64,000 nucleotides of DNA, taken from the NCBI RefSeq assembly GCF_007995245.1, contig NZ_VCBA01000001.1, positions 511,730-575,729 on the forward strand. The letters are read 5' to 3'. Shown here piece after piece: positions 1-64,000 of the stretch (position 1 is its first letter; each line of letters begins with the position of its first letter). The translations under genes were made by a program, and so were the position numbers. The notes beneath the pieces were generated by a model. The model saw nothing but the letters and a program-made list of their open reading frames with translations, made no database searches and was not told the origin of the DNA. The stretch is from Tateyamaria sp. syn59. GTDB taxonomy: Bacteria; Pseudomonadota; Alphaproteobacteria; Rhodobacterales; Rhodobacteraceae.

Positions 1-1
1 G

Positions 2-337
2 GACCAGCGGCCAGAGACGTCAAACCACATCCAGACCCAGCACGCAGGGGCCATGTTCACACTGGGCGAGGCGGCCTCGGGCGCTGCGCTCGCGGGTGCC
101 TTTGGCCCGATGATCTTTCAGGCGCGGCCCGTGGCCTCAGGCGCCCAGATTTCATACGTCAAGATCGCCAAAGGCCGACTTGAGGCGCATGCCAAGACCG
201 AACGCCCGGGCCCGGAACTCGTCAAGGAACTGCAAGAGGTCGGCAAGACCGCCTTCGACATCAACGTGGACATCCGCGACAGCGACGGCGACACAGTGGT
301 GACCATGACGGTCGGCTGGCACGTGCGCCAAGCGTAA
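2..337 (+). CDS. DUF4442 / hotdog-fold thioesterase-like protein (5' end missing)
   Basis: The reading frame is open from base 2 through the ATG at 53, and the translated upstream part (N-H-I-Q-T-Q-H-A-G-A then M-F-T-L-G-E-A) continues the protein. The real start therefore lies before the window and the ATG at 53 is internal. The H-A-G-A-(M/L)-F-T-L-x-E-A-A-S-G pattern is typical of DUF4442/PaaI-like hotdog proteins, which usually act as acyl-CoA thioesterases; the substrate cannot be told from sequence. The C-terminal part is ordinary, ending TVGWHVRQA. It stops just ahead of the oppositely oriented tRNA gene. Family call fairly sure, function inferred. Confidence 0.75.
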   Translation, partial: DQRPETSNHIQTQHAGAMFTLGEAASGAALAGAFGPMIFQARPVASGAQISYVKIAKGRLEAHAKTERPGPELVKELQEVGKTAFDINVDIRDSDGDTVVTMTVGWHVRQA

Positions 338-352
338 GACAAGCGGCGGATA

Positions 353-429
353 TGGTAGGCCCGGCAGGACTTGAACCCGCAACCAAAGCGTTATGAGCGC
401 TCTGCTCTAACCAATTGAGCTACAGGCCC
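353..429 (-). tRNA. tRNA-Ile2 (anticodon CAU)
   Basis: On the minus strand a full 77-nt cloverleaf is visible: acceptor strand GGGCCTG, D arm with GCTC, anticodon loop carrying CAT, T arm GCGGG-TTCAAGT-CCTGC and an encoded CCA. The acceptor stem closes with two G-U pairs. A CAU anticodon could be Met or the isoleucine-2 species whose C34 becomes lysidine through TilS; the overall sequence resembles alphaproteobacterial tRNA-Ile2 rather than initiator or elongator Met, but automatic annotation often calls it Met. Confidence 0.9.
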
Positions 430-440
430 GCCATGCGTGA

Positions 441-469
441 TGCGTATGCGGCACGCGCGGTGGCGTCAA
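441..469 (-). promoter_or_regulatory. Putative promoter of the tRNA-Ile2 gene
   Basis: Reading the minus strand, TTGACG at 469-464 is followed after 17 bases by TACGCA at 446-441, which places a start site a few bases before the tRNA 5' end at 429. The -35 is good, the -10 weak. Confidence 0.4.
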
Positions 470-533
470 GACGTCCGTTGCGCCGGGCCGCGCGTTGGTC
501 TAGCAGGTGCGCAACCAGCGGACGGGGACAGTG

Positions 534-1580
534 ATGGCGCAGGGCAAGAACGGAATGACATACGCCGATGCGGGCGTCGATATCGACGCGGGCAACGCGC
601 TTGTGGACCGCATTAAACCGGCGGCGGCGGCCACGAAACGGCCCGGCGTCGCCTCTGGTCTGGGCGGCTTTGGCGGGCTCTTTGATCTGAAAGCGGCGGG
701 TTTTGTCGATCCGGTTCTGGTCGCGGCCACTGATGGCGTGGGCACCAAGCTGCGCATCGCCATCGATACCGGCAATGTGGATGGCGTCGGCGTCGATCTG
801 GTCGCCATGTGCGTGAACGATCTGGTCTGCCAGGGCGCCGAGCCGCTGTTTTTCCTCGACTATTTCGCCACCGGCAAGCTGGAGCTGGATCAGGCTGCCC
901 GCATTATCGAAGGGATCGCACGCGGCTGCGAAGCCTCGGGCTGCGCCCTGATCGGGGGAGAGACGGCAGAGATGCCGGGCATGTACCCGCCGGGTGATTT
1001 CGACCTTGCAGGCTTCTCCGTCGGCGCGATGGAGCGGGGCACCGTCTTGCCCGCGGATGTGGCCGAGGGCGATGTTCTGCTGGGCCTAGCCTCGGACGGC
1101 GTGCATTCCAACGGCTATTCGCTTGTGCGCAAAATCGTCGAAACCTCAGGTCTGGGATGGGACGATGCCTGTCCATGGGGTGAGGGCACGCTGGGCGCGG
1201 CGCTGCTGACCCCAACGCGGCTCTATGTCAAAGCGTCCTTGGCCGCGATCAAGGCAGGCGGCGTACACGGCTTTGCCCACATCACCGGCGGCGGGCTGAC
1301 GGAAAACCTGCCGCGCGTGCTGCCCGAGGGCCTGGGCGTGACGGTCGACCTCGACATGTGGGTGCTGCCGCCCGTGTTCCAGTGGCTGGCATCGCAGGGT
1401 GGCATGGATCAGGCCGAAATGCTCAAGACCTTCAACGCAGGCATCGGCATGGTCGTGGTCGCGGACGCAGCCTCAGAGGCGGACGTGACCGCAGCACTTG
1501 AGGCCGAAGGCCAGACCGTCACCCGCATCGGCAGCGTGGGCGCGGGGCAGGGCGTCACCTACACCGGGTCCCTTCTTTGA
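534..1580 (+). CDS. purM: Phosphoribosylformylglycinamidine cyclo-ligase (AIR synthetase)
   Basis: PurM closes the imidazole ring in purine biosynthesis, turning FGAM plus ATP into AIR in the cytoplasm. The 348-residue protein has the family landmarks in order: [13 protein letters not shown] near the N-terminus, the glycine-rich [16 protein letters not shown], the [21 protein letters not shown] segment split over the nucleotide site, and [14 protein letters not shown] chose ATG 534 because homologues start a few residues before [10 protein letters not shown]; a GTG nine codons upstream is possible. It overlaps purN by four bases, so the two form a coupled pair, and other pur genes (purC, purS, purQ) lie 10 kb away. 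Confidence 0.96.
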
Positions 1581-2167
1581 AAAAACGGATCGGCATCTTC
1601 ATCTCGGGCGGCGGATCGAACATGCGCGCGCTGGTCGAGGATATGGACGCCACACATCCGGCAGAGCCCGTGGTGGTGGTCTCGAACAACCCTCATGCGG
1701 GCGGCATCACCTGGGCGCAGGACGCTGGCCTTGCCACCGTTGTGGTCGAACATCAGCCCTTTGGCCGCGACCGCATCGCGTTCGAGGCGGCGATCACCGA
1801 AGCGCTTTTGCCCCACAATCTGGACCTCATCTGCCTTGCCGGGTTCATGCGGGTGCTCACGGCGGGGTTCGTGACCCCGTGGCGCGACCGGATGTTGAAC
1901 ATCCACCCCTCGCTTCTGCCCAAATACCGCGGTCTGCACACGCATGCGAGGGTACTGGAGGCGGGGGATCGCGAGCACGGCTGCACCGTCCATCTGGTCA
2001 CGCCGGAACTGGACGACGGCCCGATCCTCGGGCAGGCGCGCGTGCCGGTCGAGGACGGCGATACGCCCGACACGCTGGCCGACCGGGTGCTGGTCCAGGA
2101 ACACAGGCTCTACCCGGCGGTGCTGCGCCGTTTCGCAGCCGGAGAGCGTACGCCGCTGATGCTCTAG
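1577..2167 (+). CDS. purN: Phosphoribosylglycinamide formyltransferase (GAR transformylase)
   Basis: PurN transfers the formyl group of 10-formyl-THF to GAR in purine synthesis. The 196-residue protein shows the N-terminal [14 protein letters not shown] phosphate-binding loop, [27 protein letters not shown], the catalytic [16 protein letters not shown] stretch (Asn and His of the active site) and H-G-C-T-V-H-L-V-T with the Asp of DDGPIL. The start is TTG at 1577, inside TTGA that also contains the purM stop, so translation is coupled. This rare start is preferred because [10 protein letters not shown] must be near the N-terminus. Confidence 0.96.
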
Positions 2168-2233
2168 CCATGCTCGGCGAGTTGGTGTAGGACCAAACAA
2201 CCAGACGGTGAAAAGCAACAAAAAGAACCGCAT

Positions 2234-3394
2234 ATGAGAACCATCACGACAACGGATGCGCTGGCCGAGTTCTGCACCGAGGCCCGTGCGCAGCCGTATG
2301 TGACCGTCGATACCGAGTTTCTGCGCGAACGGACCTACTATTCGAAACTGTGCCTCGTCCAACTGGCCATGCCGGGCGACGATGACGACAGCGCCGTGCT
2401 GGTCGATCCGCTGGCCAAGGGCCTGTCGCTGGAGCCACTCTATGACCTGTTTCGCGACACGTCCGTGGTCAAGGTGTTCCACGCCGCGCGCCAGGATCTC
2501 GAGATCTTCTATGTCGACGCCCAGGTCTTTCCCGAGCCTCTGTTCGACACGCAAGTGGCCGCTATGGTCTGCGGCTTTGGCGAGCAGGTGGGGTATGAGA
2601 CCCTCGTGCGCAAGATCGCCAGGCAACCGCTCGACAAGACCTCGCGCTTTACTGACTGGTCGCGCCGGCCCCTGACGGATGCCCAGAAAACCTATGCCAT
2701 CGCGGATGTGACGCATCTGCGCCAGATCTACGAATTCCTGGCGGCCAAGCTTGCTGACAGCGGCCGCGCGCGCTGGGTATCCGAAGAGCTGCAGACGCTG
2801 CTCAGCCCAGACACCTATATCATCGCCCCCGAAGATGCCTGGAAACGGGTCAAGACGCGCACCAATTCGGCGCGCTTTCTGGCGGTGGTCAAGGAGTTGG
2901 CAGCGTTTCGCGAAGCGCATGCGCAGTCGCGCAACGTGCCGCGCAACCGCGTGTTCAAGGATGACGCGCTGGTCGAACTGGCCAGCAACAAGCCCAAAAG
3001 CTACGAGGACCTGAACCGCTCGCGCCTCTTGTTGCGCGAGGCGCGCAAGGGGGACATCGCCAACGGCATTCTGGCCGCCGTCAAGCGCGGGGTCGAGATG
3101 GACCCCGACGCCATGCCGCGCCCCGACCGGTCCCGCGAAAAGCTGCAGGTGAACCCGGCGCTTGCCGACCTGCTCCGCGTGCTGCTCAAGGCCAAGACGG
3201 AAAGTGCGGGTGTCGCCGCCAAGCTGATCGCCTCAGCCGCCGACCTCGACGCGCTGGCGGCTGGTATGCGCGATGTGCCCGCGCTGCATGGCTGGCGGTC
3301 AGAAGTGTTCGGCACGGATGCGCTGCGGCTTTGCGACGGGCAGGTGGCGCTGACGGCCAAGGGCGCTGACGTTCAGATCATCCCGCTCGACTGA
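2234..3394 (+). CDS. rnd: Ribonuclease D
   Basis: A 3'-5' exoribonuclease that trims tRNA and other stable RNA ends. The 386-residue protein opens with the DEDD exonuclease domain: D and E of VDTEFLRERTYY (about residues 26 and 28), the second Asp in VFHAARQDLEIF, DTQVAAMVCG, and the Y-x3-D type motif in YAIADVTHL. A helical HRDC-type region follows (RFLAVVKELAAFRE and later KPKSYEDLNRSR). Length is normal for the family. It starts 66 bases after purN with no clear terminator between, so it may share that transcript; the AAGAACC before ATG 2234 is a weak ribosome site. Confidence 0.94.
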   Translation: MRTITTTDALAEFCTEARAQPYVTVDTEFLRERTYYSKLCLVQLAMPGDDDDSAVLVDPLAKGLSLEPLYDLFRDTSVVKVFHAARQDLEIFYVDAQVFPEPLFDTQVAAMVCGFGEQVGYETLVRKIARQPLDKTSRFTDWSRRPLTDAQKTYAIADVTHLRQIYEFLAAKLADSGRARWVSEELQTLLSPDTYIIAPEDAWKRVKTRTNSARFLAVVKELAAFREAHAQSRNVPRNRVFKDDALVELASNKPKSYEDLNRSRLLLREARKGDIANGILAAVKRGVEMDPDAMPRPDRSREKLQVNPALADLLRVLLKAKTESAGVAAKLIASAADLDALAAGMRDVPALHGWRSEVFGTDALRLCDGQVALTAKGADVQIIPLD

Positions 3395-3416
3395 CCCGCA
3401 TATGCGCCAAGGCGGC

Positions 3417-3953
3417 TCAGCGGCGGGTCGTGGACTGCGCGTTGCGCCGCCCCTCGACCCGGATCACCCGGATCTCCGCCAGTTCCTGATCGGTCAGACG
3501 GCGGGCCGCTGTCACGGTGCGCACCCGCTGGCTGAGCGTGCGGCTCGATCCCGCCAGATGGATGCCGCGCAGCTGATAGGTCAGAACCCCATCGACGGGT
3601 TCGTTCTCATCGCTGTCGGTGGTCAGGCGAATGTCATAGACGTCGTCCTGATCGACCACGCCCGTGGCCCGCACGATGGCGCCGCCCGGCACGCGTTCAA
3701 TCACCAGGTCGGTCACCTGGTCGATGGGCGTGCCGACATAGACGACTTCCCGGTCCCCGCGCAGGTTCCTGAAAAGCGGCGCGCGCGTCTGTTCGGGGAT
3801 GAGCGGATTGGTCTCAGCGCGCGGATCGGGCCGGATCGGTTCGGAGCGGCTGCCGCCAAACCAGTTGAACGGGTTCACGCGGCTGTCGCGGACGGCTCCA
3901 CAGGCCGACAGGGTCAAGGTGGCCACCAAAAGGGCTGGAAGGATCTTGGGCAT
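3417..3953 (-). CDS. Predicted outer-membrane or periplasmic lipoprotein, unknown function
   Basis: The 178-residue protein starts M-P-K-I-L-P and has a short hydrophobic stretch ending in the lipobox L-S-A-C, with the acylated Cys near residue 18. An earlier in-frame start would put charged residues before the signal and is not favoured. The mature part has a Pro/Arg-rich linker (SRSEPIRPDPRAETNPLIPEQTRAPL cannot be assigned to a fold) and then a beta-rich domain with VVYVGTPIDQVTDLVIERVPGGAIVRATG. It is conserved-looking in composition but I do not recognise a family. Convergent with rnd, 22 bases apart; divergent from sufE. Confidence 0.8.
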   Translation of the reverse strand: MPKILPALLVATLTLSACGAVRDSRVNPFNWFGGSRSEPIRPDPRAETNPLIPEQTRAPLFRNLRGDREVVYVGTPIDQVTDLVIERVPGGAIVRATGVVDQDDVYDIRLTTDSDENEPVDGVLTYQLRGIHLAGSSRTLSQRVRTVTAARRLTDQELAEIRVIRVEGRRNAQSTTRR

Positions 3954-4090
3954 CGTCCGCTCGCGTCTTTGCTTTTGCCAAGGTGGTAACGGATGCCGCC
4001 GCACTTGAAAAGCATCCTTTGCCGCACTGGACCTTTGGCGCGGGTGCGCCTAGGTCAGATGCAACACGTGACCGTATCCGAGGGCCGCAG

Positions 4091-4495
4091 ATGGCAACGC
4101 CAAGTTTCGAGGAAATCGTCGAGGATTTCGAATTCCTTGACGAGTGGGAAGACCGCTACCGCTATGTGATCGAGCAGGGCAAGGCGATGGATCCTCTGCC
4201 TGACGCACTGAAGGTGCCCGCGACCAAGGTCGACGGCTGCGCCAGCCAGGTCTGGCTGCACCCGCAGGTCGAGGACGGCGTGTTCCGCTTTGATGGCGAC
4301 AGCGATGCGATGATCGTCAAGGGGCTGATCGCCGTGCTGCGGCGGCTTTACAACGGGCTGCCGTTGGCCGAGGTGCGCGCGGTGGACGCCCGCGCCGAGA
4401 TGACCCGGCTGGGGCTGAACGATCACCTGTCGGCGCAGCGCTCGAACGGGTTGCGGGCGATGATCGAGCGAATCCAGTCGGTGGCCGCCGCCTGA
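4091..4495 (+). CDS. sufE: SufE family cysteine desulfuration protein
   Basis: SufE accepts persulfide sulfur from the desulfurase SufS and hands it to SufBCD for Fe-S cluster assembly. The 134-residue product has the expected FEEIVEDFEFLDEWEDRYRYVIEQG start, PLPDALKVPATKVDGCASQVW with the acceptor Cys at residue 50, and the C-terminal helix pair ending in GLRAMIERIQSVAAA. The ATG at 4091 gives the usual length; an upstream in-frame ATG at 3983 would add 36 residues overlapping the divergent promoter region and is rejected. No suf operon is nearby; it stands alone, followed by a hairpin repeat. Confidence 0.94.
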   Translation: MATPSFEEIVEDFEFLDEWEDRYRYVIEQGKAMDPLPDALKVPATKVDGCASQVWLHPQVEDGVFRFDGDSDAMIVKGLIAVLRRLYNGLPLAEVRAVDARAEMTRLGLNDHLSAQRSNGLRAMIERIQSVAAA

Positions 4496-4533
4496 TCCAA
4501 AGGCCGCTGCGCGACGCGATTTAGTTTTGCTGA

Positions 4534-4590
4534 CGAGGGGGCTGTCTGCCCCCTCGAGCTTCCCCGACCGTATTTATCAAAGAGAAGAAG
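4534..4590. repeat. Hairpin-plus-tail intergenic repeat, copy 1
   Basis: A perfect 9-bp hairpin (arms CGAGGGGGC 4534-4542 and GCCCCCTCG 4548-4556) is followed by CCCCGACCGTATTTATC and AAAGAGAAGAAG. The same layout recurs at 40694-40745 after dmdA. The hairpin may help end sufE transcription, but no T run follows directly. I recall this kind of element as common in Rhodobacteraceae genomes. Confidence 0.6.
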
Positions 4591-4592
4591 AG

Positions 4593-5225
4593 CTAGAGCG
4601 CGCCCAATGTCCCTTGCAGGTCGCCGTAGCCGGTGAAGCGGCGCTCGAAAGTGAGGCCGAGCGTGGTCGCAGCGGCGCGCGCCTTTTCGGTCAGGGCGGG
4701 ATCGTCGGTTTGCGCCTGGTAGACCAGTTTTTCGTAATTGCCGAAATACATGTCGCGCAGCTCGGGATGCCGGTCGAGGCCCATGGGCTTCATGATGAAG
4801 GCGTCGAACTGGCGGACCAGAAAATCGGTCAGGTAAAAGGTCGTGATCTCACTTTCGCTTTGCGCCACAAAGCGTTCATTTCCCTCAAAAAAGCTGTAGC
4901 AATGCGGGCCCGCGACCATCTCGACACCCATCTCGTCGCAGGCGGCCTGTAACAGCCCGCCGGTGCCGCAATCGGCATAGACGACAAAGACCGTGTCATA
5001 GGCATCGCGGTGCTTGGCGACAGTCCCGCGCACCGCCTGTGTGATCTTGTCGGGATAGAGGTGGTACTTGGCGGGCAGGCAGGTCAGGTCCATGTGGTCC
5101 CAGCCATTCATGGCCTTCAGGTCCAGGATCTCGCGTGCCAGCGCGCCGCAGGCGATCAGCAGAATGCGGCCCGTTCCGGTGGCCGCCAGCCCGTCTTCGG
5201 TCAGGGTCGCGTCGCTCAGCGCCAT
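4593..5225 (-). CDS. DUF1638 domain protein
   Basis: A 210-residue soluble protein with the DUF1638 features: I-L-L-I-A-C-G-A-L-A-R-E-I near residue 21, CLPAKYHLYPDKI, VFVVYADCGTGG and AGPHCYSFFEGNERF; several conserved Cys and His could bind metal. DUF1638 proteins are found beside corrinoid methyltransferase genes, and here a corrinoid protein and a homocysteine methyltransferase lie 1.3-4 kb away on the same strand. That context suggests a role in B12-dependent methyl transfer, possibly methionine synthesis, but the biochemical activity is unknown. Its ATG overlaps the end of the upstream redoxin gene by 10 bases, so it is probably translated with it. Confidence 0.85.
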   Translation of the reverse strand: MALSDATLTEDGLAATGTGRILLIACGALAREILDLKAMNGWDHMDLTCLPAKYHLYPDKITQAVRGTVAKHRDAYDTVFVVYADCGTGGLLQAACDEMGVEMVAGPHCYSFFEGNERFVAQSESEITTFYLTDFLVRQFDAFIMKPMGLDRHPELRDMYFGNYEKLVYQAQTDDPALTEKARAAATTLGLTFERRFTGYGDLQGTLGAL

Positions 5226-5761
5226 TTGATCGAACAGCCCATGCTGGGCGTCTGGTCGCGCGGGCCCACACCGGTCTCCGCGATCTTGCGCATTGCGCTG
5301 ACCAGTTCGGGTGTCCGGTCGCTGGCATCACCCATGCGCACGTCATCGAGGCGTCCGCGATATTGCAGCAGCCCATCCGCGCTGAAGCCAAAGAAGTCGG
5401 GGGTGCACACTGCGCCATAGGCGCGGGCGACCGACTGGTCCTCATCGATCAGGTAGGGAAAGTCGAACCCGTGTGCCTTGGCAAATCCGGGCATCTTGTC
5501 CGGCGCATCGGCGGGATAGGCAGCGTAATCATTGGCGTTGATCGCAACCACGCCGATGCCTTCGGCCTGCAAGGTCTTTGCATCCGCAGCCAGCCGGTCG
5601 GCCAGGGCAACGACATAAGGGCAATGGTTGCAGATAAAGGCGACCAGAACGCCATGTTTGCCCGATACGTCGTTCAGGCTGTGCATCTGGCCGTGGGCGT
5701 CAGGCAGGGTAAAGTCCGGGGCAGGGTCCCCAAAATCGCACCCTGGCGTTTCAAGCAACAT
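5216..5761 (-). CDS. Redoxin / thioredoxin-fold protein (AhpC-TSA-like)
   Basis: A 181-residue cytoplasmic thioredoxin-fold protein: PAPDFTLPDAHGQMHSLNDVSG, then a C-N-H-C pair at residues 44 and 47 where peroxiredoxin-like and TlpA-like proteins carry their redox Cys, VVAINANDYAAYPADAP, and VCTPDFFGF with the cis-Pro region. No signal peptide. The family is usually annotated only as thioredoxin family protein; substrate unknown. Its last 10 bases overlap the DUF1638 gene, making the two a unit. A free Cys near the C-terminus (SMGCSIKWR) is also visible. Confidence 0.85.
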   Translation of the reverse strand: MLLETPGCDFGDPAPDFTLPDAHGQMHSLNDVSGKHGVLVAFICNHCPYVVALADRLAADAKTLQAEGIGVVAINANDYAAYPADAPDKMPGFAKAHGFDFPYLIDEDQSVARAYGAVCTPDFFGFSADGLLQYRGRLDDVRMGDASDRTPELVSAMRKIAETGVGPRDQTPSMGCSIKWR

Positions 5762-5827
5762 GTCGGTCTCTCCCAGCAGGGCGCGGATGGGCGCCCGGTC
5801 GGCACCGATGCGGTGTTGGCCCCCAGG

Positions 5828-6142
5828 TCATTCCAGCCGCACCGCGGTGCCATAGGCGACGATTTCGGACGCCCCCGCCATGATGGCAGAGGTTTCCATG
5901 CGCACCGCCACGATGGCATCGGCCTGCAGCGCGACAGCCGCGTCAATCATGCGATCCAGCGCCTGTTCGCGGGCCCCGGCCATTAGCGCCGAATACCCGG
6001 TCTGTTCGCCGCCTACGAGGTTGCGCAGGCTTGCCACGAAATCTGTGCCGATATGCTTGGACCGGACTGTCGCCCCGCGCACCAGGCCAAGGGTCTCGGT
6101 AATGCGGCGCCCCGCGATTGTTTCGCTCGTGACGATCAGCAT
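5828..6142 (-). CDS. YbjQ/UPF0145 family protein
   Basis: A 104-residue protein matching the UPF0145 (YbjQ) family, with TSETIAGRRITETLGLVRGATVRSKHIG at the start, a central RNLVGGEQTGYSALMAGAREQALDRM and the C-terminal A-D-A-I-V-A-V-R-M-E-T-S. Members form ring-shaped pentamers and were once called heavy-metal binding; no confirmed activity. The start codon overlaps the stop of the small membrane protein upstream (TGATG), indicating translational coupling. Confidence 0.9.
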   Translation of the reverse strand: MLIVTSETIAGRRITETLGLVRGATVRSKHIGTDFVASLRNLVGGEQTGYSALMAGAREQALDRMIDAAVALQADAIVAVRMETSAIMAGASEIVAYGTAVRLE

Positions 6143-6363
6143 CAGTTTTTCATTCCGTCATAGTGGTCTTCTGCCGGGTTGCCCAAGCGTTCGGACAACA
6201 GGCGCCACAAAACGTAGACGACAAAGCCGATCACCACCACAGCGCCCGCGAGCAGCAGGGGATGAAACAGGCTGCTTGCGTACAAAAGCGCCACGGCGCC
6301 TGCAGATCCGGCGATGCCGACGATCACGCAGAACAGGATCAGGAATATCTTGTCCAGCGACAT
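6142..6363 (-). CDS. Small two-span membrane protein
   Basis: A 73-residue protein with two hydrophobic helices (FLILFCVIVGIAGSAGAVALLYA and FHPLLLAGAVVVIGFVVYVLW) and a short polar tail LGNPAEDHYDGMKN. I chose the ATG at 6363 (M-S-L-D-K-I-F); an upstream ATG at 6438 adds a tail without features. It overlaps ybjQ by one base and so probably belongs to the same transcript. No family recognised; it may anchor or accompany the YbjQ protein. Confidence 0.7.
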   Translation of the reverse strand: MSLDKIFLILFCVIVGIAGSAGAVALLYASSLFHPLLLAGAVVVIGFVVYVLWRLLSERLGNPAEDHYDGMKN

Positions 6364-6488
6364 CAGTGCTGTCCCGCCAGCGGCCCCGGCATACATGGGC
6401 CGACCCAAGCCACACTGGGCTGCCGCATCGCGCTGCATTTCAAACCATCAAGCCGCATGTCGTCCTCCGGATGTCCGGGGCGACAGGG

Positions 6489-7190
6489 TTATCCCGCCGC
6501 CAACTGGTTGTGTTTGCGCGCCACGAATTCCTTGGCGGTCTCCACCGCGACCGCCGCATCGCGGCAGTAGGCGTCGGCGCCAATGGCCTTGCCGAACTCT
6601 TCGTTCAGCGGTGCACCACCGACCAGCACGATATAGTCATCGCGAATGCCCTGTTCGACCATCGTGTCGATCACCACCTTCATATAGGGCATCGTGGTCG
6701 TCAGCAGGGCCGACATACCCAGGATGTCCGGACCTTCCTTTTCGATGGCGTCCAGGTAGTTTTCGACCGGGTTGTTGATGCCCAGATCGACCACTTCGAA
6801 CCCGGCACCCTCCATCATCATCGACACGAGATTCTTGCCGATGTCGTGGATGTCGCCTTTGACCGTGCCGATCACCATCTTGCCCACGCGCGGTGCGCCG
6901 GTTTCGGCCAGCAGCGGCTTGAGGATGGCCATGCCGCCCTTCATCGCGTTGGCGGCCAGCAGCACTTCGGGGACAAAAAGGATCCCATCGCGGAAGTCGT
7001 GCCCCACGATGGTCATGCCGCCGACAAGCGCCTTCGTGAGGATGTCATAGGGCTGCCAGCCGCGTTCAAGCAGGATGTTGACCGCCTCTTCGATCTCTTC
7101 CTTGAGACCGTCATAGAGGTCGTCGAACATCTGCTGGACCAGCTCTTCGTCATCCAGTTCGGACAGGATGATGTCGTCTTCTTCGGACAT
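6489..7190 (-). CDS. Corrinoid (B12-binding) protein of a methyltransferase system
   Basis: The 233-residue protein has an N-terminal helical cap domain (about 1-95, LLERGWQPYDILTKALVGGMTIVGHDF) and a Rossmann B12-binding domain. The cobalt-ligand motif D-x-H-x-x-G is present as D113-I-H115-D-I-G118, followed by the GMSALLTTTM and VGGAPL loops that hold the nucleotide tail. Such proteins shuttle methyl groups between a donor methyltransferase and an acceptor such as homocysteine or THF. With the homocysteine methyltransferase at 8471-9487 and DUF1638, this resembles a split MetH; the pterin-binding and reactivation modules are not in the window. An acidic N-terminus (MSEEDDIILSELDDEE) is a small oddity. 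Confidence 0.93.
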   Translation of the reverse strand: MSEEDDIILSELDDEELVQQMFDDLYDGLKEEIEEAVNILLERGWQPYDILTKALVGGMTIVGHDFRDGILFVPEVLLAANAMKGGMAILKPLLAETGAPRVGKMVIGTVKGDIHDIGKNLVSMMMEGAGFEVVDLGINNPVENYLDAIEKEGPDILGMSALLTTTMPYMKVVIDTMVEQGIRDDYIVLVGGAPLNEEFGKAIGADAYCRDAAVAVETAKEFVARKHNQLAAG

Positions 7191-7250
7191 GGTGCAATCC
7201 TTATGCGTGGGTGCCGGACCCGGTGCCTATTTTCCAATATATCGTTCAGA

Positions 7251-7282
7251 ATGTCGCACCCGGACTGTCCGGATTGCGACAT
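7251..7282. promoter_or_regulatory. 32-bp imperfect palindrome in the divergent leader region
   Basis: Outer arms ATGTCGCA (7251-7258) and TGCGACAT (7275-7282) enclose an inner stem CCGGA/TCCGG. It lies about 60 bases upstream of the corrinoid gene start and 115 bases before the radical SAM gene. It could be a regulator site or an RNA hairpin in the corrinoid-gene leader. Confidence 0.45.
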
Positions 7283-7397
7283 GGCCCGCTTCTGGTGCGA
7301 CGCAGGCGTGCGGTTTTCGTGTGCAATTGTATGCGCTTTGCAGGGCGGCCAGGGGGTGGGACTGGCGGATGTTCTTGTTGTGTTCTATATTTGGCCC

Positions 7398-8474
7398 ATG
7401 AAACCCGACCTGCAGACCCGGACGCCCAAGGCGCGCGGCGCGGTGACCAACGTGGTCAGCCGCTATGACAGCGTCACGCGCCATGCCGAGGCGGATGGCT
7501 GGGATGCGGACGACGACCTGCCGACGCTGCGGACCGAGGTCAGTGTCGAACGCCCACGGTCGTTGATCACCTACAACCGCTCGCCCGATCTGCCCTTTGA
7601 CCGGTCGATCAACCCCTATCGCGGGTGCGAACATGGCTGTGTCTACTGTTTTGCGCGGCCCAGCCACGCCTATCTGGGCCTGTCGCCGGGCCTCGATTTC
7701 GAGACGAAGCTGGTGGCGCGCCCCGACGCGCCAGACGTGCTGCGGGCCGAGCTTGCGCGCAAGAGCTACCGCGTCGCGCCCATCGCCATCGGCACCAACA
7801 CCGACCCGTACCAACCGATTGAGCGGGACCACGGCATCATGCGCGCCTGCCTTGAGGTGCTGGAGGGCTGCCGCCACCCCGTCGCCATTGTGACCAAGGG
7901 CACGCTGATCGAACGCGACATCGACATCCTGAGCGCACTGGCGCAGCGTGGACTGGCGCGGGTCGGCATCTCGGTCACGACCCTCGATGTGGCCCTGTCG
8001 CGTAAGATGGAGCCGCGCGCGCCCAGCCCCGCAAGGCGGCTCACGATGATCCGCAGGCTGGCGCAGGCGGGCATTCCGGTGCGCATCATGGCCTCGCCCA
8101 TGGTGCCCGCGCTGACCGACCCGGAACTTGAGACGATCCTCGCGGCAGGCAAGGACGCAGGTGCCCGCACCGCCAGCTGGATCATGCTGCGGCTGCCGCG
8201 CGAGGTCTCCCCGCTGTGGCAGGAGTGGCTGGCCGTGCACTACCCCAACCGCGCGGGCCGCATCATGTCCAAGCTGCGGGACATGCATGGCGGGCGCGAC
8301 TATGACGCGCGCTGGGGGCATCGGATGCGGGGGGAAGGGGCTTATGCCGAACTGGTACAGCATCGCTTCAAAATCGCGCTCAAACGCTTCGGGTTGCGGG
8401 AAACCGCACCGCCCATGCGCACCGACCTCTTCCGGCCTCCGCGCACCGACAGCGCACAACTCAGCCTGTTCTAG
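7398..8474 (+). CDS. PA0069-type radical SAM protein
   Basis: A 358-residue radical SAM enzyme of the Rv2578c/PA0069 group (photolyase-lyase-like SplB relatives). The iron-sulfur motif reads C-E-H-G-C-V-Y-C with Cys at about residues 77, 81 and 84, preceded by SINPYRG. Further landmarks are IGTNTDPYQPIE, V-T-K-G-T-L-I-E-R-D and VGISVTTLD, with MASPMVPALTD in the C-terminal part. The reaction of this family is unknown. I chose ATG 7398 (M-K-P-D-L-Q-T-R) because the region upstream is a promoter area although the frame stays open. Its TAG stop overlaps the stop of the convergent methyltransferase gene. Confidence 0.92.
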   Translation: MKPDLQTRTPKARGAVTNVVSRYDSVTRHAEADGWDADDDLPTLRTEVSVERPRSLITYNRSPDLPFDRSINPYRGCEHGCVYCFARPSHAYLGLSPGLDFETKLVARPDAPDVLRAELARKSYRVAPIAIGTNTDPYQPIERDHGIMRACLEVLEGCRHPVAIVTKGTLIERDIDILSALAQRGLARVGISVTTLDVALSRKMEPRAPSPARRLTMIRRLAQAGIPVRIMASPMVPALTDPELETILAAGKDAGARTASWIMLRLPREVSPLWQEWLAVHYPNRAGRIMSKLRDMHGGRDYDARWGHRMRGEGAYAELVQHRFKIALKRFGLRETAPPMRTDLFRPPRTDSAQLSLF

Positions 8475-9487
8475 GCCGCACGGCGACCGCGACGCTTGCG
8501 CACCGGCCGACCGTCATCATCGCCTGTGCCGTCGCTTTCCGACGAAAACGCGCCCAGGGCCGCCACGATCTGATCGAGGGTCGGGGCGGGGCCTTTGGAC
8601 CGCACATCCAGCGCTTCGCGCATCGTCTCCAGATGCGCAGGCGTGGTGCCGCAACACCCGCCAATGACTTTCGCACCGCAATTGCGCGCCATTTCGGCAT
8701 AATCCGCCATCAATTCCGGCGTGCCGTCATAGTGAATATGCCCGTCGTGATACTTGGGGATGCCCGCATTGCCCTTGGCCACGATGGGCAACTCGGTCCC
8801 CGTGGCGGCAAAGCCCAGCACGGTACGCAAGAGATCCGACGCCCCCGTGCCGCAATTCGCCCCAAAGGCAATCGGCGGAAACTCCAAACCACCCACCAAG
8901 GTCACCATGTCCGTACTGGTCACACCCATCATGGTGCGCCCGGCAGTGTCGAAACTCATGGTCCCGACCCAGGGCAAGCCAGCCAGCGCAAACCCCTCGG
9001 CAGCAGCGGTATATTCCTCGGGGGCGGAGATTGTCTCAAGCCAACCAATATCCGCGCCACCCGCCTTCAGCCCGGCGGCGGTCTCGTGAAACATCTCGAC
9101 CGCATCGGCATGGGTCAGGCTGCCCACAGGCTCCATGATCTCACCCGTCGGCCCGACAGAACCGGCGACCAGCACCTTGCGACCTGCGGCATCCGCGACA
9201 TCGCGACCAATCTCTGCCGATATCTTGCTCAACTCGAACGCGCGATGCCCTGCATCGTGCAGCTTCAGCCGCGACGCATTGGCGCCAAAGGAGTTGGTCA
9301 GAAACACATCGCTGCCTGCATCGACTGACCCTTTGTAGAGGGCGCGCACCTTGGCAGGCTCCTCTTCGTTCCACAGCTCGGGCGCATCGCCCGACATCAG
9401 ACCCATGGCAAACAGGTTTGTACCGGTGGCCCCATCAGCCAAAAGCGTCCCTTTTTCAGCCAGAAGGGTGGTCAATGGATCGGACAT
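8471..9487 (-). CDS. Homocysteine S-methyltransferase family protein (BHMT/MetH-N-like)
   Basis: A 338-residue TIM-barrel methyltransferase that activates homocysteine through a Zn-bound thiolate. The start LLADGATGTNLF matches the domain, and the zinc ligands are visible: Cys of GANCGTG (about residue 212) and the pair in IGGCCGTTP (about 278-279). It lacks the B12 and folate modules of full MetH, but a separate corrinoid protein lies 1.3 kb away. From memory, roseobacter homologues act as the homocysteine module of a split B12-dependent methionine synthase; that is inference here. The C-terminus ends in a basic tail, RKRRGRRAA. ATG 9487 is the first codon of the conserved domain. Confidence 0.9.
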   Translation of the reverse strand: MSDPLTTLLAEKGTLLADGATGTNLFAMGLMSGDAPELWNEEEPAKVRALYKGSVDAGSDVFLTNSFGANASRLKLHDAGHRAFELSKISAEIGRDVADAAGRKVLVAGSVGPTGEIMEPVGSLTHADAVEMFHETAAGLKAGGADIGWLETISAPEEYTAAAEGFALAGLPWVGTMSFDTAGRTMMGVTSTDMVTLVGGLEFPPIAFGANCGTGASDLLRTVLGFAATGTELPIVAKGNAGIPKYHDGHIHYDGTPELMADYAEMARNCGAKVIGGCCGTTPAHLETMREALDVRSKGPAPTLDQIVAALGAFSSESDGTGDDDGRPVRKRRGRRAA

Positions 9488-9524
9488 GGTCAAAACCTCT
9501 CGCGCGCGGTGATTGCCCCGTCTC

Positions 9525-11423
9525 TCACGCTGCCGAAGGTGAAGCCAGTTCATAATTCTCATCTTCTTGATGAGGGTTGTTTGCATTCTTTGCCGACACA
9601 GCTTCGAAAGCCGGTGCGGGCAAAGGATCCGGCGCGCGAATGGTGCGCGCAATATCCGCCAGCCCCAGGGCCAGTGCGAGCCAATTGGGCGCCGCCGCAT
9701 ATCGGGGCACCCAGCGCGGGGCATAGGCAGATTTGAACTGCCGCAAGCCCGTCCCACCCGCATGGACAACCGCCCGCGCCGTGGCCCACCGCCAGACCGC
9801 CCGCTGCGGATCCGGGCAAGCGATGACGGAGGCGAGGCTGACCCGCGCCACGCCCATCCCCTGGGCCGCCTCCAGTCCACGATGCACCAGCGCATGCATG
9901 GTGCCGTCCGGTGCGGTGGGGCCCTGCCGCATGATGTCCAGGCACCATTCCCGCGCGCCGCGATGAAAGGTGGCGAAGGCGATCAAGGCGTCACCTGAAT
10001 AAGCACTCACAACCCATTGGTCTGAAACATAATCAGGGCAGTACCGCCCCATGCTGCCACCGCGCGCAGGCCCGCACCGCCTTTGCCAATCCCGGTCCAG
10101 TTGGGCCGCACTCTGCGCGTCCGGCATGTGGCCCGCACGTATCGTGATCCCGGCCTTCTCCGCCGCGCGCAGCTTGCGGCGCAGCCGTCGCCGCGCCGGG
10201 CTGGTGAGGTCATAGCCATCCAGATCGACAATTGCGTCATCGGCAACATGCAGGATTGCCCAACGGGCATTCCGCGCCACCTGTGCCAGCCGCCGCCCAG
10301 CCTTGTAGATCACCGGTATGCGCCCGTGCCGTGCCGCCAAGCGCGTCAATCCTCGCACCACGTCTGGTTGCGTGGCGGTCGGGTCGGTGAACAAGGTCTC
10401 CGTCTGCGCCGTCCGCCAGACCGGCGCCATCGCAGATCCCGCGCGCGCGATCTGCCCCCCGTTCTGGCGCAGCGCCAGCGCCTCGCTGCGGGGCAGGCTA
10501 TGCCATCCGGGCTGCTGCCGTTCAACCACCTGCGGCACCGGCAAGGGGCGCAACATCGCCGCCATAGCAAGGCAGGCGGGCGCGGCATAATATACAAGGC
10601 GAAACGCAAGGATCGCCGCCAAAACCCCCGCCTCGGCGCCCAGCGGGAGGGCCGACACCAGCACCAGTTCAAAGGGACCGATCCCGCCCGGCGTGTTCGA
10701 CACCAGCCCGCAGCCAAGCGCCACCATGAACAGCGGCAGCAGCGCAAAATAAGGTAACGTCCCGGCGGGCAGCAGGACCCAAAGTGCTGCCGCCGCCAGC
10801 ACCATGTCCACCGTCGCCCACAGCAGGATCGCACCTGACACGCGCAAGCTGGGCAAGGGAATGCGGTGTGTGCCGATCCGCAGCGTCGGGCGCCAGAAGA
10901 GCAGCGCCGCCGCTGCAGGCAACAGCACTAGCGCCGCCAGCGACAGCGCCATCGTCCAGGGCGGCGCGGGCAGCACCGCACAGATAATCCCCGTCACACA
11001 GGCCCAGGCCGCCACAAAACTCAGCGACACGAAGGTCGACAATTTCAGCGCCTGGCCCACGCCCATGTCAGGCAACATCCGCCAGCGCGCCACGGCCCCG
11101 GACAGCAGGCCAAATCCCACCGTTTGCCCGATCGCGATGCCCACGGCGCCTGAAATACGCCCGCGCCGGGCGCTGATGCCGGTGTTCAGCGTGCGATGCG
11201 CCTGCACGTCATATTGCGCCACGGCGGCAAAGCTGCCCACGGTTAGCAGCGCGGCGCAGGCCCATTGCAGGACCGAGATGTCCGCCAGTTGCCGGGGCAG
11301 GGTGGCCAGCACATCGCCGGGGATCTGCCGCGACAAAAGCATCGCACAGCCCAGCAGGATCAGGATGGGAAAGCTGATGCGCACCGCGGCGCGCAGGGCG
11401 GTCACCGCCTGTGATCTGTTCAT
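9525..11423 (-). CDS. MprF/LpiA-like aminoacyl-phosphatidylglycerol synthase (short form)
   Basis: MprF-type enzymes move an amino acid, usually lysine, from its tRNA to phosphatidylglycerol and so reduce surface negative charge. The 632-residue protein has about eight N-terminal membrane helices with the flippase-like features A-V-A-R-W-R and NTPGGIGPFELV (residues roughly 10-310), then a cytosolic DUF2156 GNAT-like synthase domain (D-D-A-I-V-D-L-D-G-Y, LRRKLRAAEKAGI, ending GLRQFKSAYAPRWVPRYAA). Full MprF proteins are about 840 residues, so the membrane half is reduced. ATG 11423 follows GGGGGCGAAGAC, a good ribosome site. An inverted repeat lies just upstream. Confidence 0.82.
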   Translation of the reverse strand: MNRSQAVTALRAAVRISFPILILLGCAMLLSRQIPGDVLATLPRQLADISVLQWACAALLTVGSFAAVAQYDVQAHRTLNTGISARRGRISGAVGIAIGQTVGFGLLSGAVARWRMLPDMGVGQALKLSTFVSLSFVAAWACVTGIICAVLPAPPWTMALSLAALVLLPAAAALLFWRPTLRIGTHRIPLPSLRVSGAILLWATVDMVLAAAALWVLLPAGTLPYFALLPLFMVALGCGLVSNTPGGIGPFELVLVSALPLGAEAGVLAAILAFRLVYYAAPACLAMAAMLRPLPVPQVVERQQPGWHSLPRSEALALRQNGGQIARAGSAMAPVWRTAQTETLFTDPTATQPDVVRGLTRLAARHGRIPVIYKAGRRLAQVARNARWAILHVADDAIVDLDGYDLTSPARRRLRRKLRAAEKAGITIRAGHMPDAQSAAQLDRDWQRRCGPARGGSMGRYCPDYVSDQWVVSAYSGDALIAFATFHRGAREWCLDIMRQGPTAPDGTMHALVHRGLEAAQGMGVARVSLASVIACPDPQRAVWRWATARAVVHAGGTGLRQFKSAYAPRWVPRYAAAPNWLALALGLADIARTIRAPDPLPAPAFEAVSAKNANNPHQEDENYELASPSAA

Positions 11424-11452
11424 GTCTTCGCCCCCTTGCTCGACCACCCGCG

Positions 11453-11488
11453 TTAAGACCTAGCGCGCGATGGTAAGGCAGGTCTTAA
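11453..11488. promoter_or_regulatory. Inverted repeat upstream of the MprF-like gene
   Basis: Perfect 9-bp arms TTAAGACCT (11453-11461) and AGGTCTTAA (11480-11488) are separated by 18 bases, 30 bases before the gene's ATG. The spacing (centre to centre 27 bp) fits two half-sites near a promoter or a leader hairpin. Confidence 0.45.
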
Positions 11489-11531
11489 CAGGGGCCAGTC
11501 AAATACGGACAATGCGATGGAATGGGGCAAT

Positions 11532-11567
11532 GAAAAGGGGGCGCGCATCCGTCAGACCACGCGCCCC
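11532..11567 (-). terminator. Rho-independent terminator of the ATP synthase zeta gene
   Basis: On the minus strand GGGGCGCG (from 11567) pairs with CGCGCCCC (to 11538), followed by CTTTTCA. It starts about 30 bases after the zeta gene stop. Confidence 0.7.
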
Positions 11568-11598
11568 ATTCACATGAACTACGTATTGCAGTTAATTG

Positions 11599-11919
11599 TT
11601 ATGTATCAATTTCCTGCATCAGCTGCGCCTTCGCCTCGGCCATCAATTCAACCATTTTTGCGCGAATTGTCGCTTCATCGGCTTTGGTGCCCAGATCGCC
11701 CGACACCTTGCGATAGACGTCCTCGTCTCCCGCCTCTTCAAAGTCGGCCTTGATCACCTCGCGGGCGTACTCTGTTGCCGCGTCTCCGGTCTTGCCCAGG
11801 AGGTCAGCGGCCCACAGTCCCAACAGCTTGTTGCGGCGGGCCTCGGCCTTGAACTGCATCTCCGCGTCATGGGCGAATTTGTTTTCGAATGCGTTTTCGC
11901 GATCTTCAAAGGTGCTCAT
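11599..11919 (-). CDS. ATP synthase inhibitor zeta subunit (DUF1476)
   Basis: The 106-residue all-helical protein begins STFEDRENAFENKFAHDAE and continues with FKAEARRNKLLGLWAADLLG, which is the signature of DUF1476. In Paracoccus denitrificans this protein is the zeta subunit, a natural inhibitor that blocks reverse rotation (ATP hydrolysis) of F1-ATPase. The N-terminal segment is the inhibitory part. ATG 11919 sits behind a G-rich ribosome site (GGGGGGGGCCG on the gene strand). It is divergent from purC, an arrangement I recall as common in alphaproteobacteria. No atp genes are in the window. Confidence 0.92.
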   Translation of the reverse strand: MSTFEDRENAFENKFAHDAEMQFKAEARRNKLLGLWAADLLGKTGDAATEYAREVIKADFEEAGDEDVYRKVSGDLGTKADEATIRAKMVELMAEAKAQLMQEIDT

Positions 11920-12092
11920 CGGCCCCCCCCTTTGTGGCAATGTTTCCTTACCAGATAGGCAGGCACGCCCGGCCCATGCAACCCCCCTCTGACCGTTCAG
12001 ACCACCCCATCGCTTGCGGCAATTGGGTCGATTGCTTATGAGGTGCCCATTGCAGGGCAGACTCAGCCGCCCGCACACGCGAAAGGACGCCC

Positions 12093-12854
12093 ATGGCGCG
12101 ACGCAAGAAGATCTATGAGGGCAAGGCCAAGATTCTCTACGAAGGTCCCGAGCCCGGCACGATTGTCCAATATTTCAAAGATGATGCCACCGCCTTCAAC
12201 GCCCAGAAAAAGGACGTGATCGAGGGCAAGGGTGTGTTGAACAACCGCCTGAGCGAGTTCTTCATGACTGGCCTCGGCCAGATCGGTGTGCCGACCCACT
12301 TCCTCAAGCGTCTGAACATGCGCGAGCAGCTGGTGCGATCCTGCGAAATCGTGCCGCTTGAGGTGATCGTGCGCAACTACGCCGCCGGAACCATGAGCGA
12401 GCGGCTGGGCATCGAGGAGGGAACGCAACTGCCGCGGCCCATCGTCGAGTACTGCTACAAAGACGACAAGCTGGGTGATCCGCTGGTCACCGAAGAGCAC
12501 ATCGCAGCCTTTGGCTGGGCCAGTCAGCAGGATATGGACGATATTTTGAGCTTGGCCCTGCGGGTCAACGATTTCCTGTCGGGCGTCATGCTGGCCGTGG
12601 GTATCCGGCTGGTGGACTTCAAGATCGAGATCGGGCGGATCTACGAAGGTGATTTCATGCGCCTGATTATCGCCGACGAGATCAGCCCCGACAGCTGCCG
12701 GCTTTGGGACATCGAGACGGGCCAGAAGCTCGACAAGGACGTGTTCCGCCGTGACCTTGGCAACCTGGCGGACGCCTACACTGAAGTGGCCCGGCGCCTG
12801 GGTGTGATGCCCAAGAACGCCGCGCCCATCACCAAACCGACCCTGATCAACTGA
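12093..12854 (+). CDS. purC: Phosphoribosylaminoimidazole-succinocarboxamide synthase (SAICAR synthetase)
   Basis: PurC joins CAIR and aspartate using ATP. The 253-residue protein shows [11 protein letters not shown] near the start, D-D-A-T-A-F-N-A with the ATP-site residues, [14 protein letters not shown], the substrate-binding [14 protein letters not shown], and [14 protein letters not shown], all standard. Length is typical for the short bacterial form. It heads a purC-purS-purQ run with 14 bases before purS, so one transcript is likely. GAAAGGAC before the ATG is a plausible ribosome site. Confidence 0.97.
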
Positions 12855-12868
12855 AGGACCGACCCGAG

Positions 12869-13099
12869 ATGAAAGCGATCGTGCATGTGATGCTCAAGAA
12901 CGGGGTGCTCGACCCGCAGGGCGAGGCGGTGCGCCATGCTCTGGGGGCCTTGGGATTTGACGGGGTCAATGGGGTGCGGCAGGGCAAGGTGATCGAGTTG
13001 GACCTTGCGGACGGCATCAGCGAGGCGGATGTGACGGCCATGTGCGAGAAGCTTTTGGCCAATACGGTGATCGAGAGCTACCGGGTGGAGATGGGGTGA
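12869..13099 (+). CDS. purS: Phosphoribosylformylglycinamidine synthase, PurS subunit
   Basis: PurS (76 residues) is the small structural subunit of the three-part FGAM synthetase PurL/PurQ/PurS, channelling ammonia from PurQ to PurL. The sequence A-I-V-H-V-M-L-K-N-G-V-L-D-P-Q-G-E-A and GFDGVNGVRQGKVIEL are characteristic, as is the C-terminal N-T-V-I-E-S-Y-R-V-E. The presence of PurS predicts a short PurL encoded elsewhere. It starts 14 bases after purC. Confidence 0.96.
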   Translation: MKAIVHVMLKNGVLDPQGEAVRHALGALGFDGVNGVRQGKVIELDLADGISEADVTAMCEKLLANTVIESYRVEMG

Positions 13100-13133
13100 G
13101 AAGTTCACAGGTGTGAATGGTTAATGGATGATT

Positions 13134-13153
13134 AAATTGATTATTATCAATTT
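13134..13153. other. AT-rich hairpin in the purS-purQ gap
   Basis: Arms AAATTGAT (13134-13141) and ATCAATTT (13146-13153) close over TATT inside a 126-base gap that is far richer in A/T than the flanks and also contains TTTTTCATCTTATTTTTTTCTTC. It may be a processing site, attenuator or promoter-proximal element for purQ. Confidence 0.4.
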
Positions 13154-13225
13154 CTTGCGGTCCGTTTTTCATCTTATTTTTTTCTTCAATTCTTACCCGG
13201 ACCTTAACGCTGAGGAGTGTGTGAC

Positions 13226-13894
13226 GTGAAAGCTGCCGTTGTTGTCTTCCCCGGATCAAACTGTGATCGGGACCTGGCCGTGGCCTTTCGGGCGGCGGGC
13301 GCCGAGGTCGAGATGGTTTGGCATAAGGACACTGACTTGCCCAGCGACATCGACATCGTGGGCGTGCCGGGGGGCTTTTCCTTTGGCGACTATCTGCGCT
13401 GCGGGGCCATCGCGGCGAACTCGCCCATCTGTAAGACGGTGAAGAGCCACGCCGACAAGGGCGGTTACGTCCTTGGCATCTGCAACGGGTTTCAGGTGCT
13501 GACCGAGACCGGCATCCTGCCCGGTGCGCTGTTGCGCAATGAAGGGCTGAAATACATCTGCAAGACCGTCGGCCTTCGGATCGAGACTTCGCAATCGGCG
13601 TTCACCGAAGGCTACAACGCGGGAGATGTGGTCGACATCCCCATCGCGCATCACGACGGCAACTATTTCGCGGACCAGACCACCCTCGACGCGTTGGAGA
13701 GCGAGGATCGTGTGGCCTTCCGCTACACCGACAATCCGAACGGGTCGCAACGAGATATTGCGGGCATCCTGTCGGACAACCGCAGGGTGTTGGGTATGAT
13801 GCCGCACCCGGAACGGGCGGCGGATGCGGGCCATGGCGGCACGGATGGACAGGCGCTCTTCCGCGCAGTGGTGGGACAACTGACATCGGCGTGA
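13226..13894 (+). CDS. purQ: Phosphoribosylformylglycinamidine synthase, PurQ glutaminase subunit
   Basis: PurQ hydrolyses glutamine and feeds ammonia to PurL. The 222-residue class I amidotransferase shows [14 protein letters not shown] at the start, [17 protein letters not shown], the nucleophile elbow G-I-C-N-G-F-Q-V-L (Cys near residue 87) and the catalytic His/Glu in [10 protein letters not shown]. The start is taken as GTG 13226, eight bases after AGGAG; a GTG three codons upstream overlaps the ribosome site and is less likely. It is separated from purS by an unusual AT-rich gap. Confidence 0.95.
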
Positions 13895-13931
13895 CTTGAG
13901 CGAAACCGACCGAGGCCGTAGGGTCGCGGAC

Positions 13932-15713
13932 ATGCCAGTTGCATCGCGTAACAAGGAAACCCGGACCTCGACCACCAGTTGGCGTGTACGTATCGCATTG
14001 GTGGTGCTGACCGTTGCGGCGGTGATCACCGTCTTTTTCACCAACAGGCTGCTGACCGACCGGTTTACGGAAACGACGCGCAACCGGGCCGAACTGCGCC
14101 TCGCGCTGTATTCCGGCAACCTGCTGAGCGAGTTGCGTCAGAACCAGATCGTGCCGCAGCTGCTGGCGCGTGACCCGACGTTGATCGGCGCGCTGAACAG
14201 CCAGGATTACCAGCAATCCACGCAGCGCCTGATTTCCTTTGTCGAGGAGATCGGTGCGGCCAACCTGATGCTGCTGGACAGCGACGGGCGTACCGTGGCC
14301 GCGACGGACCGCAGCAGGCTGGGGTCAAACCACCGCACAGCGCCCTATTTTATTGACGCATTGCGCGCCAGCAACACGATTTTCACCGTCGCAGAACGTG
14401 AGGCGGGCGGGTTCACCTTTACCTATTCGCGCCGGGTGACGGCGGGGGGCGATGTTCTGGGTGTGATCGCTGTTGAGGTCGATCTGCAGAAGTTTGAACG
14501 CGCCTGGGCCGGGATTTCGGCGGCGGTTCTGGTGACTGACAGCGCGGGGCAGATCATCCTAGCAACCGAGCCGCGCTGGCGCGGGCGGACCGAAGAGGTG
14601 GCGTTGGCGCGCCAGACCCCGCAAAGCGCCATCGAGCGCGCGATCCGGGCCACCGCCGATTGGACCGCACTGCCGCCAGATGCCTATTTGCAGGGCGAGG
14701 GGGTCATGCGGCTGGAGGCGCGGATCCCGTTCCGGGGGTGGCGGATGACATCCTTTACCACATACGAATCCGTACGCGAGCGTGTGAACGGGGTTCTGGC
14801 CCTTGAAATCATGGGATTCGCCATCTTTCTGGCGCTCGCTTTTTATGCAATGAGCCGCAGGTCCGCCCTGCGCGTGGCCTTGTTTGCACGCGAGTCGGCA
14901 GAGCTTCGCCATCTGAACATCCAGTTGCAGCGGGAAATCGCCGAGCGAAAACGGGTGCAGGAAGACCTCGCTCAGGCCGAACAAACCCTTGAGCAATCGT
15001 CGAAACTGGCCGCCCTTGGCGAGATGTCGGCCGCCGTCAGTCACGAGCTGAACCAGCCGCTGGCTGCGATGAAGACCTATCTGGCCGGGGCGCGTCTGCT
15101 GCTGCGTCGCAACCGGCCCGACGAGGCGCTGGTCAGCTTTGGCCGCATCGACGATCTGATCGAGCGGATGGGTGCGATCACGCGCCAGCTCAAGTCCTAT
15201 GCCCGCAAGGGGCAGGACGCGCTAAGCCCTGTAAATATGGGCGATGCGCTGGCGTCTAGCCTGTCGATGATGGAGCCGCAGTTGCGTCAGCGTCAGGTGC
15301 TGATCAACCGCGTGGTGCCGCCGGAACCCATCGAGGTCATGGGAGACCGGATGCGTATTGAGCAGGTGATGGTGAACCTGTTGCGCAATGCCATCGACGC
15401 CACCAAGTCGGAGCGCGAGCCGCAGGTCGATATCATCCTGTCGGCTGGAGAGACCGCCACGCTGACCGTGCGCGACAATGGTCCGGGGATCGAGGATTTG
15501 GACAGCCTGTTCGAGCCGTTTTACACAACCAAGCAGCCCGGCGACGGTGTTGGCCTGGGACTTGCTATCTCGTCCGGCATTGTGAACGATTTAGGAGGAC
15601 GGTTGGTGGCCCGGAACGGACAGATGGGCGGCGCCGTATTTGAAATGCAGCTTCCGGTGCTGGATGACGACAGCACCGCGGGCGACAACGACAAGATCAG
15701 CGCGGCGCAGTAG
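13932..15713 (+). CDS. dctB: C4-dicarboxylate transport sensor histidine kinase
   Basis: DctB is a membrane kinase that senses dicarboxylates outside and phosphorylates DctD. The protein (593 residues from this ATG) has a first membrane helix IALVVLTVAAVITVFF, a periplasmic double-PAS-like sensor domain of about 250 residues, a second helix ALEIMGFAIFLALAFYAM, a coiled linker, then the kinase: S-H-E-L-N-Q-P-L-A-A-M-K (phospho-His), N-L-L-R-N-A-I-D-A, DNGPGIED and GVGLGLAISSGIV. A TTG 12 codons earlier is an alternative start. dctD follows 20 bases later. No dct or TRAP transporter genes are next to it here. Confidence 0.9.
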   Translation: MPVASRNKETRTSTTSWRVRIALVVLTVAAVITVFFTNRLLTDRFTETTRNRAELRLALYSGNLLSELRQNQIVPQLLARDPTLIGALNSQDYQQSTQRLISFVEEIGAANLMLLDSDGRTVAATDRSRLGSNHRTAPYFIDALRASNTIFTVAEREAGGFTFTYSRRVTAGGDVLGVIAVEVDLQKFERAWAGISAAVLVTDSAGQIILATEPRWRGRTEEVALARQTPQSAIERAIRATADWTALPPDAYLQGEGVMRLEARIPFRGWRMTSFTTYESVRERVNGVLALEIMGFAIFLALAFYAMSRRSALRVALFARESAELRHLNIQLQREIAERKRVQEDLAQAEQTLEQSSKLAALGEMSAAVSHELNQPLAAMKTYLAGARLLLRRNRPDEALVSFGRIDDLIERMGAITRQLKSYARKGQDALSPVNMGDALASSLSMMEPQLRQRQVLINRVVPPEPIEVMGDRMRIEQVMVNLLRNAIDATKSEREPQVDIILSAGETATLTVRDNGPGIEDLDSLFEPFYTTKQPGDGVGLGLAISSGIVNDLGGRLVARNGQMGGAVFEMQLPVLDDDSTAGDNDKISAAQ

Positions 15714-15733
15714 CGACCCGTGAGGAGCATAAG

Positions 15734-17068
15734 ATGACACAAGCCATGAAAATCGCCATCGTCGATGACGAGCAGGACATGCGCCAATCCATCAGCCAGT
15801 GGCTGGCCCTGTCGGGCTACGACACCGAGACCTTTGCCAGCGCCGAGGACGCGCTGAAGGTGTTGGGGCCGGAATATCCCGGCATTGTGATTTCCGACAT
15901 CAAGATGCCCGGCATGGACGGGATGCAATTTCTGAAAAAGCTGATGGGCAATGACAGTGCCTTGCCCGTCATCATGATCACGGGCCACGGGGATGTGCCC
16001 ATGGCGGTTGAGGCCATGCGGGTGGGGGCGTTCGATTTTCTTGAAAAGCCCTTTAACCCCGACCGGATGAGCGAGCTTGCCAAGCGCGCCACCGGGGCCC
16101 GCCGCCTGACCATGGACAACCGTTTGCTGCGTCGCGAATTGAGCGATGGCGGGCAGTTGATGAAGAAGCTGATCGGCCAGAGCCCGGTGATGGAGCGTCT
16201 GCGCGAGGACATTCTGGATCTGGGCCAGGCTGACGGTCATGTGCTGATTGATGGCGAGACGGGCACCGGCAAGACGCTTGTCGCCCATGCTTTGCACGCC
16301 GTGGGCAGCCGGGCCGGCAAGAAGTTCGTGCTGGTCAGCTGTTCGGCCTGGGAAGAAGAGGCGCTGGCCAAGCGTCTCTTTGGCCCGATGTTGCCGGAGG
16401 ATTCCGCGCTTCCTGCTGTTGAGGAGGCCCGTGGTGGGACGTTGGTGCTGGAGGATATCGAAGCGCTGAGCGAGAGCCTGCAGGCCCGTTTGCTGTCGGT
16501 CATAAACGATCAGGGCACCCCTGCCGAGACCCGCATCGTGGGTATCTGCAACATGCAGGAGGCGGGCAAGACCTGTGAGGATGCGCTGCGTCCGGACCTC
16601 TATTACCGGTTGGCGGCGTTGAAGATCACGGTGCCGCCGCTGCGTCAGCGGGGTGAGGACATTCTGACCCTGTTCACGCGGCTGAGCGATCAGTTTGCCG
16701 ATGAATATGGCTGTGAGGCGCCGAAGGTGTCTGCGCAGGAGGCCGCGCAGCTGTTGCAGGCCCCGTGGCCGGGCAACGTGCGTCAGTTGATCAACATTGC
16801 CGAGCGGGCCGTTTTGCAGGCGCGGCGTGGGACGGGGTCTATCGCATCGCTCTTGATGAACGACCACGAAGAGATGCAGCCCGTCATGACCACCGAGGGC
16901 AAGCCGCTGAAGGAGTATGTTGAAGCGTTCGAGCGGATGCTGATCGACAACACGATGCGTCGCCACAAGGGCTCGATTGCCTCTGTCATGGAGGAGTTGT
17001 GCCTGCCGCGCAGGACCCTGAACGAGAAGATGGCCAAGTACGGGTTGCAGCGGTCGGATTACCTCTGA
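15734..17068 (+). CDS. dctD: DctD-type response regulator lacking the GAFTGA loop
   Basis: The 444-residue protein has a receiver domain (phospho-acceptor D55 in VISDIKMPG, K105), an AAA+ domain with Walker A GETGTGKT (174-181) and a Walker B-like GGTLVLEDIEAL (234-245), and a C-terminal Fis-type helix-turn-helix (GSIASVMEELCLPRRTLNEKM). Between L-F-G (215-217) and G-G-T-L, where sigma-54 activators carry GAFTGA, the sequence is P-M-L-P-E-D-S-A-L-P-A-V-E-E-A-R: the contact motif is absent and the loop shortened. It may therefore not activate sigma-54, resembling Rhodobacter capsulatus NtrC, which works with sigma-70. AGGAG precedes the ATG. Confidence 0.9.
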   Translation: MTQAMKIAIVDDEQDMRQSISQWLALSGYDTETFASAEDALKVLGPEYPGIVISDIKMPGMDGMQFLKKLMGNDSALPVIMITGHGDVPMAVEAMRVGAFDFLEKPFNPDRMSELAKRATGARRLTMDNRLLRRELSDGGQLMKKLIGQSPVMERLREDILDLGQADGHVLIDGETGTGKTLVAHALHAVGSRAGKKFVLVSCSAWEEEALAKRLFGPMLPEDSALPAVEEARGGTLVLEDIEALSESLQARLLSVINDQGTPAETRIVGICNMQEAGKTCEDALRPDLYYRLAALKITVPPLRQRGEDILTLFTRLSDQFADEYGCEAPKVSAQEAAQLLQAPWPGNVRQLINIAERAVLQARRGTGSIASLLMNDHEEMQPVMTTEGKPLKEYVEAFERMLIDNTMRRHKGSIASVMEELCLPRRTLNEKMAKYGLQRSDYL

Positions 17069-17096
17069 TCCACCTGTAACAGCCTGTTGGAACATG

Positions 17097-17124
17097 TGAC
17101 CGCCGGTGCCCCCGGCGGTCATTT
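17097..17124 (+). terminator. Terminator hairpin after dctD
   Basis: Arms GACCGCCG (17098-17105) and CGGCGGTC (17113-17120), extendable by a G-C and a T-A pair, are followed by ATTTCAT. It lies 30 bases after the dctD stop. Confidence 0.65.
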
Positions 17125-17179
17125 CATGTGGGGGGCTGGCGTGGCATGAGGGGGCCATACTCATGCAAGGATTTTCCCG

Positions 17180-17854
17180 ATGATGCCCCCACACGCGTAT
17201 CTTTTCGACATGGACGGTCTGCTTTTGGACAGCGAGCGGGTCTATGGCGCTGTGGCGCGGGATATTCTGGTGCCGCGGGGGTTTGCGGCCGACGCCGTGG
17301 ATGCGTTTTTTCTAACGATGGTGGGCTGTTCGGGGGCCGAGAGCCTGCGGCGGCTGGAGACGTTTCTGGGCGCGGAGGCGGCGGCGTTCAACAGCGCCTG
17401 GCACGCGGAGGTCGAGCGCCGGGTGAGCGCGCATGTGGCGCTGCGGCCTACGGTGCGCGACAGTCTGGCCCGGCTTGCGGGGCAGGGCGCGCGGATGGCC
17501 GTGGTCACCTCGACCAACGGGGACGCGGCGCGCGGGCATCTGGCGCGGGCCGAAATCCTCGACCACTTCGAGGTGGTGCTGGGCGGCGACGAGGTGTCAG
17601 CGCGCAAGCCGGACCCGGCGCCCTATCTCGAAGCGGCAGCACTTTTGGGCGTCGCGCCTGATCTATGTGCCGCCTTCGAGGACAGCGACCGGGGGATCAC
17701 GTCGGCCGTTCACGCGGGCTGTCGCGCAGTGCAGGTGCCTGATATGCGGCCCGCGGACCTGCCGCTGCCCGCGCTGGGGCAGGGGGTCGCGCAGGACTTG
17801 GCGACGGCCCTCGACATGGTGGGCGCTTTTGGCCGGCGCAGCGTAGCCGAATGA
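17180..17854 (+). CDS. HAD family phosphatase (beta-phosphoglucomutase-like)
   Basis: A 224-residue HAD hydrolase of the subfamily with an alpha-helical cap. Motif I is F-D-M-D-G-L-L-L-D-S-E (nucleophile Asp near residue 11), motif II V-T-S-T-N, motif III the Lys of SARKPDPAPYL, and motif IV F-E-D-S-D-R-G-I. Such enzymes dephosphorylate small sugar phosphates; the exact substrate cannot be deduced. AAGGATTTTCCCG precedes the ATG. It lies after the dctD terminator and just before an EEP-family gene in the same direction, 72 bases apart. Confidence 0.88.
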   Translation: MMPPHAYLFDMDGLLLDSERVYGAVARDILVPRGFAADAVDAFFLTMVGCSGAESLRRLETFLGAEAAAFNSAWHAEVERRVSAHVALRPTVRDSLARLAGQGARMAVVTSTNGDAARGHLARAEILDHFEVVLGGDEVSARKPDPAPYLEAAALLGVAPDLCAAFEDSDRGITSAVHAGCRAVQVPDMRPADLPLPALGQGVAQDLATALDMVGAFGRRSVAE

Positions 17855-17926
17855 TCTTGTGACCGGCTTCGCTTGCGGGGAACGGCCTTGGATGGTTGGC
17901 TGCTGCAGCGTGATGCGGGGAGTGCC

Positions 17927-18730
17927 ATGAACATCGTCAGTCTGAATGCGTGGGGCGGGAAGGTGTGGGAGGCCCTGGCACCCTGGGGTGCGGCGCTGTC
18001 GCCGGATGTCCTGTGCCTGCAGGAGGTTACGCGCGCGCCGGTGCCAAGCCCGGATTGGCTGCGCTATGTCGATCCCTATCGTGATCTGGCGCAGCGCGCG
18101 GACCTTTTTTGCGACATCTCGGCGCTGCTGCCGCACCATCAGGCGCTTTTCGCTCCGGCCACGCGGGGCACGTTGACGGATGATGCGGGGGCGGCGGTGC
18201 CCTCGGAACACGGGCTTGGGATGTGGGTGCGGCGCGATCTTGCCGTGACGCAGGTCGCCCAGGATTTCATCCACGGCACCTATCGTTCAGACGGCTGGGG
18301 AGAGGAGCCGGTGCCCCGCACGATGCAGGTGGCCCGGATCGCGGAGCCGGAGACCGGACGGCATGTCTGTGTCGGCCATTTTCACGGATTGCGCGACCCG
18401 GCTGGAAAGGGCGACACGCCTGCGCGGGCGGCGCAGACCGAACGGGCAATAAGTCTGTTTCGGCAGGTGTGGGACGGGCAGGCGCCCGCCGTTCTGGCCG
18501 GAGATTTCAACCTGTTGCCGGGCAGTGCGGCCTTCCGCCGGTTCAAGGAGGTCGGCCTGCATGACCTGATTGCGCATCACGGGATCACCGACACGCGGAC
18601 CGCCCTTTATGAAAAACCGCAGCGCTTTGCCGACTACATGCTGGTGTCGGATGACCTGCTGACGGCACGCTTTGACGTGCCGGGACAGCCTGTGGTGTCG
18701 GATCATCGACCGTTGATCCTTGAGGTCTGA
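17927..18730 (+). CDS. Endonuclease/exonuclease/phosphatase (EEP) family protein
   Basis: A 267-residue metal-dependent phosphodiesterase or nuclease-like protein. Landmarks are M-N-I-V-S-L-N-A-W-G-G at the N-terminus, C-L-Q-E-V with the metal-binding Glu, LAGDFNLLP, and the final SDHRPLILE with the catalytic Asp-His pair. No signal peptide or membrane helix is seen. The substrate could be nucleic acid, a phospholipid or a small phosphate ester. ATG 17927 follows GGGGAG; an upstream start at 17873 is less likely. A four-hairpin repeat begins six bases after its stop. Confidence 0.86.
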   Translation: MNIVSLNAWGGKVWEALAPWGAALSPDVLCLQEVTRAPVPSPDWLRYVDPYRDLAQRADLFCDISALLPHHQALFAPATRGTLTDDAGAAVPSEHGLGMWVRRDLAVTQVAQDFIHGTYRSDGWGEEPVPRTMQVARIAEPETGRHVCVGHFHGLRDPAGKGDTPARAAQTERAISLFRQVWDGQAPAVLAGDFNLLPGSAAFRRFKEVGLHDLIAHHGITDTRTALYEKPQRFADYMLVSDDLLTARFDVPGQPVVSDHRPLILEV

Positions 18731-18736
18731 CGGGCG

Positions 18737-18886
18737 CGGTTTTCGGCGCGAAAACCGGTTGGAAACCGACGCGGTTTCCGTACGTACTGGCGCGCTCCGC
18801 CCACGCATGAAATCCATTTGACAGCTGGTGTCCGGGGCGGCGTTTTCCGCGTCGGAAAACGGGCCGGAAAATGCGTCATTTTCCGG
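18737..18886. repeat. Four-hairpin intergenic repeat, copy A
   Basis: Four perfect hairpins: 18737-18757 (CGGTTTTC/GAAAACCG), 18761-18779 (GGAAACCG/CGGTTTCC), 18841-18861 (CGTTTTCC/GGAAAACG) and 18864-18886 (CCGGAAAATG/CATTTTCCGG), the two pairs separated by about 60 bases. Copies B (23099-23198) and C (26788-26885) have the same order with compensated base changes in the stems. This copy ends 16 bases before the rne promoter. Confidence 0.85.
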
Positions 18887-18902
18887 TCCATGCGATTGGC
18901 CA

Positions 18903-18931
18903 TTGTCATTTGCCGTGCCTTGCTCTTATCT
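18903..18931 (+). promoter_or_regulatory. Putative rne promoter
   Basis: TTGTCA (18903-18908) and TTATCT (18926-18931) are 17 bases apart, close to the sigma-70 consensus. Transcription from about 18938 would give a leader of some 335 bases. Confidence 0.55.
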
Positions 18932-18937
18932 AAGGGG

Positions 18938-19273
18938 ATGAAGCAGTCGTGTGCACTCGCACCGCTTCATGTGAGTTTCGCTGTTGATTGATCCGTGCAG
19001 GGACCCTGCCGCTTTCAACAGGCCGATTGGGCCAGATATGGCCACGAGTTGCTGACGCGGACCAAGGTCTGGCGCAGCGTATGAACGGACACCGCGCACC
19101 TTGCGCGTGTGTCGGAGAAGAACCGCGATGACGCGCGTGAGGACATCACTGATCCCGGCAGACGGCCCACCCGGCCTGATCTGCAGCGCGTCCCCAATCG
19201 CCCAGACAAGACACGCCCCCAAAACCGCTGCGCCGCCAGGTGACAGCCGATTGCGGGCGCGCAATGGACTTTT
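18938..19273 (+). other. Long 5' leader of rne (no gene seen)
   Basis: About 335 bases between the predicted start site and the rne ATG hold no convincing reading frame. A long leader is known to mediate RNase E self-control in enterobacteria; by analogy this one could do the same, but no conserved structure is recognised. Confidence 0.4.
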
Positions 19274-21970
19274 ATGCCAAAGAAAATGCTTATCGACGCC
19301 ACCCACGCGGAAGAGACCCGCGTCGTGGTGGTGGACGGAAACAAGGTCGAGGAGTTTGACTTTGAATCCGAAAACAAGCGCCAGCTTGCTGGCAACATCT
19401 ATCTTGCCAAGGTAACGCGCGTCGAGCCGTCGCTGCAGGCGGCGTTTATCGACTATGGCGGCAACCGCCACGGGTTTCTTGCGTTTTCGGAAATCCACCC
19501 GGATTACTACCAGATCCCCGTCGCCGACCGTGAGGCGCTGATGGAGGAAGAGCGCGCCTATGCCGAGGCGATGAAGGCGCGCGACGAGGAAGAGGACAAA
19601 CCCAAGCCCAAGCGGTCGCGGTCCCGGTCGAAGTCGAAAGCCGCCAAGACCGAGGACACCGATGCCACGGTGTCGACAGAGATCGAGGGGATGGAGACCA
19701 TTGACCTTGATCCCGAGGCCGGCACCGATGTGGCCGTGCCGGAGGACGAGGCCGCGTCGCCCATGGAGACCGTCAAGGACACGCCGGTCGAGACCCCTGA
19801 GGCGGGCGAAGAGGCCGCCGAGCCGGAAGAGACAGCGGAGACGGACGATGCTGTGGCGTCCGAAGCTGATGCGCCTTCGGATGACGATGACGAGGTCGAG
19901 GCCAAAGGGTCCGATGCGACATCGAAGGATGACAGCATCGAATCCGTGGCGGACGAGGATGACAGCGAGGACATCCGTCCGCCGCGCAAGCCCCGGCCGC
20001 GCCGCTACAAGATCCAGGAGGTCATCAAGGTCCGCCAGATCCTGCTGGTGCAGGTCGTCAAGGAAGAGCGCGGCAACAAGGGCGCTGCCCTGACCACCTA
20101 TCTGAGCCTTGCCGGGCGCTACTGCGTGCTGATGCCGAACACCGCCCGTGGCGGCGGCATTTCCCGCAAGATCACCAATGCCACGGACCGCAAGAAGCTG
20201 AAGGAGATTGCGAACGAGATCGAGGTGCCGCAGGGCGCCGGGCTGATCGTGCGCACCGCCGGGGCCAAGCGGACCAAGGCTGAGATCAAGCGCGACTACG
20301 AGTACCTGCAGCGGTTGTGGGAGCAGATCCGCGAGTTGACGTTGAAGTCGATTGCGCCTGCGAAGATTTATGAAGAGGGCGACCTGATCAAACGGTCGAT
20401 CCGTGACCTCTATAACCGCGAGATCGACGAGGTGTTTGTCGAGGGCGAGCGCGGCTACCGCATCGCCAAGGACTTCATGAAGATGATCATGCCGTCCCAT
20501 GCCAAGAACGTGAAGCAGTACCAGGACGCTCTGCCGCTGTTCGCGCGCTACCAGGTCGAGACCTATCTGGCGGGCATGTTCAACCCGACGGTTCAGCTGA
20601 AGTCGGGTGGTTACATCGTGATTGGCGTGACCGAGGCGCTGGTGGCCATCGACGTGAACTCGGGCCGCGCGACCAAGGAAGGGTCGATCGAAGAGACGGC
20701 GCTGAAGACAAACCTGGAGGCCGCCGACGAAGTGGCGCGCCAGTTGCGGTTGCGTGACCTTGCGGGCCTCATTGTCATCGACTTCATCGACATGGATGAG
20801 CGCAAGAACAACTCGGCTGTCGAAAAGCGGATGAAGGACCGGCTCAAGACCGACCGCGCCCGCATTCAGGTGGGTCGGATTTCGGGCTTTGGCCTGATGG
20901 AGATGTCGCGGCAGCGTCTGCGCCCCGGCATGATCGAGGCGACGACCCAGCCCTGTCAGGCGTGTCACGGCACAGGTCTGATCCGGTCGGATGATAACCT
21001 GGCCCTGTCCATCCTGCGTCAGATCGAGGAAGAGGGCACGCGCCGCCGGTCGCGCGAGGTGCTGATCAAGGCGCCCGTGGGCATCGCCAACTTCCTGATG
21101 AACCAGAAGCGCGAGCATATTGCGCAGATCGAAGGCCGCTATGGTCTGTCAGTACGCATCGAAGGGGATCCGCATCTCGTGAGCCCCGATTTCTCGCTTG
21201 AGAAGTTCAAGACGGCGACCCGCGTTGTGAAGGCGGTCGATATGCCTGTGGTGTCGGTTGACACGTCGATCATGGATCAGGTGGACGAGGAAGATGACGC
21301 CGTGGCCGAGGCGCCGGATGCCCCAGCTGCCGAGGAAGGTGAGGCCAAGCCCAAGCGCCGCCGTCGGCGCCGTCGGAGCCGGAGCCGGAGCAAGTCGTCG
21401 ACCACAGAGACGGCTGAGACGACTGAAACGGGCGATCAGGCTGAGGCTGCGGCAACAGAGACGACGCCCGCCGCCGAAACAGACGGTGCGGATGCTGCGC
21501 CGAGCGATGCTGAGGCCGCCGACGCCCCTGCGGAGGAGGCACCCAAGAAGGTGACGCGCAGCCGGTCGTCGCGGTCGCGGACGTCTTCCAAGGCGAAAGC
21601 GGAGGCGGTGGAGGCTGACGCGCCTGCGGCCGAAGCTGTGGCGGAGCCTGCGGCGAGCGATGCCGCTGAGGCAGACACGCCCGCAGAGGCACCGAAGAAA
21701 ACGACACGCTCCACCCGGTCGCGCACCACCACGGCCAAGACGACGAAGGCGGAGGACGTGCCTGCGGTGTCGGCCGAAGCCAGCGTTGATGGCGCCGCCA
21801 CCGTTGCCGCGGAACCGGCGGTGCCGGAGGCCGCGCCAGAACCAGCGCCGGTAGAGGACGTGGCCGCGGAAGAGGTGAAGGTGCCCGAACCTGTCGCGGA
21901 AGCTGCATCCCCCGCGCCCGAAGAGCCACCGAAGCCGAAAAAGCGTGGCTGGTGGTCGTTGGGCAAGTAA
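19274..21970 (+). CDS. rne: Ribonuclease E
   Basis: The major mRNA-decay and rRNA-processing endonuclease, and scaffold of the degradosome. The 898-residue protein begins M-P-K-K-M-L-I-D-A-T-H-A-E-E-T-R, then the S1 domain is split by an acidic/Ser-rich insert (about residues 95-235) as in other alphaproteobacteria. The catalytic DNase I-like subdomain carries A-L-V-A-I-D-V-N-S-G and G-L-I-V-I-D-F-I-D-M (the two metal Asp), and the Zn-link is C-Q-A-C-H-G-T-G. The C-terminus is a long low-complexity tail with basic (KRRRRRRRSRSRSKS) and acidic Ala/Glu repeats, ending in the aromatic K-K-R-G-W-W-S-L-G-K, a likely partner-binding end. Confidence 0.96.
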   Translation: MPKKMLIDATHAEETRVVVVDGNKVEEFDFESENKRQLAGNIYLAKVTRVEPSLQAAFIDYGGNRHGFLAFSEIHPDYYQIPVADREALMEEERAYAEAMKARDEEEDKPKPKRSRSRSKSKAAKTEDTDATVSTEIEGMETIDLDPEAGTDVAVPEDEAASPMETVKDTPVETPEAGEEAAEPEETAETDDAVASEADAPSDDDDEVEAKGSDATSKDDSIESVADEDDSEDIRPPRKPRPRRYKIQEVIKVRQILLVQVVKEERGNKGAALTTYLSLAGRYCVLMPNTARGGGISRKITNATDRKKLKEIANEIEVPQGAGLIVRTAGAKRTKAEIKRDYEYLQRLWEQIRELTLKSIAPAKIYEEGDLIKRSIRDLYNREIDEVFVEGERGYRIAKDFMKMIMPSHAKNVKQYQDALPLFARYQVETYLAGMFNPTVQLKSGGYIVIGVTEALVAIDVNSGRATKEGSIEETALKTNLEAADEVARQLRLRDLAGLIVIDFIDMDERKNNSAVEKRMKDRLKTDRARIQVGRISGFGLMEMSRQRLRPGMIEATTQPCQACHGTGLIRSDDNLALSILRQIEEEGTRRRSREVLIKAPVGIANFLMNQKREHIAQIEGRYGLSVRIEGDPHLVSPDFSLEKFKTATRVVKAVDMPVVSVDTSIMDQVDEEDDAVAEAPDAPAAEEGEAKPKRRRRRRRSRSRSKSSTTETAETTETGDQAEAAATETTPAAETDGADAAPSDAEAADAPAEEAPKKVTRSRSSRSRTSSKAKAEAVEADAPAAEAVAEPAASDAAEADTPAEAPKKTTRSTRSRTTTAKTTKAEDVPAVSAEASVDGAATVAAEPAVPEAAPEPAPVEDVAAEEVKVPEPVAEAASPAPEEPPKPKKRGWWSLGK

Positions 21971-21994
21971 GCCCATCACCTGAATGGATCGAGA

Positions 21995-22018
21995 GGGGCG
22001 TGCCGGTTGGCGCGCCCC
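21995..22018. terminator. Bidirectional terminator hairpin between rne and the TusA-like gene
   Basis: GGGGCGTGCC (21995-22004) pairs with GGCGCGCCCC (22009-22018) over GGTT, with one T-G pair. It lies between two convergent genes and touches the end of the TusA-like gene at 22020. Confidence 0.6.
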
Positions 22019-22019
22019 C

Positions 22020-22250
22020 TTATCCTTTGCGGATGGCGTAGCGCTGGATGGGGCCGCTTGTGTCGGCGGAGACGAGCGTGTGTCCGGCCTCGGCGCAGAA
22101 ATGGGGCACGTCCACCACCGCCGCCGGGTCATCTGCCGCGACGATCAGGACATCGCCTTTGGCGAGCGCCTGCAGGCGTTTGCGTGCCTTGAGCACAGGC
22201 AGCGGGCAGAGCAGCCCAACGGCGTCGAGTTCATGTGCGTTGTCGTTCAT
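22020..22250 (-). CDS. TusA-like sulfurtransferase
   Basis: A 76-residue protein of the TusA/SirA/YeeD family, which carries a persulfide on a conserved Cys and passes sulfur on. The motif L-D-A-V-G-L-L-C-P-L-P-V-L-K-A-R has the active Cys in the CPxP signature near residue 15; DVLIVAADDPAAVVDVPHFC follows, with a second Cys. Whether it serves tRNA thiolation, molybdenum cofactor or another path cannot be told. It is divergent from ccdA, a cytochrome c/thiol-redox gene. Confidence 0.9.
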   Translation of the reverse strand: MNDNAHELDAVGLLCPLPVLKARKRLQALAKGDVLIVAADDPAAVVDVPHFCAEAGHTLVSADTSGPIQRYAIRKG

Positions 22251-22344
22251 ACGGGCAGAATTAGGCGCGATGTTACATCCTGTCCACAGACATGTGACCG
22301 TTGGCCCCCGTGACGCAGGCGCGCATGACCGCTAGGTGGGAGAC

Positions 22345-23097
22345 ATGTTCGGAATTGACATCATCGACGCCAGCCTGATCCCCGCCATGACCGTGGCGCT
22401 GTTTGCAGGCATCATCAGCTTTCTCAGCCCCTGCGTGCTGCCCATCGTGCCACCCTATCTGGCCTATATGTCGGGCATGAGCGTGGGCGAGATGTCGGAC
22501 GACCGCGCAGGGCGCAACCGCGCAACGGTGACGGCACTGTTCTTTGTGCTGGGCCTGTCGACGGTGTTTATCTTTCTTGGCTTTGCCGCGTCGGCCTTTG
22601 GCGCGTTTTTCTTGCAGAACCAGGTGCTCTTTGCGCAGATCTCGGGCGTGATCATCATGATCTTTGGCCTGCACTTCTTGGGCGTGTTCCGCATTCCGTT
22701 TCTGGACCGCGAGGCGCGGATGGAGGCGGGGGATCAGGGGGGATCGGCTTTTGGTGCGTATATCCTCGGCCTGGCCTTTGCCTTTGGTTGGACCCCGTGC
22801 ATCGGGCCGCAACTGGGCGCGATCCTGACGCTGGCCGCGACCGAGGCATCGCTGACGCGCGGTACGTTCCTGCTGGGTGTTTATGCGGCAGGCTTAGGCA
22901 TTCCGTTCCTGCTGGCCGCGATGTTCATGAGCCGCGCCATGGGCCTGATGAACCGGATCAAGCGGCATATGGCGCTGATCGAGAAGGTGATGGGTGGCCT
23001 CTTGCTGCTTGTTGGGGCGGCGATGCTCTTTGGCCTGTTCACGCGGTTTTCGTTCTGGCTGCTGGAGCAGTTTCCGGCGCTGGCGACGCTGGGCTGA
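22345..23097 (+). CDS. ccdA: Cytochrome c biogenesis protein CcdA
   Basis: CcdA passes electrons from cytoplasmic thioredoxin across the inner membrane to periplasmic thiol-disulfide proteins that keep apocytochrome c reduced. The 250-residue protein has six predicted helices, with the paired redox Cys in FLSPCVLPIVPPYLAYM and in GWTPCIGPQLGAIL, each flanked by the conserved prolines. I chose ATG 22345 behind GGTGGGAG; a GTG three codons upstream is possible. A repeat element begins directly after its stop. No ccm genes are adjacent. Confidence 0.94.
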   Translation: MFGIDIIDASLIPAMTVALFAGIISFLSPCVLPIVPPYLAYMSGMSVGEMSDDRAGRNRATVTALFFVLGLSTVFIFLGFAASAFGAFFLQNQVLFAQISGVIIMIFGLHFLGVFRIPFLDREARMEAGDQGGSAFGAYILGLAFAFGWTPCIGPQLGAILTLAATEASLTRGTFLLGVYAAGLGIPFLLAAMFMSRAMGLMNRIKRHMALIEKVMGGLLLLVGAAMLFGLFTRFSFWLLEQFPALATLG

Positions 23098-23098
23098 T

Positions 23099-23198
23099 CG
23101 GTCTTTGACGCAAAGACCGGGTGGAAATCGACGCGATTTCCTTTGCCATTTGCGCCGGTTTTCGCGTCGGAAACCTGACGGACACCGCGTCGGTCTCC
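23099..23198. repeat. Four-hairpin intergenic repeat, copy B
   Basis: Hairpins at 23099-23119 (CGGTCTTTG/CAAAGACCG), 23123-23141 (GGAAATCG/CGATTTCC), 23157-23175 (GGTTTTC/GGAAACC, one T-G pair) and 23180-23198 (GGACACCG/CGGTCTCC, one mismatch). Same order and loops as copies A and C; the most diverged copy. It directly follows the ccdA stop. Confidence 0.75.
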
Positions 23199-23249
23199 GC
23201 CTTACTTTGGTCCCAGACCTGCGCTAGAGTACGCTCAAGAGGTGCAGGA

Positions 23250-24470
23250 ATGAGCAGGTCGCATCCCAATCCAGTCACGCGGCGCCGGGTGTTTTACATT
23301 CCCGGTTACGACCCGATTCATCCCCGCCGGTATCGGGAGCTTTACCGCAAGGAGGGAGCCGCACAGGCGGAGATTTCGGGCTATGAGATCGCGCTGACCC
23401 CGGCTGCGAAAGCAGAGCATTTCGGCTGGCAAGTGGATGCGCGGATGGACGGGCGGCCCGTGCATGCGGATGTCGAGGTGCTTGTCTGGTCCGACATCGT
23501 GCGCGACAGTATGGAGGCGACCATTCCCGGCACCTATCTGCAACTGGTACGCACGGCGTGGATCTACATCGCCTCGGGTGCGCTGCGGCGCTTGATGCGT
23601 TTGCGCAAGGGGCCGGTGATTGCGGCGCTTTATCCGGTGGGCATGCTTGTCGGGCAGGCGCTTCTGGCGCTGGCGCTGTGGTATGCGTTTTGGCGTGTGG
23701 GCGGTCTGCTTGGTCCGGTGGGCACGTGGGCCGGTGCGGCGTTGGGCGCTGTGGCTTTTGTCGCGCTGTTGCGGTGGTTCAAGGCGAAGGATGGCACGTT
23801 TTTTGCCTATTACCTGATGCACGACTACGCCTATTCGGCGGCGTCGCGCGGGGCCAATCCGCCTGCGCTGGAGGCGCGTATGCGAGCCTTTCAGGACAGC
23901 ATTGCGGCGGCATTGCAGACGGATGTGGACGAGGTGCTGGTGGTTGGCCACTCTTCTGGCGCGCATTTGGCCGTGTCGATCCTGTCCGATCTGATCCGCG
24001 GGGCCCATGTGCCTGCGGAGGGGCCAGCACTGGCGTTCCTGTCGCTGGGGCAGGTGGTGCCGATGGTTTCGTTTCTGCCCGATGCGCACCGATTGCGGGC
24101 CGATTTGCAGTATTTGTCGGCACGGGAGGAGTTGACATGGGTTGATGTGACGGCGCCCGGCGATGGCTGCGCCTTTGCCTTGTGCGATCCGGTGGCGGTG
24201 TCGGGTGTGGCACCGCCGGACAAGCGCTGGCCGCTGGTATTTTCCGCAGCCTTTACGCAGTCCCTGAGCCCGGCGCGGTGGAAAGAGTTGCGCTGGCGGT
24301 TCTTTCGCCTGCATTTCCAGTATCTCTGCGCGTTTGATCGGCCTCGGGACTACGACTACTTTCAGATCACGGCGGGTCCGGTAACCTTGGCTGACCGCTA
24401 CGCCGACCGTCCGCCGTCGAAATCGCGCATCGACGTGCCGGTATCGAAATACACCAGCGTCGCCGCATGA
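23250..24470 (+). CDS. Membrane-anchored alpha/beta hydrolase, unknown substrate
   Basis: A 406-residue protein with an N-terminal R-R-V-F-Y-I-P-G-Y-D-P strand-loop like the start of an alpha/beta hydrolase, two or three membrane helices in the middle (about residues 123-175, YPVGMLVGQALLALALWYAFW and onwards), and then the nucleophile elbow V-V-G-H-S-S-G-A-H-L-A (Ser near residue 236). The late W-V-D-V-T-A-P-G-D-G-C segment may carry the acidic residue. Its stop overlaps the start of a cytochrome P450 gene (ATGA), so the two are co-translated and probably act in one pathway. ATG 23250 follows GGTGCAGGA. Substrate not recognised. Confidence 0.8.
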   Translation: MSRSHPNPVTRRRVFYIPGYDPIHPRRYRELYRKEGAAQAEISGYEIALTPAAKAEHFGWQVDARMDGRPVHADVEVLVWSDIVRDSMEATIPGTYLQLVRTAWIYIASGALRRLMRLRKGPVIAALYPVGMLVGQALLALALWYAFWRVGGLLGPVGTWAGAALGAVAFVALLRWFKAKDGTFFAYYLMHDYAYSAASRGANPPALEARMRAFQDSIAAALQTDVDEVLVVGHSSGAHLAVSILSDLIRGAHVPAEGPALAFLSLGQVVPMVSFLPDAHRLRADLQYLSAREELTWVDVTAPGDGCAFALCDPVAVSGVAPPDKRWPLVFSAAFTQSLSPARWKELRWRFFRLHFQYLCAFDRPRDYDYFQITAGPVTLADRYADRPPSKSRIDVPVSKYTSVAA

Positions 24471-25807
24471 TCCCACCGAAGCCCCCGAGCCGCCCGGATC
24501 GCGTGTCGCTGTGGCGATACATGCAGCTTTTTCGGCAGGACATTCTGTCTGCGCAGCCTGCGCGCCTCTATAGAGCGTGGATGGCCGAGTTTCGGACGCC
24601 GTTTTTCCGCAGCTACCTAATGAACCAGCCGGAGCTGGTGAAAACGGTGCTGAAGGATCGGCCGGATGATTTCCCGAAGTCTGATCGTGTGGGCGAGGGA
24701 CTGCGCCCGCTGCTTGGCAATTCGGTGTTTCTGACCAATGGCGAGGTGTGGAAGCGGCAGCGGCGGATCATTGATCCGGCCTTTGAAGGGGGGCGGCTGC
24801 GCGAGACGTTTCCGGCGATGTGGGACGCGTCAGAGGCGGCGGCGGCGCGGTTGCCGGAGGGGCTGGTCGAGATTGAGGAGCAGACGAGCCATGCGGCGGC
24901 GGATGTGATCTTTCGCACGTTGTTTTCGATCCCGATCGAGGATGCTTTGGCGAGCGCGGTGTTTCATGAGTTCCGCACCTATCAGCGCAGTCAGCCCATC
25001 CTGAACCTTGCCGCCTTTGTGCCGCTTCCGCGCTGGATGCCGCGGCTGTTCCGGCGTGAGACTCGGGCGAGTGCGGCGCGCATTCGGGGGCTGATCGGGC
25101 AGTTGGTGGACCGGCGGGCGGAGGACATTGCGGCGGGCGCGGCGCCGGATGACTTGGCGACCAAGATCATGACGACGCGGGATCCGGTGACAGGCGCGAC
25201 GTTTACGCCCGAGGAGATGGTAGATCAGGTGGCGATCTTTTTCCTCGCCGGGCACGAGACAAGCGCGTCAGCTCTGGCTTGGGCGCTCTATTTGATGGCG
25301 CTCTATCCGGAGTGGCAGGAAAAGGTGGCGGCCGAGGCGCAGGCGCTTGTGGCCTGCGACTTTGCCGTGATGTCGAAGCTGCCGGTGACGCGCGATGTGT
25401 TTCGCGAGACGCTGCGGCTCTATCCTCCGGTGCCGATGATGGTGCGTGAAGCGACGTGTCCCGAGCGGTTCCGGGACCGGGATGTGAGACGGGGCAGCCA
25501 ACTGGTGCTGAGCCCGTGGCATCTGCACCGCCACGCGCGGCTCTGGGATCGGCCCGATGACTTTGATCCCGGTCGCTGGCAGACGGAGAATGGGCGACGC
25601 TGTGGGCGTGACGCCTATATCCCGTTCTCTGCCGGGGCGCGGGTGTGCACAGGGGCGGGCTTTGCCATGGTCGAGGGGCCGCTGATTCTGGCGCGGCTTT
25701 TGCGCGATGTAGTGGTTTCGCCGGTGGAGGGGCGCGTGCCGGTGCCCGTGGCGCACCTGACGGTGCGGGCGCGGGACGGGATTTGGCTGAATCTCGCCAA
25801 AAGATAG
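24467..25807 (+). CDS. Cytochrome P450
   Basis: A 446-residue soluble haem monooxygenase. Helix I carries F-L-A-G-H-E-T-S-A-S-A-L (oxygen activation), helix K the E-x-x-R of FRETLRLYPP, and the haem ligand loop reads F-S-A-G-A-R-V-C-T-G-A-G (Cys near residue 390). The sequence resembles the CYP families with unbranched hydrophobic substrates, but the group cannot be fixed by eye. No ferredoxin or reductase gene is adjacent, so its electron donor is encoded elsewhere. It overlaps the membrane alpha/beta hydrolase by four bases; a linked lipid or terpenoid modification is a reasonable guess. Confidence 0.93.
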   Translation: MIPPKPPSRPDRVSLWRYMQLFRQDILSAQPARLYRAWMAEFRTPFFRSYLMNQPELVKTVLKDRPDDFPKSDRVGEGLRPLLGNSVFLTNGEVWKRQRRIIDPAFEGGRLRETFPAMWDASEAAAARLPEGLVEIEEQTSHAAADVIFRTLFSIPIEDALASAVFHEFRTYQRSQPILNLAAFVPLPRWMPRLFRRETRASAARIRGLIGQLVDRRAEDIAAGAAPDDLATKIMTTRDPVTGATFTPEEMVDQVAIFFLAGHETSASALAWALYLMALYPEWQEKVAAEAQALVACDFAVMSKLPVTRDVFRETLRLYPPVPMMVREATCPERFRDRDVRRGSQLVLSPWHLHRHARLWDRPDDFDPGRWQTENGRRCGRDAYIPFSAGARVCTGAGFAMVEGPLILARLLRDVVVSPVEGRVPVPVAHLTVRARDGIWLNLAKR

Positions 25808-25892
25808 CGCAAACAGGGACTTGGCGGGATGACGTTGGGGGCCGGAATGCGCTAGGTCTGAGGCAATTGAAGCCATGACTTTGGAGCACGGT

Positions 25893-26786
25893 ATGACCGA
25901 CTTTGCCAAGATGCGGGATCAGATGGAAAACGGGAGCGGATTCATCGCCGCTTTGGACCAGTCGGGCGGGTCCACGCCCAAGGCGCTGGCGTTGTATGGT
26001 GTGGACGCCTCAGCTTACGGGTCCGAGGAGGAGATGTTCGCCGAGATCCAGAAGATGCGCGCGCGGATCATCCTAAGCCCGGATTTCACCAGCCAGAAGG
26101 TGATCGGCGCGATCCTCTTCGAAAAGACGCTGCATGAGCAGATCGAGGGACAACCGGTGCCGTCCTATCTGTGGGAAAAGCGCGGTGTGGTGCCGTTTCT
26201 GAAGATCGACAAGGGGTTGCAGGACGAGGCCGACGGTGTGCAACTCTTGAAGCCCATTCCGGGATTGGCCGAGATGCTGGCGGCGGCCAAGCCGATGGGC
26301 ATTTACGGGACCAAGGAGCGGTCGGTGATCCACAGCGCCAATGCGGACGGGATCAAGGCCATTGTCGACAACCAGTTCGAGGTGGCGCACGAAGTGATTG
26401 CGGCAGGCATGGTGCCGATCATCGAGCCGGAGGTGAACATTCATTCCGAGACCAAGGCCGAGGCCGAGGCGATGCTGTCGGAGGCACTGATGGCGCAGAC
26501 CGAGGCGTTGGGTGAGGGGCAGGACATTATGCTGAAGCTGACGCTGCCCGAGCAGCCTGGCATATACGATGCCTTGGCCGATCACCCGCGCGTGCAGCGC
26601 GTCGTCGCGCTGTCGGGCGGCTATTCCACGGATGATGCCAGCGCGCGTCTGGCGCAGAACCACAAGATGATTGCGAGCTTTAGTCGGGCGCTGACCGAAG
26701 GGCTGCAGCGCGATATGAGCGATGACGGCTTTCACGCGGCGCTGGGTGGGAATATCGACCAGATTTACCGCGCTTCGGTGGCTTGA
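25893..26786 (+). CDS. Class I fructose-bisphosphate aldolase
   Basis: A 297-residue Schiff-base aldolase that cleaves fructose-1,6-bisphosphate in the cytoplasm. It shows GSGFIAALDQSGGSTPKAL, KMRARIILSPDF, KRGVVPFLKIDKGL (Lys), IIEPEVNIHS, DIMLKLTLPE with the lysine of the active centre, and VVALSGGYSTDDA. ATG 25893 lies seven bases after GGAG; the ATG at 25875 has no such site. The gene stands alone, 85 bases after the P450 gene, and is followed at once by repeat copy C. Confidence 0.93.
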   Translation: MTDFAKMRDQMENGSGFIAALDQSGGSTPKALALYGVDASAYGSEEEMFAEIQKMRARIILSPDFTSQKVIGAILFEKTLHEQIEGQPVPSYLWEKRGVVPFLKIDKGLQDEADGVQLLKPIPGLAEMLAAAKPMGIYGTKERSVIHSANADGIKAIVDNQFEVAHEVIAAGMVPIIEPEVNIHSETKAEAEAMLSEALMAQTEALGEGQDIMLKLTLPEQPGIYDALADHPRVQRVVALSGGYSTDDASARLAQNHKMIASFSRALTEGLQRDMSDDGFHAALGGNIDQIYRASVA

Positions 26787-26787
26787 T

Positions 26788-26885
26788 CGGTTTTCGGCGC
26801 GAAAACCGGGTGGAAATCGGCGCGATTTCCAGTGAAGTGCCGGTTTTCCGCGTCGGAAAACCCTCGGAAAGCGCGACGCTTTCCG
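26788..26885. repeat. Four-hairpin intergenic repeat, copy C
   Basis: Hairpins at 26788-26808 (CGGTTTTC/GAAAACCG), 26812-26830 (GGAAATCG/CGATTTCC), 26842-26862 (GGTTTTCC/GGAAAACC) and 26865-26885 (CGGAAAGCG/CGCTTTCCG), all perfect. It fills the whole gap between two convergent genes and may act as a terminator for both. Confidence 0.85.
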
Positions 26886-26886
26886 G

Positions 26887-27123
26887 TTATGTCAGGACAC
26901 GGACCGGTTCGGCGTTGCAAAAAACGATGATCTGCCCCGCATTTTCAACGGCCCGAAATCCGCGTCTGTTGAGTTCTGCCAAGAAACGGTCGCGGCCGAT
27001 CAAGCGATCAATATCGCGAGATTTGCGGCGGATGACTGCGCCGTCGCGCACCGCCTTCGACCGGAAAAGGTCTCGCATATATGTTTCGGGATCGAGCGGT
27101 CTGGACAGCGCATGTTGTGTCAT
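26887..27123 (-). CDS. Small conserved protein, unknown function
   Basis: A 78-residue protein (M-T-Q-H-A-L-S-R-P-L) with R-S-K-A-V-R-D-G-A-V-I-R-R, a basic helix GRDRFLAELNRRGFRAVE and a beta end A-G-Q-I-I-V-F-C-N-A-E-P-V. From memory it resembles short roseobacter proteins misnamed N-(5'-phosphoribosyl)anthranilate isomerase; no such enzyme fold fits in 78 residues. It is the last member of the run after fumC, 24 bases from the ribbon-helix-helix gene, and its stop touches the repeat. A start five codons upstream (27138) is possible. Confidence 0.7.
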   Translation of the reverse strand: MTQHALSRPLDPETYMRDLFRSKAVRDGAVIRRKSRDIDRLIGRDRFLAELNRRGFRAVENAGQIIVFCNAEPVRVLT

Positions 27124-27147
27124 GGGCCAAGCCTGCACCGATCTCGG

Positions 27148-27363
27148 TTAACGTTCCGTGAAGTGCTGCAGAACAAAGACCCGAATGGCTGACGCCAGCC
27201 CGACATCCCCACGCTCTACATCAATTTCAGCGGCCAAATCATTGATTGGGCGACCTTCTTTCGCTGCAATGGCGCGGAATGCATCCCAAAACTCAGGTTC
27301 AAGCGACACGCTGGTGCGGTGTCCCTTGAGCGTGAGCGAGTGCTTTTGCGGCCGTGTGCTCAC
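27148..27363 (-). CDS. Ribbon-helix-helix domain protein
   Basis: A 71-residue protein with a ribbon-helix-helix fold of the RHH_4 kind: strand H-R-T-S-V-S-L-E-P-E-F-W, helix A-F-R-A-I-A-A-K-E-G-R-P-I-N-D-L-A and a final helix A-S-A-I-R-V-F-V-L-Q-H-F. Such proteins bind DNA as dimers, often as repressors, though RHH_4 members are mostly uncharacterised. GTG start at 27363 overlaps the stop of the DUF4169 gene. No toxin gene is paired with it. Confidence 0.85.
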   Translation of the reverse strand: MSTRPQKHSLTLKGHRTSVSLEPEFWDAFRAIAAKEGRPINDLAAEIDVERGDVGLASAIRVFVLQHFTER

Positions 27364-27536
27364 GGCAATTTGCTCTTGCCGTCCAGATCCCGCTTGGCGC
27401 GTTCATTGTCTTTTTTGACGCGCTCTTTTTCGGCCTTGGTCAACCCGAACGTCACCGCGTTGGCATCTGCGCGCGCTTTCTTTTCAGCGCGCGCACGGGC
27501 CTTGCGGGCCTTGTTAAGGTTGACGGGTGTGCTCAC
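27360..27536 (-). CDS. DUF4169 small basic protein
   Basis: A 58-residue, very Lys/Arg/Ala-rich protein ([25 protein letters not shown] then [13 protein letters not shown]). The pattern V-N-L-N-K-x-R-K-x-x-A-R and F-G-x-T-K-A-E-K matches DUF4169. Function unknown; the composition suggests nucleic-acid or membrane binding. GTG start overlaps the fumC stop (GTGA) and its TGA overlaps the next GTG, so it sits in the middle of a coupled chain. Confidence 0.85.
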
Positions 27537-28924
27537 TTGGGCCCGATCATGTTCTCAGGGCGCACCACTTCGGCAAATCGCTCTTCGGTCACAAAGCCCA
27601 GTTTGACCGCTTCCTCGATCAGCGTGGTGCCGTTCTTATGCGCCGTCTTGGCGACCGTGGTGGCGTTGTCATAGCCGATCTCGGGCGCAAGGGCGGTGAC
27701 CAGCATCAGCGATTCGCGCATCAGCTTGTCGATGCGGACCTCATCCGCTTGCAGCCCGTCGATCAGGTTGTCGGTGAAGGCCACGGATGCGTCCCCCAGA
27801 AGCTGCATGCTCTGCAACACGTTATAGGCCATCATCGGTTTGTAGACGTTGAGTTCGAAATGCCCCTGCGATCCGGCAAAGCCCACGGCGGCATCGTTGC
27901 CCATCACGTGGGCGCAGACCTGCGTGAGCGCCTCGCATTGCGTCGGGTTCACTTTACCCGGCATGATGGACGAGCCGGGTTCGTTTTCTGGCAGCACCAG
28001 CTCGCCCAGACCGCAGCGGGGGCCGGAGCCAAGCAGGCGGATGTCGTTGGCGATCTTAAAGAGCGACGCGGCGACTGTTTTGAGCGCGCCCGACATCTCG
28101 ACCATGGCGTCGTGCGCGGCGAGAGCCTCGAACTTGTTAGGGGCGGTGACGAAGGGCAGACCTGTGATGTCGGCCATGTGGCCCGCGACGGCTTCGGCCC
28201 AGCCGACCTTGGTGTTCAGGCCCGTGCCCACAGCGGTGCCGCCCTGGGCCAGTTCATAGATGCGGCCCAGCGCGTCCTTGACCCGCTGAATGCCCATAGC
28301 GACCTGGTGGCTGTAGCCCGAGAATTCCTGTGACAGCGTCAGGGGCGTTGCGTCCTGCGTATGGGTGCGCCCGATCTTGATGATGCCGTCGAACTGGGCG
28401 ACCTTCGCCTCAAGCCCCGCATGCAGCTTTTCGAGGCCCGGCAGCAGCACGTCGCGCGCGGTCATCGCGGTCGAGATATGCATCGCCGTCGGGAACGTGT
28501 CGTTCGAGGATTGGCCCATATTGCAGTGATCGTTGGGGTGGACCGGATCCTTGGATCCGATCACACCGCCAAGGATTTCGATGGCGCGGTTGGCGATCAC
28601 CTCGTTGGCGTTCATGTTCGATTGCGTGCCGGAGCCGGTCTGCCACACGACAAGCGGGAAGTTGTCGTCGAGCTTGCCGGCGACCACTTCGCTGGCGGCC
28701 TCGATGATTGCATCTGCCAGCTTCGCATCCAGCGTGCCTTGCGCCTTGTTCTGCATCGCGCAGGCTTGCTTGATCACGCCCAGCGCGCGCACCACAGCCA
28801 CGGGCTGCTTTTCCCAACCAATCGGGAAATTCATGATCGAGCGTTGCGTCTGCGCGCCCCAATACTTGTCGGCGGGGACCTCCAGCGGGCCAAAGCTGTC
28901 GGATTCGGTGCGGGTGTCGGCCAT
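27533..28924 (-). CDS. fumC: Fumarate hydratase, class II
   Basis: The iron-free TCA-cycle fumarase converting fumarate to malate. The 463-residue protein has the family blocks in order: [18 protein letters not shown], the substrate loop [39 protein letters not shown] and the signature [15 protein letters not shown] with the flexible active-site Ser. ATG 28924 begins the conserved N-terminus; the frame stays open upstream but that is the promoter side. Three small genes follow it in overlapping order. Confidence 0.97.
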
Positions 28925-29011
28925 CGGGCGGCTCCTTGTTGCGCAGTGTCGTCTTGGCTCTTGCATGTACCGGGCGCGCGCCCGCCAGACAAGCGCGCGG
29001 CGCGCATGTCC

Positions 29012-29040
29012 TTGCCATGTGATCACACGCCGCATTACCT
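29012..29040 (+). promoter_or_regulatory. Putative promoter of the secreted protein gene at 29103
   Basis: TTGCCA (29012-29017) and TTACCT (29035-29040) are 17 bases apart. The spacer starts with the 10-bp palindrome TGTGATCACA (29018-29027), a CRP/FNR-like core that could be chance. Confidence 0.4.
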
Positions 29041-29102
29041 AGGGTGCATCCGCGTACCTGGGCCCCTATATTGGGAGGTGCCGGAGGAAAGAGGGCCTTA
29101 CC

Positions 29103-29675
29103 ATGATCGCCACAGCACGCGTCGCACGCATGTCGCCTCAGAATCTACTGACCGGGATGATGGCCCTTGGCCTTGCCATGCTGGCCTTGGCCGATGTTGC
29201 GCGGGCCGACATTGCCCAATTTGTCGGCGCCTACTCTGGAAGCGCGGAGGTGGTGCAGGTCGATGGCACGAGCGTGCCACGCGACATGAGCGTCGAGATT
29301 GGTGAAACCCCGGACGGCTTTACGGTCACGTGGACGTCGGTGACCTACCGCGCGTCGGGCAAGGTGTCGGAAAAGTCCTATACCGTGGACTTCGTGCCCA
29401 GCGGGCGTGGACAGGTCTATGCCGCGGCCCAGCGGAAAAACGTGTTTGGCCATGAGGTGCAGCTCGATCCGATGAAGGGCGAGCCTTACGTTTGGGCGCG
29501 GATCGACGGGAGCACGCTGTCCGTGTTCTCGTTGTTTGTGGATGTCGACGGGGGCTACAACCTGCAGCAATACGACCGGACTGTGACCGAGGGCGGTCTT
29601 GATTTGCGGTTTCAGACGATCCGGGATGGACGCATTCTGCGGGCCGTCGACACGTTCCTGGAGCGCAGCGGCTAA
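29103..29675 (+). CDS. Predicted secreted protein, unknown function
   Basis: A 190-residue protein with a signal peptide (LLTGMMALGLAMLALADVARA, cleavage after A-R-A likely) and a beta-rich mature domain containing YSGSAEVVQVDGTSVPRDM, a G-F-T-V-T-W-T-S-V-T-Y run, and FVDVDGGYNLQQYDRTV. No Cys for lipidation, no family recognised; the fold could be lipocalin-like judging from the alternating strands. ATG 29103 follows GGAGGAAAGAGG; ATG 29130 is an alternative. Its stop lies four bases from the convergent sspB stop. Confidence 0.78.
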   Translation: MIATARVARMSPQNLLTGMMALGLAMLALADVARADIAQFVGAYSGSAEVVQVDGTSVPRDMSVEIGETPDGFTVTWTSVTYRASGKVSEKSYTVDFVPSGRGQVYAAAQRKNVFGHEVQLDPMKGEPYVWARIDGSTLSVFSLFVDVDGGYNLQQYDRTVTEGGLDLRFQTIRDGRILRAVDTFLERSG

Positions 29676-29679
29676 GGTA

Positions 29680-30183
29680 TCACTTGCGGAAACTGTCGAG
29701 TGACACGATGTCGGCGTCTTTGCCTTCTTTGGCGTCGTTCGTGGCCTTGTCCGCCGATTTGGGCGCGGCGGGTGCGCGGCTGGGCAGGATTTCGGGCGGG
29801 GTGGCCGGGACGGTGTCGTCGTCTTCGTCCCCTTGGGTTTCGAACCGCAGGCCGAATTCCACGGACGGATCGACGAATGTCTTGATCGCGTCGTAGGGGA
29901 TATAGAGCGGTTCGGGCGCGTCGCCGAAGTTGAGGGTGACGGCAAACCCTTCGCTGCCGACATCCAGGTTGTCGTACCAGTGCTGCATCACCACCGTCAT
30001 CTCGCCCGGATAGCGGTCGCTGAGCCAATCGGCGAGTTCGGCATCGGGGTGGCTGGTGTCGAAGGTGATGAAAAAGTGGTGCGCGCCGGGCAGACCATTT
30101 TGAGACACATCCGTGAGGACCTTGCGGATGAGCCCCCGCATGGCCTCGTGCATCAGGTTGCCGTAATCAATGCTGCGGCTCAT
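29680..30183 (-). CDS. sspB: SspB family ClpXP adaptor
   Basis: SspB captures ssrA-tagged proteins and delivers them to ClpXP for degradation. The 167-residue protein has an SspB core (I-D-Y-G-N-L-M-H-E-A-M-R, HHFFITFDTSHPDAELADWL, P-G-E-M-T-V-V-M-Q-H-W-Y-D-N-L and FGLRFE), then a disordered acidic/Pro linker and a short C-terminal segment D-I-V-S-L-D-S-F-R-K that would be the ClpX-docking tail. The tmRNA that adds the tag lies 3 kb away on the same strand. Confidence 0.92.
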   Translation of the reverse strand: MSRSIDYGNLMHEAMRGLIRKVLTDVSQNGLPGAHHFFITFDTSHPDAELADWLSDRYPGEMTVVMQHWYDNLDVGSEGFAVTLNFGDAPEPLYIPYDAIKTFVDPSVEFGLRFETQGDEDDDTVPATPPEILPSRAPAAPKSADKATNDAKEGKDADIVSLDSFRK

Positions 30184-30257
30184 GTTGTCCCCCGTGGTAC
30201 TTGGGTCAACCATATCCCAATTTGGCGTAGAGGGAAGGGGCCGCGGCGCTGTTCGTG

Positions 30258-31505
30258 TTAAACCGCCCCCGCAAGCGACAGTGCGCAGCCCGCGGCGGCC
30301 ATGACCGCCAAAACAGTGAGCAGCCCAAGTTTGAGGCGCAACATGAGATAAGCCGCCACGACTGTGAGCACGACAGCCCAGCCATTCAGCGTTGATATGT
30401 CGGGCAGCGGCAGGGCGAGGACGGTGCCGCTCTGGACGGTTCCAAAGATCACGTGGAGGGCGAACCACACTGACAGGTTCAGGATGACACCGACCACCGC
30501 AGCCGTGATTGCCGACAAGGCAGCCGACAGGCGGGGCCGCGCGGAAATGTGGTCGAGATAGGGACCGGCGGCGAAGATCCACAGAAAACACGGCACAAAC
30601 GTCACCCAGAGCGTCACCGCGCCCGCCGCGAGGGCCAATGCGACGCCGCCTTGCGCGTAGCCCGCCAGCAGCGCCACGAACTCGGTGACCAGGATCAGGG
30701 GGCCGGGCGTCGTCTCGGCCAGGCCCAGCGCGTCGATCATCTGGCCGGTGGTGATCCAGCCGTGATCCTGCACCACCTCTTGTGTCATGTAGGCCAGCAC
30801 CGCGTAGGCGCCGCCGAATGTGACGACGGCCAGCTTGGAAAAGAAGAGACCAATGTCGAGCAGGAACGCCTGCGCCGTCATCCAGAGGAAGGCGAGGGGG
30901 GCTGCCCATAGCGCTGCTAGCGTCAGCAAGGTGGGAAGGATGCGTGTCCGGGGTGCCGGTGGCGCGGGCGCTGCGCTGTCCGAGCTGCGCCATGCACCAA
31001 ACAGACCCGCAGCGAGGACCACCAGCGGAAAGGGCAGGCCCACCACGAACAGGGCAACGAATGCCGCACCTGCGAGCGCCCAGGCCGTGGGGCCCGTCAG
31101 TGCCTTCTGACCCAGCCGCAAAAGCGCTTGCAGGACCACGACAATCACGGCGGCCTTGACCCCCAAAAAGGCCGCCTGCACCAGCGGCACGTCCCCGAAC
31201 TGCACATAGGCCAGCGCCAGCGCGAGGATCACGAGCGCCCCAGGCATCACGAACAGGAGGCCCGCGAGCAGACCGCCCGCCACACCGCGCAGTCGCCAGC
31301 CTGCATAGGTGGCCAGTTGCATCGCCTCTGGCCCCGGCAAGAGCATGCAGAGCGACAGGGCGCGCAGGTATTGCTCTTCTGTCAGCCACTTCTCGCGGCT
31401 GACAAGCGCGTCGTGCATGAGCGCGATTTGCGCGGCCGGACCGCCAAAGGACAACAGGCCGATGCGGCCAAAGACACGGGTCATCCGGGACCAGTTCTGA
31501 ACCAT
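30258..31505 (-). CDS. chrA: Chromate transporter ChrA (two-domain)
   Basis: A 415-residue CHR-superfamily membrane protein that exports chromate. Both homologous halves are present: GLLSFGGPAAQIALMHDALV with E-Q-Y-L-R-A-L-S-L-C-M-L-L-P-G-P in the first, and VVTFGGAYAVLAYMTQEVV with GLAETTPGPLILVTEFVA in the second. About ten membrane helices are visible. The ATG overlaps the stop of the upstream rhodanese/ChrB gene (TGATG), so the two are coupled. Chromate specificity is inferred from the family and the ChrB-like neighbour. Confidence 0.92.
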   Translation of the reverse strand: MVQNWSRMTRVFGRIGLLSFGGPAAQIALMHDALVSREKWLTEEQYLRALSLCMLLPGPEAMQLATYAGWRLRGVAGGLLAGLLFVMPGALVILALALAYVQFGDVPLVQAAFLGVKAAVIVVVLQALLRLGQKALTGPTAWALAGAAFVALFVVGLPFPLVVLAAGLFGAWRSSDSAAPAPPAPRTRILPTLLTLAALWAAPLAFLWMTAQAFLLDIGLFFSKLAVVTFGGAYAVLAYMTQEVVQDHGWITTGQMIDALGLAETTPGPLILVTEFVALLAGYAQGGVALALAAGAVTLWVTFVPCFLWIFAAGPYLDHISARPRLSAALSAITAAVVGVILNLSVWFALHVIFGTVQSGTVLALPLPDISTLNGWAVVLTVVAAYLMLRLKLGLLTVLAVMAAAGCALSLAGAV

Positions 31506-32233
31506 CACGCGGCCTCCTGCCGTTGGGTGTGGCGGTGCGCGGCCCAGGCTGCGTCGAGAACAGGCAGGGCGGCATCCGCCAACCCTTCACCAGTTTCATG
31601 AAGATTGGACAACATGTCGAGCCAGTCGCCTCCCTGTGCGGTTGCGCGCTCCAGCGCGGCGACATGTGTGAGGAGGCTGCTGCAGGCCAGCCCGCGTTGG
31701 GACAACAACTCGGCCAGCGGCGCTGTGTCCGGCACCGCGTGCGCGCCGAAGCGTTCGGCCACGTCGTACACATGGTCTGCAGGCACCCATAGAATGCGCG
31801 CATCCGCGTCATACCAGCGGCGGATCACCCACGCGCAAAGTGCGGCGCGCCGGTCACGAGGCGCGGGACAGACCCAGACCGTACCCCATGGGGGCGCCTG
31901 GTCCAGCGCAAGCATGGGCCGGTCCGCCGCGCGCCAGGCTTGATTGCCACCGGTCAGCGCGCTGGCGTCAAATCCCATGGCCCGCAGATGGGCCGCAGCC
32001 CCGTGCGACAGCTTGAGCCCCTTTTGGCAAATGGTCACAATCGGGCGGTCCGTGTTCCAGGCGCGCGCTCTTTCGGAGATCTCTGTGTGCGGCACATGCT
32101 GGGACGTGGGGAGGCGATGCGGGTTGGCGGCGATGTCCTCGGGCAGACAGACGTCGATGAGCCGCGGCAGTTTGTGGGTTCCCAAGAGTGGCAACAGGTC
32201 ATCGGCGGAGATGGAAAGGCGAGCGTGGTCCAT
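31505..32233 (-). CDS. Rhodanese-ChrB fusion protein
   Basis: A 242-residue protein joining a rhodanese domain (about 1-110, R-L-I-D-V-C-L-P-E-D-I and the active-site loop I-C-Q-K-G-L-K-L-S with its Cys) to a ChrB C-terminal-type domain (A-W-V-I-R-R-W-Y-D-A-D-A-R-I-L-W-V-P and A-E-R-F-G-A-H-A-V-P-D). Classical ChrB is a chromate-sensing regulator with a different N-terminus. ATG 32233 is preferred over 32257 because AAAGGATG precedes it. Directly followed by chrA. Confidence 0.85.
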   Translation of the reverse strand: MDHARLSISADDLLPLLGTHKLPRLIDVCLPEDIAANPHRLPTSQHVPHTEISERARAWNTDRPIVTICQKGLKLSHGAAAHLRAMGFDASALTGGNQAWRAADRPMLALDQAPPWGTVWVCPAPRDRRAALCAWVIRRWYDADARILWVPADHVYDVAERFGAHAVPDTAPLAELLSQRGLACSSLLTHVAALERATAQGGDWLDMLSNLHETGEGLADAALPVLDAAWAAHRHTQRQEAA

Positions 32234-32411
32234 GATGGCATCCTTTGAGCACAACAAAAGGATGCGACATTTGGGCCAGCGGTGTGATCAAGCCTGATGG
32301 GGCAGTCGCGTCAGCCCCGCGGTGTGAGGTAGCGGGGATATGAGGCTCTCGTCAACCTTTTCGATTGGTGGCGCTTGGCTGTGAGAGGTTCTTTCAATTC
32401 TTGGCACATCG

Positions 32412-32450
32412 GGAAAATACGGGCCGGCGCAGCGCGATCGCTGCGCGCCC
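32412..32450 (-). terminator. Terminator of the NTF2-like gene
   Basis: On the minus strand GCGCAGCG pairs with CGCTGCGC (32446 to 32427, loop ATCG), outer GGGC/GCCC arms extend it, and GTATTTTCCC follows. About 30 bases after the gene stop. Confidence 0.6.
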
Positions 32451-32481
32451 GGTGAACACGATAGGCTGCGGAAATGCAGGC

Positions 32482-32910
32482 TCAGCGCAGGCGGTTTCCG
32501 CTGAGCATGACGGCCATGGCGTTTTCGGGAAGCAGGCCCAATTGTTCGAACATGGTCAGGGAATCAGTGCCGGTATAAACCTCGGCGATCTGCTCGCCTT
32601 CGAACCGGGCGATGACCTGACCGAAGACATGGACCGGATCACCGGTGTCGGCCGAATGGCTCTTGATCTCGACCAGGGCAGACAGCCAGTCACCCTGCTC
32701 CATCGTGATGGGCAGCGTGATTTCGATGTCGCCCAGCAACTCGCGCACCATGGTCACAAGTTCGGTCAAATCCTCGATCGAGAAGGGCATGTCGCCCATG
32801 ATGCCGCGCGAGCGGGCATTGGGGGCGAGAAATTTCGGGATCGCATCGAGATCCCCATTGGTCCACACTTCGTCGTACCATCCTTGCAGGGTTTTGACTT
32901 TGTGCGGCAT
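32482..32910 (-). CDS. NTF2/SnoaL-like protein
   Basis: A 142-residue protein with the cone-shaped NTF2-like pattern: W-Y-D-E-V-W-T-N-G-D-L-D-A-I-P-K-F-L-A-P near the start and the late V-F-G-Q-V-I-A-R-F-E-G-E-Q-I-A-E-V-Y-T-G-T-D typical of polyketide-cyclase/SnoaL-like proteins. These can be isomerases, hydrolases or just ligand binders; nothing here fixes the role. ATG 32910 (M-P-H-K-V) starts the domain. The tmRNA gene lies directly upstream on the same strand. Confidence 0.85.
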   Translation of the reverse strand: MPHKVKTLQGWYDEVWTNGDLDAIPKFLAPNARSRGIMGDMPFSIEDLTELVTMVRELLGDIEITLPITMEQGDWLSALVEIKSHSADTGDPVHVFGQVIARFEGEQIAEVYTGTDSLTMFEQLGLLPENAMAVMLSGNRLR

Positions 32911-33024
32911 GCAATTCGTCCCGAGTAGCCTGTGTCGAGCCAACTGGTAGCGGGCGCGGGTTAACAAGCGTTGAAGCTGTGGAAAAAAGTCGCGCTTTGG
33001 GACGGATGTCGTTAGGGTGAAAGT

Positions 33025-33335
33025 GCAGGCTTCTGTTGCCAGGTGCCTGCGAACCCCGCCTTACGCGGCTAGGCGCAAGGGCTTAAAGTCGGTTCGACAA
33101 GGACTGCTTACGCAGCCATTGCAACCGGAGCACGATTGTCGTTTGCAATTGTACTGTTTTCGCCGGTAACGGTGGCAGACAGCCGAGACAAAGCAAACCC
33201 CTTTAGACGTCCGTCGATCCTGTTTCGGCCCCATGATCCCGCAAACGACAGAATGTTTGGTGGAGCCGCCGGGTACCGCCCCCGGGTCCGATCCGCTTAT
33301 TACGAGCGCGTTTATGTCCATAGTCCCGAAGGACA
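33025..33335 (-). ncRNA. ssrA: Transfer-messenger RNA, circularly permuted two-piece form
   Basis: tmRNA rescues stalled ribosomes and tags the peptide for proteolysis. The minus strand reads, in order: an acceptor piece ending GGCTCCACCA (3' end at 33258), a 25-base linker removed on maturation (33233-33257), and the coding piece starting GGGGCCGAAACAGGATCGAC at 33232. The tag frame at 33146-33108 encodes ANDNRAPVAMAA then TAA. Acceptor ends pair as GGGGCC with GGCTCC, giving the G3-U70 pair required by alanyl-tRNA synthetase. The coding piece ends with a hairpin GCAGGC/GCCTGC (33050-33025). Outer ends are estimates. Confidence 0.94.
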
Positions 33336-33340
33336 CCATG

Positions 33341-33369
33341 TAAATATGTCAGCCGCGCGCTTTTTGCAA
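33341..33369 (-). promoter_or_regulatory. Promoter of the tmRNA gene
   Basis: On the minus strand TTGCAA (33369-33364) and TATTTA (33346-33341) are 17 bases apart, placing the transcript start near 33334, just before the acceptor piece. Confidence 0.6.
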
Positions 33370-33452
33370 TCTGCGGGAGCCTCCGGCGGGGATTTTCTTG
33401 AAACAGGGAATATGCTGCCTCAGTGCATAAGCTTCGCCGTGTAGTGTATTGA

Positions 33453-33806
33453 TTAGAAAGGATTTGCAGCTATGAACCATGCGGCGAGCGCCGCTTCTAT
33501 TCCGCCAAATAGAAGCACTTTTTTCAATGGTGGTTTGTCCAATATCAGAGAAATGACCCGACCCGCAGCGGCACCCACAAAGGCGAAACCGATCATCGCG
33601 TAGGCCAATGGCGCATCTATCCAAATCGCAGCGATGCCCGCCACGACAAAGAGCCCACCGACGGAAGCGCGCATCTCGCTCAGTCCCATTGTGCTGTCTG
33701 TGGGTGCCAGGTCGAGGGCAGAGGCCGTGTAGCGCGGGGCCAGAAAGCCGAAAAGCCCGAATGCGATGGTCAGCAGGGCGGTGAAGATGTTCAGGATGTC
33801 AATCAT
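33453..33806 (-). CDS. Four-span membrane protein (DUF4345-like)
   Basis: A 117-residue protein with four predicted membrane helices: FTALLTIAFGLFGFLAPRY, SVGGLFVVAGIAAIW, AYAMIGFAFVGAAAGRVISL and KVLLFGGIEAALAAWFIA. G-L-S-E-M-R-A-S-V-G-G-L and G-A-A-A-G-R-V-I-S resemble DUF4345 family proteins, which have no known role. It follows the acyltransferase gene by 37 bases on the same strand and may be the last gene of the mtoX-side transcript. Confidence 0.75.
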   Translation of the reverse strand: MIDILNIFTALLTIAFGLFGFLAPRYTASALDLAPTDSTMGLSEMRASVGGLFVVAGIAAIWIDAPLAYAMIGFAFVGAAAGRVISLILDKPPLKKVLLFGGIEAALAAWFIAANPF

Positions 33807-33843
33807 GCGCGGCAGTTAGCGCCGGTGGCGCGGCGCGGCAAGG

Positions 33844-34536
33844 TCAGAAGTGGTCGCGGAGGGGGCGGTTCAATCGCTCTTCCAGATCCCGGTTGAACTC
33901 GGACAGCTCCATCTGCGGATCGAGGTCATCCACCGTCTTTATGTCGACGGAGATATGACGCCGGCCTTTGCTGCGCCCGATGAAGGTCCAGAAATAGTCG
34001 TAGCGGGCGGGTTGAAAGCGGCCGAGCCCGTCGATGCGGAGCAGCAGGACAGGTCGGTCGGGCCGCTTCTGCAGGATGTCGCGCGCGCCTGAGAGGTGTG
34101 GGGCGATGATTTCAGGGCCGACCTGCCGCGTGTGTCCGGCTGGAAAGAGCAGCACGCTTTCGCCGCGGTCGAGTGCCGCCAGGATGCGCGCCATGCTGCG
34201 CTCTTTTTGCGCCTGACGCTTTTCGGCGGGCCATGATTTGGGGGAACTGACATGGATGGCGCGGGCCACGAACATCGGAAACCACTGCATCCAGTTGTGG
34301 TATTCGCGGTAGTGCACCACCGGTCGGATGCGCTGGGTCGTGTAAAGGATGGCCGCGATCAGTGGCCCGTCGAAGCGGCTGACATGGGTGGCGAGGATCA
34401 GTGTTCCGTTTGAATCCTGCAGCAGGTGTTTGCCTGCGCAACTGACATTGTAGAAGAGCGAAAAATAGGTGCGCACGATGGCGAAAAAGAAGTGCCGCAG
34501 CCATTTGCCCAGCGTGTTGTCAATGAACCGAACCAT
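33844..34536 (-). CDS. Lysophospholipid acyltransferase-like protein
   Basis: A PlsC/LPLAT-type acyltransferase: the catalytic H-x4-D motif is T-H-V-S-R-F-D-G-P, with F-P-A-G-H-T-R-Q-V-G as the block III-like segment. It would acylate a lysophospholipid or related acceptor at the inner membrane. The start is uncertain. ATG 34536 (M-V-R-F-I-D-N-T) gives 230 residues, but the frame upstream to about 34620 (E-F-W-Y-E-C-D-D-V-Q) looks coding and contains no ATG; a GTG at 34548 or an unusual CTG at 34620 could serve. An ATG at 34728 would overlap the upstream gene by 119 bases and is not believed. Downstream of the mtoX-membrane protein pair. Confidence 0.75.
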   Translation of the reverse strand: MVRFIDNTLGKWLRHFFFAIVRTYFSLFYNVSCAGKHLLQDSNGTLILATHVSRFDGPLIAAILYTTQRIRPVVHYREYHNWMQWFPMFVARAIHVSSPKSWPAEKRQAQKERSMARILAALDRGESVLLFPAGHTRQVGPEIIAPHLSGARDILQKRPDRPVLLLRIDGLGRFQPARYDYFWTFIGRSKGRRHISVDIKTVDDLDPQMELSEFNRDLEERLNRPLRDHF

Positions 34537-34609
34537 GTCTTGGGGCACCTGAACGTCGTCGCACTCGTACCAGAATTCGCGATCCGGTGACGTTTGGTCA
34601 ATCGGTTTT

Positions 34610-35263
34610 TCAGAATGCAGTCCAGAGGCCGATGCCGCCGACAAGGATGAGGCTGAGCGCCCAGACGAGTTCCAGATCGAACCAGCCACGCTTGAGGAAA
34701 TTAAGGCCGAGCCAGCGGTGGACGGCATAGGCGACGGCGCCCCCTGATCCCATCATCGCGGCGGTGTGCAGGACGGCAACGGCGAGAGCGAGGGCGGTTG
34801 TCGCCATGAGCGCCGAGGCAGCGCGGTGGCCTGCGTCGAGTTCTTCGATGGCGCAGAGGCCGAGATATATAGGCACCAGCATCAGGGCTGCACCGTGTGC
34901 GAGGGCCACTAGGAACGACCAGAGCGTCAGCTTGTGCGGCGGGATGCGGGCGAGGAAGCGAGGGTGTTTGCGGGTGATGGCGAGGTAAAGGCCCATGCCG
35001 ATGACCAGAATGCCTGCGCCGATGCGGATCTGGCTTTCGAAGTCGATGAGCAGGGTCATCATAGAAAAGGGGAGCAGGATGCCGAGCATCGCTGCAAAAT
35101 GGCCCAAAGATAGCGCCCCAAGCGCGGGCCAAAGCGCGCTGCGACGACGCTCGAACAGGGCCGAGGAGACGGCGAGGGGCCAGCCCATGCCGGGGTTCAG
35201 ACCGTGGTAGAGGCCGGAGAGGATCACGGCGAGCCAGAGGCCCGCCGCGGTTGTCATGTCCAT
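34610..35263 (-). CDS. Polytopic membrane protein coupled to mtoX, unknown function
   Basis: A 217-residue protein with six predicted helices. The first ends in L-Y-H-G-L-N-P-G-M-G-W-P, the second contains L-S-L-G-H-F-A-A-M-L-G; paired His-containing helices of this kind occur in HupE/UreH/NicO metal-transport families, so a metal or small-solute transporter is possible, but I cannot place it in a family. Its ATG overlaps the stop of the mtoX-family gene (TGATG), so it is co-translated with it and likely supports methanethiol oxidation, for example by metal supply or export of a product. Confidence 0.75.
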   Translation of the reverse strand: MDMTTAAGLWLAVILSGLYHGLNPGMGWPLAVSSALFERRRSALWPALGALSLGHFAAMLGILLPFSMMTLLIDFESQIRIGAGILVIGMGLYLAITRKHPRFLARIPPHKLTLWSFLVALAHGAALMLVPIYLGLCAIEELDAGHRAASALMATTALALAVAVLHTAAMMGSGGAVAYAVHRWLGLNFLKRGWFDLELVWALSLILVGGIGLWTAF

Positions 35264-36666
35264 CAGCCCACCGACGGGTAGCAGAAGCTGTCGGTGGAAC
35301 AGTCGCCCCCCTCAAGCCGGATCTGGTGGCTGCGGTAGCCTCCGGGGAAGTCGATCCAGAAGTCGGGATCGAGGGCAAAGCCGCCATCCTCGCCCACGCG
35401 CGCCATGACCATCGCCGCCCCCCGGTCACCGGGGTAGAACTGGTCGTCCCAGGTGGAATAGAGCGAGTTGGTCCAGTAGACCCGCTTGCCGTCGCGGCTG
35501 ACCTCGACCATCTGCGGGCCGTAGCCGAACGCCTTGCCATTGGGGTGCTTGTGGTTGGCAACGATGCCGCCGATCTCGACCTTGCCGGCGAGCACCGGGT
35601 TCATCGGGTCGGATACGTCATATTGGTGCATCTCGCCCAGTCCCCAGCACGCGACGTAGAGGTACTTGTCATCGAGGCTGAGGTCGATGTCGGTCACCAG
35701 CGGCGGCACGGCGCCGAAGCCTTTGAGCAACTCGGGCAGATCGTCGGCATCCGCGGGCACGGGGTCAATGGTGATCGTCTTCTTGGCCTGCCACTCGCCA
35801 TCTTCGTCGCGCCACCAGGTGAAGATCGCGCCCTGCAGGTTGGTGGTGTCAACCACCACACCGCAGAAGCCGTATTCCTTGACCGGATCGTGGGCGGGCC
35901 GGATCTCCAGCGCCATCTGGTGATGCGCGCCAAGATCAATCGACTTCGTCACCTTGCGTCCACGCAGATCCCAGAAATGGATCGTGTGGCCGTATTTGTT
36001 CGACAGTAAATCCTCAGGCACCACGCCGTTTTCAAACTGCGGCGGCAGGCCCCACTCGGAACTCACCATGTAGTCACGCGGCAGGTTCCACCAGAAATCG
36101 TAGTGCTTGTCCTGAATGCCCCGGTCCATCTCGTAACGGCCAAGGATATCGAAGCTCTCGCAGTCCATGATGAAGATGCCGGGCGGGCCGTCGGTGCCAT
36201 CCTCGCCACCGCCACCCAGGGTCGAGACATAGATGCCTTCGGGGCCGCAATGGATTGTGTGGGGGCGGGAGTAACCCGTCTTGGCCATCAACTCTTCGGG
36301 TTCGATGATCTTGTGAATCTTGGCGTTCAGCGGCTCTTTCACATCAATGATGTAGATGCGCGAGGACCGGATGCCGGGAATGATGAGGTAGCGACGTTCC
36401 AGGAAGGCGTGGCCGGTGAGCGGCGACAGGGCCGAAGAGCAGGCGTTCCAGCCGAAATGGTGAAATTCGTCGCCGAGGTTCGGCACATAGAGTTCATGGA
36501 CGATCTGGCTGTAGGTCTTGCTTTCCGGGTCCACGTCCACAACGGCCAGACCGTCGGGTTTCGTGCCATCCGGGCTGAGCATCAGCGTAAAGGCCAGCTT
36601 TTCCACCGGCGCGTGGATCGCGTCATTGGGCGAGGGGTAAAATGTGGGGTCAGGTCTTAAATTCAT
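35263..36666 (-). CDS. mtoX: Selenium-binding protein 56 / methanethiol oxidase (MtoX) family
   Basis: The 467-residue beta-propeller protein matches the SELENBP1/MtoX family throughout: V-D-V-D-P-E-S-K-T-Y-S-Q-I-V-H, N-L-G-D-E-F-H-H-F-G-W-N-A-C-S-S, S-S-R-I-Y-I-I-D-V, Y-D-F-W-W, S-S-E-W-G-L-P, L-Y-V-A-C-W-G-L-G-E-M-H-Q-Y-D-V-S-D-P and the C-terminal E-G-G-D-C-S-T-D. MtoX is a copper enzyme turning methanethiol into formaldehyde, sulfide and peroxide. No signal peptide is seen, so it is predicted cytoplasmic, unlike the periplasmic Hyphomicrobium enzyme. AGGGAGGAAGCC precedes ATG 36666. With dmdA next door, methanethiol is the obvious substrate. Confidence 0.88.
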   Translation of the reverse strand: MNLRPDPTFYPSPNDAIHAPVEKLAFTLMLSPDGTKPDGLAVVDVDPESKTYSQIVHELYVPNLGDEFHHFGWNACSSALSPLTGHAFLERRYLIIPGIRSSRIYIIDVKEPLNAKIHKIIEPEELMAKTGYSRPHTIHCGPEGIYVSTLGGGGEDGTDGPPGIFIMDCESFDILGRYEMDRGIQDKHYDFWWNLPRDYMVSSEWGLPPQFENGVVPEDLLSNKYGHTIHFWDLRGRKVTKSIDLGAHHQMALEIRPAHDPVKEYGFCGVVVDTTNLQGAIFTWWRDEDGEWQAKKTITIDPVPADADDLPELLKGFGAVPPLVTDIDLSLDDKYLYVACWGLGEMHQYDVSDPMNPVLAGKVEIGGIVANHKHPNGKAFGYGPQMVEVSRDGKRVYWTNSLYSTWDDQFYPGDRGAAMVMARVGEDGGFALDPDFWIDFPGGYRSHQIRLEGGDCSTDSFCYPSVG

Positions 36667-36739
36667 GGCTTCCTCCCTGAAGCATATGTCTGTCGGTGCC
36701 CGGCCCCTCGGCTGCCTTTGCGACTTTTTCGGGGAGGGA

Positions 36740-37495
36740 TCAGGCGGTCTTGTGCTCCTTTTCTGCGGCCCGGTTTTCATGGGACTTGACGACAGAGTGC
36801 GCCAAGAGCCGCGTGTAGGCTTCTAGTTTGATGAGTGCCGCGTCGAGTTTCGGCGCATCCTGCGCTTCAACCGCGTTCGCGATGTCCGTGTGTAGTGCCA
36901 CGATCTCTTCCCGCGAGCGGGCGGTGAAGGTGATCATGTTCATGAGGGGCTGCATGGCCTCGACCGCGCCTGCAAGCTGGTAGCTGAGCACCTTGTTGCC
37001 CGCACCATCGACAAGCGCGCGGTGAAAGGTGACATCGGAGGCGCAGAAGGCTTCATCGGTGAGACCCGGTTGACCCTGGCGGTGGATTTCAGCCCGCATG
37101 GTGGCGAGTTGATCGGGTGTGCGCCGTTCTGCTGACAAAGGCGCGCAGGCCCGTTCGAGCGCGTAGCGTGCTTCGCAGGCGACGTCGAAGCTGACCGCGT
37201 TCATAGATAAAAGCAGGGTCGATGTCGTCACCTGCTGGGCATAGGCATCTTCAAACCGCAACCGGTTGACGAAAGCACCGCCCGATGCGCCGCGTTGCGT
37301 GCGGATCAGCGATTGCGCTGCGAGTCGCTTGAGCGCCTCGCGGACCGTCGGGCGGGAGACATCAAAATGGTCGGCAAGTTCGGATTCAGATGGCAACCGC
37401 TGATCGACAATCAGATCACCCGCGATGATCGCATCCCGGATTGCCTTGGCAATCTGGGCCGACAGGTCAACCGTGCTGTCGGGATCAATTCTCAT
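36740..37495 (-). CDS. GntR (FadR-type) transcriptional regulator
   Basis: A 251-residue regulator with an N-terminal winged helix (L-P-S-E-S-E-L-A-D-H-F-D-V-S-R-P-T-V-R-E-A-L-K-R-L) and an all-helical FCD ligand domain with the metal-site pattern D-V-T-F-H-R-A-L and H-T-D-I-A-N-A-V. It is divergent from the DUF2182-dmdA run and reads into mtoX 73 bases on, so it probably controls both sides; two tandem TTGT-N3-ACAT boxes lie in the gap. From memory, a GntR gene is also next to dmdA in Ruegeria pomeroyi. Ligand unknown; DMSP or an acryloyl/propionyl metabolite is a guess. Confidence 0.9.
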   Translation of the reverse strand: MRIDPDSTVDLSAQIAKAIRDAIIAGDLIVDQRLPSESELADHFDVSRPTVREALKRLAAQSLIRTQRGASGGAFVNRLRFEDAYAQQVTTSTLLLSMNAVSFDVACEARYALERACAPLSAERRTPDQLATMRAEIHRQGQPGLTDEAFCASDVTFHRALVDGAGNKVLSYQLAGAVEAMQPLMNMITFTARSREEIVALHTDIANAVEAQDAPKLDAALIKLEAYTRLLAHSVVKSHENRAAEKEHKTA

Positions 37496-37511
37496 GCGCG
37501 CACTTTTTCAT

Positions 37512-37537
37512 TTGTCATACATTTTATTGTCTGACAT
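37512..37537. promoter_or_regulatory. Tandem putative operator boxes for the GntR regulator
   Basis: TTGTCATACAT (37512-37522) and TTGTCTGACAT (37527-37537) are direct repeats 15 bases apart, each close to the FadR-type consensus T-N-G-T-N3-A-C-N-A. They lie 17 bases from the gntR start and 43 from the DUF2182 start. Confidence 0.55.
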
Positions 37538-37579
37538 TTAATCTGGCAAGCGTTGAGTCGTGTGCGTCGGGGAGGACAC

Positions 37580-38368
37580 ATGCCGCATCTCGTCAGATCA
37601 ACACTCTGGCTGGGGTTCTTTGGGGCCATACTGGTGGCGTGGTGGGTCATGTATGCCATGTCGGTCGACATGGATGTGGACCTGATCGGGCGGCCGGGCG
37701 AAATGGGCGCGCGCATGGCCGCCATGGACCCGCGCATGCCGATGTACATGCCGATGGCGAATTTCGGACCGCTTTTCGCGATGTGGGCGATCATGATGGC
37801 GGCGATGATGTTGCCGACGCTGGTGCCCACCTTGCGCAGCTATGAAGACCTGATGGTCAGTGCCAACGGCACGCGGGCCGGATGGTTGGGCGTGCTGGCG
37901 GGCTACTCGATCGTCTGGGTCGCCTTTGCGGCCCTGATCACAGGCGTACAGCTTGCGCTGCTCTTTGGCGGTGTGATCGACATGCTCGGCATATCCAAGA
38001 CCACCACATTTGCAGGCGCGCTTCTCATCGCCGTTGGTTTGTTTCAATTCACCCGAGCGAAGGAAATCTGCCATGGCGTCTGCCATAGCCCGATGACGTA
38101 TTTTCTTGGACACTGGCGCACCGGCTTTGCCGGTGGGCTGCGGATGGGGCTCGGCCTCGGCGCGTTTTGCGTGGGCTGCTGCTGGGGCTTCATGGCGCTT
38201 GGATTTGTCGGCGGCGTAATGAGCCTGCTCTGGATGGGCCTCGCCACGCTTTTCATGGTGATCGAAAAGCTGCCGCAGATCGGGCATGTTGTCACCAAAC
38301 CCATGGGGGTCCTGCTGACCCTTGCAGGGCTGGCCGTGCTGGCCTGGCCCTTTGTGAACGGAGGATAG
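37580..38368 (+). CDS. DUF2182 Met/Cys-rich integral membrane protein
   Basis: A 262-residue membrane protein of DUF2182 (predicted metal-binding). About seven helices. Residues 42-77 are strikingly Met-rich (M-D-P-R-M-P-M-Y-M-P-M and W-A-I-M-M-A-A-M-M-L-P), and Cys/His occur as E-I-C-H-G-V-C-H (C164, C168) and F-C-V-G-C-C-W (C197, C200, C201). Such Met and Cys ladders are typical of Cu(I) handling. ATG 37580 follows GGGGAGGAC. It is paired with a DUF1326 gene one base on, then DinB and dmdA; copper delivery to the neighbouring MtoX is my inference. Confidence 0.88.
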   Translation: MPHLVRSTLWLGFFGAILVAWWVMYAMSVDMDVDLIGRPGEMGARMAAMDPRMPMYMPMANFGPLFAMWAIMMAAMMLPTLVPTLRSYEDLMVSANGTRAGWLGVLAGYSIVWVAFAALITGVQLALLFGGVIDMLGISKTTTFAGALLIAVGLFQFTRAKEICHGVCHSPMTYFLGHWRTGFAGGLRMGLGLGAFCVGCCWGFMALGFVGGVMSLLWMGLATLFMVIEKLPQIGHVVTKPMGVLLTLAGLAVLAWPFVNGG

Positions 38369-38369
38369 A

Positions 38370-39077
38370 ATGGCCGTAAAGAAACGCCCCGACGCCGACA
38401 AGCTGCCGGTCAGCCAGCGCATCGACAGCCGCATGCCGAACCCCGGTCGCCGCCAGATGTCGCCCACCGAATGGGCCATCAAGGGCGAGCTGTTCCTCAA
38501 CTGCTCGTGCGAGGTGTTCTGCCCCTGCGTCGTCTCGCTGGGCGCACACCCGCCCACCGAAGGGCACTGCCACGCCTGGATGGCCATCGCCATCGACGAG
38601 GGGCACTACGAGGGCGAGGACCTGTCGGGCCTGAACGTGGGCCTGATGGTCGACATTCCGGGCCGTATGGGCGAGGGCGGCTGGCGCGTTGCGGCCTACG
38701 TGGACGAGCGGGCATCAGGCAAGGCTTACAACGGACTGCTGCAAATCTTCTCGGGCGCTGCCGGGGGCACAACAGGTCTCTTCACGATGCTGGTGAGCGA
38801 CATCGTCGGGGCCGAGCGGGAAAAGGTCGAGATCGTGCGCGAGGGCAAGAAGCGCGGACTATACATCGGGCGCAAGATCCAGGGCGAGATCGAGATGATC
38901 GACGGCAAGTCACCCGATCACCCGGTGATGATCTCGAACTCCAAATACTGGATGGGTCCGGACATCATCGCGGCGCGCGGCGTGAAATCCAAGGTGCGCG
39001 ACTATGGCCGCATCTGGGATTTTGGCGGCAAATCGGCCGAGATCTGCCCCATCGACTGGAAAGGCCCCAAGCCGTGA
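38370..39077 (+). CDS. DUF1326 Cys-rich protein
   Basis: A 235-residue soluble protein with the DUF1326 motif L-N-C-S-C-E-V-F-C-P-C (Cys 45, 47, 51, 53) after a polar N-terminus, then a beta-rich domain (H-C-H-A-W-M-A-I-A-I-D, Y-N-G-L-L-Q-I-F-S-G-A-A-G-G). No signal peptide. DUF1326 commonly sits next to DUF2182; no activity is established. Four closely spaced Cys could bind Cu(I) or zinc. The ATG lies inside the GAGGATAGA end of the DUF2182 gene, and its stop overlaps the next start (GTGA). Confidence 0.88.
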   Translation: MAVKKRPDADKLPVSQRIDSRMPNPGRRQMSPTEWAIKGELFLNCSCEVFCPCVVSLGAHPPTEGHCHAWMAIAIDEGHYEGEDLSGLNVGLMVDIPGRMGEGGWRVAAYVDERASGKAYNGLLQIFSGAAGGTTGLFTMLVSDIVGAEREKVEIVREGKKRGLYIGRKIQGEIEMIDGKSPDHPVMISNSKYWMGPDIIAARGVKSKVRDYGRIWDFGGKSAEICPIDWKGPKP

Positions 39078-39583
39078 TCGAGGCGGGTTATGCACGCACA
39101 ATGGCCCGTTACAACGCCTGGCAGAACCGCCAGTTGACGGAGATTCTGACCGGCGTGCCAGACGACGAGCTACGCAAGGACCGTGGCGCATTCTTTGGCT
39201 CAATCATGGAGACCTTGAACCACATCCTGTGGGGCGACACGATGTGGATGAGCCGGTTCAACTCGGACATTTCGCCCCCCTTGATCCCGTCCGACCAACA
39301 TAGGGAATTCACGCCCACCTTCGCGGTCTGGAGTGCCGAACGCTTCCGCATGGACGGGGCGATCCGACTTTGGGCCGACAGCCTCGATACCGTGGCGCTG
39401 AAAGGTCAACTGACGTGGTATTCCGGCATGACCAAGCGCGACCTCAGCGAACCGCTTGAGACCTGTGTGGTCCATATGTTCAACCACCAGACCCACCACA
39501 GGGGTCAGGTTCACGCCATGATGACGGCTGCCGGTCTGCCTGCGCCCGTCACTGATATCGTATTCATGCCAAAGGACGAGTGA
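39074..39583 (+). CDS. DinB-like metal-dependent protein
   Basis: A 169-residue four-helix protein of the DinB/YfiT superfamily. The three metal-binding His are visible: N-H-I-L-W-G-D near residue 54 and F-N-H-Q-T-H-H-R-G-Q near residues 139-144. DinB-like enzymes include thiol S-transferases that use bacillithiol, mycothiol or glutathione, so a role in handling methanethiol or formaldehyde is conceivable here but unproven. GTG start overlaps the DUF1326 stop, and its TGA overlaps the dmdA ATG. Confidence 0.86.
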   Translation: MIEAGYARTMARYNAWQNRQLTEILTGVPDDELRKDRGAFFGSIMETLNHILWGDTMWMSRFNSDISPPLIPSDQHREFTPTFAVWSAERFRMDGAIRLWADSLDTVALKGQLTWYSGMTKRDLSEPLETCVVHMFNHQTHHRGQVHAMMTAAGLPAPVTDIVFMPKDE

Positions 39584-40686
39584 TGGCCGTTATCTCCCCA
39601 TCGCGCCGCCTGCGCCGCACGCCGTTTTCGGACGGGGTCGAGGCGGCAGGCGTCAAAGCCTATACCGTGTACAACCGGATGCTGTTGCCCACGGTCTTTG
39701 AAAGTGTCGAGGCGGACTACCGCCATCTCAAGGACCATGTGCAGGTCTGGGACGTGTCCGTCGAACGCCAGGTCGAGTTGCGGGGGCCCGACGCGGGCCG
39801 CCTGATGCAGATGCTCACCCCGCGGGACCTGCGCCGGATGCTGCCGGGCCAGTGCTATTACGTGCCCATCGTTGATGAGACGGGCGGGATGCTGAACGAT
39901 CCTGTCGCCGTGAAGCTGAGCGAGGACCGCTGGTGGATCTCGATTGCCGACAGCGATTTGCTGTTGTGGGTCAAGGGCATTGCGAACGGCTATCGGCTGG
40001 ACGTGCTGGTCGACGAACCCGACGTGTCGCCGTTGGCCATTCAGGGGCCAAAGGCGGACGATCTGGTCGAGCGTGTCTTTGGTGAACGCGTCCGGGACAT
40101 CCGGTTCTTCCGCTTCGACATGTTCCAGTTCGAGGGGCACGACCTCGCCATCGCGCGGTCGGGATACTCCAAGCAGGGCGGGTTCGAGATCTATGTGCCG
40201 GACAGCGCGATCGGCATGCCGCTGTGGGATGCACTTTTTGATGCGGGTGATGACCTGCAGGTGCGCGCCGGTTGTCCCAACGGGATCGAGCGGATCGAGG
40301 CGGGGCTTTTGTCCTATGGCAACGACATGACCGACGACAACACACCTCATGAATGCGGGCTGGGCCGGTTTTGCGACACGCAGACGGCCATCGGCTGTAT
40401 CGGGCGCGACGCGCTCTTGCGTGTGTCGAAGGAAGGGCCGGTGCAACAGATCCGCGCCATCTCCATCCATGGCGAGCCTGTGCCGTCCTGCGACCGGCCC
40501 TGGCCATTGCTTGCCGGTGGCAAGCGCGTTGGGCAGGTAACCTCCGCCGCGTGGTCGCCCGACTTCAAGACCAACGTGGCCATCGGTATGGTGCGTATGA
40601 CTCACTGGGATCCGGGCACTGAGTTGGAGGTTGAGACCCTGGACGGCATGCGCCGGGCGACGGTGCAGGAGGCGTTCTGGTTGTGA
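39583..40686 (+). CDS. dmdA: Dimethylsulfoniopropionate demethylase DmdA
   Basis: DmdA, a GcvT-fold enzyme, moves a methyl group of DMSP to tetrahydrofolate, giving methylmercaptopropionate and 5-methyl-THF. The 367-residue protein agrees closely with the Ruegeria pomeroyi enzyme as I remember it: P-S-R-R-x-R-R-T-P-F-S at the start, G-V-E-A-A-G-V-K-x-Y-T-V-Y-N-x-M-L-L-P, HVQVWDV, QCYYVP, GGMLNDPVAVKL, VRDIRFFR, YSKQGGFEIYV, GCPNGIERIEAGLLSYGNDM and ECGLGRFC. These exceed general GcvT similarity. The ATG overlaps the DinB stop. acuI follows, as in R. pomeroyi. dmdB, dmdC and dmdD are not in the window. Confidence 0.95.
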   Translation: MAVISPSRRLRRTPFSDGVEAAGVKAYTVYNRMLLPTVFESVEADYRHLKDHVQVWDVSVERQVELRGPDAGRLMQMLTPRDLRRMLPGQCYYVPIVDETGGMLNDPVAVKLSEDRWWISIADSDLLLWVKGIANGYRLDVLVDEPDVSPLAIQGPKADDLVERVFGERVRDIRFFRFDMFQFEGHDLAIARSGYSKQGGFEIYVPDSAIGMPLWDALFDAGDDLQVRAGCPNGIERIEAGLLSYGNDMTDDNTPHECGLGRFCDTQTAIGCIGRDALLRVSKEGPVQQIRAISIHGEPVPSCDRPWPLLAGGKRVGQVTSAAWSPDFKTNVAIGMVRMTHWDPGTELEVETLDGMRRATVQEAFWL

Positions 40687-40693
40687 CGTCGGA

Positions 40694-40745
40694 CCGGGGC
40701 GCTGCCCCGGACCCCGGGATATTTTTAGCAAGAGGAAGCAGGGGA
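40694..40745. repeat. Hairpin-plus-tail intergenic repeat, copy 2
   Basis: Hairpin CCGGGGC (40694-40700)/GCCCCGG (40704-40710) followed by ACCCCGGGATATTTTTAGC and AAGAGGAAGCAG. Same plan as 4534-4590. Between dmdA and acuI it could act as a partial terminator lowering acuI expression. Confidence 0.6.
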
Positions 40746-40771
40746 TGATCCCTGCCGAAATGGAGAGCGAT

Positions 40772-41758
40772 ATGTTCAATGCACTGGTGGTCAATAAAGA
40801 TGAAGAAAGCGGGAAGACATCCGCTGCGGTGACCGAACTGTCGCTAGATGACCTGCCGGAGGCCGAGGTGACGGTGGCCGTCGAGTATTCGACGGTGAAC
40901 TACAAGGACGGGCTGTGCATCGGGCCTGGTGGCGGTTTGGTGCGCAAGTATCCGCATGTGCCGGGGATCGATTTTGCGGGCACGGTCGAGACGTCCGACG
41001 ACGACCGCTACAAGCCGGGTGACAAGGTCGTGCTGACCGGCTGGCGCGTTGGTGAAGCGCATTGGGGTGGCTATGCGCAGAAGGCGCGTGTGAAGGCAGA
41101 TTGGCTGGTGCCACTGCCCGACGGTCTCGACACGCGTCAAGCAATGGCCGTGGGCACCGCAGGGTTCACCGCGATGCTGGCCGTGATGGCGCTGGAAGAT
41201 CACGGGATCAAGCCGGGGCCGGTCCTTGTCACTGGGGCCGCCGGGGGCGTCGGGTCGGTCGCGACCGCAATCCTTGCCAACCTTGGACATAAAGTCGCCG
41301 GTGTCACCGGGCGGCCCGAAACGGCAGAATACCTGACCAGCCTTGGCGCCACCCAGATCGTTGCACGCGAAGAGCTCAACGAGACAGTGAAACGCCCGCT
41401 CGAATCCGAGACCTGGGGCGGCTGCGTCGATGCGGTTGGTGGCGCGATGCTGGCGCGCGTGCTGGGTCAGATGGAATACGGTGCGTCCGTTGCCGCCGTG
41501 GGTCTTGCTGGTGGGGCGGGGCTGCCTGCAACCGTCATTCCGTTCCTGCTGCGCGGTGTGAACCTGCTGGGCATCGACAGTGTGATGCAGCCCTATGACA
41601 ACCGGGTGCGCGCCTGGCAGCGGATTGCCAAGGACCTGCCCATGGACAAGCTTGAGGCGATGGTCCAGCCCGCAACTCTGTCGGATCTGTCGCAGCTGGG
41701 TGCAGACATCCTCAAGGGTCAGGTCAAAGGCCGCGTTGTCGTGGACGTCAACGCCTGA
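40772..41758 (+). CDS. acuI: Acryloyl-CoA reductase AcuI
   Basis: AcuI, an NADPH-dependent medium-chain reductase, turns toxic acryloyl-CoA into propionyl-CoA in DMSP and acrylate breakdown. The 328-residue protein begins with F-N-A-L-V-V-N-K-D and has STVNYKDGL, P-H-V-P-G-I-D-F-A-G-T-V, GTAGFTAMLAVMAL and the Rossmann loop V-T-G-A-A-G-G-V-G-S-V-A. It lacks the Zn-binding Cys of alcohol dehydrogenases. The pairing with dmdA supports the call. ATG 40772 follows TGGAGAGCGAT. Confidence 0.94.
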   Translation: MFNALVVNKDEESGKTSAAVTELSLDDLPEAEVTVAVEYSTVNYKDGLCIGPGGGLVRKYPHVPGIDFAGTVETSDDDRYKPGDKVVLTGWRVGEAHWGGYAQKARVKADWLVPLPDGLDTRQAMAVGTAGFTAMLAVMALEDHGIKPGPVLVTGAAGGVGSVATAILANLGHKVAGVTGRPETAEYLTSLGATQIVAREELNETVKRPLESETWGGCVDAVGGAMLARVLGQMEYGASVAAVGLAGGAGLPATVIPFLLRGVNLLGIDSVMQPYDNRVRAWQRIAKDLPMDKLEAMVQPATLSDLSQLGADILKGQVKGRVVVDVNA

Positions 41759-41769
41759 TCGGTCTACAC

Positions 41770-41797
41770 GGGTCTCCGATAATGCATTCGGAGACCC
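41770..41797 (+). promoter_or_regulatory. Perfect hairpin overlapping the HIT gene ribosome site
   Basis: GGGTCTCCGA (41770-41779) and TCGGAGACCC (41788-41797) form a 10-bp stem over TAATGCAT. The right arm contains GGAGA, the ribosome site of ATG 41800, so folding would hide it; it could also end the acuI message. Confidence 0.55.
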
Positions 41798-41799
41798 GC

Positions 41800-42216
41800 A
41801 TGACCGCCTATGACGACAGCAATATTTTCGCTCAGATCCTGCGTGGCGAGATCCCGTCTTTCAAGGTTTACGAAGACGATGACACACTGTGCTTCATGGA
41901 CATCATGCCGCGCACGGACGGGCATTGCCTGGTGATCCCGAAAACGCCGTGCCGCAATGTGCTGGATGCGAGCGACGCGCAGCTGGCGGCGGTGATGTCG
42001 ACGGTCAAGAAGGTGGCGAATGCAGCCAAGGCGGCCTTTGACGCCGACGGCATCACGCTGCAGCAGTTCAACGAAACGGCAGGCGGGCAAGAGGTGTTTC
42101 ACCTGCATTTCCACATCCACCCGCGCCATGCGGGTGTGTCCATGCGTCCAGCCGGAACGATGGGCGATATGGAGGTGATCAAGGGCCACGCCGAAAAGAT
42201 CAGCGCGGCCCTGTAG
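41800..42216 (+). CDS. HIT family nucleotide-binding protein
   Basis: A 138-residue histidine-triad protein: Y-D-D-S-N-I-F-A-Q-I-L-R-G-E-I-P-S start, L-C-F-M-D-I-M-P, H-C-L-V-I-P-K, F-N-E-T-A-G-G-Q-E-V-F-H-L-H-F-H-I-H-P-R with the triad. These enzymes hydrolyse purine phosphoramidates or dinucleoside phosphates. It starts 42 bases after acuI with a strong hairpin over its ribosome site, and an upstream ATG at 41782 inside the hairpin is an alternative. A terminator follows at once. Confidence 0.93.
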   Translation: MTAYDDSNIFAQILRGEIPSFKVYEDDDTLCFMDIMPRTDGHCLVIPKTPCRNVLDASDAQLAAVMSTVKKVANAAKAAFDADGITLQQFNETAGGQEVFHLHFHIHPRHAGVSMRPAGTMGDMEVIKGHAEKISAAL

Positions 42217-42245
42217 GGTGCGCATTCATTGCGCACCTCTTTTTT
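42217..42245 (+). terminator. Rho-independent terminator after the HIT gene
   Basis: GGTGCGCA (42217-42224)/TGCGCACC (42230-42237) over TTCAT, then TCTTTTTT. Immediately after the HIT stop; ends the dmdA-acuI-HIT transcript. Confidence 0.85.
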
Positions 42246-42281
42246 CGTGAAAGCTGCGTGGGGACCGCACACCCTACGGGA

Positions 42282-44123
42282 TCATTCAGCAGGCTGCCCC
42301 ACCACATCGTCCGCCTTGGCGCGGCGGCTGTCATTGAACAGCGCCTTGGCCAGCGACACCGCCATCAGCACCATGATGAAGGTGAAGGGCAGGGCGCCCA
42401 CGATCATCGCGTCCTGAAGCGGGGCGAGGGCGTCGGCGTTGTTCGGATCAATAGCGCCCGCGATCAGCAGGCTGGCGATCACACCGGTCAGGATCAGGCC
42501 CCAGATGACACGGTGCCGGATACCGGTTTCCTGCGCGCCGCCCGACATGATCGTGTTCATTACCAGGATGCCCGAATCTGCCGATGTGACGAGGAATGTC
42601 ATGATCAGCACCACGCACATCAGGATCACCGCGCCCAGCAGCCATTCCGGTAGGATCATCGCCAGCGAGACGAACAGCTTGTTGGTGTTGGATGCCGCGA
42701 TGATCGCCCCATCAGCCACGCCTTGCAACTCGTTGTTAACTGCCGTGCCGCCCAGAATAGTCAGCCAAGCAAAGCACACCAGAGACGGAGCAACGACGCA
42801 GCCCAAGATGAACTCGCGCACCGTGCGGCCTTTGGAGATACGCGCAAGGAACAGGCCCACGAAAGGCGAGAACGCGATCCACCAGGCCCAGTAAAACGTG
42901 GTCCAGCCCGACTGCCAGCCGAACAGACGGCCTTGCGTACCCGCGTCGTAGGCTGCCGCCTGAACGGACGGATCGAGCGCTGCGGCATCGCCTTCGAGGC
43001 CAGCTACGAAACCGTCATAGCTGCCCCAGGCATTCGTCGCGCCGGAATACAGCGCACCTGCGACCGGCTCGGCCTCGGGCGGTAGGGTCGCCGTGAACGC
43101 CTCTTGTGACAGCGGGCTGTAGGCCTCGAAGCTGAGCGGGATGAAGTTCCAGATGTAGTCGGCAAGCGCCGTGCCATAGGTGGTCAACGCAAAGAGGAAT
43201 GAGCCGAAAACAATGAACGTCAGCAGGAGCAGCATCGACAGCACCAGGTTCAGGTTCGACAGGTATTTGATCCCGCGCCCGACACCGGACACAGCCGACA
43301 GGATCGACATGCCCATGATGATGCTGAGCGCCGCGATCAGCCCGACGGTGGACGGCTTCGGTGCAGCACCATCGACAGCATCGCCCATCAACCACTCCAT
43401 CCCCGTGACGTTATAGACGCCATCGACGAACTGGCTCACGCCGTAGCCGATGGTGACGGCCACGCCGAGGATCGTGGCCACGACGCCCAGCACATCGACG
43501 ATGTGCCCTAGAAACCCGTTGGCAAAGCGTCCGAGAAGCGGGGTCAGCGCCGACCGGATCGTCAAAGGCATGTCGCGGGTGTAAGCATAATAGGCCAGGC
43601 TCAGCCCGGTGATCACGTAGATCGCCCAGGCGTGAAATCCGAAATGCAGCAGCGAGTAGCGGAACGCGGATTGCACCGCCTCGGCACTGTTGGGCGTGGC
43701 GTCCTGCGCCACGGTGATCGGGTTGGACCCCCACAGCCCCACGGGTTCAGCGGTGGCAAAAACCATGAGGCCCACGCCCAGACCAGCGCCGAACATCATG
43801 GCGAACCAGGAAAACGTCGTGAATTCGGTTTCGGTGTCCGGCCCGCCCAGCTTGCGCTTGCCGATGGGCAGGGCGGCTAGAACGAACAGAAAGAATGCAA
43901 AAAAGCCCACCGAAATGATATAGAATGTGTTGAAGTCCTGCAGCGTCGCCCAGTTCCAGGCGTCGAGTGTCTGGGTCGCAGTGACGGGCCACAGGATTGC
44001 CCACAACACCAGCGCCACCATCGTGACCTTGGATATCAGCGCGATGGGCAGGCTATGTCCCTCGTAAAAACCGGAGTCCTGAGTGTTGATCTCAAGATCC
44101 GTAAAAGGTTCTTTCAATGCCAT
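42282..44123 (-). CDS. BCCT family betaine/choline/DMSP-type transporter 1
   Basis: A 613-residue twelve-helix secondary transporter. The BCCT signature appears as G-W-T-T-F-Y-W-A-W-W-I-A-F-S-P-F-V-G-L-F, followed by ARISKGRTVREF; the earlier F-S-W-F-A-M-M-F-G-A-G-L-G-V-G-L is the conserved glycine stretch of helix 3. There is a larger insert around residues 370-450 (G-A-T-N-A-W-G-S-Y-D-G-F). BCCT proteins import quaternary ammonium or sulfonium zwitterions; the dmdA location suggests DMSP or glycine betaine. ATG 44123 is the first codon of a normal N-terminus. Divergent from a second BCCT gene. Confidence 0.93.
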   Translation of the reverse strand: MALKEPFTDLEINTQDSGFYEGHSLPIALISKVTMVALVLWAILWPVTATQTLDAWNWATLQDFNTFYIISVGFFAFFLFVLAALPIGKRKLGGPDTETEFTTFSWFAMMFGAGLGVGLMVFATAEPVGLWGSNPITVAQDATPNSAEAVQSAFRYSLLHFGFHAWAIYVITGLSLAYYAYTRDMPLTIRSALTPLLGRFANGFLGHIVDVLGVVATILGVAVTIGYGVSQFVDGVYNVTGMEWLMGDAVDGAAPKPSTVGLIAALSIIMGMSILSAVSGVGRGIKYLSNLNLVLSMLLLLTFIVFGSFLFALTTYGTALADYIWNFIPLSFEAYSPLSQEAFTATLPPEAEPVAGALYSGATNAWGSYDGFVAGLEGDAAALDPSVQAAAYDAGTQGRLFGWQSGWTTFYWAWWIAFSPFVGLFLARISKGRTVREFILGCVVAPSLVCFAWLTILGGTAVNNELQGVADGAIIAASNTNKLFVSLAMILPEWLLGAVILMCVVLIMTFLVTSADSGILVMNTIMSGGAQETGIRHRVIWGLILTGVIASLLIAGAIDPNNADALAPLQDAMIVGALPFTFIMVLMAVSLAKALFNDSRRAKADDVVGQPAE

Positions 44124-44420
44124 TTGACTGGCTCCCTGTTTTTGTTTGATCCGGCGTCTGTCTGACCGGTCATGTCGGGGCGTCGGTTGCGTGGGTTTGC
44201 ACGCTGGCCTCCGGTCAACGCATCTGAGTGCGTTCAATCGTTCAAGGGTGGCACGGTTCCGCGCGAAAACTGGTGATTCTGCGACAGCGCGCCGCCCGCA
44301 TTTGACGTTTTTTGTCGGTCATTTGGCAAAATAGCGGAAGAATCGCGAAAAATTGAGACAAAATTTCCGAATGACCGCCCGTCAGCGGCACGAAAACTGT
44401 GCGCTTGGGGGCACAATCTT

Positions 44421-44443
44421 TGAAATTCAAGTGCGGAATTTCA
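44421..44443. promoter_or_regulatory. Inverted repeat in the BCCT divergent gap
   Basis: TGAAATTC (44421-44428) and GAATTTCA (44436-44443) are perfect arms with a 7-base spacer. A TTGAAA (44420-44425) 18 bases from TATCCG overlaps it. Candidate operator; the remaining 441-base gap holds no gene. Confidence 0.45.
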
Positions 44444-44530
44444 TATCCGACACAGAAACGGCGATCTGACGCCAATTGCGACCTGGAAACGCGAATTTTA
44501 CCCTTCGCCAAGAACGGGAGCCGTGCTTTG

Positions 44531-44554
44531 CTGTTGTCATAAAAATGACAACAG
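44531..44554. promoter_or_regulatory. Palindrome directly before the second BCCT gene
   Basis: CTGTTGTCAT (44531-44540) and ATGACAACAG (44545-44554) flank AAAA. The TTGTCAT half-site equals the start of GntR box 1 at 37512. It ends where AGGAAGG, the ribosome site, begins, so it could be an operator or an RNA hairpin. Confidence 0.5.
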
Positions 44555-44564
44555 GAAGGTAGCC

Positions 44565-46259
44565 ATGTCTATTCAACCCCCTTTGACGGAGCTTCCGATC
44601 AAGACCGCCGACAGCGGTTTTTATCGCGGGTTCAGCGTCAATGTTGCTGTGATCAGCAAAATCATCATCAGTATGCTCGTCGTCTGGTGTATCGTCTGGC
44701 CGACCGAGGCTGGCACGATCCTGGGCGACTGGAACAGTGTCATCCTCGAAAACTTCGCCGCCTGGTACATCTGGGTTGTGACGTTCTTCGTGATCGTGTG
44801 TCTGGGCCTTGCCATCTGGCCAACTGCCGGGAACCTGAACCTTGGCCAGCCCGGTGAAAAACCCGAGTTCTCCAACTTTTCGTGGTTTTCCATGATGTTC
44901 GGCGCCGGGATCGGTGTCGGGATGCTGACTTGGGCCGTGGCCGAGCCGGTCGCGCACTTCAAGAACAACCCCTCTGTCATTCAGGGCGCCACGACGGCCT
45001 TGGGAGAAGACAACGTGCGCGAGGCCTATGTCTGGTCGTTCCTGCACTGGGGTCTGGGCGCTTGGGCCTGCTACGCAATTGCGGGTCTTGCTCTGGCGTT
45101 CTTCAGCTACCGTCGCGGTCTGCCCCTGACGATCCGGTCGTCGCTGACGCCGCTCTTTGGCGCCAAGCTGTCTGGCTTCCTCGGCAACCTGATCGACATC
45201 GTGGCCGTTGTGGCGACCATCCTCGGGGTGGCTCAAACGCTTGGCTTTGGCGTGGAACAGTTCGTGGCGGGCCTCACCCGGATCGGGATCGGCGGCCTGA
45301 TGGAAGAGGGCGGCTCCGCAACCACGCTCGGCATCATTGTGGCTCTTTTGGTCATCATGGGTGCCTCGACGCTGTCGGCGCTGTCTGGCGTCGGCAAGGG
45401 CATCAAGTGGCTGTCGAACATCAACATGGTGCTGTCGATCTTCCTTCTGGGCTTCTTCATCCTGTTCGGGGCGACGTTCTTTGGTGCCGCGGCCTTCTTT
45501 GTGGGCATCTGGGACTACCTGATCGCGCTGCCATGGCTCAGCTTCAACGTCTACGCCTCTGACGGTGTCGAAGGGTCCGAAGCGTTCCTGCTGGCACAAT
45601 GGCAGGGCTGGTGGCCGGTGTTCTACTGGGCCTGGTGGATCGCGTTCGCACCCTTCGTGGGCCTGTTCCTGGCGCGCATCTCGCGCGGTCGGACCATCCG
45701 CGAGTTCGTGCTGGGTGCCATGATCGTGCCGTCGCTGATGTGCTTTGTCTGGTTCTCCTGGGCTGGTGGCACGGCCATCGACCTTGAACTGAACGGGGAA
45801 GCGAACGGTGTCATTCTGGACGCGGCCAATGGCGACAAGATCTTTGCCATGACCGAGTTCATGCTGGCGCCTATCGCGCAATTCCTGGCGTGGGCCATGG
45901 CCGTGGTGATCGTTGTCCTGCTGATGACGTTCCTCGTCACATCCGCCGACTCCGCCGTGCTGATCGTGAACACGATCAACGCCGCTGGTGACGAAGGGCC
46001 CAAAGCGCGCCCCCACATCCTGTTCTGGGGCTCGGCCCTCGGCCTTGTGGTGGCGGGTCTGCTGATTTCCGGCGGAACCGGGGCCATTCAGACCGCCATG
46101 GTGATCGGGGCGCTTCCGTTCTCGATCGTGATGGCGCTGATGTGCATCGCATTGATCAAGGCGATCTACAATGACGGTCGTCGCGAGGCTGCAGGCGTGC
46201 CTGCCGTTCACTCGGAAATTCCGGGGGCTACGGGCAACGGGCTGTCGCCTGCCGAGTAG
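44565..46259 (+). CDS. BCCT family betaine/choline/DMSP-type transporter 2
   Basis: A 564-residue BCCT transporter paralogous to its divergent neighbour. Shared blocks are T-A-D-S-G-F-Y-R-G near the start, F-S-W-F-S-M-M-F-G-A-G-I-G-V-G-M, P-L-T-I-R-S-S-L-T-P-L-F-G, and F-Y-W-A-W-W-I-A-F-A-P-F-V-G-L-F with ARISRGRTIREF. It lacks the insert of transporter 1. No long regulatory C-terminal tail, so osmosensing of the BetP type is unlikely. ATG 44565 follows AGGAAGGTAGCC; the palindrome sits just ahead. A strong terminator follows. Confidence 0.93.
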   Translation: MSIQPPLTELPIKTADSGFYRGFSVNVAVISKIIISMLVVWCIVWPTEAGTILGDWNSVILENFAAWYIWVVTFFVIVCLGLAIWPTAGNLNLGQPGEKPEFSNFSWFSMMFGAGIGVGMLTWAVAEPVAHFKNNPSVIQGATTALGEDNVREAYVWSFLHWGLGAWACYAIAGLALAFFSYRRGLPLTIRSSLTPLFGAKLSGFLGNLIDIVAVVATILGVAQTLGFGVEQFVAGLTRIGIGGLMEEGGSATTLGIIVALLVIMGASTLSALSGVGKGIKWLSNINMVLSIFLLGFFILFGATFFGAAAFFVGIWDYLIALPWLSFNVYASDGVEGSEAFLLAQWQGWWPVFYWAWWIAFAPFVGLFLARISRGRTIREFVLGAMIVPSLMCFVWFSWAGGTAIDLELNGEANGVILDAANGDKIFAMTEFMLAPIAQFLAWAMAVVIVVLLMTFLVTSADSAVLIVNTINAAGDEGPKARPHILFWGSALGLVVAGLLISGGTGAIQTAMVIGALPFSIVMALMCIALIKAIYNDGRREAAGVPAVHSEIPGATGNGLSPAE

Positions 46260-46284
46260 TACGCAGTCACACGCGTGAATCATG

Positions 46285-46315
46285 GGCCCCGGCGCTTGCG
46301 TGCCGGGGCCTTTTT
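46285..46315 (+). terminator. Rho-independent terminator after BCCT transporter 2
   Basis: GGCCCCGGC (46285-46293)/GCCGGGGCC (46302-46310) then TTTTT. Classic form. Confidence 0.88.
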
Positions 46316-46348
46316 CGTACTCTGGGGGTGACGTTGAAAGGTCCGCCC

Positions 46349-47575
46349 ATGTCTCTTGATCTCGACTTTGTCCGCGCCCAGTTTCCAGCGTTTTCCGAAC
46401 CGTCCCTGCATGGGCAGGCGTTCTTCGAGAATGCAGGTGGTAGCTATACCTGCAAGCAGGTCATCGACCGGCTTTTCCGCTTTTACACCCAGCGCAAGGT
46501 GCAGCCCTATGCAGATTACGAGGCCTCTCGGCTGGGCGGGGAAGAGATGGACGAGGCGCGCACGCGCATGGCGGCGCTCCTCGGGGTGGATACGGACGAG
46601 TTGAGTTTCGGCCCATCCACAACGCAGAACACTTATGTGCTTGCGCAGGCCTTTGCCGGGATGATGCAGCCGGGCGAGGCGATTGTTGTCACCAATCAGG
46701 ACCACGAAGCGAACTCCGGCCCGTGGCGGCGCTTGGCAGAACGCGGGTTTGAGGTACGCGAATGGAAGGTCGATCCGGGCACCGGACATTTGGACCCCGC
46801 GGCGCTTGAGGATCTCCTGGATGAAAGGGTGCGGCTGGTCTGTTTCCCCCATTGCTCAAACGTGGTCGGAGAGATCAATCCCGTGACCGAGATCACGGCA
46901 CTCGCCCATGCTGCCGGTGCCTTTGTCTGCGTTGATGGCGTCAGCTATGCGCCCCACGGATTTCCCGATATCGGCACGCTTGGCCCGGACATCTATCTGT
47001 TTTCCGCCTACAAAACCTACGGTCCCCATCAGGGCCTCATGACCATCCGCCGCACATTGGGAGAGCTGCTGCCGAACCAGGGCCATTGGTTCAACGCAGG
47101 GTCACTCTACAAGCGCTTCACGCCAGCCGGCCCCGATCACGCGCAAGTGGCGGCCTGTGCGGGCATGGCAGATTATGTAGACGCCCTTTACGACCACCAT
47201 ATTTGTAGCGGTGAGGCACAAGTGTCCCCGCGGGGACAGATCGTGCACGACCTGATGCGCACCCGCGAGATAGAGGCGCTGACCCGCGTGATGGACGCGC
47301 TGAAGAACCGCAATGATGTGCGCGTGATTGGCCCAACGGATGCGATTGCCCGCGCGCCAACGGTTGCGCTGGATTTGGGCCGCGATCCCGTTGCTGTCGC
47401 AGCGGACTTGGCAAAGCATGGCGTTATGGCGGGCGGCGGAGATTTCTATGCCGGACGCGCTCTGCAGGCCATGGGCGTTGATCCGGACCGAGGCGTTCTG
47501 CGGTTGAGTTTCACGCATTACACGAACGACGCCGAGATCGACCAATTGCTCAGTGCACTCGATGCCGTGCTTTGA
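46349..47575 (+). CDS. Class V aminotransferase / cysteine desulfurase-like protein
   Basis: A 408-residue PLP enzyme of fold type I. Landmarks: F-F-E-N-A-G-G-S-Y near the start, S-F-G-P-S-T-T-Q-N-T, the cofactor Asp in V-C-V-D-G-V-S-Y-A-P-H, and the PLP-lysine in L-F-S-A-Y-K-T-Y-G-P-H-Q-G. The C-terminal R-L-S-F-T-H-Y-T-N motif is usual. It looks like the cysteine-desulfurase-like SufS/kynureninase side of the family, but no catalytic desulfurase Cys loop can be identified, so an aminotransferase or lyase role on another substrate is as likely. ATG 46349 is chosen over 46328. It lies downstream of the transporter terminator. Confidence 0.85.
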   Translation: MSLDLDFVRAQFPAFSEPSLHGQAFFENAGGSYTCKQVIDRLFRFYTQRKVQPYADYEASRLGGEEMDEARTRMAALLGVDTDELSFGPSTTQNTYVLAQAFAGMMQPGEAIVVTNQDHEANSGPWRRLAERGFEVREWKVDPGTGHLDPAALEDLLDERVRLVCFPHCSNVVGEINPVTEITALAHAAGAFVCVDGVSYAPHGFPDIGTLGPDIYLFSAYKTYGPHQGLMTIRRTLGELLPNQGHWFNAGSLYKRFTPAGPDHAQVAACAGMADYVDALYDHHICSGEAQVSPRGQIVHDLMRTREIEALTRVMDALKNRNDVRVIGPTDAIARAPTVALDLGRDPVAVAADLAKHGVMAGGGDFYAGRALQAMGVDPDRGVLRLSFTHYTNDAEIDQLLSALDAVL

Positions 47576-47652
47576 CGCAAGGGCACCCTGCGACATCTTG
47601 ATCCAACTGGACGCGCGCTACGTAAGCCTCGGTAACTAAAAGGGGCGGGGCA

Positions 47653-49071
47653 TTGAGCAGCACACCGATCATCATGTGGTTCCGCCGTGATCTGCGGCTG
47701 AGCGATCACCCGGCGTTGAAAGCCGCCTGCCACAGCGGTCGTCCGGTCATCCCGGTTGTGATCCGGGACCGAAGCGTTGATGACCTGGGCGCAGCACCGA
47801 AGTGGCGCTGGGGCCTTGGGGTCGCGCATCTGGCCGAGGCGCTTGCCGAAAAGGGCAGCAAGCTGATCTTTCGCTCGGGCGACGCGCTGGACGTCCTGCA
47901 AAAGCTCATCGAAGACACGGGGGCAGGGGCCGTCTATTGGTCGCGGCTCTATGACCCGCAAGCGGTTGAGCGCGACAGCAAAATCAAATCGACGCTCAAG
48001 GATCAGAACATCGACGCGCGCAGCTATGGCGGGCACCTGATGTTCGAGCCGTGGACAGCCGAGACCAAGACCGGTGGGTTCTACAAGGTCTACACGCCCT
48101 TCTGGCGGTCGGTGAAGGATCGAGACGTCGATACGCCGCTGTCCACACCGGGCAGCATTCCCGCGCCGGACGCATGGCCGGACAGTGAGGCGCTCGATGA
48201 TTGGGCTTTAGGGGCCGCAATGAACCGCGGAGCTGAGGTCGTACGCCCATACGTGCGCCTAGGTGAAAGTGCGGCGCAGTCCCGGTTGGGTGCGTTCATG
48301 TCCTCGAAAGTCGGCAGCTACGACGAGGGGCGCGATATTCCCGCCGAAGATCGCACCTCGAACCTGTCGGAAAACCTGGCCCTCGGAGAGATCAGCCCGC
48401 ACCAGTGCTGGCACGCGGGCGTGCGTGCGCTCAACGAGGGGAAGGCCGGTGCGGAAACCTTTTTGAAGGAATTGGTATGGCGCGAGTTTGCGTATCACCT
48501 CATGCACCACACGCCGCGCATCGTGGACCAGAACTGGAAAGAAGATTGGGACGCCTTTCCCTGGAACGAGGATGAGCGCAAGGCCGAGGTCAAGGCGTGG
48601 AAGCAGGGGCGCACGGGCATCCGCTTCGTCGATGCCGCCCTGCGCGAAATGTATGTGACGGGCCGTATGCACAACCGCGGGCGCATGATCGTGGCGTCGT
48701 ATCTGTGCAAGCATCTGATGTGTCACTGGCGCATCGGGCAGCAGTGGTTCGAAGACTGCCTGATCGACTGGGATCCGGCCAGCAATGCGATGGGCTGGCA
48801 GTGGTCGGCGGGGTCGGGGCCGGATGCGACGCCTTATTTCCGCGTATTCAACCCGGTCACGCAGCTCGACAAGTTCGACAAGAATCGCGACTACGTCAGC
48901 CGCTGGATCGCAGAGGGGCGCAGCAACAAGGCGCCCGAGGCCTTGACCTATTTCGATGCGATCCCGCGGTCGTGGGCCATGTCGCCCGATGACAGCTATC
49001 CTGACCCGATCGTACCTGCTGACGAGGGGCGCAAACGCGCGCTAAGTGCTTATGAAAACCGCAATTTCTGA
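47653..49071 (+). CDS. phrB: Deoxyribodipyrimidine photolyase
   Basis: A 472-residue blue-light DNA repair enzyme that splits cyclobutane pyrimidine dimers. The antenna domain begins I-I-M-W-F-R-R-D-L-R-L-S-D-H-P-A-L; the FAD domain has E-L-V-W-R-E-F-A-Y-H-L, G-R-T-G-I-R-F-V-D-A-A-L-R-E, M-H-N-R-G-R-M-I-V-A-S-Y-L-C-K and N-A-M-G-W-Q-W-S-A-G-S-G-P-D-A-T. Start is TTG 47653 after GGGGCGGGGCA; no ATG fits the conserved N-terminus. Confidence 0.95.
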   Translation: MSSTPIIMWFRRDLRLSDHPALKAACHSGRPVIPVVIRDRSVDDLGAAPKWRWGLGVAHLAEALAEKGSKLIFRSGDALDVLQKLIEDTGAGAVYWSRLYDPQAVERDSKIKSTLKDQNIDARSYGGHLMFEPWTAETKTGGFYKVYTPFWRSVKDRDVDTPLSTPGSIPAPDAWPDSEALDDWALGAAMNRGAEVVRPYVRLGESAAQSRLGAFMSSKVGSYDEGRDIPAEDRTSNLSENLALGEISPHQCWHAGVRALNEGKAGAETFLKELVWREFAYHLMHHTPRIVDQNWKEDWDAFPWNEDERKAEVKAWKQGRTGIRFVDAALREMYVTGRMHNRGRMIVASYLCKHLMCHWRIGQQWFEDCLIDWDPASNAMGWQWSAGSGPDATPYFRVFNPVTQLDKFDKNRDYVSRWIAEGRSNKAPEALTYFDAIPRSWAMSPDDSYPDPIVPADEGRKRALSAYENRNF

Positions 49072-49091
49072 GGGCAAACGCGTGGGAACGG

Positions 49092-49120
49092 TTGCGCCAG
49101 TGAAAGTGTCTAGCTAACTT
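49092..49120 (+). promoter_or_regulatory. Possible promoter of the cyclopropane synthase-like gene
   Basis: TTGCGC (49092-49097) and TAACTT (49115-49120) at 17 bases, start site near 49127, 20 bases before the ATG. Moderate match only. Confidence 0.3.
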
Positions 49121-49146
49121 GACAAAAACGCCTATGGGGAGCGTGT

Positions 49147-50355
49147 ATGATCCTGACAACGACGGACGGCCAGTCAAACTTGCCGCGCTATTTTGCCCGT
49201 GTCTTCGACATGGCGCAGGGGATGAACAACGGACGTGTTGACTTTGTACTGCCGGATGGCCGCCAGTTTCGCGCCGAAGGGCCGAACCCCGGTCCGGTCG
49301 CCGAGGTGCATATCCACAATGATGACCTCTTTGCCCGCCTGATCCGCGAAGGGGATCTGGGGTTCTGCGACGCTTATCTGGATGAATGGTGGAGCACGCC
49401 GGATTTGCAAGCCTTCATGGATTGGGTGCATGCGGACAATGACGACATCTATGACGGCTTTCCCGGTATGGGGCTTGTCCGGCAGTTCGAGAAGTTCCGC
49501 TTCTGGCTGCAACGCAACCACCGTGAGCAGGCGCGCAAGAACATCAGCTATCACTACGACTTGGGCAACGACTTTTACGGTCTATGGCTGGATGACACGA
49601 TGACCTATTCCTCGGCCCTTTTCGAGACGGGGCAGGAAAGCCATGAGGCGGCGCAGATTGCGAAATATGCCAGCATGGTGGACCAGATGGGCGCGCAGCC
49701 GGGCGATCATATCCTTGAGATCGGCTGCGGCTGGGGTGGTTTTGCCGAATACGCGGCCAAGGAACGGGGACTGAAGGTTACGGGCCTGACCATCAGCGAA
49801 GAGCAGTTCAAGTACGCACGAGAACGCATTGAGAAGGCAGGCCTTTCTGATCTCGTCGATTTCAAACTGCAGGACTATCGCGATGAGCGCGGCACCTATG
49901 ATGGCATCGCTTCGATAGAGATGTTTGAGGCTGTGGGCGAGAAATACTGGCCGGTCTATTTCGAGACGGTCAAGGAACGGCTTAAGCCGGGCAAGAACGC
50001 GACGCTACAGATCATCACGGTGCAGGACCGCCGATGGAAGGTCTATAAACGCGGCGTTGATTTCATCCAGAAATACATCTTTCCCGGCGGCATGTTGCCC
50101 AGCCCATCCGTCTTGCGACAGCAGATCACGAAGGCGGGGCTTGGCGTCGAGCGGTCCATCGAGTTCGGAGCCAGCTACAACATCTCGCTGCGCCGCTGGC
50201 ATGAGACCTTCAACCAGAAGTGGGACGAGATTGCCGAGATGGGATTTGACGACCGTTTTCGGCGGATGTGGAATTTTTACCTGACCTCTTGCGCGGCCAC
50301 CTTTGAAAGTGCCAACTGCGATGTGACCCAGATCACGATCAAACGACCCGGATAA
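49147..50355 (+). CDS. Cyclopropane-fatty-acyl-phospholipid synthase family methyltransferase
   Basis: A 402-residue SAM-dependent enzyme. An N-terminal helical/lipid-binding part (L-I-R-E-G-D-L-G-F-C-D-A-Y-L-D-E-W-W) leads to the methyltransferase domain: N-I-S-Y-H-Y-D-L-G-N-D-F-Y, M-T-Y-S-S-A-L-F, L-E-I-G-C-G-W-G-G-F-A-E-Y-A-A (SAM site) and V-T-G-L-T-I-S-E-E-Q. Members methylenate unsaturated acyl chains in phospholipids; some alphaproteobacterial homologues make other methylated lipids. It precedes the trgAB-cysK tellurite locus by 18 bases and may share its transcript. Confidence 0.92.
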   Translation: MILTTTDGQSNLPRYFARVFDMAQGMNNGRVDFVLPDGRQFRAEGPNPGPVAEVHIHNDDLFARLIREGDLGFCDAYLDEWWSTPDLQAFMDWVHADNDDIYDGFPGMGLVRQFEKFRFWLQRNHREQARKNISYHYDLGNDFYGLWLDDTMTYSSALFETGQESHEAAQIAKYASMVDQMGAQPGDHILEIGCGWGGFAEYAAKERGLKVTGLTISEEQFKYARERIEKAGLSDLVDFKLQDYRDERGTYDGIASIEMFEAVGEKYWPVYFETVKERLKPGKNATLQIITVQDRRWKVYKRGVDFIQKYIFPGGMLPSPSVLRQQITKAGLGVERSIEFGASYNISLRRWHETFNQKWDEIAEMGFDDRFRRMWNFYLTSCAATFESANCDVTQITIKRPG

Positions 50356-50373
50356 GAATGAAAGACCTGAACG

Positions 50374-50814
50374 ATGCCTGACGCAGCCAAACTTGTCGGT
50401 GGCGTGTGCCTGGCGATCCTGGCCTTTGTCGTGTCCGGCATGATCATGCCGCTGTTCGAGGAAGACAAGAATTTCGGCTGGTTCGTCTATGTCAACGTGG
50501 CCGTCGGCTTCATTTCCGGCTGGATGGTGATCGGCACCCGCGCGGGCCGGGGCATGACATCTGCAGTGAATGTCGGTCTGACGGGACCGGTGGTCATGGT
50601 GTTCTGGGGGCTGTTCATTCAGTCTTGCAACGAGATGGTGCGCGTGGCCATGAAGAACCGCTATGATGGTGCATTCGAGGCCATCGTCGCCATCTTTCAG
50701 ATCGGTGCGGAATGGGCCCTGTTGATGGCCACGATACCGATTTGGGCGACTTTGCTGGCCGGCGGGGTCATCTCTGGCGTGTTGACCGAATACGCCTGGC
50801 GCACCTGGCGATAG
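50374..50814 (+). CDS. trgA: TrgA family membrane protein (tellurite resistance)
   Basis: A 146-residue protein with four helices (K-L-V-G-G-V-C-L-A-I-L-A-F-V-V-S-G, W-F-V-Y-V-N-V-A-V-G-F-I-S-G-W, G-P-V-V-M-V-F-W-G-L-F and the last A-T-I-P-I-W-A-T-L-L-A-G-G). It matches TrgA of Rhodobacter sphaeroides, identified in a tellurite-resistance locus trgAB-cysK, and the same order is found here. Molecular role unknown. ATG 50374; trgB follows four bases later. Confidence 0.88.
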   Translation: MPDAAKLVGGVCLAILAFVVSGMIMPLFEEDKNFGWFVYVNVAVGFISGWMVIGTRAGRGMTSAVNVGLTGPVVMVFWGLFIQSCNEMVRVAMKNRYDGAFEAIVAIFQIGAEWALLMATIPIWATLLAGGVISGVLTEYAWRTWR

Positions 50815-50818
50815 GGCG

Positions 50819-51925
50819 ATGACCACAGTTTTCTTCTATGGCACGTTGCAATATGTGCCCCTTTTGGACTGCGTTATGGGGCGCGAGGGGCCGCTTGATT
50901 TTGCTGCAGCGGCGCTGCCAGGCTACGTGGCCAATGCGTCGCCGGACGGTCTGTATCCTGTCTTGCGCGCAGCAACCGGCGCGTTGACGCATGGGATCGC
51001 CATGCGGGATGTGACGGAAGACGAGGTTGCGCGCCTCAATTTCTACGAGGGTGGTTTTGACTACGAACTGACGCCCGTTGTGCTGGCATCGGGGGAAGAG
51101 GCGCATGTCTTTGTGCCGGGGCCGGACGTCTCTGCCACGGATGCGATATGGGACTTTGAGGCATGGCAGGCGAAATGGGCCGAGATGACCCTGTGGGCGG
51201 CGCAAGAGGCCATGGCGGGCTATGGTCATCTGAGCCCGGCCGTCATTGCCGCACGCTTCCCCCGCATCCGGGCGCGTGCCTGGAGCAAGGTGCTGGCGCA
51301 GTCGGGTCGGCATGGCCGCGATGTTCTGGACGGGCGGGTCGAGATCGTGTCGCGCCGCCAGGGCTATGTGAATTTCTTTGCGCTCGAGGATGTCGTCTTG
51401 CGGCACGAGACGTTTGATGGCGCCATGTCGGAGCCGATGGAGCGTGGGGTGTTCGTGTCTTCGGACGCGGCGCTTGTCCTGCCTTATGATCCGGTGCGGG
51501 ATCGGGTCTTGCTGGTCGAGCAGATCCGCATGGGGCCTATTGGTCGCGCGGATCCGGTGCGCTGGCAGCTCGAGCCGGTGGCTGGCCTGGTCGACCCCGG
51601 CGAGACCCCGGAAGAAGCGGCGCACCGCGAGGGGCGGGAGGAGGCCGGGCTTTCCTTTGATGCGCTTGAGCCGGTGGGCGAATGCTATGCCTCGCCCGGT
51701 GCGACGACGGACTTCTTTCATATGTTCGTCGGGCTTTGTGATTTGCCGGATGGTGCAGCGGGTATCGGTGGGGAAGAGGCCGAGGGCGAGAATATCCGCA
51801 GCCATGTCATCACGTTCGATGCCTTGCTGGCCATGGCGGATGACCGGCGCATCGCCAACGCGCCCCTTGGCCTGCTGACCTATTGGCTGCATCGCCACCG
51901 CGATCGGCTGCGTGGACGGTCCTGA
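50819..51925 (+). CDS. trgB: TrgB: gamma-glutamylcyclotransferase-like plus Nudix hydrolase fusion
   Basis: A 368-residue two-domain protein. Residues 1-150 resemble a GGCT/AIG2-like domain (V-F-F-Y-G-T-L-Q and Y-E-G-G-F-D-Y-E-L). Residues 165-360 form a Nudix hydrolase of the ADP-ribose pyrophosphatase type: L-E-P-V-A-G-L-V-D-P-G-E-T-P-E-E-A-A-H-R with R-E-G-R-E-E-A-G-L as the Nudix box. The combination matches TrgB. How it protects from tellurite is not known; it may limit oxidised nucleotide or thiol by-products. Sits between trgA and cysK. Confidence 0.9.
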   Translation: MTTVFFYGTLQYVPLLDCVMGREGPLDFAAAALPGYVANASPDGLYPVLRAATGALTHGIAMRDVTEDEVARLNFYEGGFDYELTPVVLASGEEAHVFVPGPDVSATDAIWDFEAWQAKWAEMTLWAAQEAMAGYGHLSPAVIAARFPRIRARAWSKVLAQSGRHGRDVLDGRVEIVSRRQGYVNFFALEDVVLRHETFDGAMSEPMERGVFVSSDAALVLPYDPVRDRVLLVEQIRMGPIGRADPVRWQLEPVAGLVDPGETPEEAAHREGREEAGLSFDALEPVGECYASPGATTDFFHMFVGLCDLPDGAAGIGGEEAEGENIRSHVITFDALLAMADDRRIANAPLGLLTYWLHRHRDRLRGRS

Positions 51926-51993
51926 CCCGACGCGGCTTGAGGTCGCGTCATTGCACCGCTACATCTCGGAAGGAACGACGGAAGGAATGCCCC

Positions 51994-53028
51994 ATGCGCT
52001 ACGCATCTGATCTGGCCGCGGCCATTGGAAACACGCCCCTGATCAAGTTGCGGCAGGCGAGCGAGGAGACGGGCTGTACCATTCTGGGCAAGGCCGAGTT
52101 CATGAACCCCGGTCAGTCGGTCAAGGACCGCGCGGCACTGTCGATCATTCAGGAGGCTGTCGCGAGCGGCGCCTTGCGCCCCGGCGGTACGATTGTCGAG
52201 GGCACGGCTGGCAACACTGGCATTGGACTGGCGCTGGTGGGCGCGTCGATGGGGTTCAAGACCGTTATTGTGATCCCCGAAACGCAGAGCCAGGAAAAGA
52301 AGGATATGCTGCGCCTGGCTGGTGCCGAGCTGGTGCAGGTGCCCGCAGCACCCTATCGCAATCCGAACAATTTTGTGCGCTATTCCGGGCGCTTGGCCGA
52401 GGAGCTTGCCAAGACGGAGCCGAATGGCGCCATCTGGGCCAACCAGTTCGACAACGTCGCCAACCGCAAGGCACATATCGAGACGACAGGGCCCGAGATC
52501 TGGGAGCAGACCGACGGCAAGGTCGATGGCTTTATCTGTGCCGTGGGCTCGGGCGGCACGCTAGCCGGTGTCGCCGAGGTGTTGCAGCCGAAGGGGGTCA
52601 AGATCGGTTTGGCCGACCCGGATGGTGCGGGGCTATTCAGCTACTACACTACCGGTGAGATCGCGATGGAGGGTGGCTCAATCGCCGAAGGTATCGGGCA
52701 GGTGCGCATCACCAAGAACCTTGAAGGGTTCACGCCTGATTTCAGCTACAACGTGTCGGACGCAGAGGCTTTGCCCATCGTCTTCGATCTGCTTGAACAC
52801 GAGGGACTGTGCCTGGGCGCGTCATCCGGCGTAAACATTGCGGGTGCGATCCGGTTGGCCAAGGACCTGGGGCCGGGCCACACCATCGTGACGATCCTGT
52901 GTGACTTTGGCACGCGCTATCAGTCGAAGCTGTTCAACCCCGACTTCCTGCGCAGCAAGGATTTGCCGGTGCCGGACTGGCTGGAACAAGGGCCATCCAG
53001 CATTCCTGGTGTTTTCGAGGACGTTTGA
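51994..53028 (+). CDS. cysK: Cysteine synthase A (O-acetylserine sulfhydrylase)
   Basis: A 344-residue PLP enzyme making cysteine from O-acetylserine and sulfide. Blocks: A-A-I-G-N-T-P-L-I-K-L, F-M-N-P-G-Q-S-V-K-D-R-A with the PLP lysine, V-E-G-T-A-G-N-T-G-I-G-L-A, A-V-G-S-G-G-T-L-A-G-V and the late D-F-G-T-R-Y-Q-S-K-L-F-N. It is somewhat longer than E. coli CysK and resembles the variant linked to tellurite resistance in R. sphaeroides. GGAAGGAATGCCCC precedes ATG 51994. The mscS-type gene overlaps its stop. Confidence 0.95.
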   Translation: MRYASDLAAAIGNTPLIKLRQASEETGCTILGKAEFMNPGQSVKDRAALSIIQEAVASGALRPGGTIVEGTAGNTGIGLALVGASMGFKTVIVIPETQSQEKKDMLRLAGAELVQVPAAPYRNPNNFVRYSGRLAEELAKTEPNGAIWANQFDNVANRKAHIETTGPEIWEQTDGKVDGFICAVGSGGTLAGVAEVLQPKGVKIGLADPDGAGLFSYYTTGEIAMEGGSIAEGIGQVRITKNLEGFTPDFSYNVSDAEALPIVFDLLEHEGLCLGASSGVNIAGAIRLAKDLGPGHTIVTILCDFGTRYQSKLFNPDFLRSKDLPVPDWLEQGPSSIPGVFEDV

Positions 53029-55454
53029 TGATCATCGCGTGGATGCGCACCGCGCTTCTAACACTTTGTCTTGTGCTCTTTGCGTCCTTTGCGGCCGCGC
53101 AAGGCAATGGACCGGACTATGGGGCGTGGGAATCGACGGCCACGCGGGCAGAGCGCGCCGTGGAGATCGCCGAAGCCTCGGACCAGGCATTTGAGACGCT
53201 TCGCAGTGAGATTGCCGATTGGCGCGTGCAGTTTCAGAACCAACTGAACGCCAATGACAGCCGCCTGCAGACCCTGCGTGAGCAGATTGCGGCCCTGGGT
53301 CCTGCGCCCGAGGAAGGGCAGGACGAAGCCACTGAAATCGCCAACCGCCGGGCCGAGCTGAATACGCAGCTGGAGCGGCTCAGCACACCGCGCCGCACCG
53401 CCGAAGAGGCATTCAGCCGTGCGAACGGCATCATCACCGAGATCGACGGCATCCTGCGCGACAGGCAGACCGAAGAGCTGTTGAACATGGGGCCGTGGCC
53501 GGTCAATCCGGGCAATTGGCCAGCCGCGTTACGGCACGCGCAGGAGTCCTTCACCGCACTTGTGACGGGCATACGCCAATCCTGGCAAAATCCGTCCCGC
53601 AGATCGAACGCCAGCGACAACCTGCCCCTGGTGCTGTTCCTCCTGGTGATTGGCGGCGTCCTCTTGGCGCGATCCAGGTATTGGACGGAAATGCTCGCGG
53701 TCCGCATTCAACGCGGCAGTGGCGGTTCGAGCGCGGGTGTTGCCAGTTTCGTGGTGTCGCTCGGCCAGATCATACTGCCTATGCTTGGTCTGTTTGCCTT
53801 TATCCGCGCGGTGCGTGCCACGCAGCTTTTTGGCCCGCGGGGTGACCTTCTGCTGGACGGTTTGGAGATCTTTGGCCTCGTCCTGTTCTTTTCACGTTGG
53901 CTTGCCAGTCGCTTGTTCCCTAAGGACGATGCGCTGCGCGCACCGGTGTCCATTCCTGATACCCGGCGCGCGGAAGGGCGGGCTTATGCCGTCATTCTGG
54001 CATGTGTGTTCGGGGTGGCCGTTCTGCTGGCCGGCGTGTCAGATTTTGACCGATATGACGCCGGATCGGATGCCGTCTTGCACTTCCCGCTGGTCATCAT
54101 TGCGGGTCTGATCCTGGCCCGGTTCGGGTGGCTTTTGCGGCGACAGGTGCGCGCACGCCGGGATGATCCGGAGCAAACTGTGGCGTATGGCGACCGCATC
54201 GCGGGCACGGTCGGGCGCGGCTTGATCGTGGTGGGGATGCTGGCCCCGTTCCTCGCCGCCTTTGGATTTGGAGCGGCGTCAAAGTTCCTGATCTATCCAA
54301 CCATTCTGACCCTAGCGCTGATCGGCACGGTGGTGCTGCTGCAAGGCTTTGTGCGTGACGTCTATGCCGCCATCCGACCCGGCGATGGTGCGCGTGAAAG
54401 CCTTGTCCCGACCCTGATCAGCTTCCTGCTGGTTCTGATCGCCATCATCCCTCTGTCGCTGATTTGGGGTGCACGTGTCACCGATCTGACCGAGGTGTGG
54501 GCGAGGGTGCGGTCGGGCCTGACCATCGGCGATATGACCATTTCTCCGGGCAGCTTCCTGACTCTGATCATCGTCTTTACGATTGGCTATGTGCTGACAC
54601 GCGCGGTGCAGAACGCGCTGAAAACCTCTGTTCTGCCCAAGACCAAGCTGGATCCGGGCGGCCAGGTCGCGATTGTGTCCGGCCTTGGCTATGTCGGGAT
54701 ATTCCTGGCGGCGCTGATCGCCATCACCTCTGCCGGGATTGACCTGTCGAGCCTTGCGATCGTGGCTGGTGCGTTGTCGGTGGGTATCGGCTTTGGTTTG
54801 CAGACCGTGGTGTCCAACTTTGTCTCGGGCATCATCCTGCTGATCGAGCGACCCATTTCCGAGGGCGACTGGATCGAAGTGGGCGGGCAGATGGGCTATG
54901 TCCGCTCGATCTCGGTCCGGTCGACGCGGATCGAGACCTTTGACCGCACCGATGTGATCGTGCCCAATGCCGATCTGATTTCCGGCACGGTCACGAACTA
55001 CACCCGTGGCAACACGGTTGGCCGGGTGATCGTACCCGTCGGCGTGGCTTATGGCACCGACACGCGTCGGGTCGAACGGATCCTGAAAGAGATTGCGGAC
55101 GCCCATCCGATGGGGCTGGCCAACCCGCCGCCCGCGATCCTCTTCATGGGCTTTGGCGCTGACAGTCTGGACTTTGAGATCCGCATGATCCTGCGCGACG
55201 TGAACTGGATGCTCTCCGTCAAGAACGAGATCAACCATCAGATCAACGAGCGGTTCCAGCAGGAAGGGATCGAGATACCCTTTGCCCAGCGGGATGTGTG
55301 GCTGCGCAATCCCGAGGTGCTGCAAACAAAGGTCGCGCCTGCGAACGTTGATAGGACGCCTGTCGATGAGAACGAACCCGTTGTCGAGCATATGGACCAC
55401 AGCGATCTTGAGCCGGACGCCCCGGAAGGTGACGGTGAAGGAGACGCGCGATGA
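53028..55454 (+). CDS. Mechanosensitive ion channel MscS with DUF3772 domain
   Basis: An 808-residue inner-membrane channel. A signal sequence (L-L-T-L-C-L-V-L-F-A-S-F-A-A-A-Q) and a periplasmic coiled-coil DUF3772 domain (residues about 30-180, heptads around L-R-E-Q-I-A-A-L) lead to about ten membrane helices, then the MscS core: pore helix A-L-S-V-G-I-G-F-G-L-Q-T-V-V-S-N-F-V-S-G, R-P-I-S-E-G-D-W-I-E-V and D-V-I-V-P-N-A-D. The acidic C-terminal tail ends D-A-P-E-G-D-G-E-G-D-A-R. It relieves turgor during down-shock. ATG overlaps the cysK stop (TGATG). Confidence 0.92.
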   Translation: MIIAWMRTALLTLCLVLFASFAAAQGNGPDYGAWESTATRAERAVEIAEASDQAFETLRSEIADWRVQFQNQLNANDSRLQTLREQIAALGPAPEEGQDEATEIANRRAELNTQLERLSTPRRTAEEAFSRANGIITEIDGILRDRQTEELLNMGPWPVNPGNWPAALRHAQESFTALVTGIRQSWQNPSRRSNASDNLPLVLFLLVIGGVLLARSRYWTEMLAVRIQRGSGGSSAGVASFVVSLGQIILPMLGLFAFIRAVRATQLFGPRGDLLLDGLEIFGLVLFFSRWLASRLFPKDDALRAPVSIPDTRRAEGRAYAVILACVFGVAVLLAGVSDFDRYDAGSDAVLHFPLVIIAGLILARFGWLLRRQVRARRDDPEQTVAYGDRIAGTVGRGLIVVGMLAPFLAAFGFGAASKFLIYPTILTLALIGTVVLLQGFVRDVYAAIRPGDGARESLVPTLISFLLVLIAIIPLSLIWGARVTDLTEVWARVRSGLTIGDMTISPGSFLTLIIVFTIGYVLTRAVQNALKTSVLPKTKLDPGGQVAIVSGLGYVGIFLAALIAITSAGIDLSSLAIVAGALSVGIGFGLQTVVSNFVSGIILLIERPISEGDWIEVGGQMGYVRSISVRSTRIETFDRTDVIVPNADLISGTVTNYTRGNTVGRVIVPVGVAYGTDTRRVERILKEIADAHPMGLANPPPAILFMGFGADSLDFEIRMILRDVNWMLSVKNEINHQINERFQQEGIEIPFAQRDVWLRNPEVLQTKVAPANVDRTPVDENEPVVEHMDHSDLEPDAPEGDGEGDAR

Positions 55455-56170
55455 CCACGCCGCTTTTTCGAGAAGATGCCTATGCCCGGGACGCGGATGG
55501 TGTGGTGCAGGCGCATACGCCCGAGGGTGGCATCATTCTGGATCAGTCCGTGTTCTATCCAACCGGTGGCGGGCAGCCCGGTGACAGCGGCACACTGCGC
55601 TGGGACGGCGGTGCCTTGACCATCGCCACCACAGTGAAGGGCGAGGGCGAGGGCATCGTACTTGTCCCGTCCGAACCGCGCGCCTTGCCCCCCGTGGGCG
55701 CGCGTGTCACGCAATCGCTGGATTGGGACCGACGCTATGCGCATATGCGTGTTCATACTGCGCTGCATCTGTTGTCAGTTGCTTTGCCATTTGGCGTGAC
55801 CGGTGGCTCCATTTCCGCCGGTCGCGGGCGGCTGGACTTCGACATGGCCGATGCGCCTGAAGACAAGGATGCGCTTGCCGCCGTTCTGAACGACCACGTG
55901 GCCGCCGATGCGCGCGTCAGCGCCGAGTGGATCACCGAAGCCGAACTTGATGCCAACCCTGACATTGTGAAGACCCTGTCGGTGAAACCGCCGCGCGGGG
56001 CGGGCAAGATCAGGCTGATCCGGATTGGCGGAGGCCCGGCGACCATTGATCTGCAACCCTGTGGCGGCACCCATGTGGCCCGGACCGGTGAGATTGGCGC
56101 CCTGCGCATCGGCAAGATCGAAAAGAAGGGGCGCATGAACCGGCGCGTCTATCTTCATCTGGACGGCTGA
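55451..56170 (+). CDS. Alanyl-tRNA editing protein (AlaX-like)
   Basis: A 239-residue stand-alone editing domain that removes serine or glycine from mischarged tRNA-Ala. Metal ligands are visible as H-T-A-L-H and C-G-G-T-H, separated as in AlaRS editing domains; F-Y-P-T-G-G-G-Q-P-G-D-S-G is the N-terminal marker and G-K-I-E-K-K-G-R-M-N-R-R the C-terminal one. The ATG lies inside the end of the mscS gene (ATGA). A tRNA-Ser gene follows, a fitting but possibly accidental neighbour. Confidence 0.93.
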   Translation: MTTPLFREDAYARDADGVVQAHTPEGGIILDQSVFYPTGGGQPGDSGTLRWDGGALTIATTVKGEGEGIVLVPSEPRALPPVGARVTQSLDWDRRYAHMRVHTALHLLSVALPFGVTGGSISAGRGRLDFDMADAPEDKDALAAVLNDHVAADARVSAEWITEAELDANPDIVKTLSVKPPRGAGKIRLIRIGGGPATIDLQPCGGTHVARTGEIGALRIGKIEKKGRMNRRVYLHLDG

Positions 56171-56228
56171 GATTTTTCCCGACGAACCTGCTTGCATCCC
56201 GGTGCCTACATTGGATAGAGACGGCGGT

Positions 56229-56318
56229 GGACAGGTGGCCGAGTGGTCGAAGGCGCGCGCCTGGAAAGTGCGTAGGCGGGAGACCGTCTCGAGGGTTCGA
56301 ATCCCTTCCTGTCCGCCA
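56229..56318 (+). tRNA. tRNA-Ser (anticodon GGA)
   Basis: A 90-nt class II tRNA: acceptor GGACAGG/CCTGTCC, anticodon loop CTGGAAAG with GGA, long variable arm GCGGGAGACCGTCTC, T arm GAGGGTTCGAATCCCTT and encoded GCCA. Reads UCC and UCU serine codons. Confidence 0.96.
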
Positions 56319-56444
56319 CCCACCCCCGTCGTTTGAAATGGTTCGTGCTGATGCCTCTTGGTTTTTGCGCAAGCTGTTGTCGGGGCGTTTGATTTCCGCT
56401 CTGCGCCGCTTAGCTTCCGTTTGAGGCAAGGACACGCGACGCAG

Positions 56445-57776
56445 ATGACAGATCACTCACATCTTTCCCGGCCCTTGGCGGTTCCGGCGGGGCGTTTGAC
56501 CCGCTTTGGCCGCATGGGGTCGATGGCGGCGGGCGTGGCGGGGCGGATGGCCTTCGACGGGGTGCGGCAGCTGGGGCAAGGCGCGCGCCCGAATGCGCGT
56601 GACCTTCTGCTGACGCCTGCGAACATGCGCCGTGTCGCGGACGAGTTGGCGCGGATGCGCGGTGCGGCCATGAAGGTGGGCCAGCTTGTGTCGATGGACA
56701 CGGGCGATGTGCTGCCACCCGAGCTAGCCGACATCATGGCGCGGCTGCGGGCCGATGCGGATTTCATGCCGCCGCGGCAATTGCGCGATGTTTTGAATGC
56801 GGAATGGGGCACGGGCTGGCGCGCGCGTTTTGCGTCTTTTGACGTGCGCCCGATTGCCGCCGCCTCTATCGGGCAGGTGCACCGTGCGCAGTTGCCCGAT
56901 GGCACTGACCTGGCGATCAAGGTGCAGTATCCCGGCATCGCCCGCAGCATTGACAGCGATGTCGCCAATATCGGGCGATTGATCCGTCTGTCCGGCTTGC
57001 TGCCCGAAGGTTTTGCGCTGGAACCTTACCTGGATGAGGCGCGCGCGCAATTGCGGGAAGAGGCTGATTATGGTGCCGAGGCCGCCCACCTGGAGCATTT
57101 CATCGGATTGCTGGGCGACGACGACAGCTTTGTCCTGCCGCGTGTTCATGCGCCGCTCAGCACCGAGCGTGTCCTTGCGATGTCCTTTGTTGGCTCCGAT
57201 GCCATCGAAAGCGTAGAGGGTGCGCCGCAGGACACGCGTGATCGCGTGATGCACGACCTGTGCCATCTGGTTCTGCGCGAGCTTTTCGAGTTCGGCATAA
57301 TGCAGACAGATCCGAACTTTGCCAATTACAGGTTCGACCCGACATCGGGGCGCATCGTCTTGCTGGATTTTGGCGCAACCCGAACGGTGCCGTCTGGTCT
57401 GGCCGACCAGATGCTGGCGCTGATCCGTTCGGGCATGCAGGACGCACGTGAAGAGGTGTCCGACATCGTTGCCGAGATGGGATTGGTCCCGCTGACCGTT
57501 GCGCCTGAGTTCCGCACACGCATCCTCGACATGATCATGCTGGTCTTTGACGAGCTGCGTGCGCATCCGGTCCTCGATCTGGCTGCGTCCGACCTGTCGC
57601 GCCGGTTGCAGCACATGGGCGAAAGCCTTGCCCGTGACGGTTTTGTGCCGCCGCCCGTGCCGATGGATTTGCTTTACGTGCAGCGCAAGGTTGCGGGCAT
57701 GTTTCTTTTGGCGCGCCGCTTGAGGGCGCGCGTTCCGGTGGCCGAGATGATTGCACCCTTTGCGGAGCCTGCATGA
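56445..57776 (+). CDS. ABC1/UbiB family atypical kinase
   Basis: A 443-residue protein of the ABC1/UbiB/COQ8 family. Marks: R-G-A-A-M-K-V-G-Q-L-V-S-M-D (the K-x-G-Q motif), A-A-A-S-I-G-Q-V-H-R-A (alanine-rich nucleotide loop), D-L-A-I-K-V-Q-Y-P-G, T-D-P-N-F-A-N-Y and L-D-F-G-A-T-R. Members bind ATP and support quinone synthesis or other lipid processes. It is shorter than UbiB and has no C-terminal membrane helices, so it is a second-type ABC1 protein. Overlaps the following ABC transporter gene by four bases; an unusual operon link. Confidence 0.9.
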   Translation: MTDHSHLSRPLAVPAGRLTRFGRMGSMAAGVAGRMAFDGVRQLGQGARPNARDLLLTPANMRRVADELARMRGAAMKVGQLVSMDTGDVLPPELADIMARLRADADFMPPRQLRDVLNAEWGTGWRARFASFDVRPIAAASIGQVHRAQLPDGTDLAIKVQYPGIARSIDSDVANIGRLIRLSGLLPEGFALEPYLDEARAQLREEADYGAEAAHLEHFIGLLGDDDSFVLPRVHAPLSTERVLAMSFVGSDAIESVEGAPQDTRDRVMHDLCHLVLRELFEFGIMQTDPNFANYRFDPTSGRIVLLDFGATRTVPSGLADQMLALIRSGMQDAREEVSDIVAEMGLVPLTVAPEFRTRILDMIMLVFDELRAHPVLDLAASDLSRRLQHMGESLARDGFVPPPVPMDLLYVQRKVAGMFLLARRLRARVPVAEMIAPFAEPA

Positions 57777-58444
57777 CAGAGGCCGCACCCGTCCTGCATC
57801 TGAGCGGTGTTACGAAGTCCTATGCCGTTGGCGCTGATGCTGTGCCCGTGCTGCGCGGTGTGGACTTGCACCTCAACCCCGGTGAGACGCTTGCCCTCAC
57901 AGGTGAGTCCGGCAGCGGCAAGAGCACGCTCTTGCACATTGCGGGCGGGCTGGAGACGGCGGATGCGGGGCAGGTGCGCGTCGCAGGCCAGGACCTGGTC
58001 CCGATGACGGATACCGAGCGTGCGGCGGTGCGGTGCAAGGATATCGCCGTCGTCTTTCAGCAGTTCAATCTGATCCCGTCATTGAACGTTGCGGACAACA
58101 TCGCGTTTCAGGCCCGGTTGGCCGGGCGCGTCGATGCGCAGTTCGTCGATCATTTGGTTGCAAAGCTCGGGCTGTCCGAACAACTGAAGAAATACCCCGA
58201 GGCGCTGTCAGGTGGTCAGCAACAGCGGGTGGCCATTGCCCGTGCGCTGGCGGCGCGCCCGCGCGTCCTGCTTGCCGATGAACCGACCGGCAACCTTGAC
58301 GAAGGCACGGCGGGCGAGGTGTTGGAGCAGCTTTTGGCACTTGTCGCAGACACCGGCGCCGGGCTGCTGCTTGTTACGCATTCACCGGGTATTGCCGCGC
58401 GGATGGACCGTCGCCTGCATCTGAGCCGGGGGCAGGTTGAATGA
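57773..58444 (+). CDS. ABC transporter ATP-binding protein (LolD/MacB type)
   Basis: A 223-residue ATPase: Walker A G-E-S-G-S-G-K-S-T, Q-loop V-F-Q-Q-F-N-L-I-P, signature L-S-G-G-Q-Q-Q-R-V-A, Walker B V-L-L-A-D-E-P-T-G and the H-loop V-T-H-S. The FNLIP and DEPTGNLD forms are those of the LolD/MacB/FtsE group that drives FtsX-type permeases. It overlaps both neighbours by four bases and pairs with the permease that follows. Confidence 0.94.
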   Translation: MTEAAPVLHLSGVTKSYAVGADAVPVLRGVDLHLNPGETLALTGESGSGKSTLLHIAGGLETADAGQVRVAGQDLVPMTDTERAAVRCKDIAVVFQQFNLIPSLNVADNIAFQARLAGRVDAQFVDHLVAKLGLSEQLKKYPEALSGGQQQRVAIARALAARPRVLLADEPTGNLDEGTAGEVLEQLLALVADTGAGLLLVTHSPGIAARMDRRLHLSRGQVE

Positions 58445-60810
58445 CGCGCGCCTGCCTCGCAGCGCTCATGTCGCATTGGCGGCGCAATCCGCTCCAGCTT
58501 TTTGCCTTTCTGGCGGGCCTCGCTTTGGCAACCGCGCTCTGGTCTGGCGTGCAGGCGATCAACGCGGAGGCGCGCGCCAGTTATGATGCCGCTGCGTCAA
58601 CGCTGGGCGAGGGCCAGTTCGACCAGATTGTGCCGGTGTCTGGCGACCGCATCGAACAAGCCGATTTCGTCGCCCTCCGGCGGGCAGGCTGGCTGGTGGC
58701 ACCGGTGATTGAGGGGCGCGTGGGCGACGTGCGCCTGCTGGGCATCGACCCGCTGTCCTCGCCCGCGGGCTTTGGTGCTGGGCAGGATGGCGATCTGGCG
58801 GGCCTGTTGAGTGAAGACCGCATCTTTGCGAACGCAGAGACGGCCGCCAAGCTGCCTGTCGATCTGTCGGTGGCTGTGGACGCGAGCATCGCGCCCAACC
58901 TGGCCGTGACGGACATCGGTGTGGCGCAACGCGTGTTGGAACGCACGGATCTGAGCCGCTTGCTCGTGCAACCGAACCAGCCGCTGGTGCAACCGCCGCT
59001 AGCCGATGTCACGCCGCATTTGCGCCTGCAACCCGCAAGCCAGACAGCGGATGTGGGCGAGTTGACGGACAGCTTTCACCTCAACCTGACAGCCTTTGGC
59101 TTGCTTAGCTTTGCGGTGGGCCTGTTTATCGTCTACAGCACCATTGGCCTTGCCTTTGAGCAGAGGCGCGGGGTGGTCCGGACGCTGCGCGCGCTTGGTG
59201 TGCCGCTGCCGCGGCTGATCACCTTGATGGTGGTCGAGGTTTTGATCCTTGCTCTCATCGGCGCAGGTCTGGGCGTCATTCTGGGATACGTCATCGCGGC
59301 GGCCCTGTTGCCGGATGTCGCGGTGACCTTGCGCGGGCTTTACGGAGCCGACGTGTCGGGCAGTTTGCAGTTTCGCGTGTCTTGGTGGGGGTCCGGCCTG
59401 GCCATTGCTGTGCTGGGGGCGCTTTCGGCGGCGGGGGTCACGCTGGCGCAGATTGCCCGCATGCCGCTTTTGGCCAGTGCGCGTCCACGCGCCTGGGCGA
59501 TGTCATCGCGCCGGGCGCAGCGGGCGCAGGCCGTGTGCGCGGCAGCGTTGTTTGCCGGGGCGCTCGCGCTGGGTGTGGGCGGGCAGGGACTGCTTGCCGG
59601 TTTTGCCCTCTTGGGCTGTTTCCTGATCGGGGCCGCCCTGATCCTGCCGGTTCTGATCGCGCCGCTGTTGCGCATGGCTGAGCGGAGGACGCATTCGCCG
59701 GTGGCACGCTGGTTCTGGGCCGACACGCGACAACAATTGCCCGGTCTAAGCCTCGCGCTCATGGCGTTGCTGCTGGCCATTTCGGCCAATATCGGTGTGG
59801 CGACGATGGTGTCGAGCTTTCGGCTGACCTTTGTCTCCTTTCTGGATCAGCGTTTGGCACCAGAACTCTACGTCCAGACCGAAAGCGCGACGCAGGCGGA
59901 CGCTGTGGAGGCAGGTTTGGCGCAGGCGGGCGCGATCGTGTTGCCGCTGCTCGTGGCCGAGGCGCAGATTGCCAATCAACCCGCGCGCCTGTTCGGGGTT
60001 CGGGTTGGACCGACATATCGCGAGAATTGGGTGTTTCTGGATGAGGGCGCCGGGGCCTGGGATGCCGTGGAGGCCGCGCAGGCCGCCGTGGTCAATGAAC
60101 AGCTTGCGCGCCGGGGCGGCCTGTGGCTGGGCGACGTGATCGAGGTTGCGCCGGGCGTGCCTTTACCGATTGCCGCGATTGTCGCCGATTACGGCAATCC
60201 CAAGGGGCAGGTGATCGTGAGCGAAGATCTGTTCCGCACGCTGTACCCGGAGGTGCGCCCGCGGCAGTTCGGTGTGCGCACGGATGACATTGCTGCCATG
60301 CGGCGCATTTTGACTGACGATCTGGATGTGTCGGACAGCGCGATCACGGATCAGGCGGCGCTCAAAGCGTTCTCGCTGCAGGTGTTCGAGCGCACCTTTA
60401 CCGTCACGGCTGCCCTGAATGTGCTGACGCTGACCGTGGCGGGGTTTGCGATGTTGATGAGCCTGCTCACGCTGGCCGATTTGCGCGTTCCGCAATTGGC
60501 GCCTGTCTGGGCACTGGGCCTGACGCGGCGCACCATCGGGCGGCTGGAGTTGTTGCGTACGGTTGTGTTTGCCGCCGTGGTGTTCCTTTTTGCCCTGCCG
60601 GTGGGTCTGGGGCTGGCCTGGGTGCTGCTGGCCGTCATCAATGTCGAGGCCTTTGGCTGGCGCCTGCCGATGTTTCTGTTTCCCGGCGATTATACGCGCC
60701 TTGGGCTCTATGCATTGCTGGCCGCTGTGGCGGCGGCGGCTTGGCCTGCATGGCGTTTGATGCGGACGCCACCAAATGCGCTGCTGAAGGTGTTTGCCCA
60801 TGAACGCTAA
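58441..60810 (+). CDS. FtsX-like ABC transporter permease (two FtsX domains)
   Basis: A 789-residue membrane protein with an N-terminal helix (F-A-F-L-A-G-L-A-L-A-T-A-L-W-S-G), a large periplasmic domain, then two groups of FtsX-type helices: L-N-L-T-A-F-G-L-L-S-F-A-V-G-L and A-L-G-V-P-L-P-R-L-I-T-L in the first, and a matching pair near the C-terminus (L-A-P-V-W-A-L-G-L-T-R-R-T-I-G-R). It forms a mechanotransmission exporter with the ATPase before it. The AttH-type gene starts inside its 3' end. Confidence 0.9.
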   Translation: MTRACLAALMSHWRRNPLQLFAFLAGLALATALWSGVQAINAEARASYDAAASTLGEGQFDQIVPVSGDRIEQADFVALRRAGWLVAPVIEGRVGDVRLLGIDPLSSPAGFGAGQDGDLAGLLSEDRIFANAETAAKLPVDLSVAVDASIAPNLAVTDIGVAQRVLERTDLSRLLVQPNQPLVQPPLADVTPHLRLQPASQTADVGELTDSFHLNLTAFGLLSFAVGLFIVYSTIGLAFEQRRGVVRTLRALGVPLPRLITLMVVEVLILALIGAGLGVILGYVIAAALLPDVAVTLRGLYGADVSGSLQFRVSWWGSGLAIAVLGALSAAGVTLAQIARMPLLASARPRAWAMSSRRAQRAQAVCAAALFAGALALGVGGQGLLAGFALLGCFLIGAALILPVLIAPLLRMAERRTHSPVARWFWADTRQQLPGLSLALMALLLAISANIGVATMVSSFRLTFVSFLDQRLAPELYVQTESATQADAVEAGLAQAGAIVLPLLVAEAQIANQPARLFGVRVGPTYRENWVFLDEGAGAWDAVEAAQAAVVNEQLARRGGLWLGDVIEVAPGVPLPIAAIVADYGNPKGQVIVSEDLFRTLYPEVRPRQFGVRTDDIAAMRRILTDDLDVSDSAITDQAALKAFSLQVFERTFTVTAALNVLTLTVAGFAMLMSLLTLADLRVPQLAPVWALGLTRRTIGRLELLRTVVFAAVVFLFALPVGLGLAWVLLAVINVEAFGWRLPMFLFPGDYTRLGLYALLAAVAAAAWPAWRLMRTPPNALLKVFAHER

Positions 60811-61840
60811 GGTTCTGTTGCTGGTCCTGTTATGGCCCTTTGCAGCGCTGGCGCAGGGGTTTGCCGGTCTCGGCACCGATGCAGAGGGCTTTGCCATCCC
60901 GCAGCCTGACCCCGTTTTTGACTTTCCGGCCGATCACGGCCCGCACCCGGACTACCGCATCGAATGGTGGTATCTGACGGCCAATCTGAAGGACGCGCAG
61001 GGCACGGCCTATGGTTTGCAATGGACACTGTTTCGGTCGGCGCTTGCGCCGGGTGAGGCGGCCGGGTGGCAGTCGCCACAGGTGTGGTTCGCCCATGCTG
61101 CCGTGACCACGCCCGCGGCGCATTTCGCAACCGAACGGTTTGCGCGCGGCGGGACGGGCCTCGCCGGTGTAGAAGCAGAGCCGTTTCGGGCCTGGATCGA
61201 CGAATGGGTGATGGAGGGACCGACGCTCGATGCCGTGACCTTGCGCGCCCAGGGGCCGGAGTTTGGCTATGATATGGCGCTTGAGGCGCAGGGGCCGCTG
61301 GTGTTTCAGGGGCAGGGCGGCTTTTCCGTCAAATCCGCGGAAGGGCAGGCGAGCTACTATTACTCGCAGCCCTTCTACGACATCAAAGGCACGCTGACGC
61401 TTCCGGATGGGCCAGTAGAGGTCACGGGTCAGGCGTGGCTGGACCGTGAATGGTCGTCTCAGCCACTGTCCGACAACCAGACCGGATGGGATTGGTTTTC
61501 GCTGTCCTTTGACAGCGGCGACAAGATGATGGGCTTTCAATTGCGCCAGCGTGACGGCACGCGGTTCAGCGCCTCCACCTGGATTGAGGCTGACGGATCG
61601 ACCACCGCCTATCCCGATGGCGCCTTTGTGGCAGAGCCGCTGGACGTGACCTCTGTCGTGGGTCGGGAGGTGCCGACCGCGTGGCGCATACGCCTGCCCG
61701 ACAAAGGCGTGGATGCGCGGGTGGAGGCCGTGAACCAAGACGCTTGGATGCCGCTGAGTATCCCCTATTGGGAGGGACCGGTGCGCATTTCTGGCAGTCA
61801 CACCGGTGTCGGATATTTGGAGATGACGGGATATGAGTGA
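60800..61840 (+). CDS. AttH / CrtC-like lipocalin-fold secreted protein
   Basis: A 346-residue protein with a signal peptide (L-L-L-V-L-L-W-P-F-A-A-L-A) and two lipocalin-like beta-barrels of the AttH family; motifs are Y-R-I-E-W-W-Y-L-T-A-N-L, F-Y-D-I-K-G-T-L and D-R-E-W-S-S-Q. Together with the ATPase and FtsX genes it makes the ABC-FtsX-AttH arrangement (attEFGH-like), thought to export lipid-like molecules. Its relation to CrtC-type carotenoid hydratases is by fold only. ATG 60800 overlaps the permease end by 11 bases; a TTG two codons earlier exists. Confidence 0.86.
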   Translation: MNAKVLLLVLLWPFAALAQGFAGLGTDAEGFAIPQPDPVFDFPADHGPHPDYRIEWWYLTANLKDAQGTAYGLQWTLFRSALAPGEAAGWQSPQVWFAHAAVTTPAAHFATERFARGGTGLAGVEAEPFRAWIDEWVMEGPTLDAVTLRAQGPEFGYDMALEAQGPLVFQGQGGFSVKSAEGQASYYYSQPFYDIKGTLTLPDGPVEVTGQAWLDREWSSQPLSDNQTGWDWFSLSFDSGDKMMGFQLRQRDGTRFSASTWIEADGSTTAYPDGAFVAEPLDVTSVVGREVPTAWRIRLPDKGVDARVEAVNQDAWMPLSIPYWEGPVRISGSHTGVGYLEMTGYE

Positions 61841-62387
61841 CCCCGCCAATCTGGCCGCGTTCCTCGAGGATGCGTGGCAGCTGTTGCGCCGCGGCGTGGC
61901 CGACAGCCGGTCGCCTGCCCGCTACCCGACCTTTGCAACCGTGTCACCGGGCGGCGTGCCCGAAGCGCGCACAGTGGCCTTGCGGCATGCCGCGCAGGCA
62001 GAGGCGGTGCTGGAGGTGCATACCGACATCGTGACACCCAAGGTCACCGCCCTTCAAGCGTCGCCGGTGGCTGCATTGCATGTCTGGCTGCCCAAGTCGA
62101 ACCTGCAAATCCGGCTGACAACGACGGTCGCGATCCTGAGGGGCAGCGCGGTGGAGGAGGCATGGTCCAAGGTACCGCCCGCCTCACGCGTATCATATGG
62201 AACGGTGCCTGATCCCGGCATGCCCATCGACGACGTCTATGATTACGAAAAGCCACCCGATCAGACGCGGTTCGCTGTTCTGCGCTGCACGGTCGATCAC
62301 ATTGACCTCGTGCATCTTGGCAAACGGCATCGTCGCGCGGCCTATGTGCGCAGTGACGGGTGGGCAGGGACCTGGCTGGCGCCCTAG
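61833..62387 (+). CDS. Pyridoxamine 5'-phosphate oxidase-like FMN-binding protein
   Basis: A 184-residue split-barrel flavoprotein of the PPOX family (Alr4036-like). P-T-F-A-T-V-S-P-G-G-V-P-E-A-R-T-V-A-L-R and the C-terminal W-A-G-T-W-L-A-P are typical; the FMN phosphate-binding Arg/Lys appear in the first block and in K-S-N-L-Q-I-R-L. Substrate not known; a true PdxH is not implied. The stop TAG shares CTAG with the convergent gene. Confidence 0.88.
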   Translation: MSDPANLAAFLEDAWQLLRRGVADSRSPARYPTFATVSPGGVPEARTVALRHAAQAEAVLEVHTDIVTPKVTALQASPVAALHVWLPKSNLQIRLTTTVAILRGSAVEEAWSKVPPASRVSYGTVPDPGMPIDDVYDYEKPPDQTRFAVLRCTVDHIDLVHLGKRHRRAAYVRSDGWAGTWLAP

Positions 62388-62767
62388 CTGCCCAAGAGCA
62401 ACGTGCGACAGGTCGCGATATGCCGCTGGGCGACCTTCTGCGCGGATCGGGCACGGGCAGGCGTTGTGCCGAAGGTGGCCTGCTGCAACAAGGCGGCGTG
62501 CGCCAGTTTCACGTCAATCCTGTGACTGAGGATGCTGCGCCCGTCGTTCGGGGCCATCGTGGCGGAGGTCAGCATGACAAAAGAAGACCTGTCGGCCGCG
62601 ATATCCGATGCGCCGGGGTCGTTCATCAACCACGCATGTTCCATTTCAGCAGAGAAGCGGCCCGCGCATTCGGCAAACGTGTAGGCAAGGTCGTCATGCG
62701 CCGGTGCTGCGCCTGACATGCCGCATATGACTGCTCCGGCGGCTATCATTGTTTTTAATCCGCTCAT
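62384..62767 (-). CDS. Small predicted periplasmic protein, unknown function
   Basis: A 127-residue protein with a signal peptide (M-I-A-A-G-A-V-I-C-G-M-S-G-A-A-P-A-H, cut after A-P-A) and a helical mature part with two Cys, F-A-E-C-A-G-R-F-S and A-T-C-R-T-L-L-L, which could form a disulfide. No family recognised. Its TAG stop overlaps that of the FMN protein gene. The 294-base gap on its other side, up to the icd start, holds no gene that I can support. Confidence 0.75.
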   Translation of the reverse strand: MSGLKTMIAAGAVICGMSGAAPAHDDLAYTFAECAGRFSAEMEHAWLMNDPGASDIAADRSSFVMLTSATMAPNDGRSILSHRIDVKLAHAALLQQATFGTTPARARSAQKVAQRHIATCRTLLLGS

Positions 62768-63061
62768 TTTTTAAGCATTGCGGCTGAAATCAAGTACGTC
62801 AACTGTGCGGTATAAAAACTTTGAGGGATTTCAACCGCTCCGCGAGCTTTGTGCATCTCGTCTCGTGTCGGTGGTATGTTGAAAGCACACACCGCAGAGC
62901 AACGACATTTCATGCGCGCCCAAAACGCAGATCGGATACAATTGTCGCGCCTGCATGACTGGCATTGAGCCTGTGCGCATGACCCGTTATCTGCACGGTA
63001 TACTATGGTGTGCAGAAAGCGCACCGGACGCCCGAACCCGAAACAAGCGAAAGATCGCCCC

Positions 63062-64000
63062 ATGTCCCACGACGCCGCACCCGATATCATCTACACCGTC
63101 ACCGACGAAGCGCCGCAACTGGCGGCGGCCTCACTGTTGCCCATCGTGCGCAAGTTCGTCTCTGCGGCGGGCATTGATGTGTCCACGCGCGACATCTCGG
63201 TTGCGGGGCGTATCTTGGCCACGTTCCCCGAACGCCTGACGGCCGAACAGGCGCAAAGCGACGATCTGGCAGCCCTGGGTCAATTGGTGACCACCGCGCA
63301 GGCAAACGTGATCAAATTGCCGAACATCTCGGCCTCGGTCCCGCAACTTCAGGCAGCGATTAAGGAGTTGCAGGGGCAGGGGTACGATGTGCCCGACTAT
63401 CCCGAGGCGCCCGCGACCGACGAGGAAAAGAACATTCGCGCGCGTTACGACACGATCAAGGGGTCGGCTGTGAATCCGGTTCTGCGTGAGGGCAACTCGG
63501 ACCGTCGCGCGCCTGCCGCCGTCAAGGCCTACGCCAAGGACAATCCGCATTCGATGGGCGTGTGGACGTCTGACAGCAAAACCAAGGTGTCCACGATGGG
63601 CGCCAATGACTTCCGCTCGAACGAGATGTCCGTCACGTTGAGCGCTGCACAAGCCGGTGCGTTGAAGATTGAGCATACGGCAGCCAATGGGACCGTGACG
63701 GTGCTAAAGGACGGGATCGACATGCCCGAGGGCGCCATTGTCGACGCCACATTCATGTCTCGCGCGGCATTGATGGATTTCCTCGCGAAAGCCATCGAGG
63801 ACACCAAGGCAGACGGCACTCTGTTTTCGTTGCATATGAAAGCAACGATGATGAAGGTGTCAGATCCGATCATCTTTGGTCATGCCGTGCGCGCGTATCT
63901 CAAGCCGGTCTTCGACAAGTACGAGGCGGAATTCACGGCTGCTGGCGTCAACCCGAATTCGGGCCTTGGCACCATGCTTGAGGTCATCGCAGGCATGGGC
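63062..64000 (+). CDS. icd: NADP-dependent isocitrate dehydrogenase, monomeric type (3' end missing)
   Basis: The open frame runs from ATG 63062 to the window edge, 313 residues of an expected 740 or so. The sequence is that of the large monomeric [31 protein letters not shown] type motif (here V-I-K-L-P-N-I-S-A), [13 protein letters not shown] and [19 protein letters not shown]. It oxidises isocitrate in the TCA cycle. AAAGATCGCCCC precedes the start. Confidence 0.94.

Follow-up and report, generated by a model that had tools for sequence, protein, structure and literature searches.

In the 64,000-nucleotide stretch of the Tateyamaria sp. syn59 genome analyzed here (the window), a gene of the methanethiol oxidase family stands back to back with genes for DMSP demethylation, which raises the question of whether the two transcripts form a single DMSP/methanethiol unit with accessory genes, as an earlier note on this DNA had proposed. 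Comparison with related genomes reveals that two modules are conserved and that few lineages have them together: the first comprises a GntR gene divergent from PpoB2-DUF1326-(DinB)-dmdA-acuI, and the second an SBP56 gene with its membrane protein. The best explanation, a fairly likely one, is a DMSP operon under GntR control that has gained a module for methanethiol disposal.

The gene run and its two transcripts

The features of the region, in window coordinates, are as follows.
34610-35263, minus strand: membrane-protein ORF of 217 aa, constant partner of the cluster-1 type SBP56
35263-36666, minus strand: SBP56-family gene of 467 aa, putative cluster-1 type methanethiol oxidase (PF05694, cysteine motifs)
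36740-37495, minus strand: GntR-FCD regulator gene (PF00392 and PF07729), leading the leftward transcript
37512-37522, no strand: operator-like copy 1, TTGTCATACAT, a motif kept upstream of GntR
37527-37537, no strand: operator-like copy 2, TTGTCTGACAT, 15 bases from copy 1
37521-37549, minus strand: promoter-like -35/-10 pair for gntR-SBP56, from a consensus scan only, overlapping both operator copies
37580-38368, plus strand: PpoB2/DUF2182 membrane protein (PF09948, Pfam name Copper chaperone), leading the rightward transcript
38370-39077, plus strand: DUF1326 protein with a CxCx3CxC motif (PF07040)
39074-39583, plus strand: DinB-family protein (PF05163), putative metal-dependent thiol transferase
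39580-40686, plus strand: dmdA, DMSP demethylase (NF009133)
40772-41758, plus strand: acuI, acryloyl-CoA reductase (TIGR02823)
41782-42216, plus strand: HIT-domain gene (PF01230, 96.8 bits), possibly the last of the rightward transcript
42216-42238, plus strand: terminator-like hairpin and T run 3' of the HIT-domain gene, from a consensus scan only

The SBP56 stop and the start of the membrane-protein ORF share one base (TGATG), a single base separates PpoB2 from DUF1326, and gene ends overlap at DUF1326/DinB and at DinB/dmdA. The gap of 85 bases between dmdA and acuI holds a hairpin-like repeat with a T-rich stretch behind it. The regulator, the SBP56 gene with its overlapping membrane-protein ORF and the five divergent genes described in the earlier note are real, but acuI does not touch dmdA, and the span 33844-42216 also contains two genes left unnamed there, the HIT-domain gene and an acyltransferase ORF. 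The latter begins at 33844, inside that span. The same gene arrangement was found again in other genomes.

The dmdA product scores 696.3 bits on the equivalog model NF009133 (cut-off 410). The acuI product passes the YhdH/AcuI subfamily model TIGR02823 (445.5 bits, cut-off 297) but falls narrowly under the cut-off of the AcuI equivalog NF051456 (420.9 bits against 440). A DMSP-lyase cupin is also present in the genome, and the best DmdB candidate reaches 769.6 bits, below the cut-off of 822. The rightward transcript, PpoB2-DUF1326-DinB-dmdA-acuI, would combine DMSP demethylation with reduction of the toxic acryloyl-CoA of the lyase branch, while the leftward transcript, gntR-SBP56-membrane protein, would provide the regulator, a methanethiol-oxidising enzyme and its dedicated membrane partner. 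The SBP56 protein would then act on the methanethiol expected further down the demethylation path.

As in the dmdA-acuI operon of Ruegeria pomeroyi DSS-3, which is induced by DMSP and by acrylate, acuI follows dmdA on one strand (PMC3338564); the passages of that paper on the operon name no regulator. The window differs in adding PpoB2, DUF1326 and DinB upstream, and a divergent GntR gene with the SBP56 pair behind it.

The SBP56 protein and its membrane partner

Judged by its sequence, the SBP56 protein is a putative methanethiol oxidase of the cluster-1 type, outside the classical MtoX clade. It passes Pfam PF05694 with 572 bits (cut-off 34) and scores 115.5 bits on the NCBIfam MtoX equivalog NF052453, where the cut-off is 650; hence, of the MtoX/SELENBP1 label given earlier, the family stands but MtoX is too narrow. 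The protein carries the cysteine motifs GWNACS at 72, HTIHC at 136 and GGDCST at 453, which it shares with RdMTO and RlMTO, cluster-1 enzymes that consume methanethiol, and published homologues turn methanethiol into sulfane sulfur (PMC10936201). The motif TCQSPYM, which the same source assigns to cluster 2, is absent from the protein. The three motif cysteines are invariant in 83 of the 83 tree rows outside L193-L212; the two SBP56 groups were assigned by locus number, and the 21 rows L193-L212 include the window-type L205 along with the divergent L211. His69, His70, His139 and His447 are also conserved, and the protein matches PDB 2ECE (E 6.7e-165). A hydropathy scan detected no hydrophobic segment and, since nothing signal-like is present, the protein is probably cytoplasmic.

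The mtoX-SCO1-mauG operon of Hyphomicrobium and R. pomeroyi (SPOA0269-0271) likewise encodes an SBP56-family protein with the conserved His, and the classical MtoX enzyme has been linked to DMSP use (PMC5739008). The window protein differs in its clade and in lacking TCQSPYM, and genes for SCO1 and MauG are absent among the neighbours identified in 33453-42216. In place of the IclR regulator of the classical operon the window has a GntR, and it adds an undescribed membrane partner. The account of RdMTO and RlMTO in the relevant passages of PMC10936201 does not deal with gene neighbourhood, to which the present comparison contributes the membrane partner and the linkage to dmdA.

At each of 81 loci (81 of 81), the gene for the membrane protein comes straight after SBP56, with a median of 16 bases between the matched ends. 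Its 58 aligned sequences have a mean column identity of 70%, and the AlphaFold2 model has a mean pLDDT of 77; Pfam and NCBIfam gave no match for the 217-aa protein, and comparison by sequence profile or fold with the NicO and DsbD_2/CcdA membrane families gave no clear assignment.

Two modules that meet in a minority of lineages

The family sample consists of 198 genomes from as many genera, 84 with dmdA and 114 without. SBP56 occurs in 50 of the 84 compared with 18 of the 114, a contrast uncorrected for phylogeny and lifestyle. Physical linkage is a different matter: SBP56 lies within 12 kb of dmdA on one contig in 3 of the 50 genomes that have both, although contig ends can hide some. About 0.3 such genomes would be expected with random positions, if independence is assumed and, as the window was chosen for this feature, the fairer count is the two others. 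Among the named SBP56 loci, 8 of 80 are linked to dmdA, six of them in Tateyamaria. Outside Tateyamaria the oxidase side is thus largely scattered, a pattern that the earlier note had named as speaking against a single unit. The PpoB2-DUF1326 pair lies within 5 kb of dmdA at 64 of 92 dmdA loci in the sample.

The rarity of the linkage, its concentration in Tateyamaria and the existence of a named Tateyamaria locus (L008) in which SBP56 has no dmdA within 10 kb could all be explained by an oxidase pair that landed beside dmdA in a Tateyamaria ancestor, without functional meaning. Such a chance neighbourhood appears improbable, given the excess of linked genomes over expectation and the three gene orders, which occur in rows set apart on the SBP56 tree. 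The divergent order is found in the window, L002-L006, L021, L060 and L090, whereas SBP56 follows acuI in L014 and directly follows dmdA in L139, with 63 bases between the matches. Linkage changes label six times on this tree, at least two of the changes being forced by starred branches; rows shorter than 400 aa were omitted, and L060, whose SBP56 is interrupted, was dropped. The best reading is that the oxidase was captured under the regulator of dmdA for the disposal of methanethiol. The forced changes number only two, which was counted against this capture.

The identity of PpoB2 (PF09948, 199.6 bits, cut-off 28.7) and of DUF1326 (PF07040, 166.9 bits) raises the possibility of metal handling. 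Met68, 72, 76 and 77 and Cys164, 168, 197, 200 and 201 are invariant in PpoB2, as are five cysteines (Cys45, 47, 51, 53 and 67) in DUF1326, the counts covering the 79 and 84 homologues, respectively, nearest to the window proteins rather than the entire families. The PpoB2 of Marinomonas mediterranea, a membrane protein of the same Pfam family by name, is reported to pass copper to tyrosinase, in whose operon it sits (PMC2855505), while the window protein accompanies DUF1326 and acuI/dmdA. Together with the reported copper dependence of MtoX (PMC5739008), the Met/Cys-rich residues invite a copper relay, in which membrane-bound PpoB2 and cytosolic DUF1326 would deliver Cu(I) to SBP56 in place of the SCO1/MauG of the classical operon. 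One regulator probably governs both sides here, and in L193 the gene after an SBP56-ferredoxin pair is PpoB2-like. In G160, a genome in which dmdA gave no match at E 1e-120, one 3.6-kb contig carries PpoB2 and GntR together with a fragment of SBP56. In spite of these points the relay is doubtful. PpoB2 turned up at eight of the 80 named SBP56 loci, all of them with dmdA as well; within dmdA genomes, the dmdA-linked pair does not track the presence of SBP56 (38 of 64 against 12 of 20); the pair remains beside acuI at most dmdA-less loci (22 of 31); and PMC10936201, in its passages on copper, treats the metal for the cluster-2 enzyme only. Loading of SBP56 with copper by the pair is possible, yet co-occurrence gives it no support, and the presumed accessory genes DUF2182 and DUF1326 do not belong to the oxidase as a rule.

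The closer companion of the pair is acuI, not the oxidase. AcuI accompanies 55 of the 63 dmdA loci with PpoB2 and is kept at 22 of 31 dmdA-less PpoB2-DUF1326 loci (matches of 400 bits or more, no farther than 5.5 kb; L244, among the 22, has a broken dmdA), a crotonyl-CoA reductase taking its place at two more. Other thresholds and distances give 32 dmdA-less places with PpoB2 followed by DUF1326, 20 of them with an AcuI-like match within 4.2 kb downstream; absence is weak evidence at L175, L218, L227, L237 and L246, which lie at or near a contig edge. PpoB2 and DUF1326 are thus common companions of DMSP/acrylate genes in related bacteria. This company, the five invariant cysteines of DUF1326 and the tie between AcuI and acrylate resistance (PMC3338564) would suit a thiol/metal defence against acryloyl-CoA and acrylate that PpoB2, DUF1326 and the DinB protein form alongside acuI, and to which the oxidase would be incidental. 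Relatives of the DinB protein (PF05163, 81 bits) include thiol S-transferases, although its own mycothiol S-transferase match is below threshold (21.4 bits, cut-off 27). However, 30 of the 63 dmdA loci with the pair showed no DinB downstream, and the Met-rich sites of PpoB2 point to metal rather than to electrophiles, which leaves this defence rather unlikely. For the pair, the favoured role is the handling of Cu(I)/soft metals or of thiols in connection with the acuI step, and not with the oxidase.

The GntR regulator and its operator-like motif

The palindrome TGTCNNACA occurs upstream of gntR at 64 of 74 loci, compared with 21 of 1480 random control windows from the same loci; the 74 count the window's own site twice (L001 and L213), leaving 73 distinct. 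In the 64 kb, TTGTCNNACAT occurs just as the two copies in the divergent promoter, and two copies arose in 0 of 100 shuffles. The 15-base spacing recurs in 38 pairs of relaxed sites, and the extended operator pattern has a single occurrence in the whole genome. GntR is present at 50 of the 63 dmdA loci with PpoB2 and at 9 of the 31 dmdA-less PpoB2-DUF1326 loci (Fisher 3e-6, uncorrected for descent), and at the latter the motif accompanies 5 of the 9 with GntR and none of the 22 without. Since the motif is missing from 10 of the 74 upstream windows and GntR occurs at those 9 dmdA-less loci, the link between the regulator and dmdA is not a strict one.

The operator-like pair, TTGTC-NN-ACAT, covers the shared promoter region and, consequently, both transcripts should rise with the GntR effector. 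The best guess for this effector is acrylate or its CoA ester, because the R. pomeroyi operon is acrylate-induced. Even with one mismatch allowed, no operator copy was found before SBP56 itself, so its control would rest on read-through from gntR. The SBP56 gene and its membrane partner probably share the regulator with the dmdA side; binding of GntR at these sites, the nature of its effector and co-induction of SBP56 are inferred, as is the role of PpoB2-DUF1326. The proposal of one DMSP/methanethiol unit thus gains from the shared regulator gene with its conserved motif between the transcripts, from the methanethiol consumption of homologues, from the excess of SBP56 in dmdA genomes and from the three gene orders, but such a union is exceptional in the family. 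A bolder scheme, which is speculative and improbable as a whole, would make PpoB2-DUF1326 a new Cu(I)-handling pair of acryloyl-CoA/DMSP catabolism, coupled in a Tateyamaria regulon to a cytoplasmic methanethiol oxidase; a single GntR repressor with an acrylate-type effector would switch methanethiol production, copper-dependent oxidation and copper supply together, and the membrane partner would be the transport or electron-transfer half of cluster-1 oxidases.

In marine bacteria, dmdA and acuI influence which share of DMSP takes the methanethiol route and which the DMS route, and the divergent GntR, with its conserved pair of sites, is a candidate for the acrylate-response regulator of the dmdA-acuI operon. 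The constant membrane partner offers a lead on how a cluster-1 type oxidase may be supplied or drained, and the PpoB2-DUF1326 pair, unstudied in its role and with neither DUF2182 nor DUF1326 appearing as a word in the open-licence literature searched, accompanies the majority of dmdA loci in the family sample.

Gene order at the locus

The window is part of contig 1 in a 4.57-Mb genome, whose completeness is rated 100%, and contains two divergent gene runs, separated by a pair of operator-like copies:

From 37495, minus strand: leftward transcript with gntR, SBP56 and a gene for a 217-aa membrane protein (profile family calls)
37512-37522 and 37527-37537: operator-like copies
From 37580, plus strand: rightward run with PpoB2 (DUF2182), DUF1326, DinB, dmdA, acuI and a HIT gene

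The earlier note described five rightward genes that overlap or nearly touch. This holds for the first three junctions (a 1-base gap, then two overlaps), but dmdA and acuI are separated by an 85-base gap, and the interval 33844-42216 also includes an acyltransferase ORF, which that note left out. In Tateyamaria omphalii (locus L002), the nearest named relative fetched, the SBP56 protein is 97% identical and the 14 queried neighbour genes are ordered as in the window. Directly past the operon are two divergent BCCT-family transporters (42282-44126, minus strand; 44565-46259, plus strand), which are candidate importers of DMSP or betaine. At 30258-32257 (minus strand) a gene of the chromate-transporter family shares a few bases with a rhodanese-domain gene, and the window's own genome (G000) codes elsewhere for a DMSP-lyase cupin (PF16867, 128.9 bits; G000:C7:136290-136763).

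The PpoB2-DUF1326 pair, its reductase and GntR

In the family, dmdA appears in 84 of 198 genomes, at 92 loci, 64 of which have both DUF1326 and PpoB2 within 5 kb of it. Besides that of the window, 91 dmdA loci were fetched, as were 59 DUF1326 places away from dmdA, four of which lack an adjoining PpoB2. Profile search locates PpoB2 near dmdA in 63 of the 91, with GntR in 50 and acuI in 55 of them; the 28 without PpoB2 nearby have GntR in four and acuI in five. Where PpoB2 precedes DUF1326 without dmdA, acuI is still there in 22 of 31 loci, and two more such loci have a crotonyl-CoA carboxylase/reductase immediately after the pair (554 and 545 bits; cut-off 379). The steadiest company of the pair is thus an acryloyl/crotonyl-CoA reductase, and dmdA between them is optional. 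In the opposite order, DUF1326 before PpoB2 (23 places in the family and 14 of the 20 fetched from phylum-wide matches), no dmdA, acuI, DinB or SBP56 lies within 4.2 kb downstream on the same strand. Flanking genes are often common to the dmdA and dmdA-less sets, the family names resting on one representative each: among the 91 dmdA loci and the first 20 dmdA-less loci, respectively, the class-V aminotransferase family occurs in 34 and 8, photolyase in 34 and 6, cfa in 35 and 6, sspB in 28 and 7, fumC in 23 and 6, and chrA in 22 and 5. An acyl-CoA synthetase (PRK08162 subfamily) stands directly after DUF1326 in loci L102, L111 and L218, followed by dmdA in the first two and by the contig end in L218.

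The GntR regulator goes with dmdA, if not strictly (50 of 63 loci versus 9 of 31 without dmdA; Fisher 3e-6, descent ignored). In 64 of 74 loci the 150 bases preceding gntR contain TGTCNNACA, versus 21 of 1480 random windows of the same loci, and the motif consensus is ATTTGTC(A/T)GACATTTA. At least two relaxed sites occur in 50 of 73 distinct gntR upstream windows, most commonly paired at a distance of 15 bases (38 pairs). Within the 64-kb window TTGTCNNACAT occurs only as the two operator-like copies, both of which are overlapped by a promoter-like pair for gntR (sequence scan), and the extended pattern has no other occurrence in the genome. Among dmdA-less PpoB2-DUF1326 loci, the motif is upstream of PpoB2 in none of the 22 without GntR and is present in five of the nine with it. 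In R. pomeroyi the dmdA-acuI operon is acrylate-induced according to extracts of PMC3338564, which name no regulator for it; three papers in open-licence PubMed Central contain both dmdA and GntR, and one of them lists the GntR after ectoine transporter genes.

The SBP56 oxidase and its partners

The proposed MtoX/SELENBP1 affiliation of the oxidase is borne out at the level of SBP56 (572 bits by profile search) but not for MtoX proper, since it scores 115.5 bits against the NCBIfam MtoX model, far under the cut-off of 650. The protein has all three cluster-1 cysteine motifs described in excerpts of PMC10936201, and a motif scan finds no cluster-2 motif from the same excerpts, which also report methanethiol consumption by two cluster-1 enzymes and, as their product, more sulfane sulfur than H2S. 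Its solved structural relative is 2ECE. In the alignment, His 69, 70, 139 and 447 are kept in 82 or 83 of the 83 window-type SBP56 rows, and in all 21 rows taken from loci L193-L212, mostly of another SBP56 subtype; judging by motif order, they would correspond to the histidines that extracts of PMC5739008 assign to copper in the Hyphomicrobium enzyme.

The membrane protein lies 3' of window-type SBP56, on the same strand, in all 81 loci compared (the window's own and 80 from named alpha- and gammaproteobacterial contigs, which are close relatives by choice, being the best 80 of at least 590), the matched ends lying a median of 16 bases apart. It was not found without SBP56 in 273 loci, a weak test because SBP56 or other genes were the starting point for most of these loci. 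Family and fold searches yield no named family or recognisable fold relative for it, and no such partner appears by title or abstract among the matches listed in the open-licence literature.

The other SBP56 subtype, represented by 20 loci (L193-L212) drawn from 26 places that score above 600 bits, is accompanied by a CoA-binding protein in 16, a 2Fe-2S ferredoxin in 13 and a rhodanese in five. Only L205 and L211 also have the membrane protein: L205 (genome G186) carries a second SBP56, of window type, the two subtypes being about 3 kb apart and each near partner genes of its own kind, and the SBP56 of L211 groups with the window type on the tree. In the family loci L194, L200, L206 and L208 the other subtype has ferredoxin, CoA-binding and rhodanese genes around it, to which some clusters add an acyl-CoA synthetase, an enoyl-CoA hydratase and a GcvT-like gene that narrowly misses the DmdA cut-off of 410 (378 bits in L194, 374 in L206). 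Such clusters may by themselves encode a whole pathway that turns a methylated sulfur compound into sulfane sulfur.

A copper relay, whereby the PpoB2-DUF1326 pair supplies copper to the SBP56 oxidase, draws on extracts of PMC2855505, which in 2010 reported PpoB2 as the first member of its group to be given a function, the transfer of copper to tyrosinase, and of PMC5739008, in which the classical oxidase requires copper. Met68/72/76/77 and five cysteines of PpoB2 are kept in 79 collected homologues, as are five cysteines of DUF1326 in 84, a pattern that would be expected for soft-metal sites. Two loci favour a tie between PpoB2 and the oxidase: at L193:5647-8266 an SBP56-ferredoxin pair precedes a divergent PpoB2-like gene (PF09948, 90.6 bits), with no dmdA or DUF1326 in the available locus, and the 3.6-kb contig L251 joins PpoB2, an opposite-strand GntR and an SBP56 fragment at its edge, in a genome (G160) with no dmdA match at E 1e-120. 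Among dmdA genomes, having the pair at dmdA nevertheless does not go along with having SBP56 (38 of 64 versus 12 of 20), and we regard the relay as improbable. A putative metal- or thiol-handling role of the pair, tied to the acuI step, is preferred.

One unit or two sides

The earlier note took both transcripts for one DMSP/methanethiol unit, which is upheld in some respects and weakened in others. Both transcripts appear to start over a single operator-like pair, which counts for one unit, and SBP56 is commoner in genomes with dmdA (50 of 84) than in those without (18 of 114; Fisher 2e-10, with one genome per genus and kinship otherwise ignored). The two genes are neighbours in several arrangements: divergent in Tateyamaria (L002-L006 and L021), L060 and L090, with SBP56 after acuI in L014 and directly after dmdA in L139. 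On a 103-row tree, the dmdA-linked label changes six times, two changes being forced by well-supported branches. Also on the side of one unit, in genome G014 (L244 and G014:C51) dmdA and SBP56 are both interrupted, and PpoB2, DUF1326 and acuI score full-length. Against one unit, dmdA and SBP56 are not within 12 kb on one contig in 47 of the 50 genomes having both, and dmdA is missing from the available flank of 72 of 80 named SBP56 loci (the best 80 of at least 590, some on short contigs). The SBP56 beside dmdA in Ruegeria sp. EL01 (L060:10001-11398) is in two pieces, through either decay or sequencing error.

Individually, dmdA-acuI, the cluster-1 oxidases and PpoB2 are known. Neither DUF2182 nor DUF1326 is mentioned in the open-licence PubMed Central literature searched, a scope outside which most subscription literature falls. 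As far as searched, the new elements are the regular company that PpoB2-DUF1326 keep with acuI/dmdA, the double site of GntR, the membrane protein that constantly partners window-type SBP56, and the finding that this oxidase pair was probably captured in more than a single gene order.
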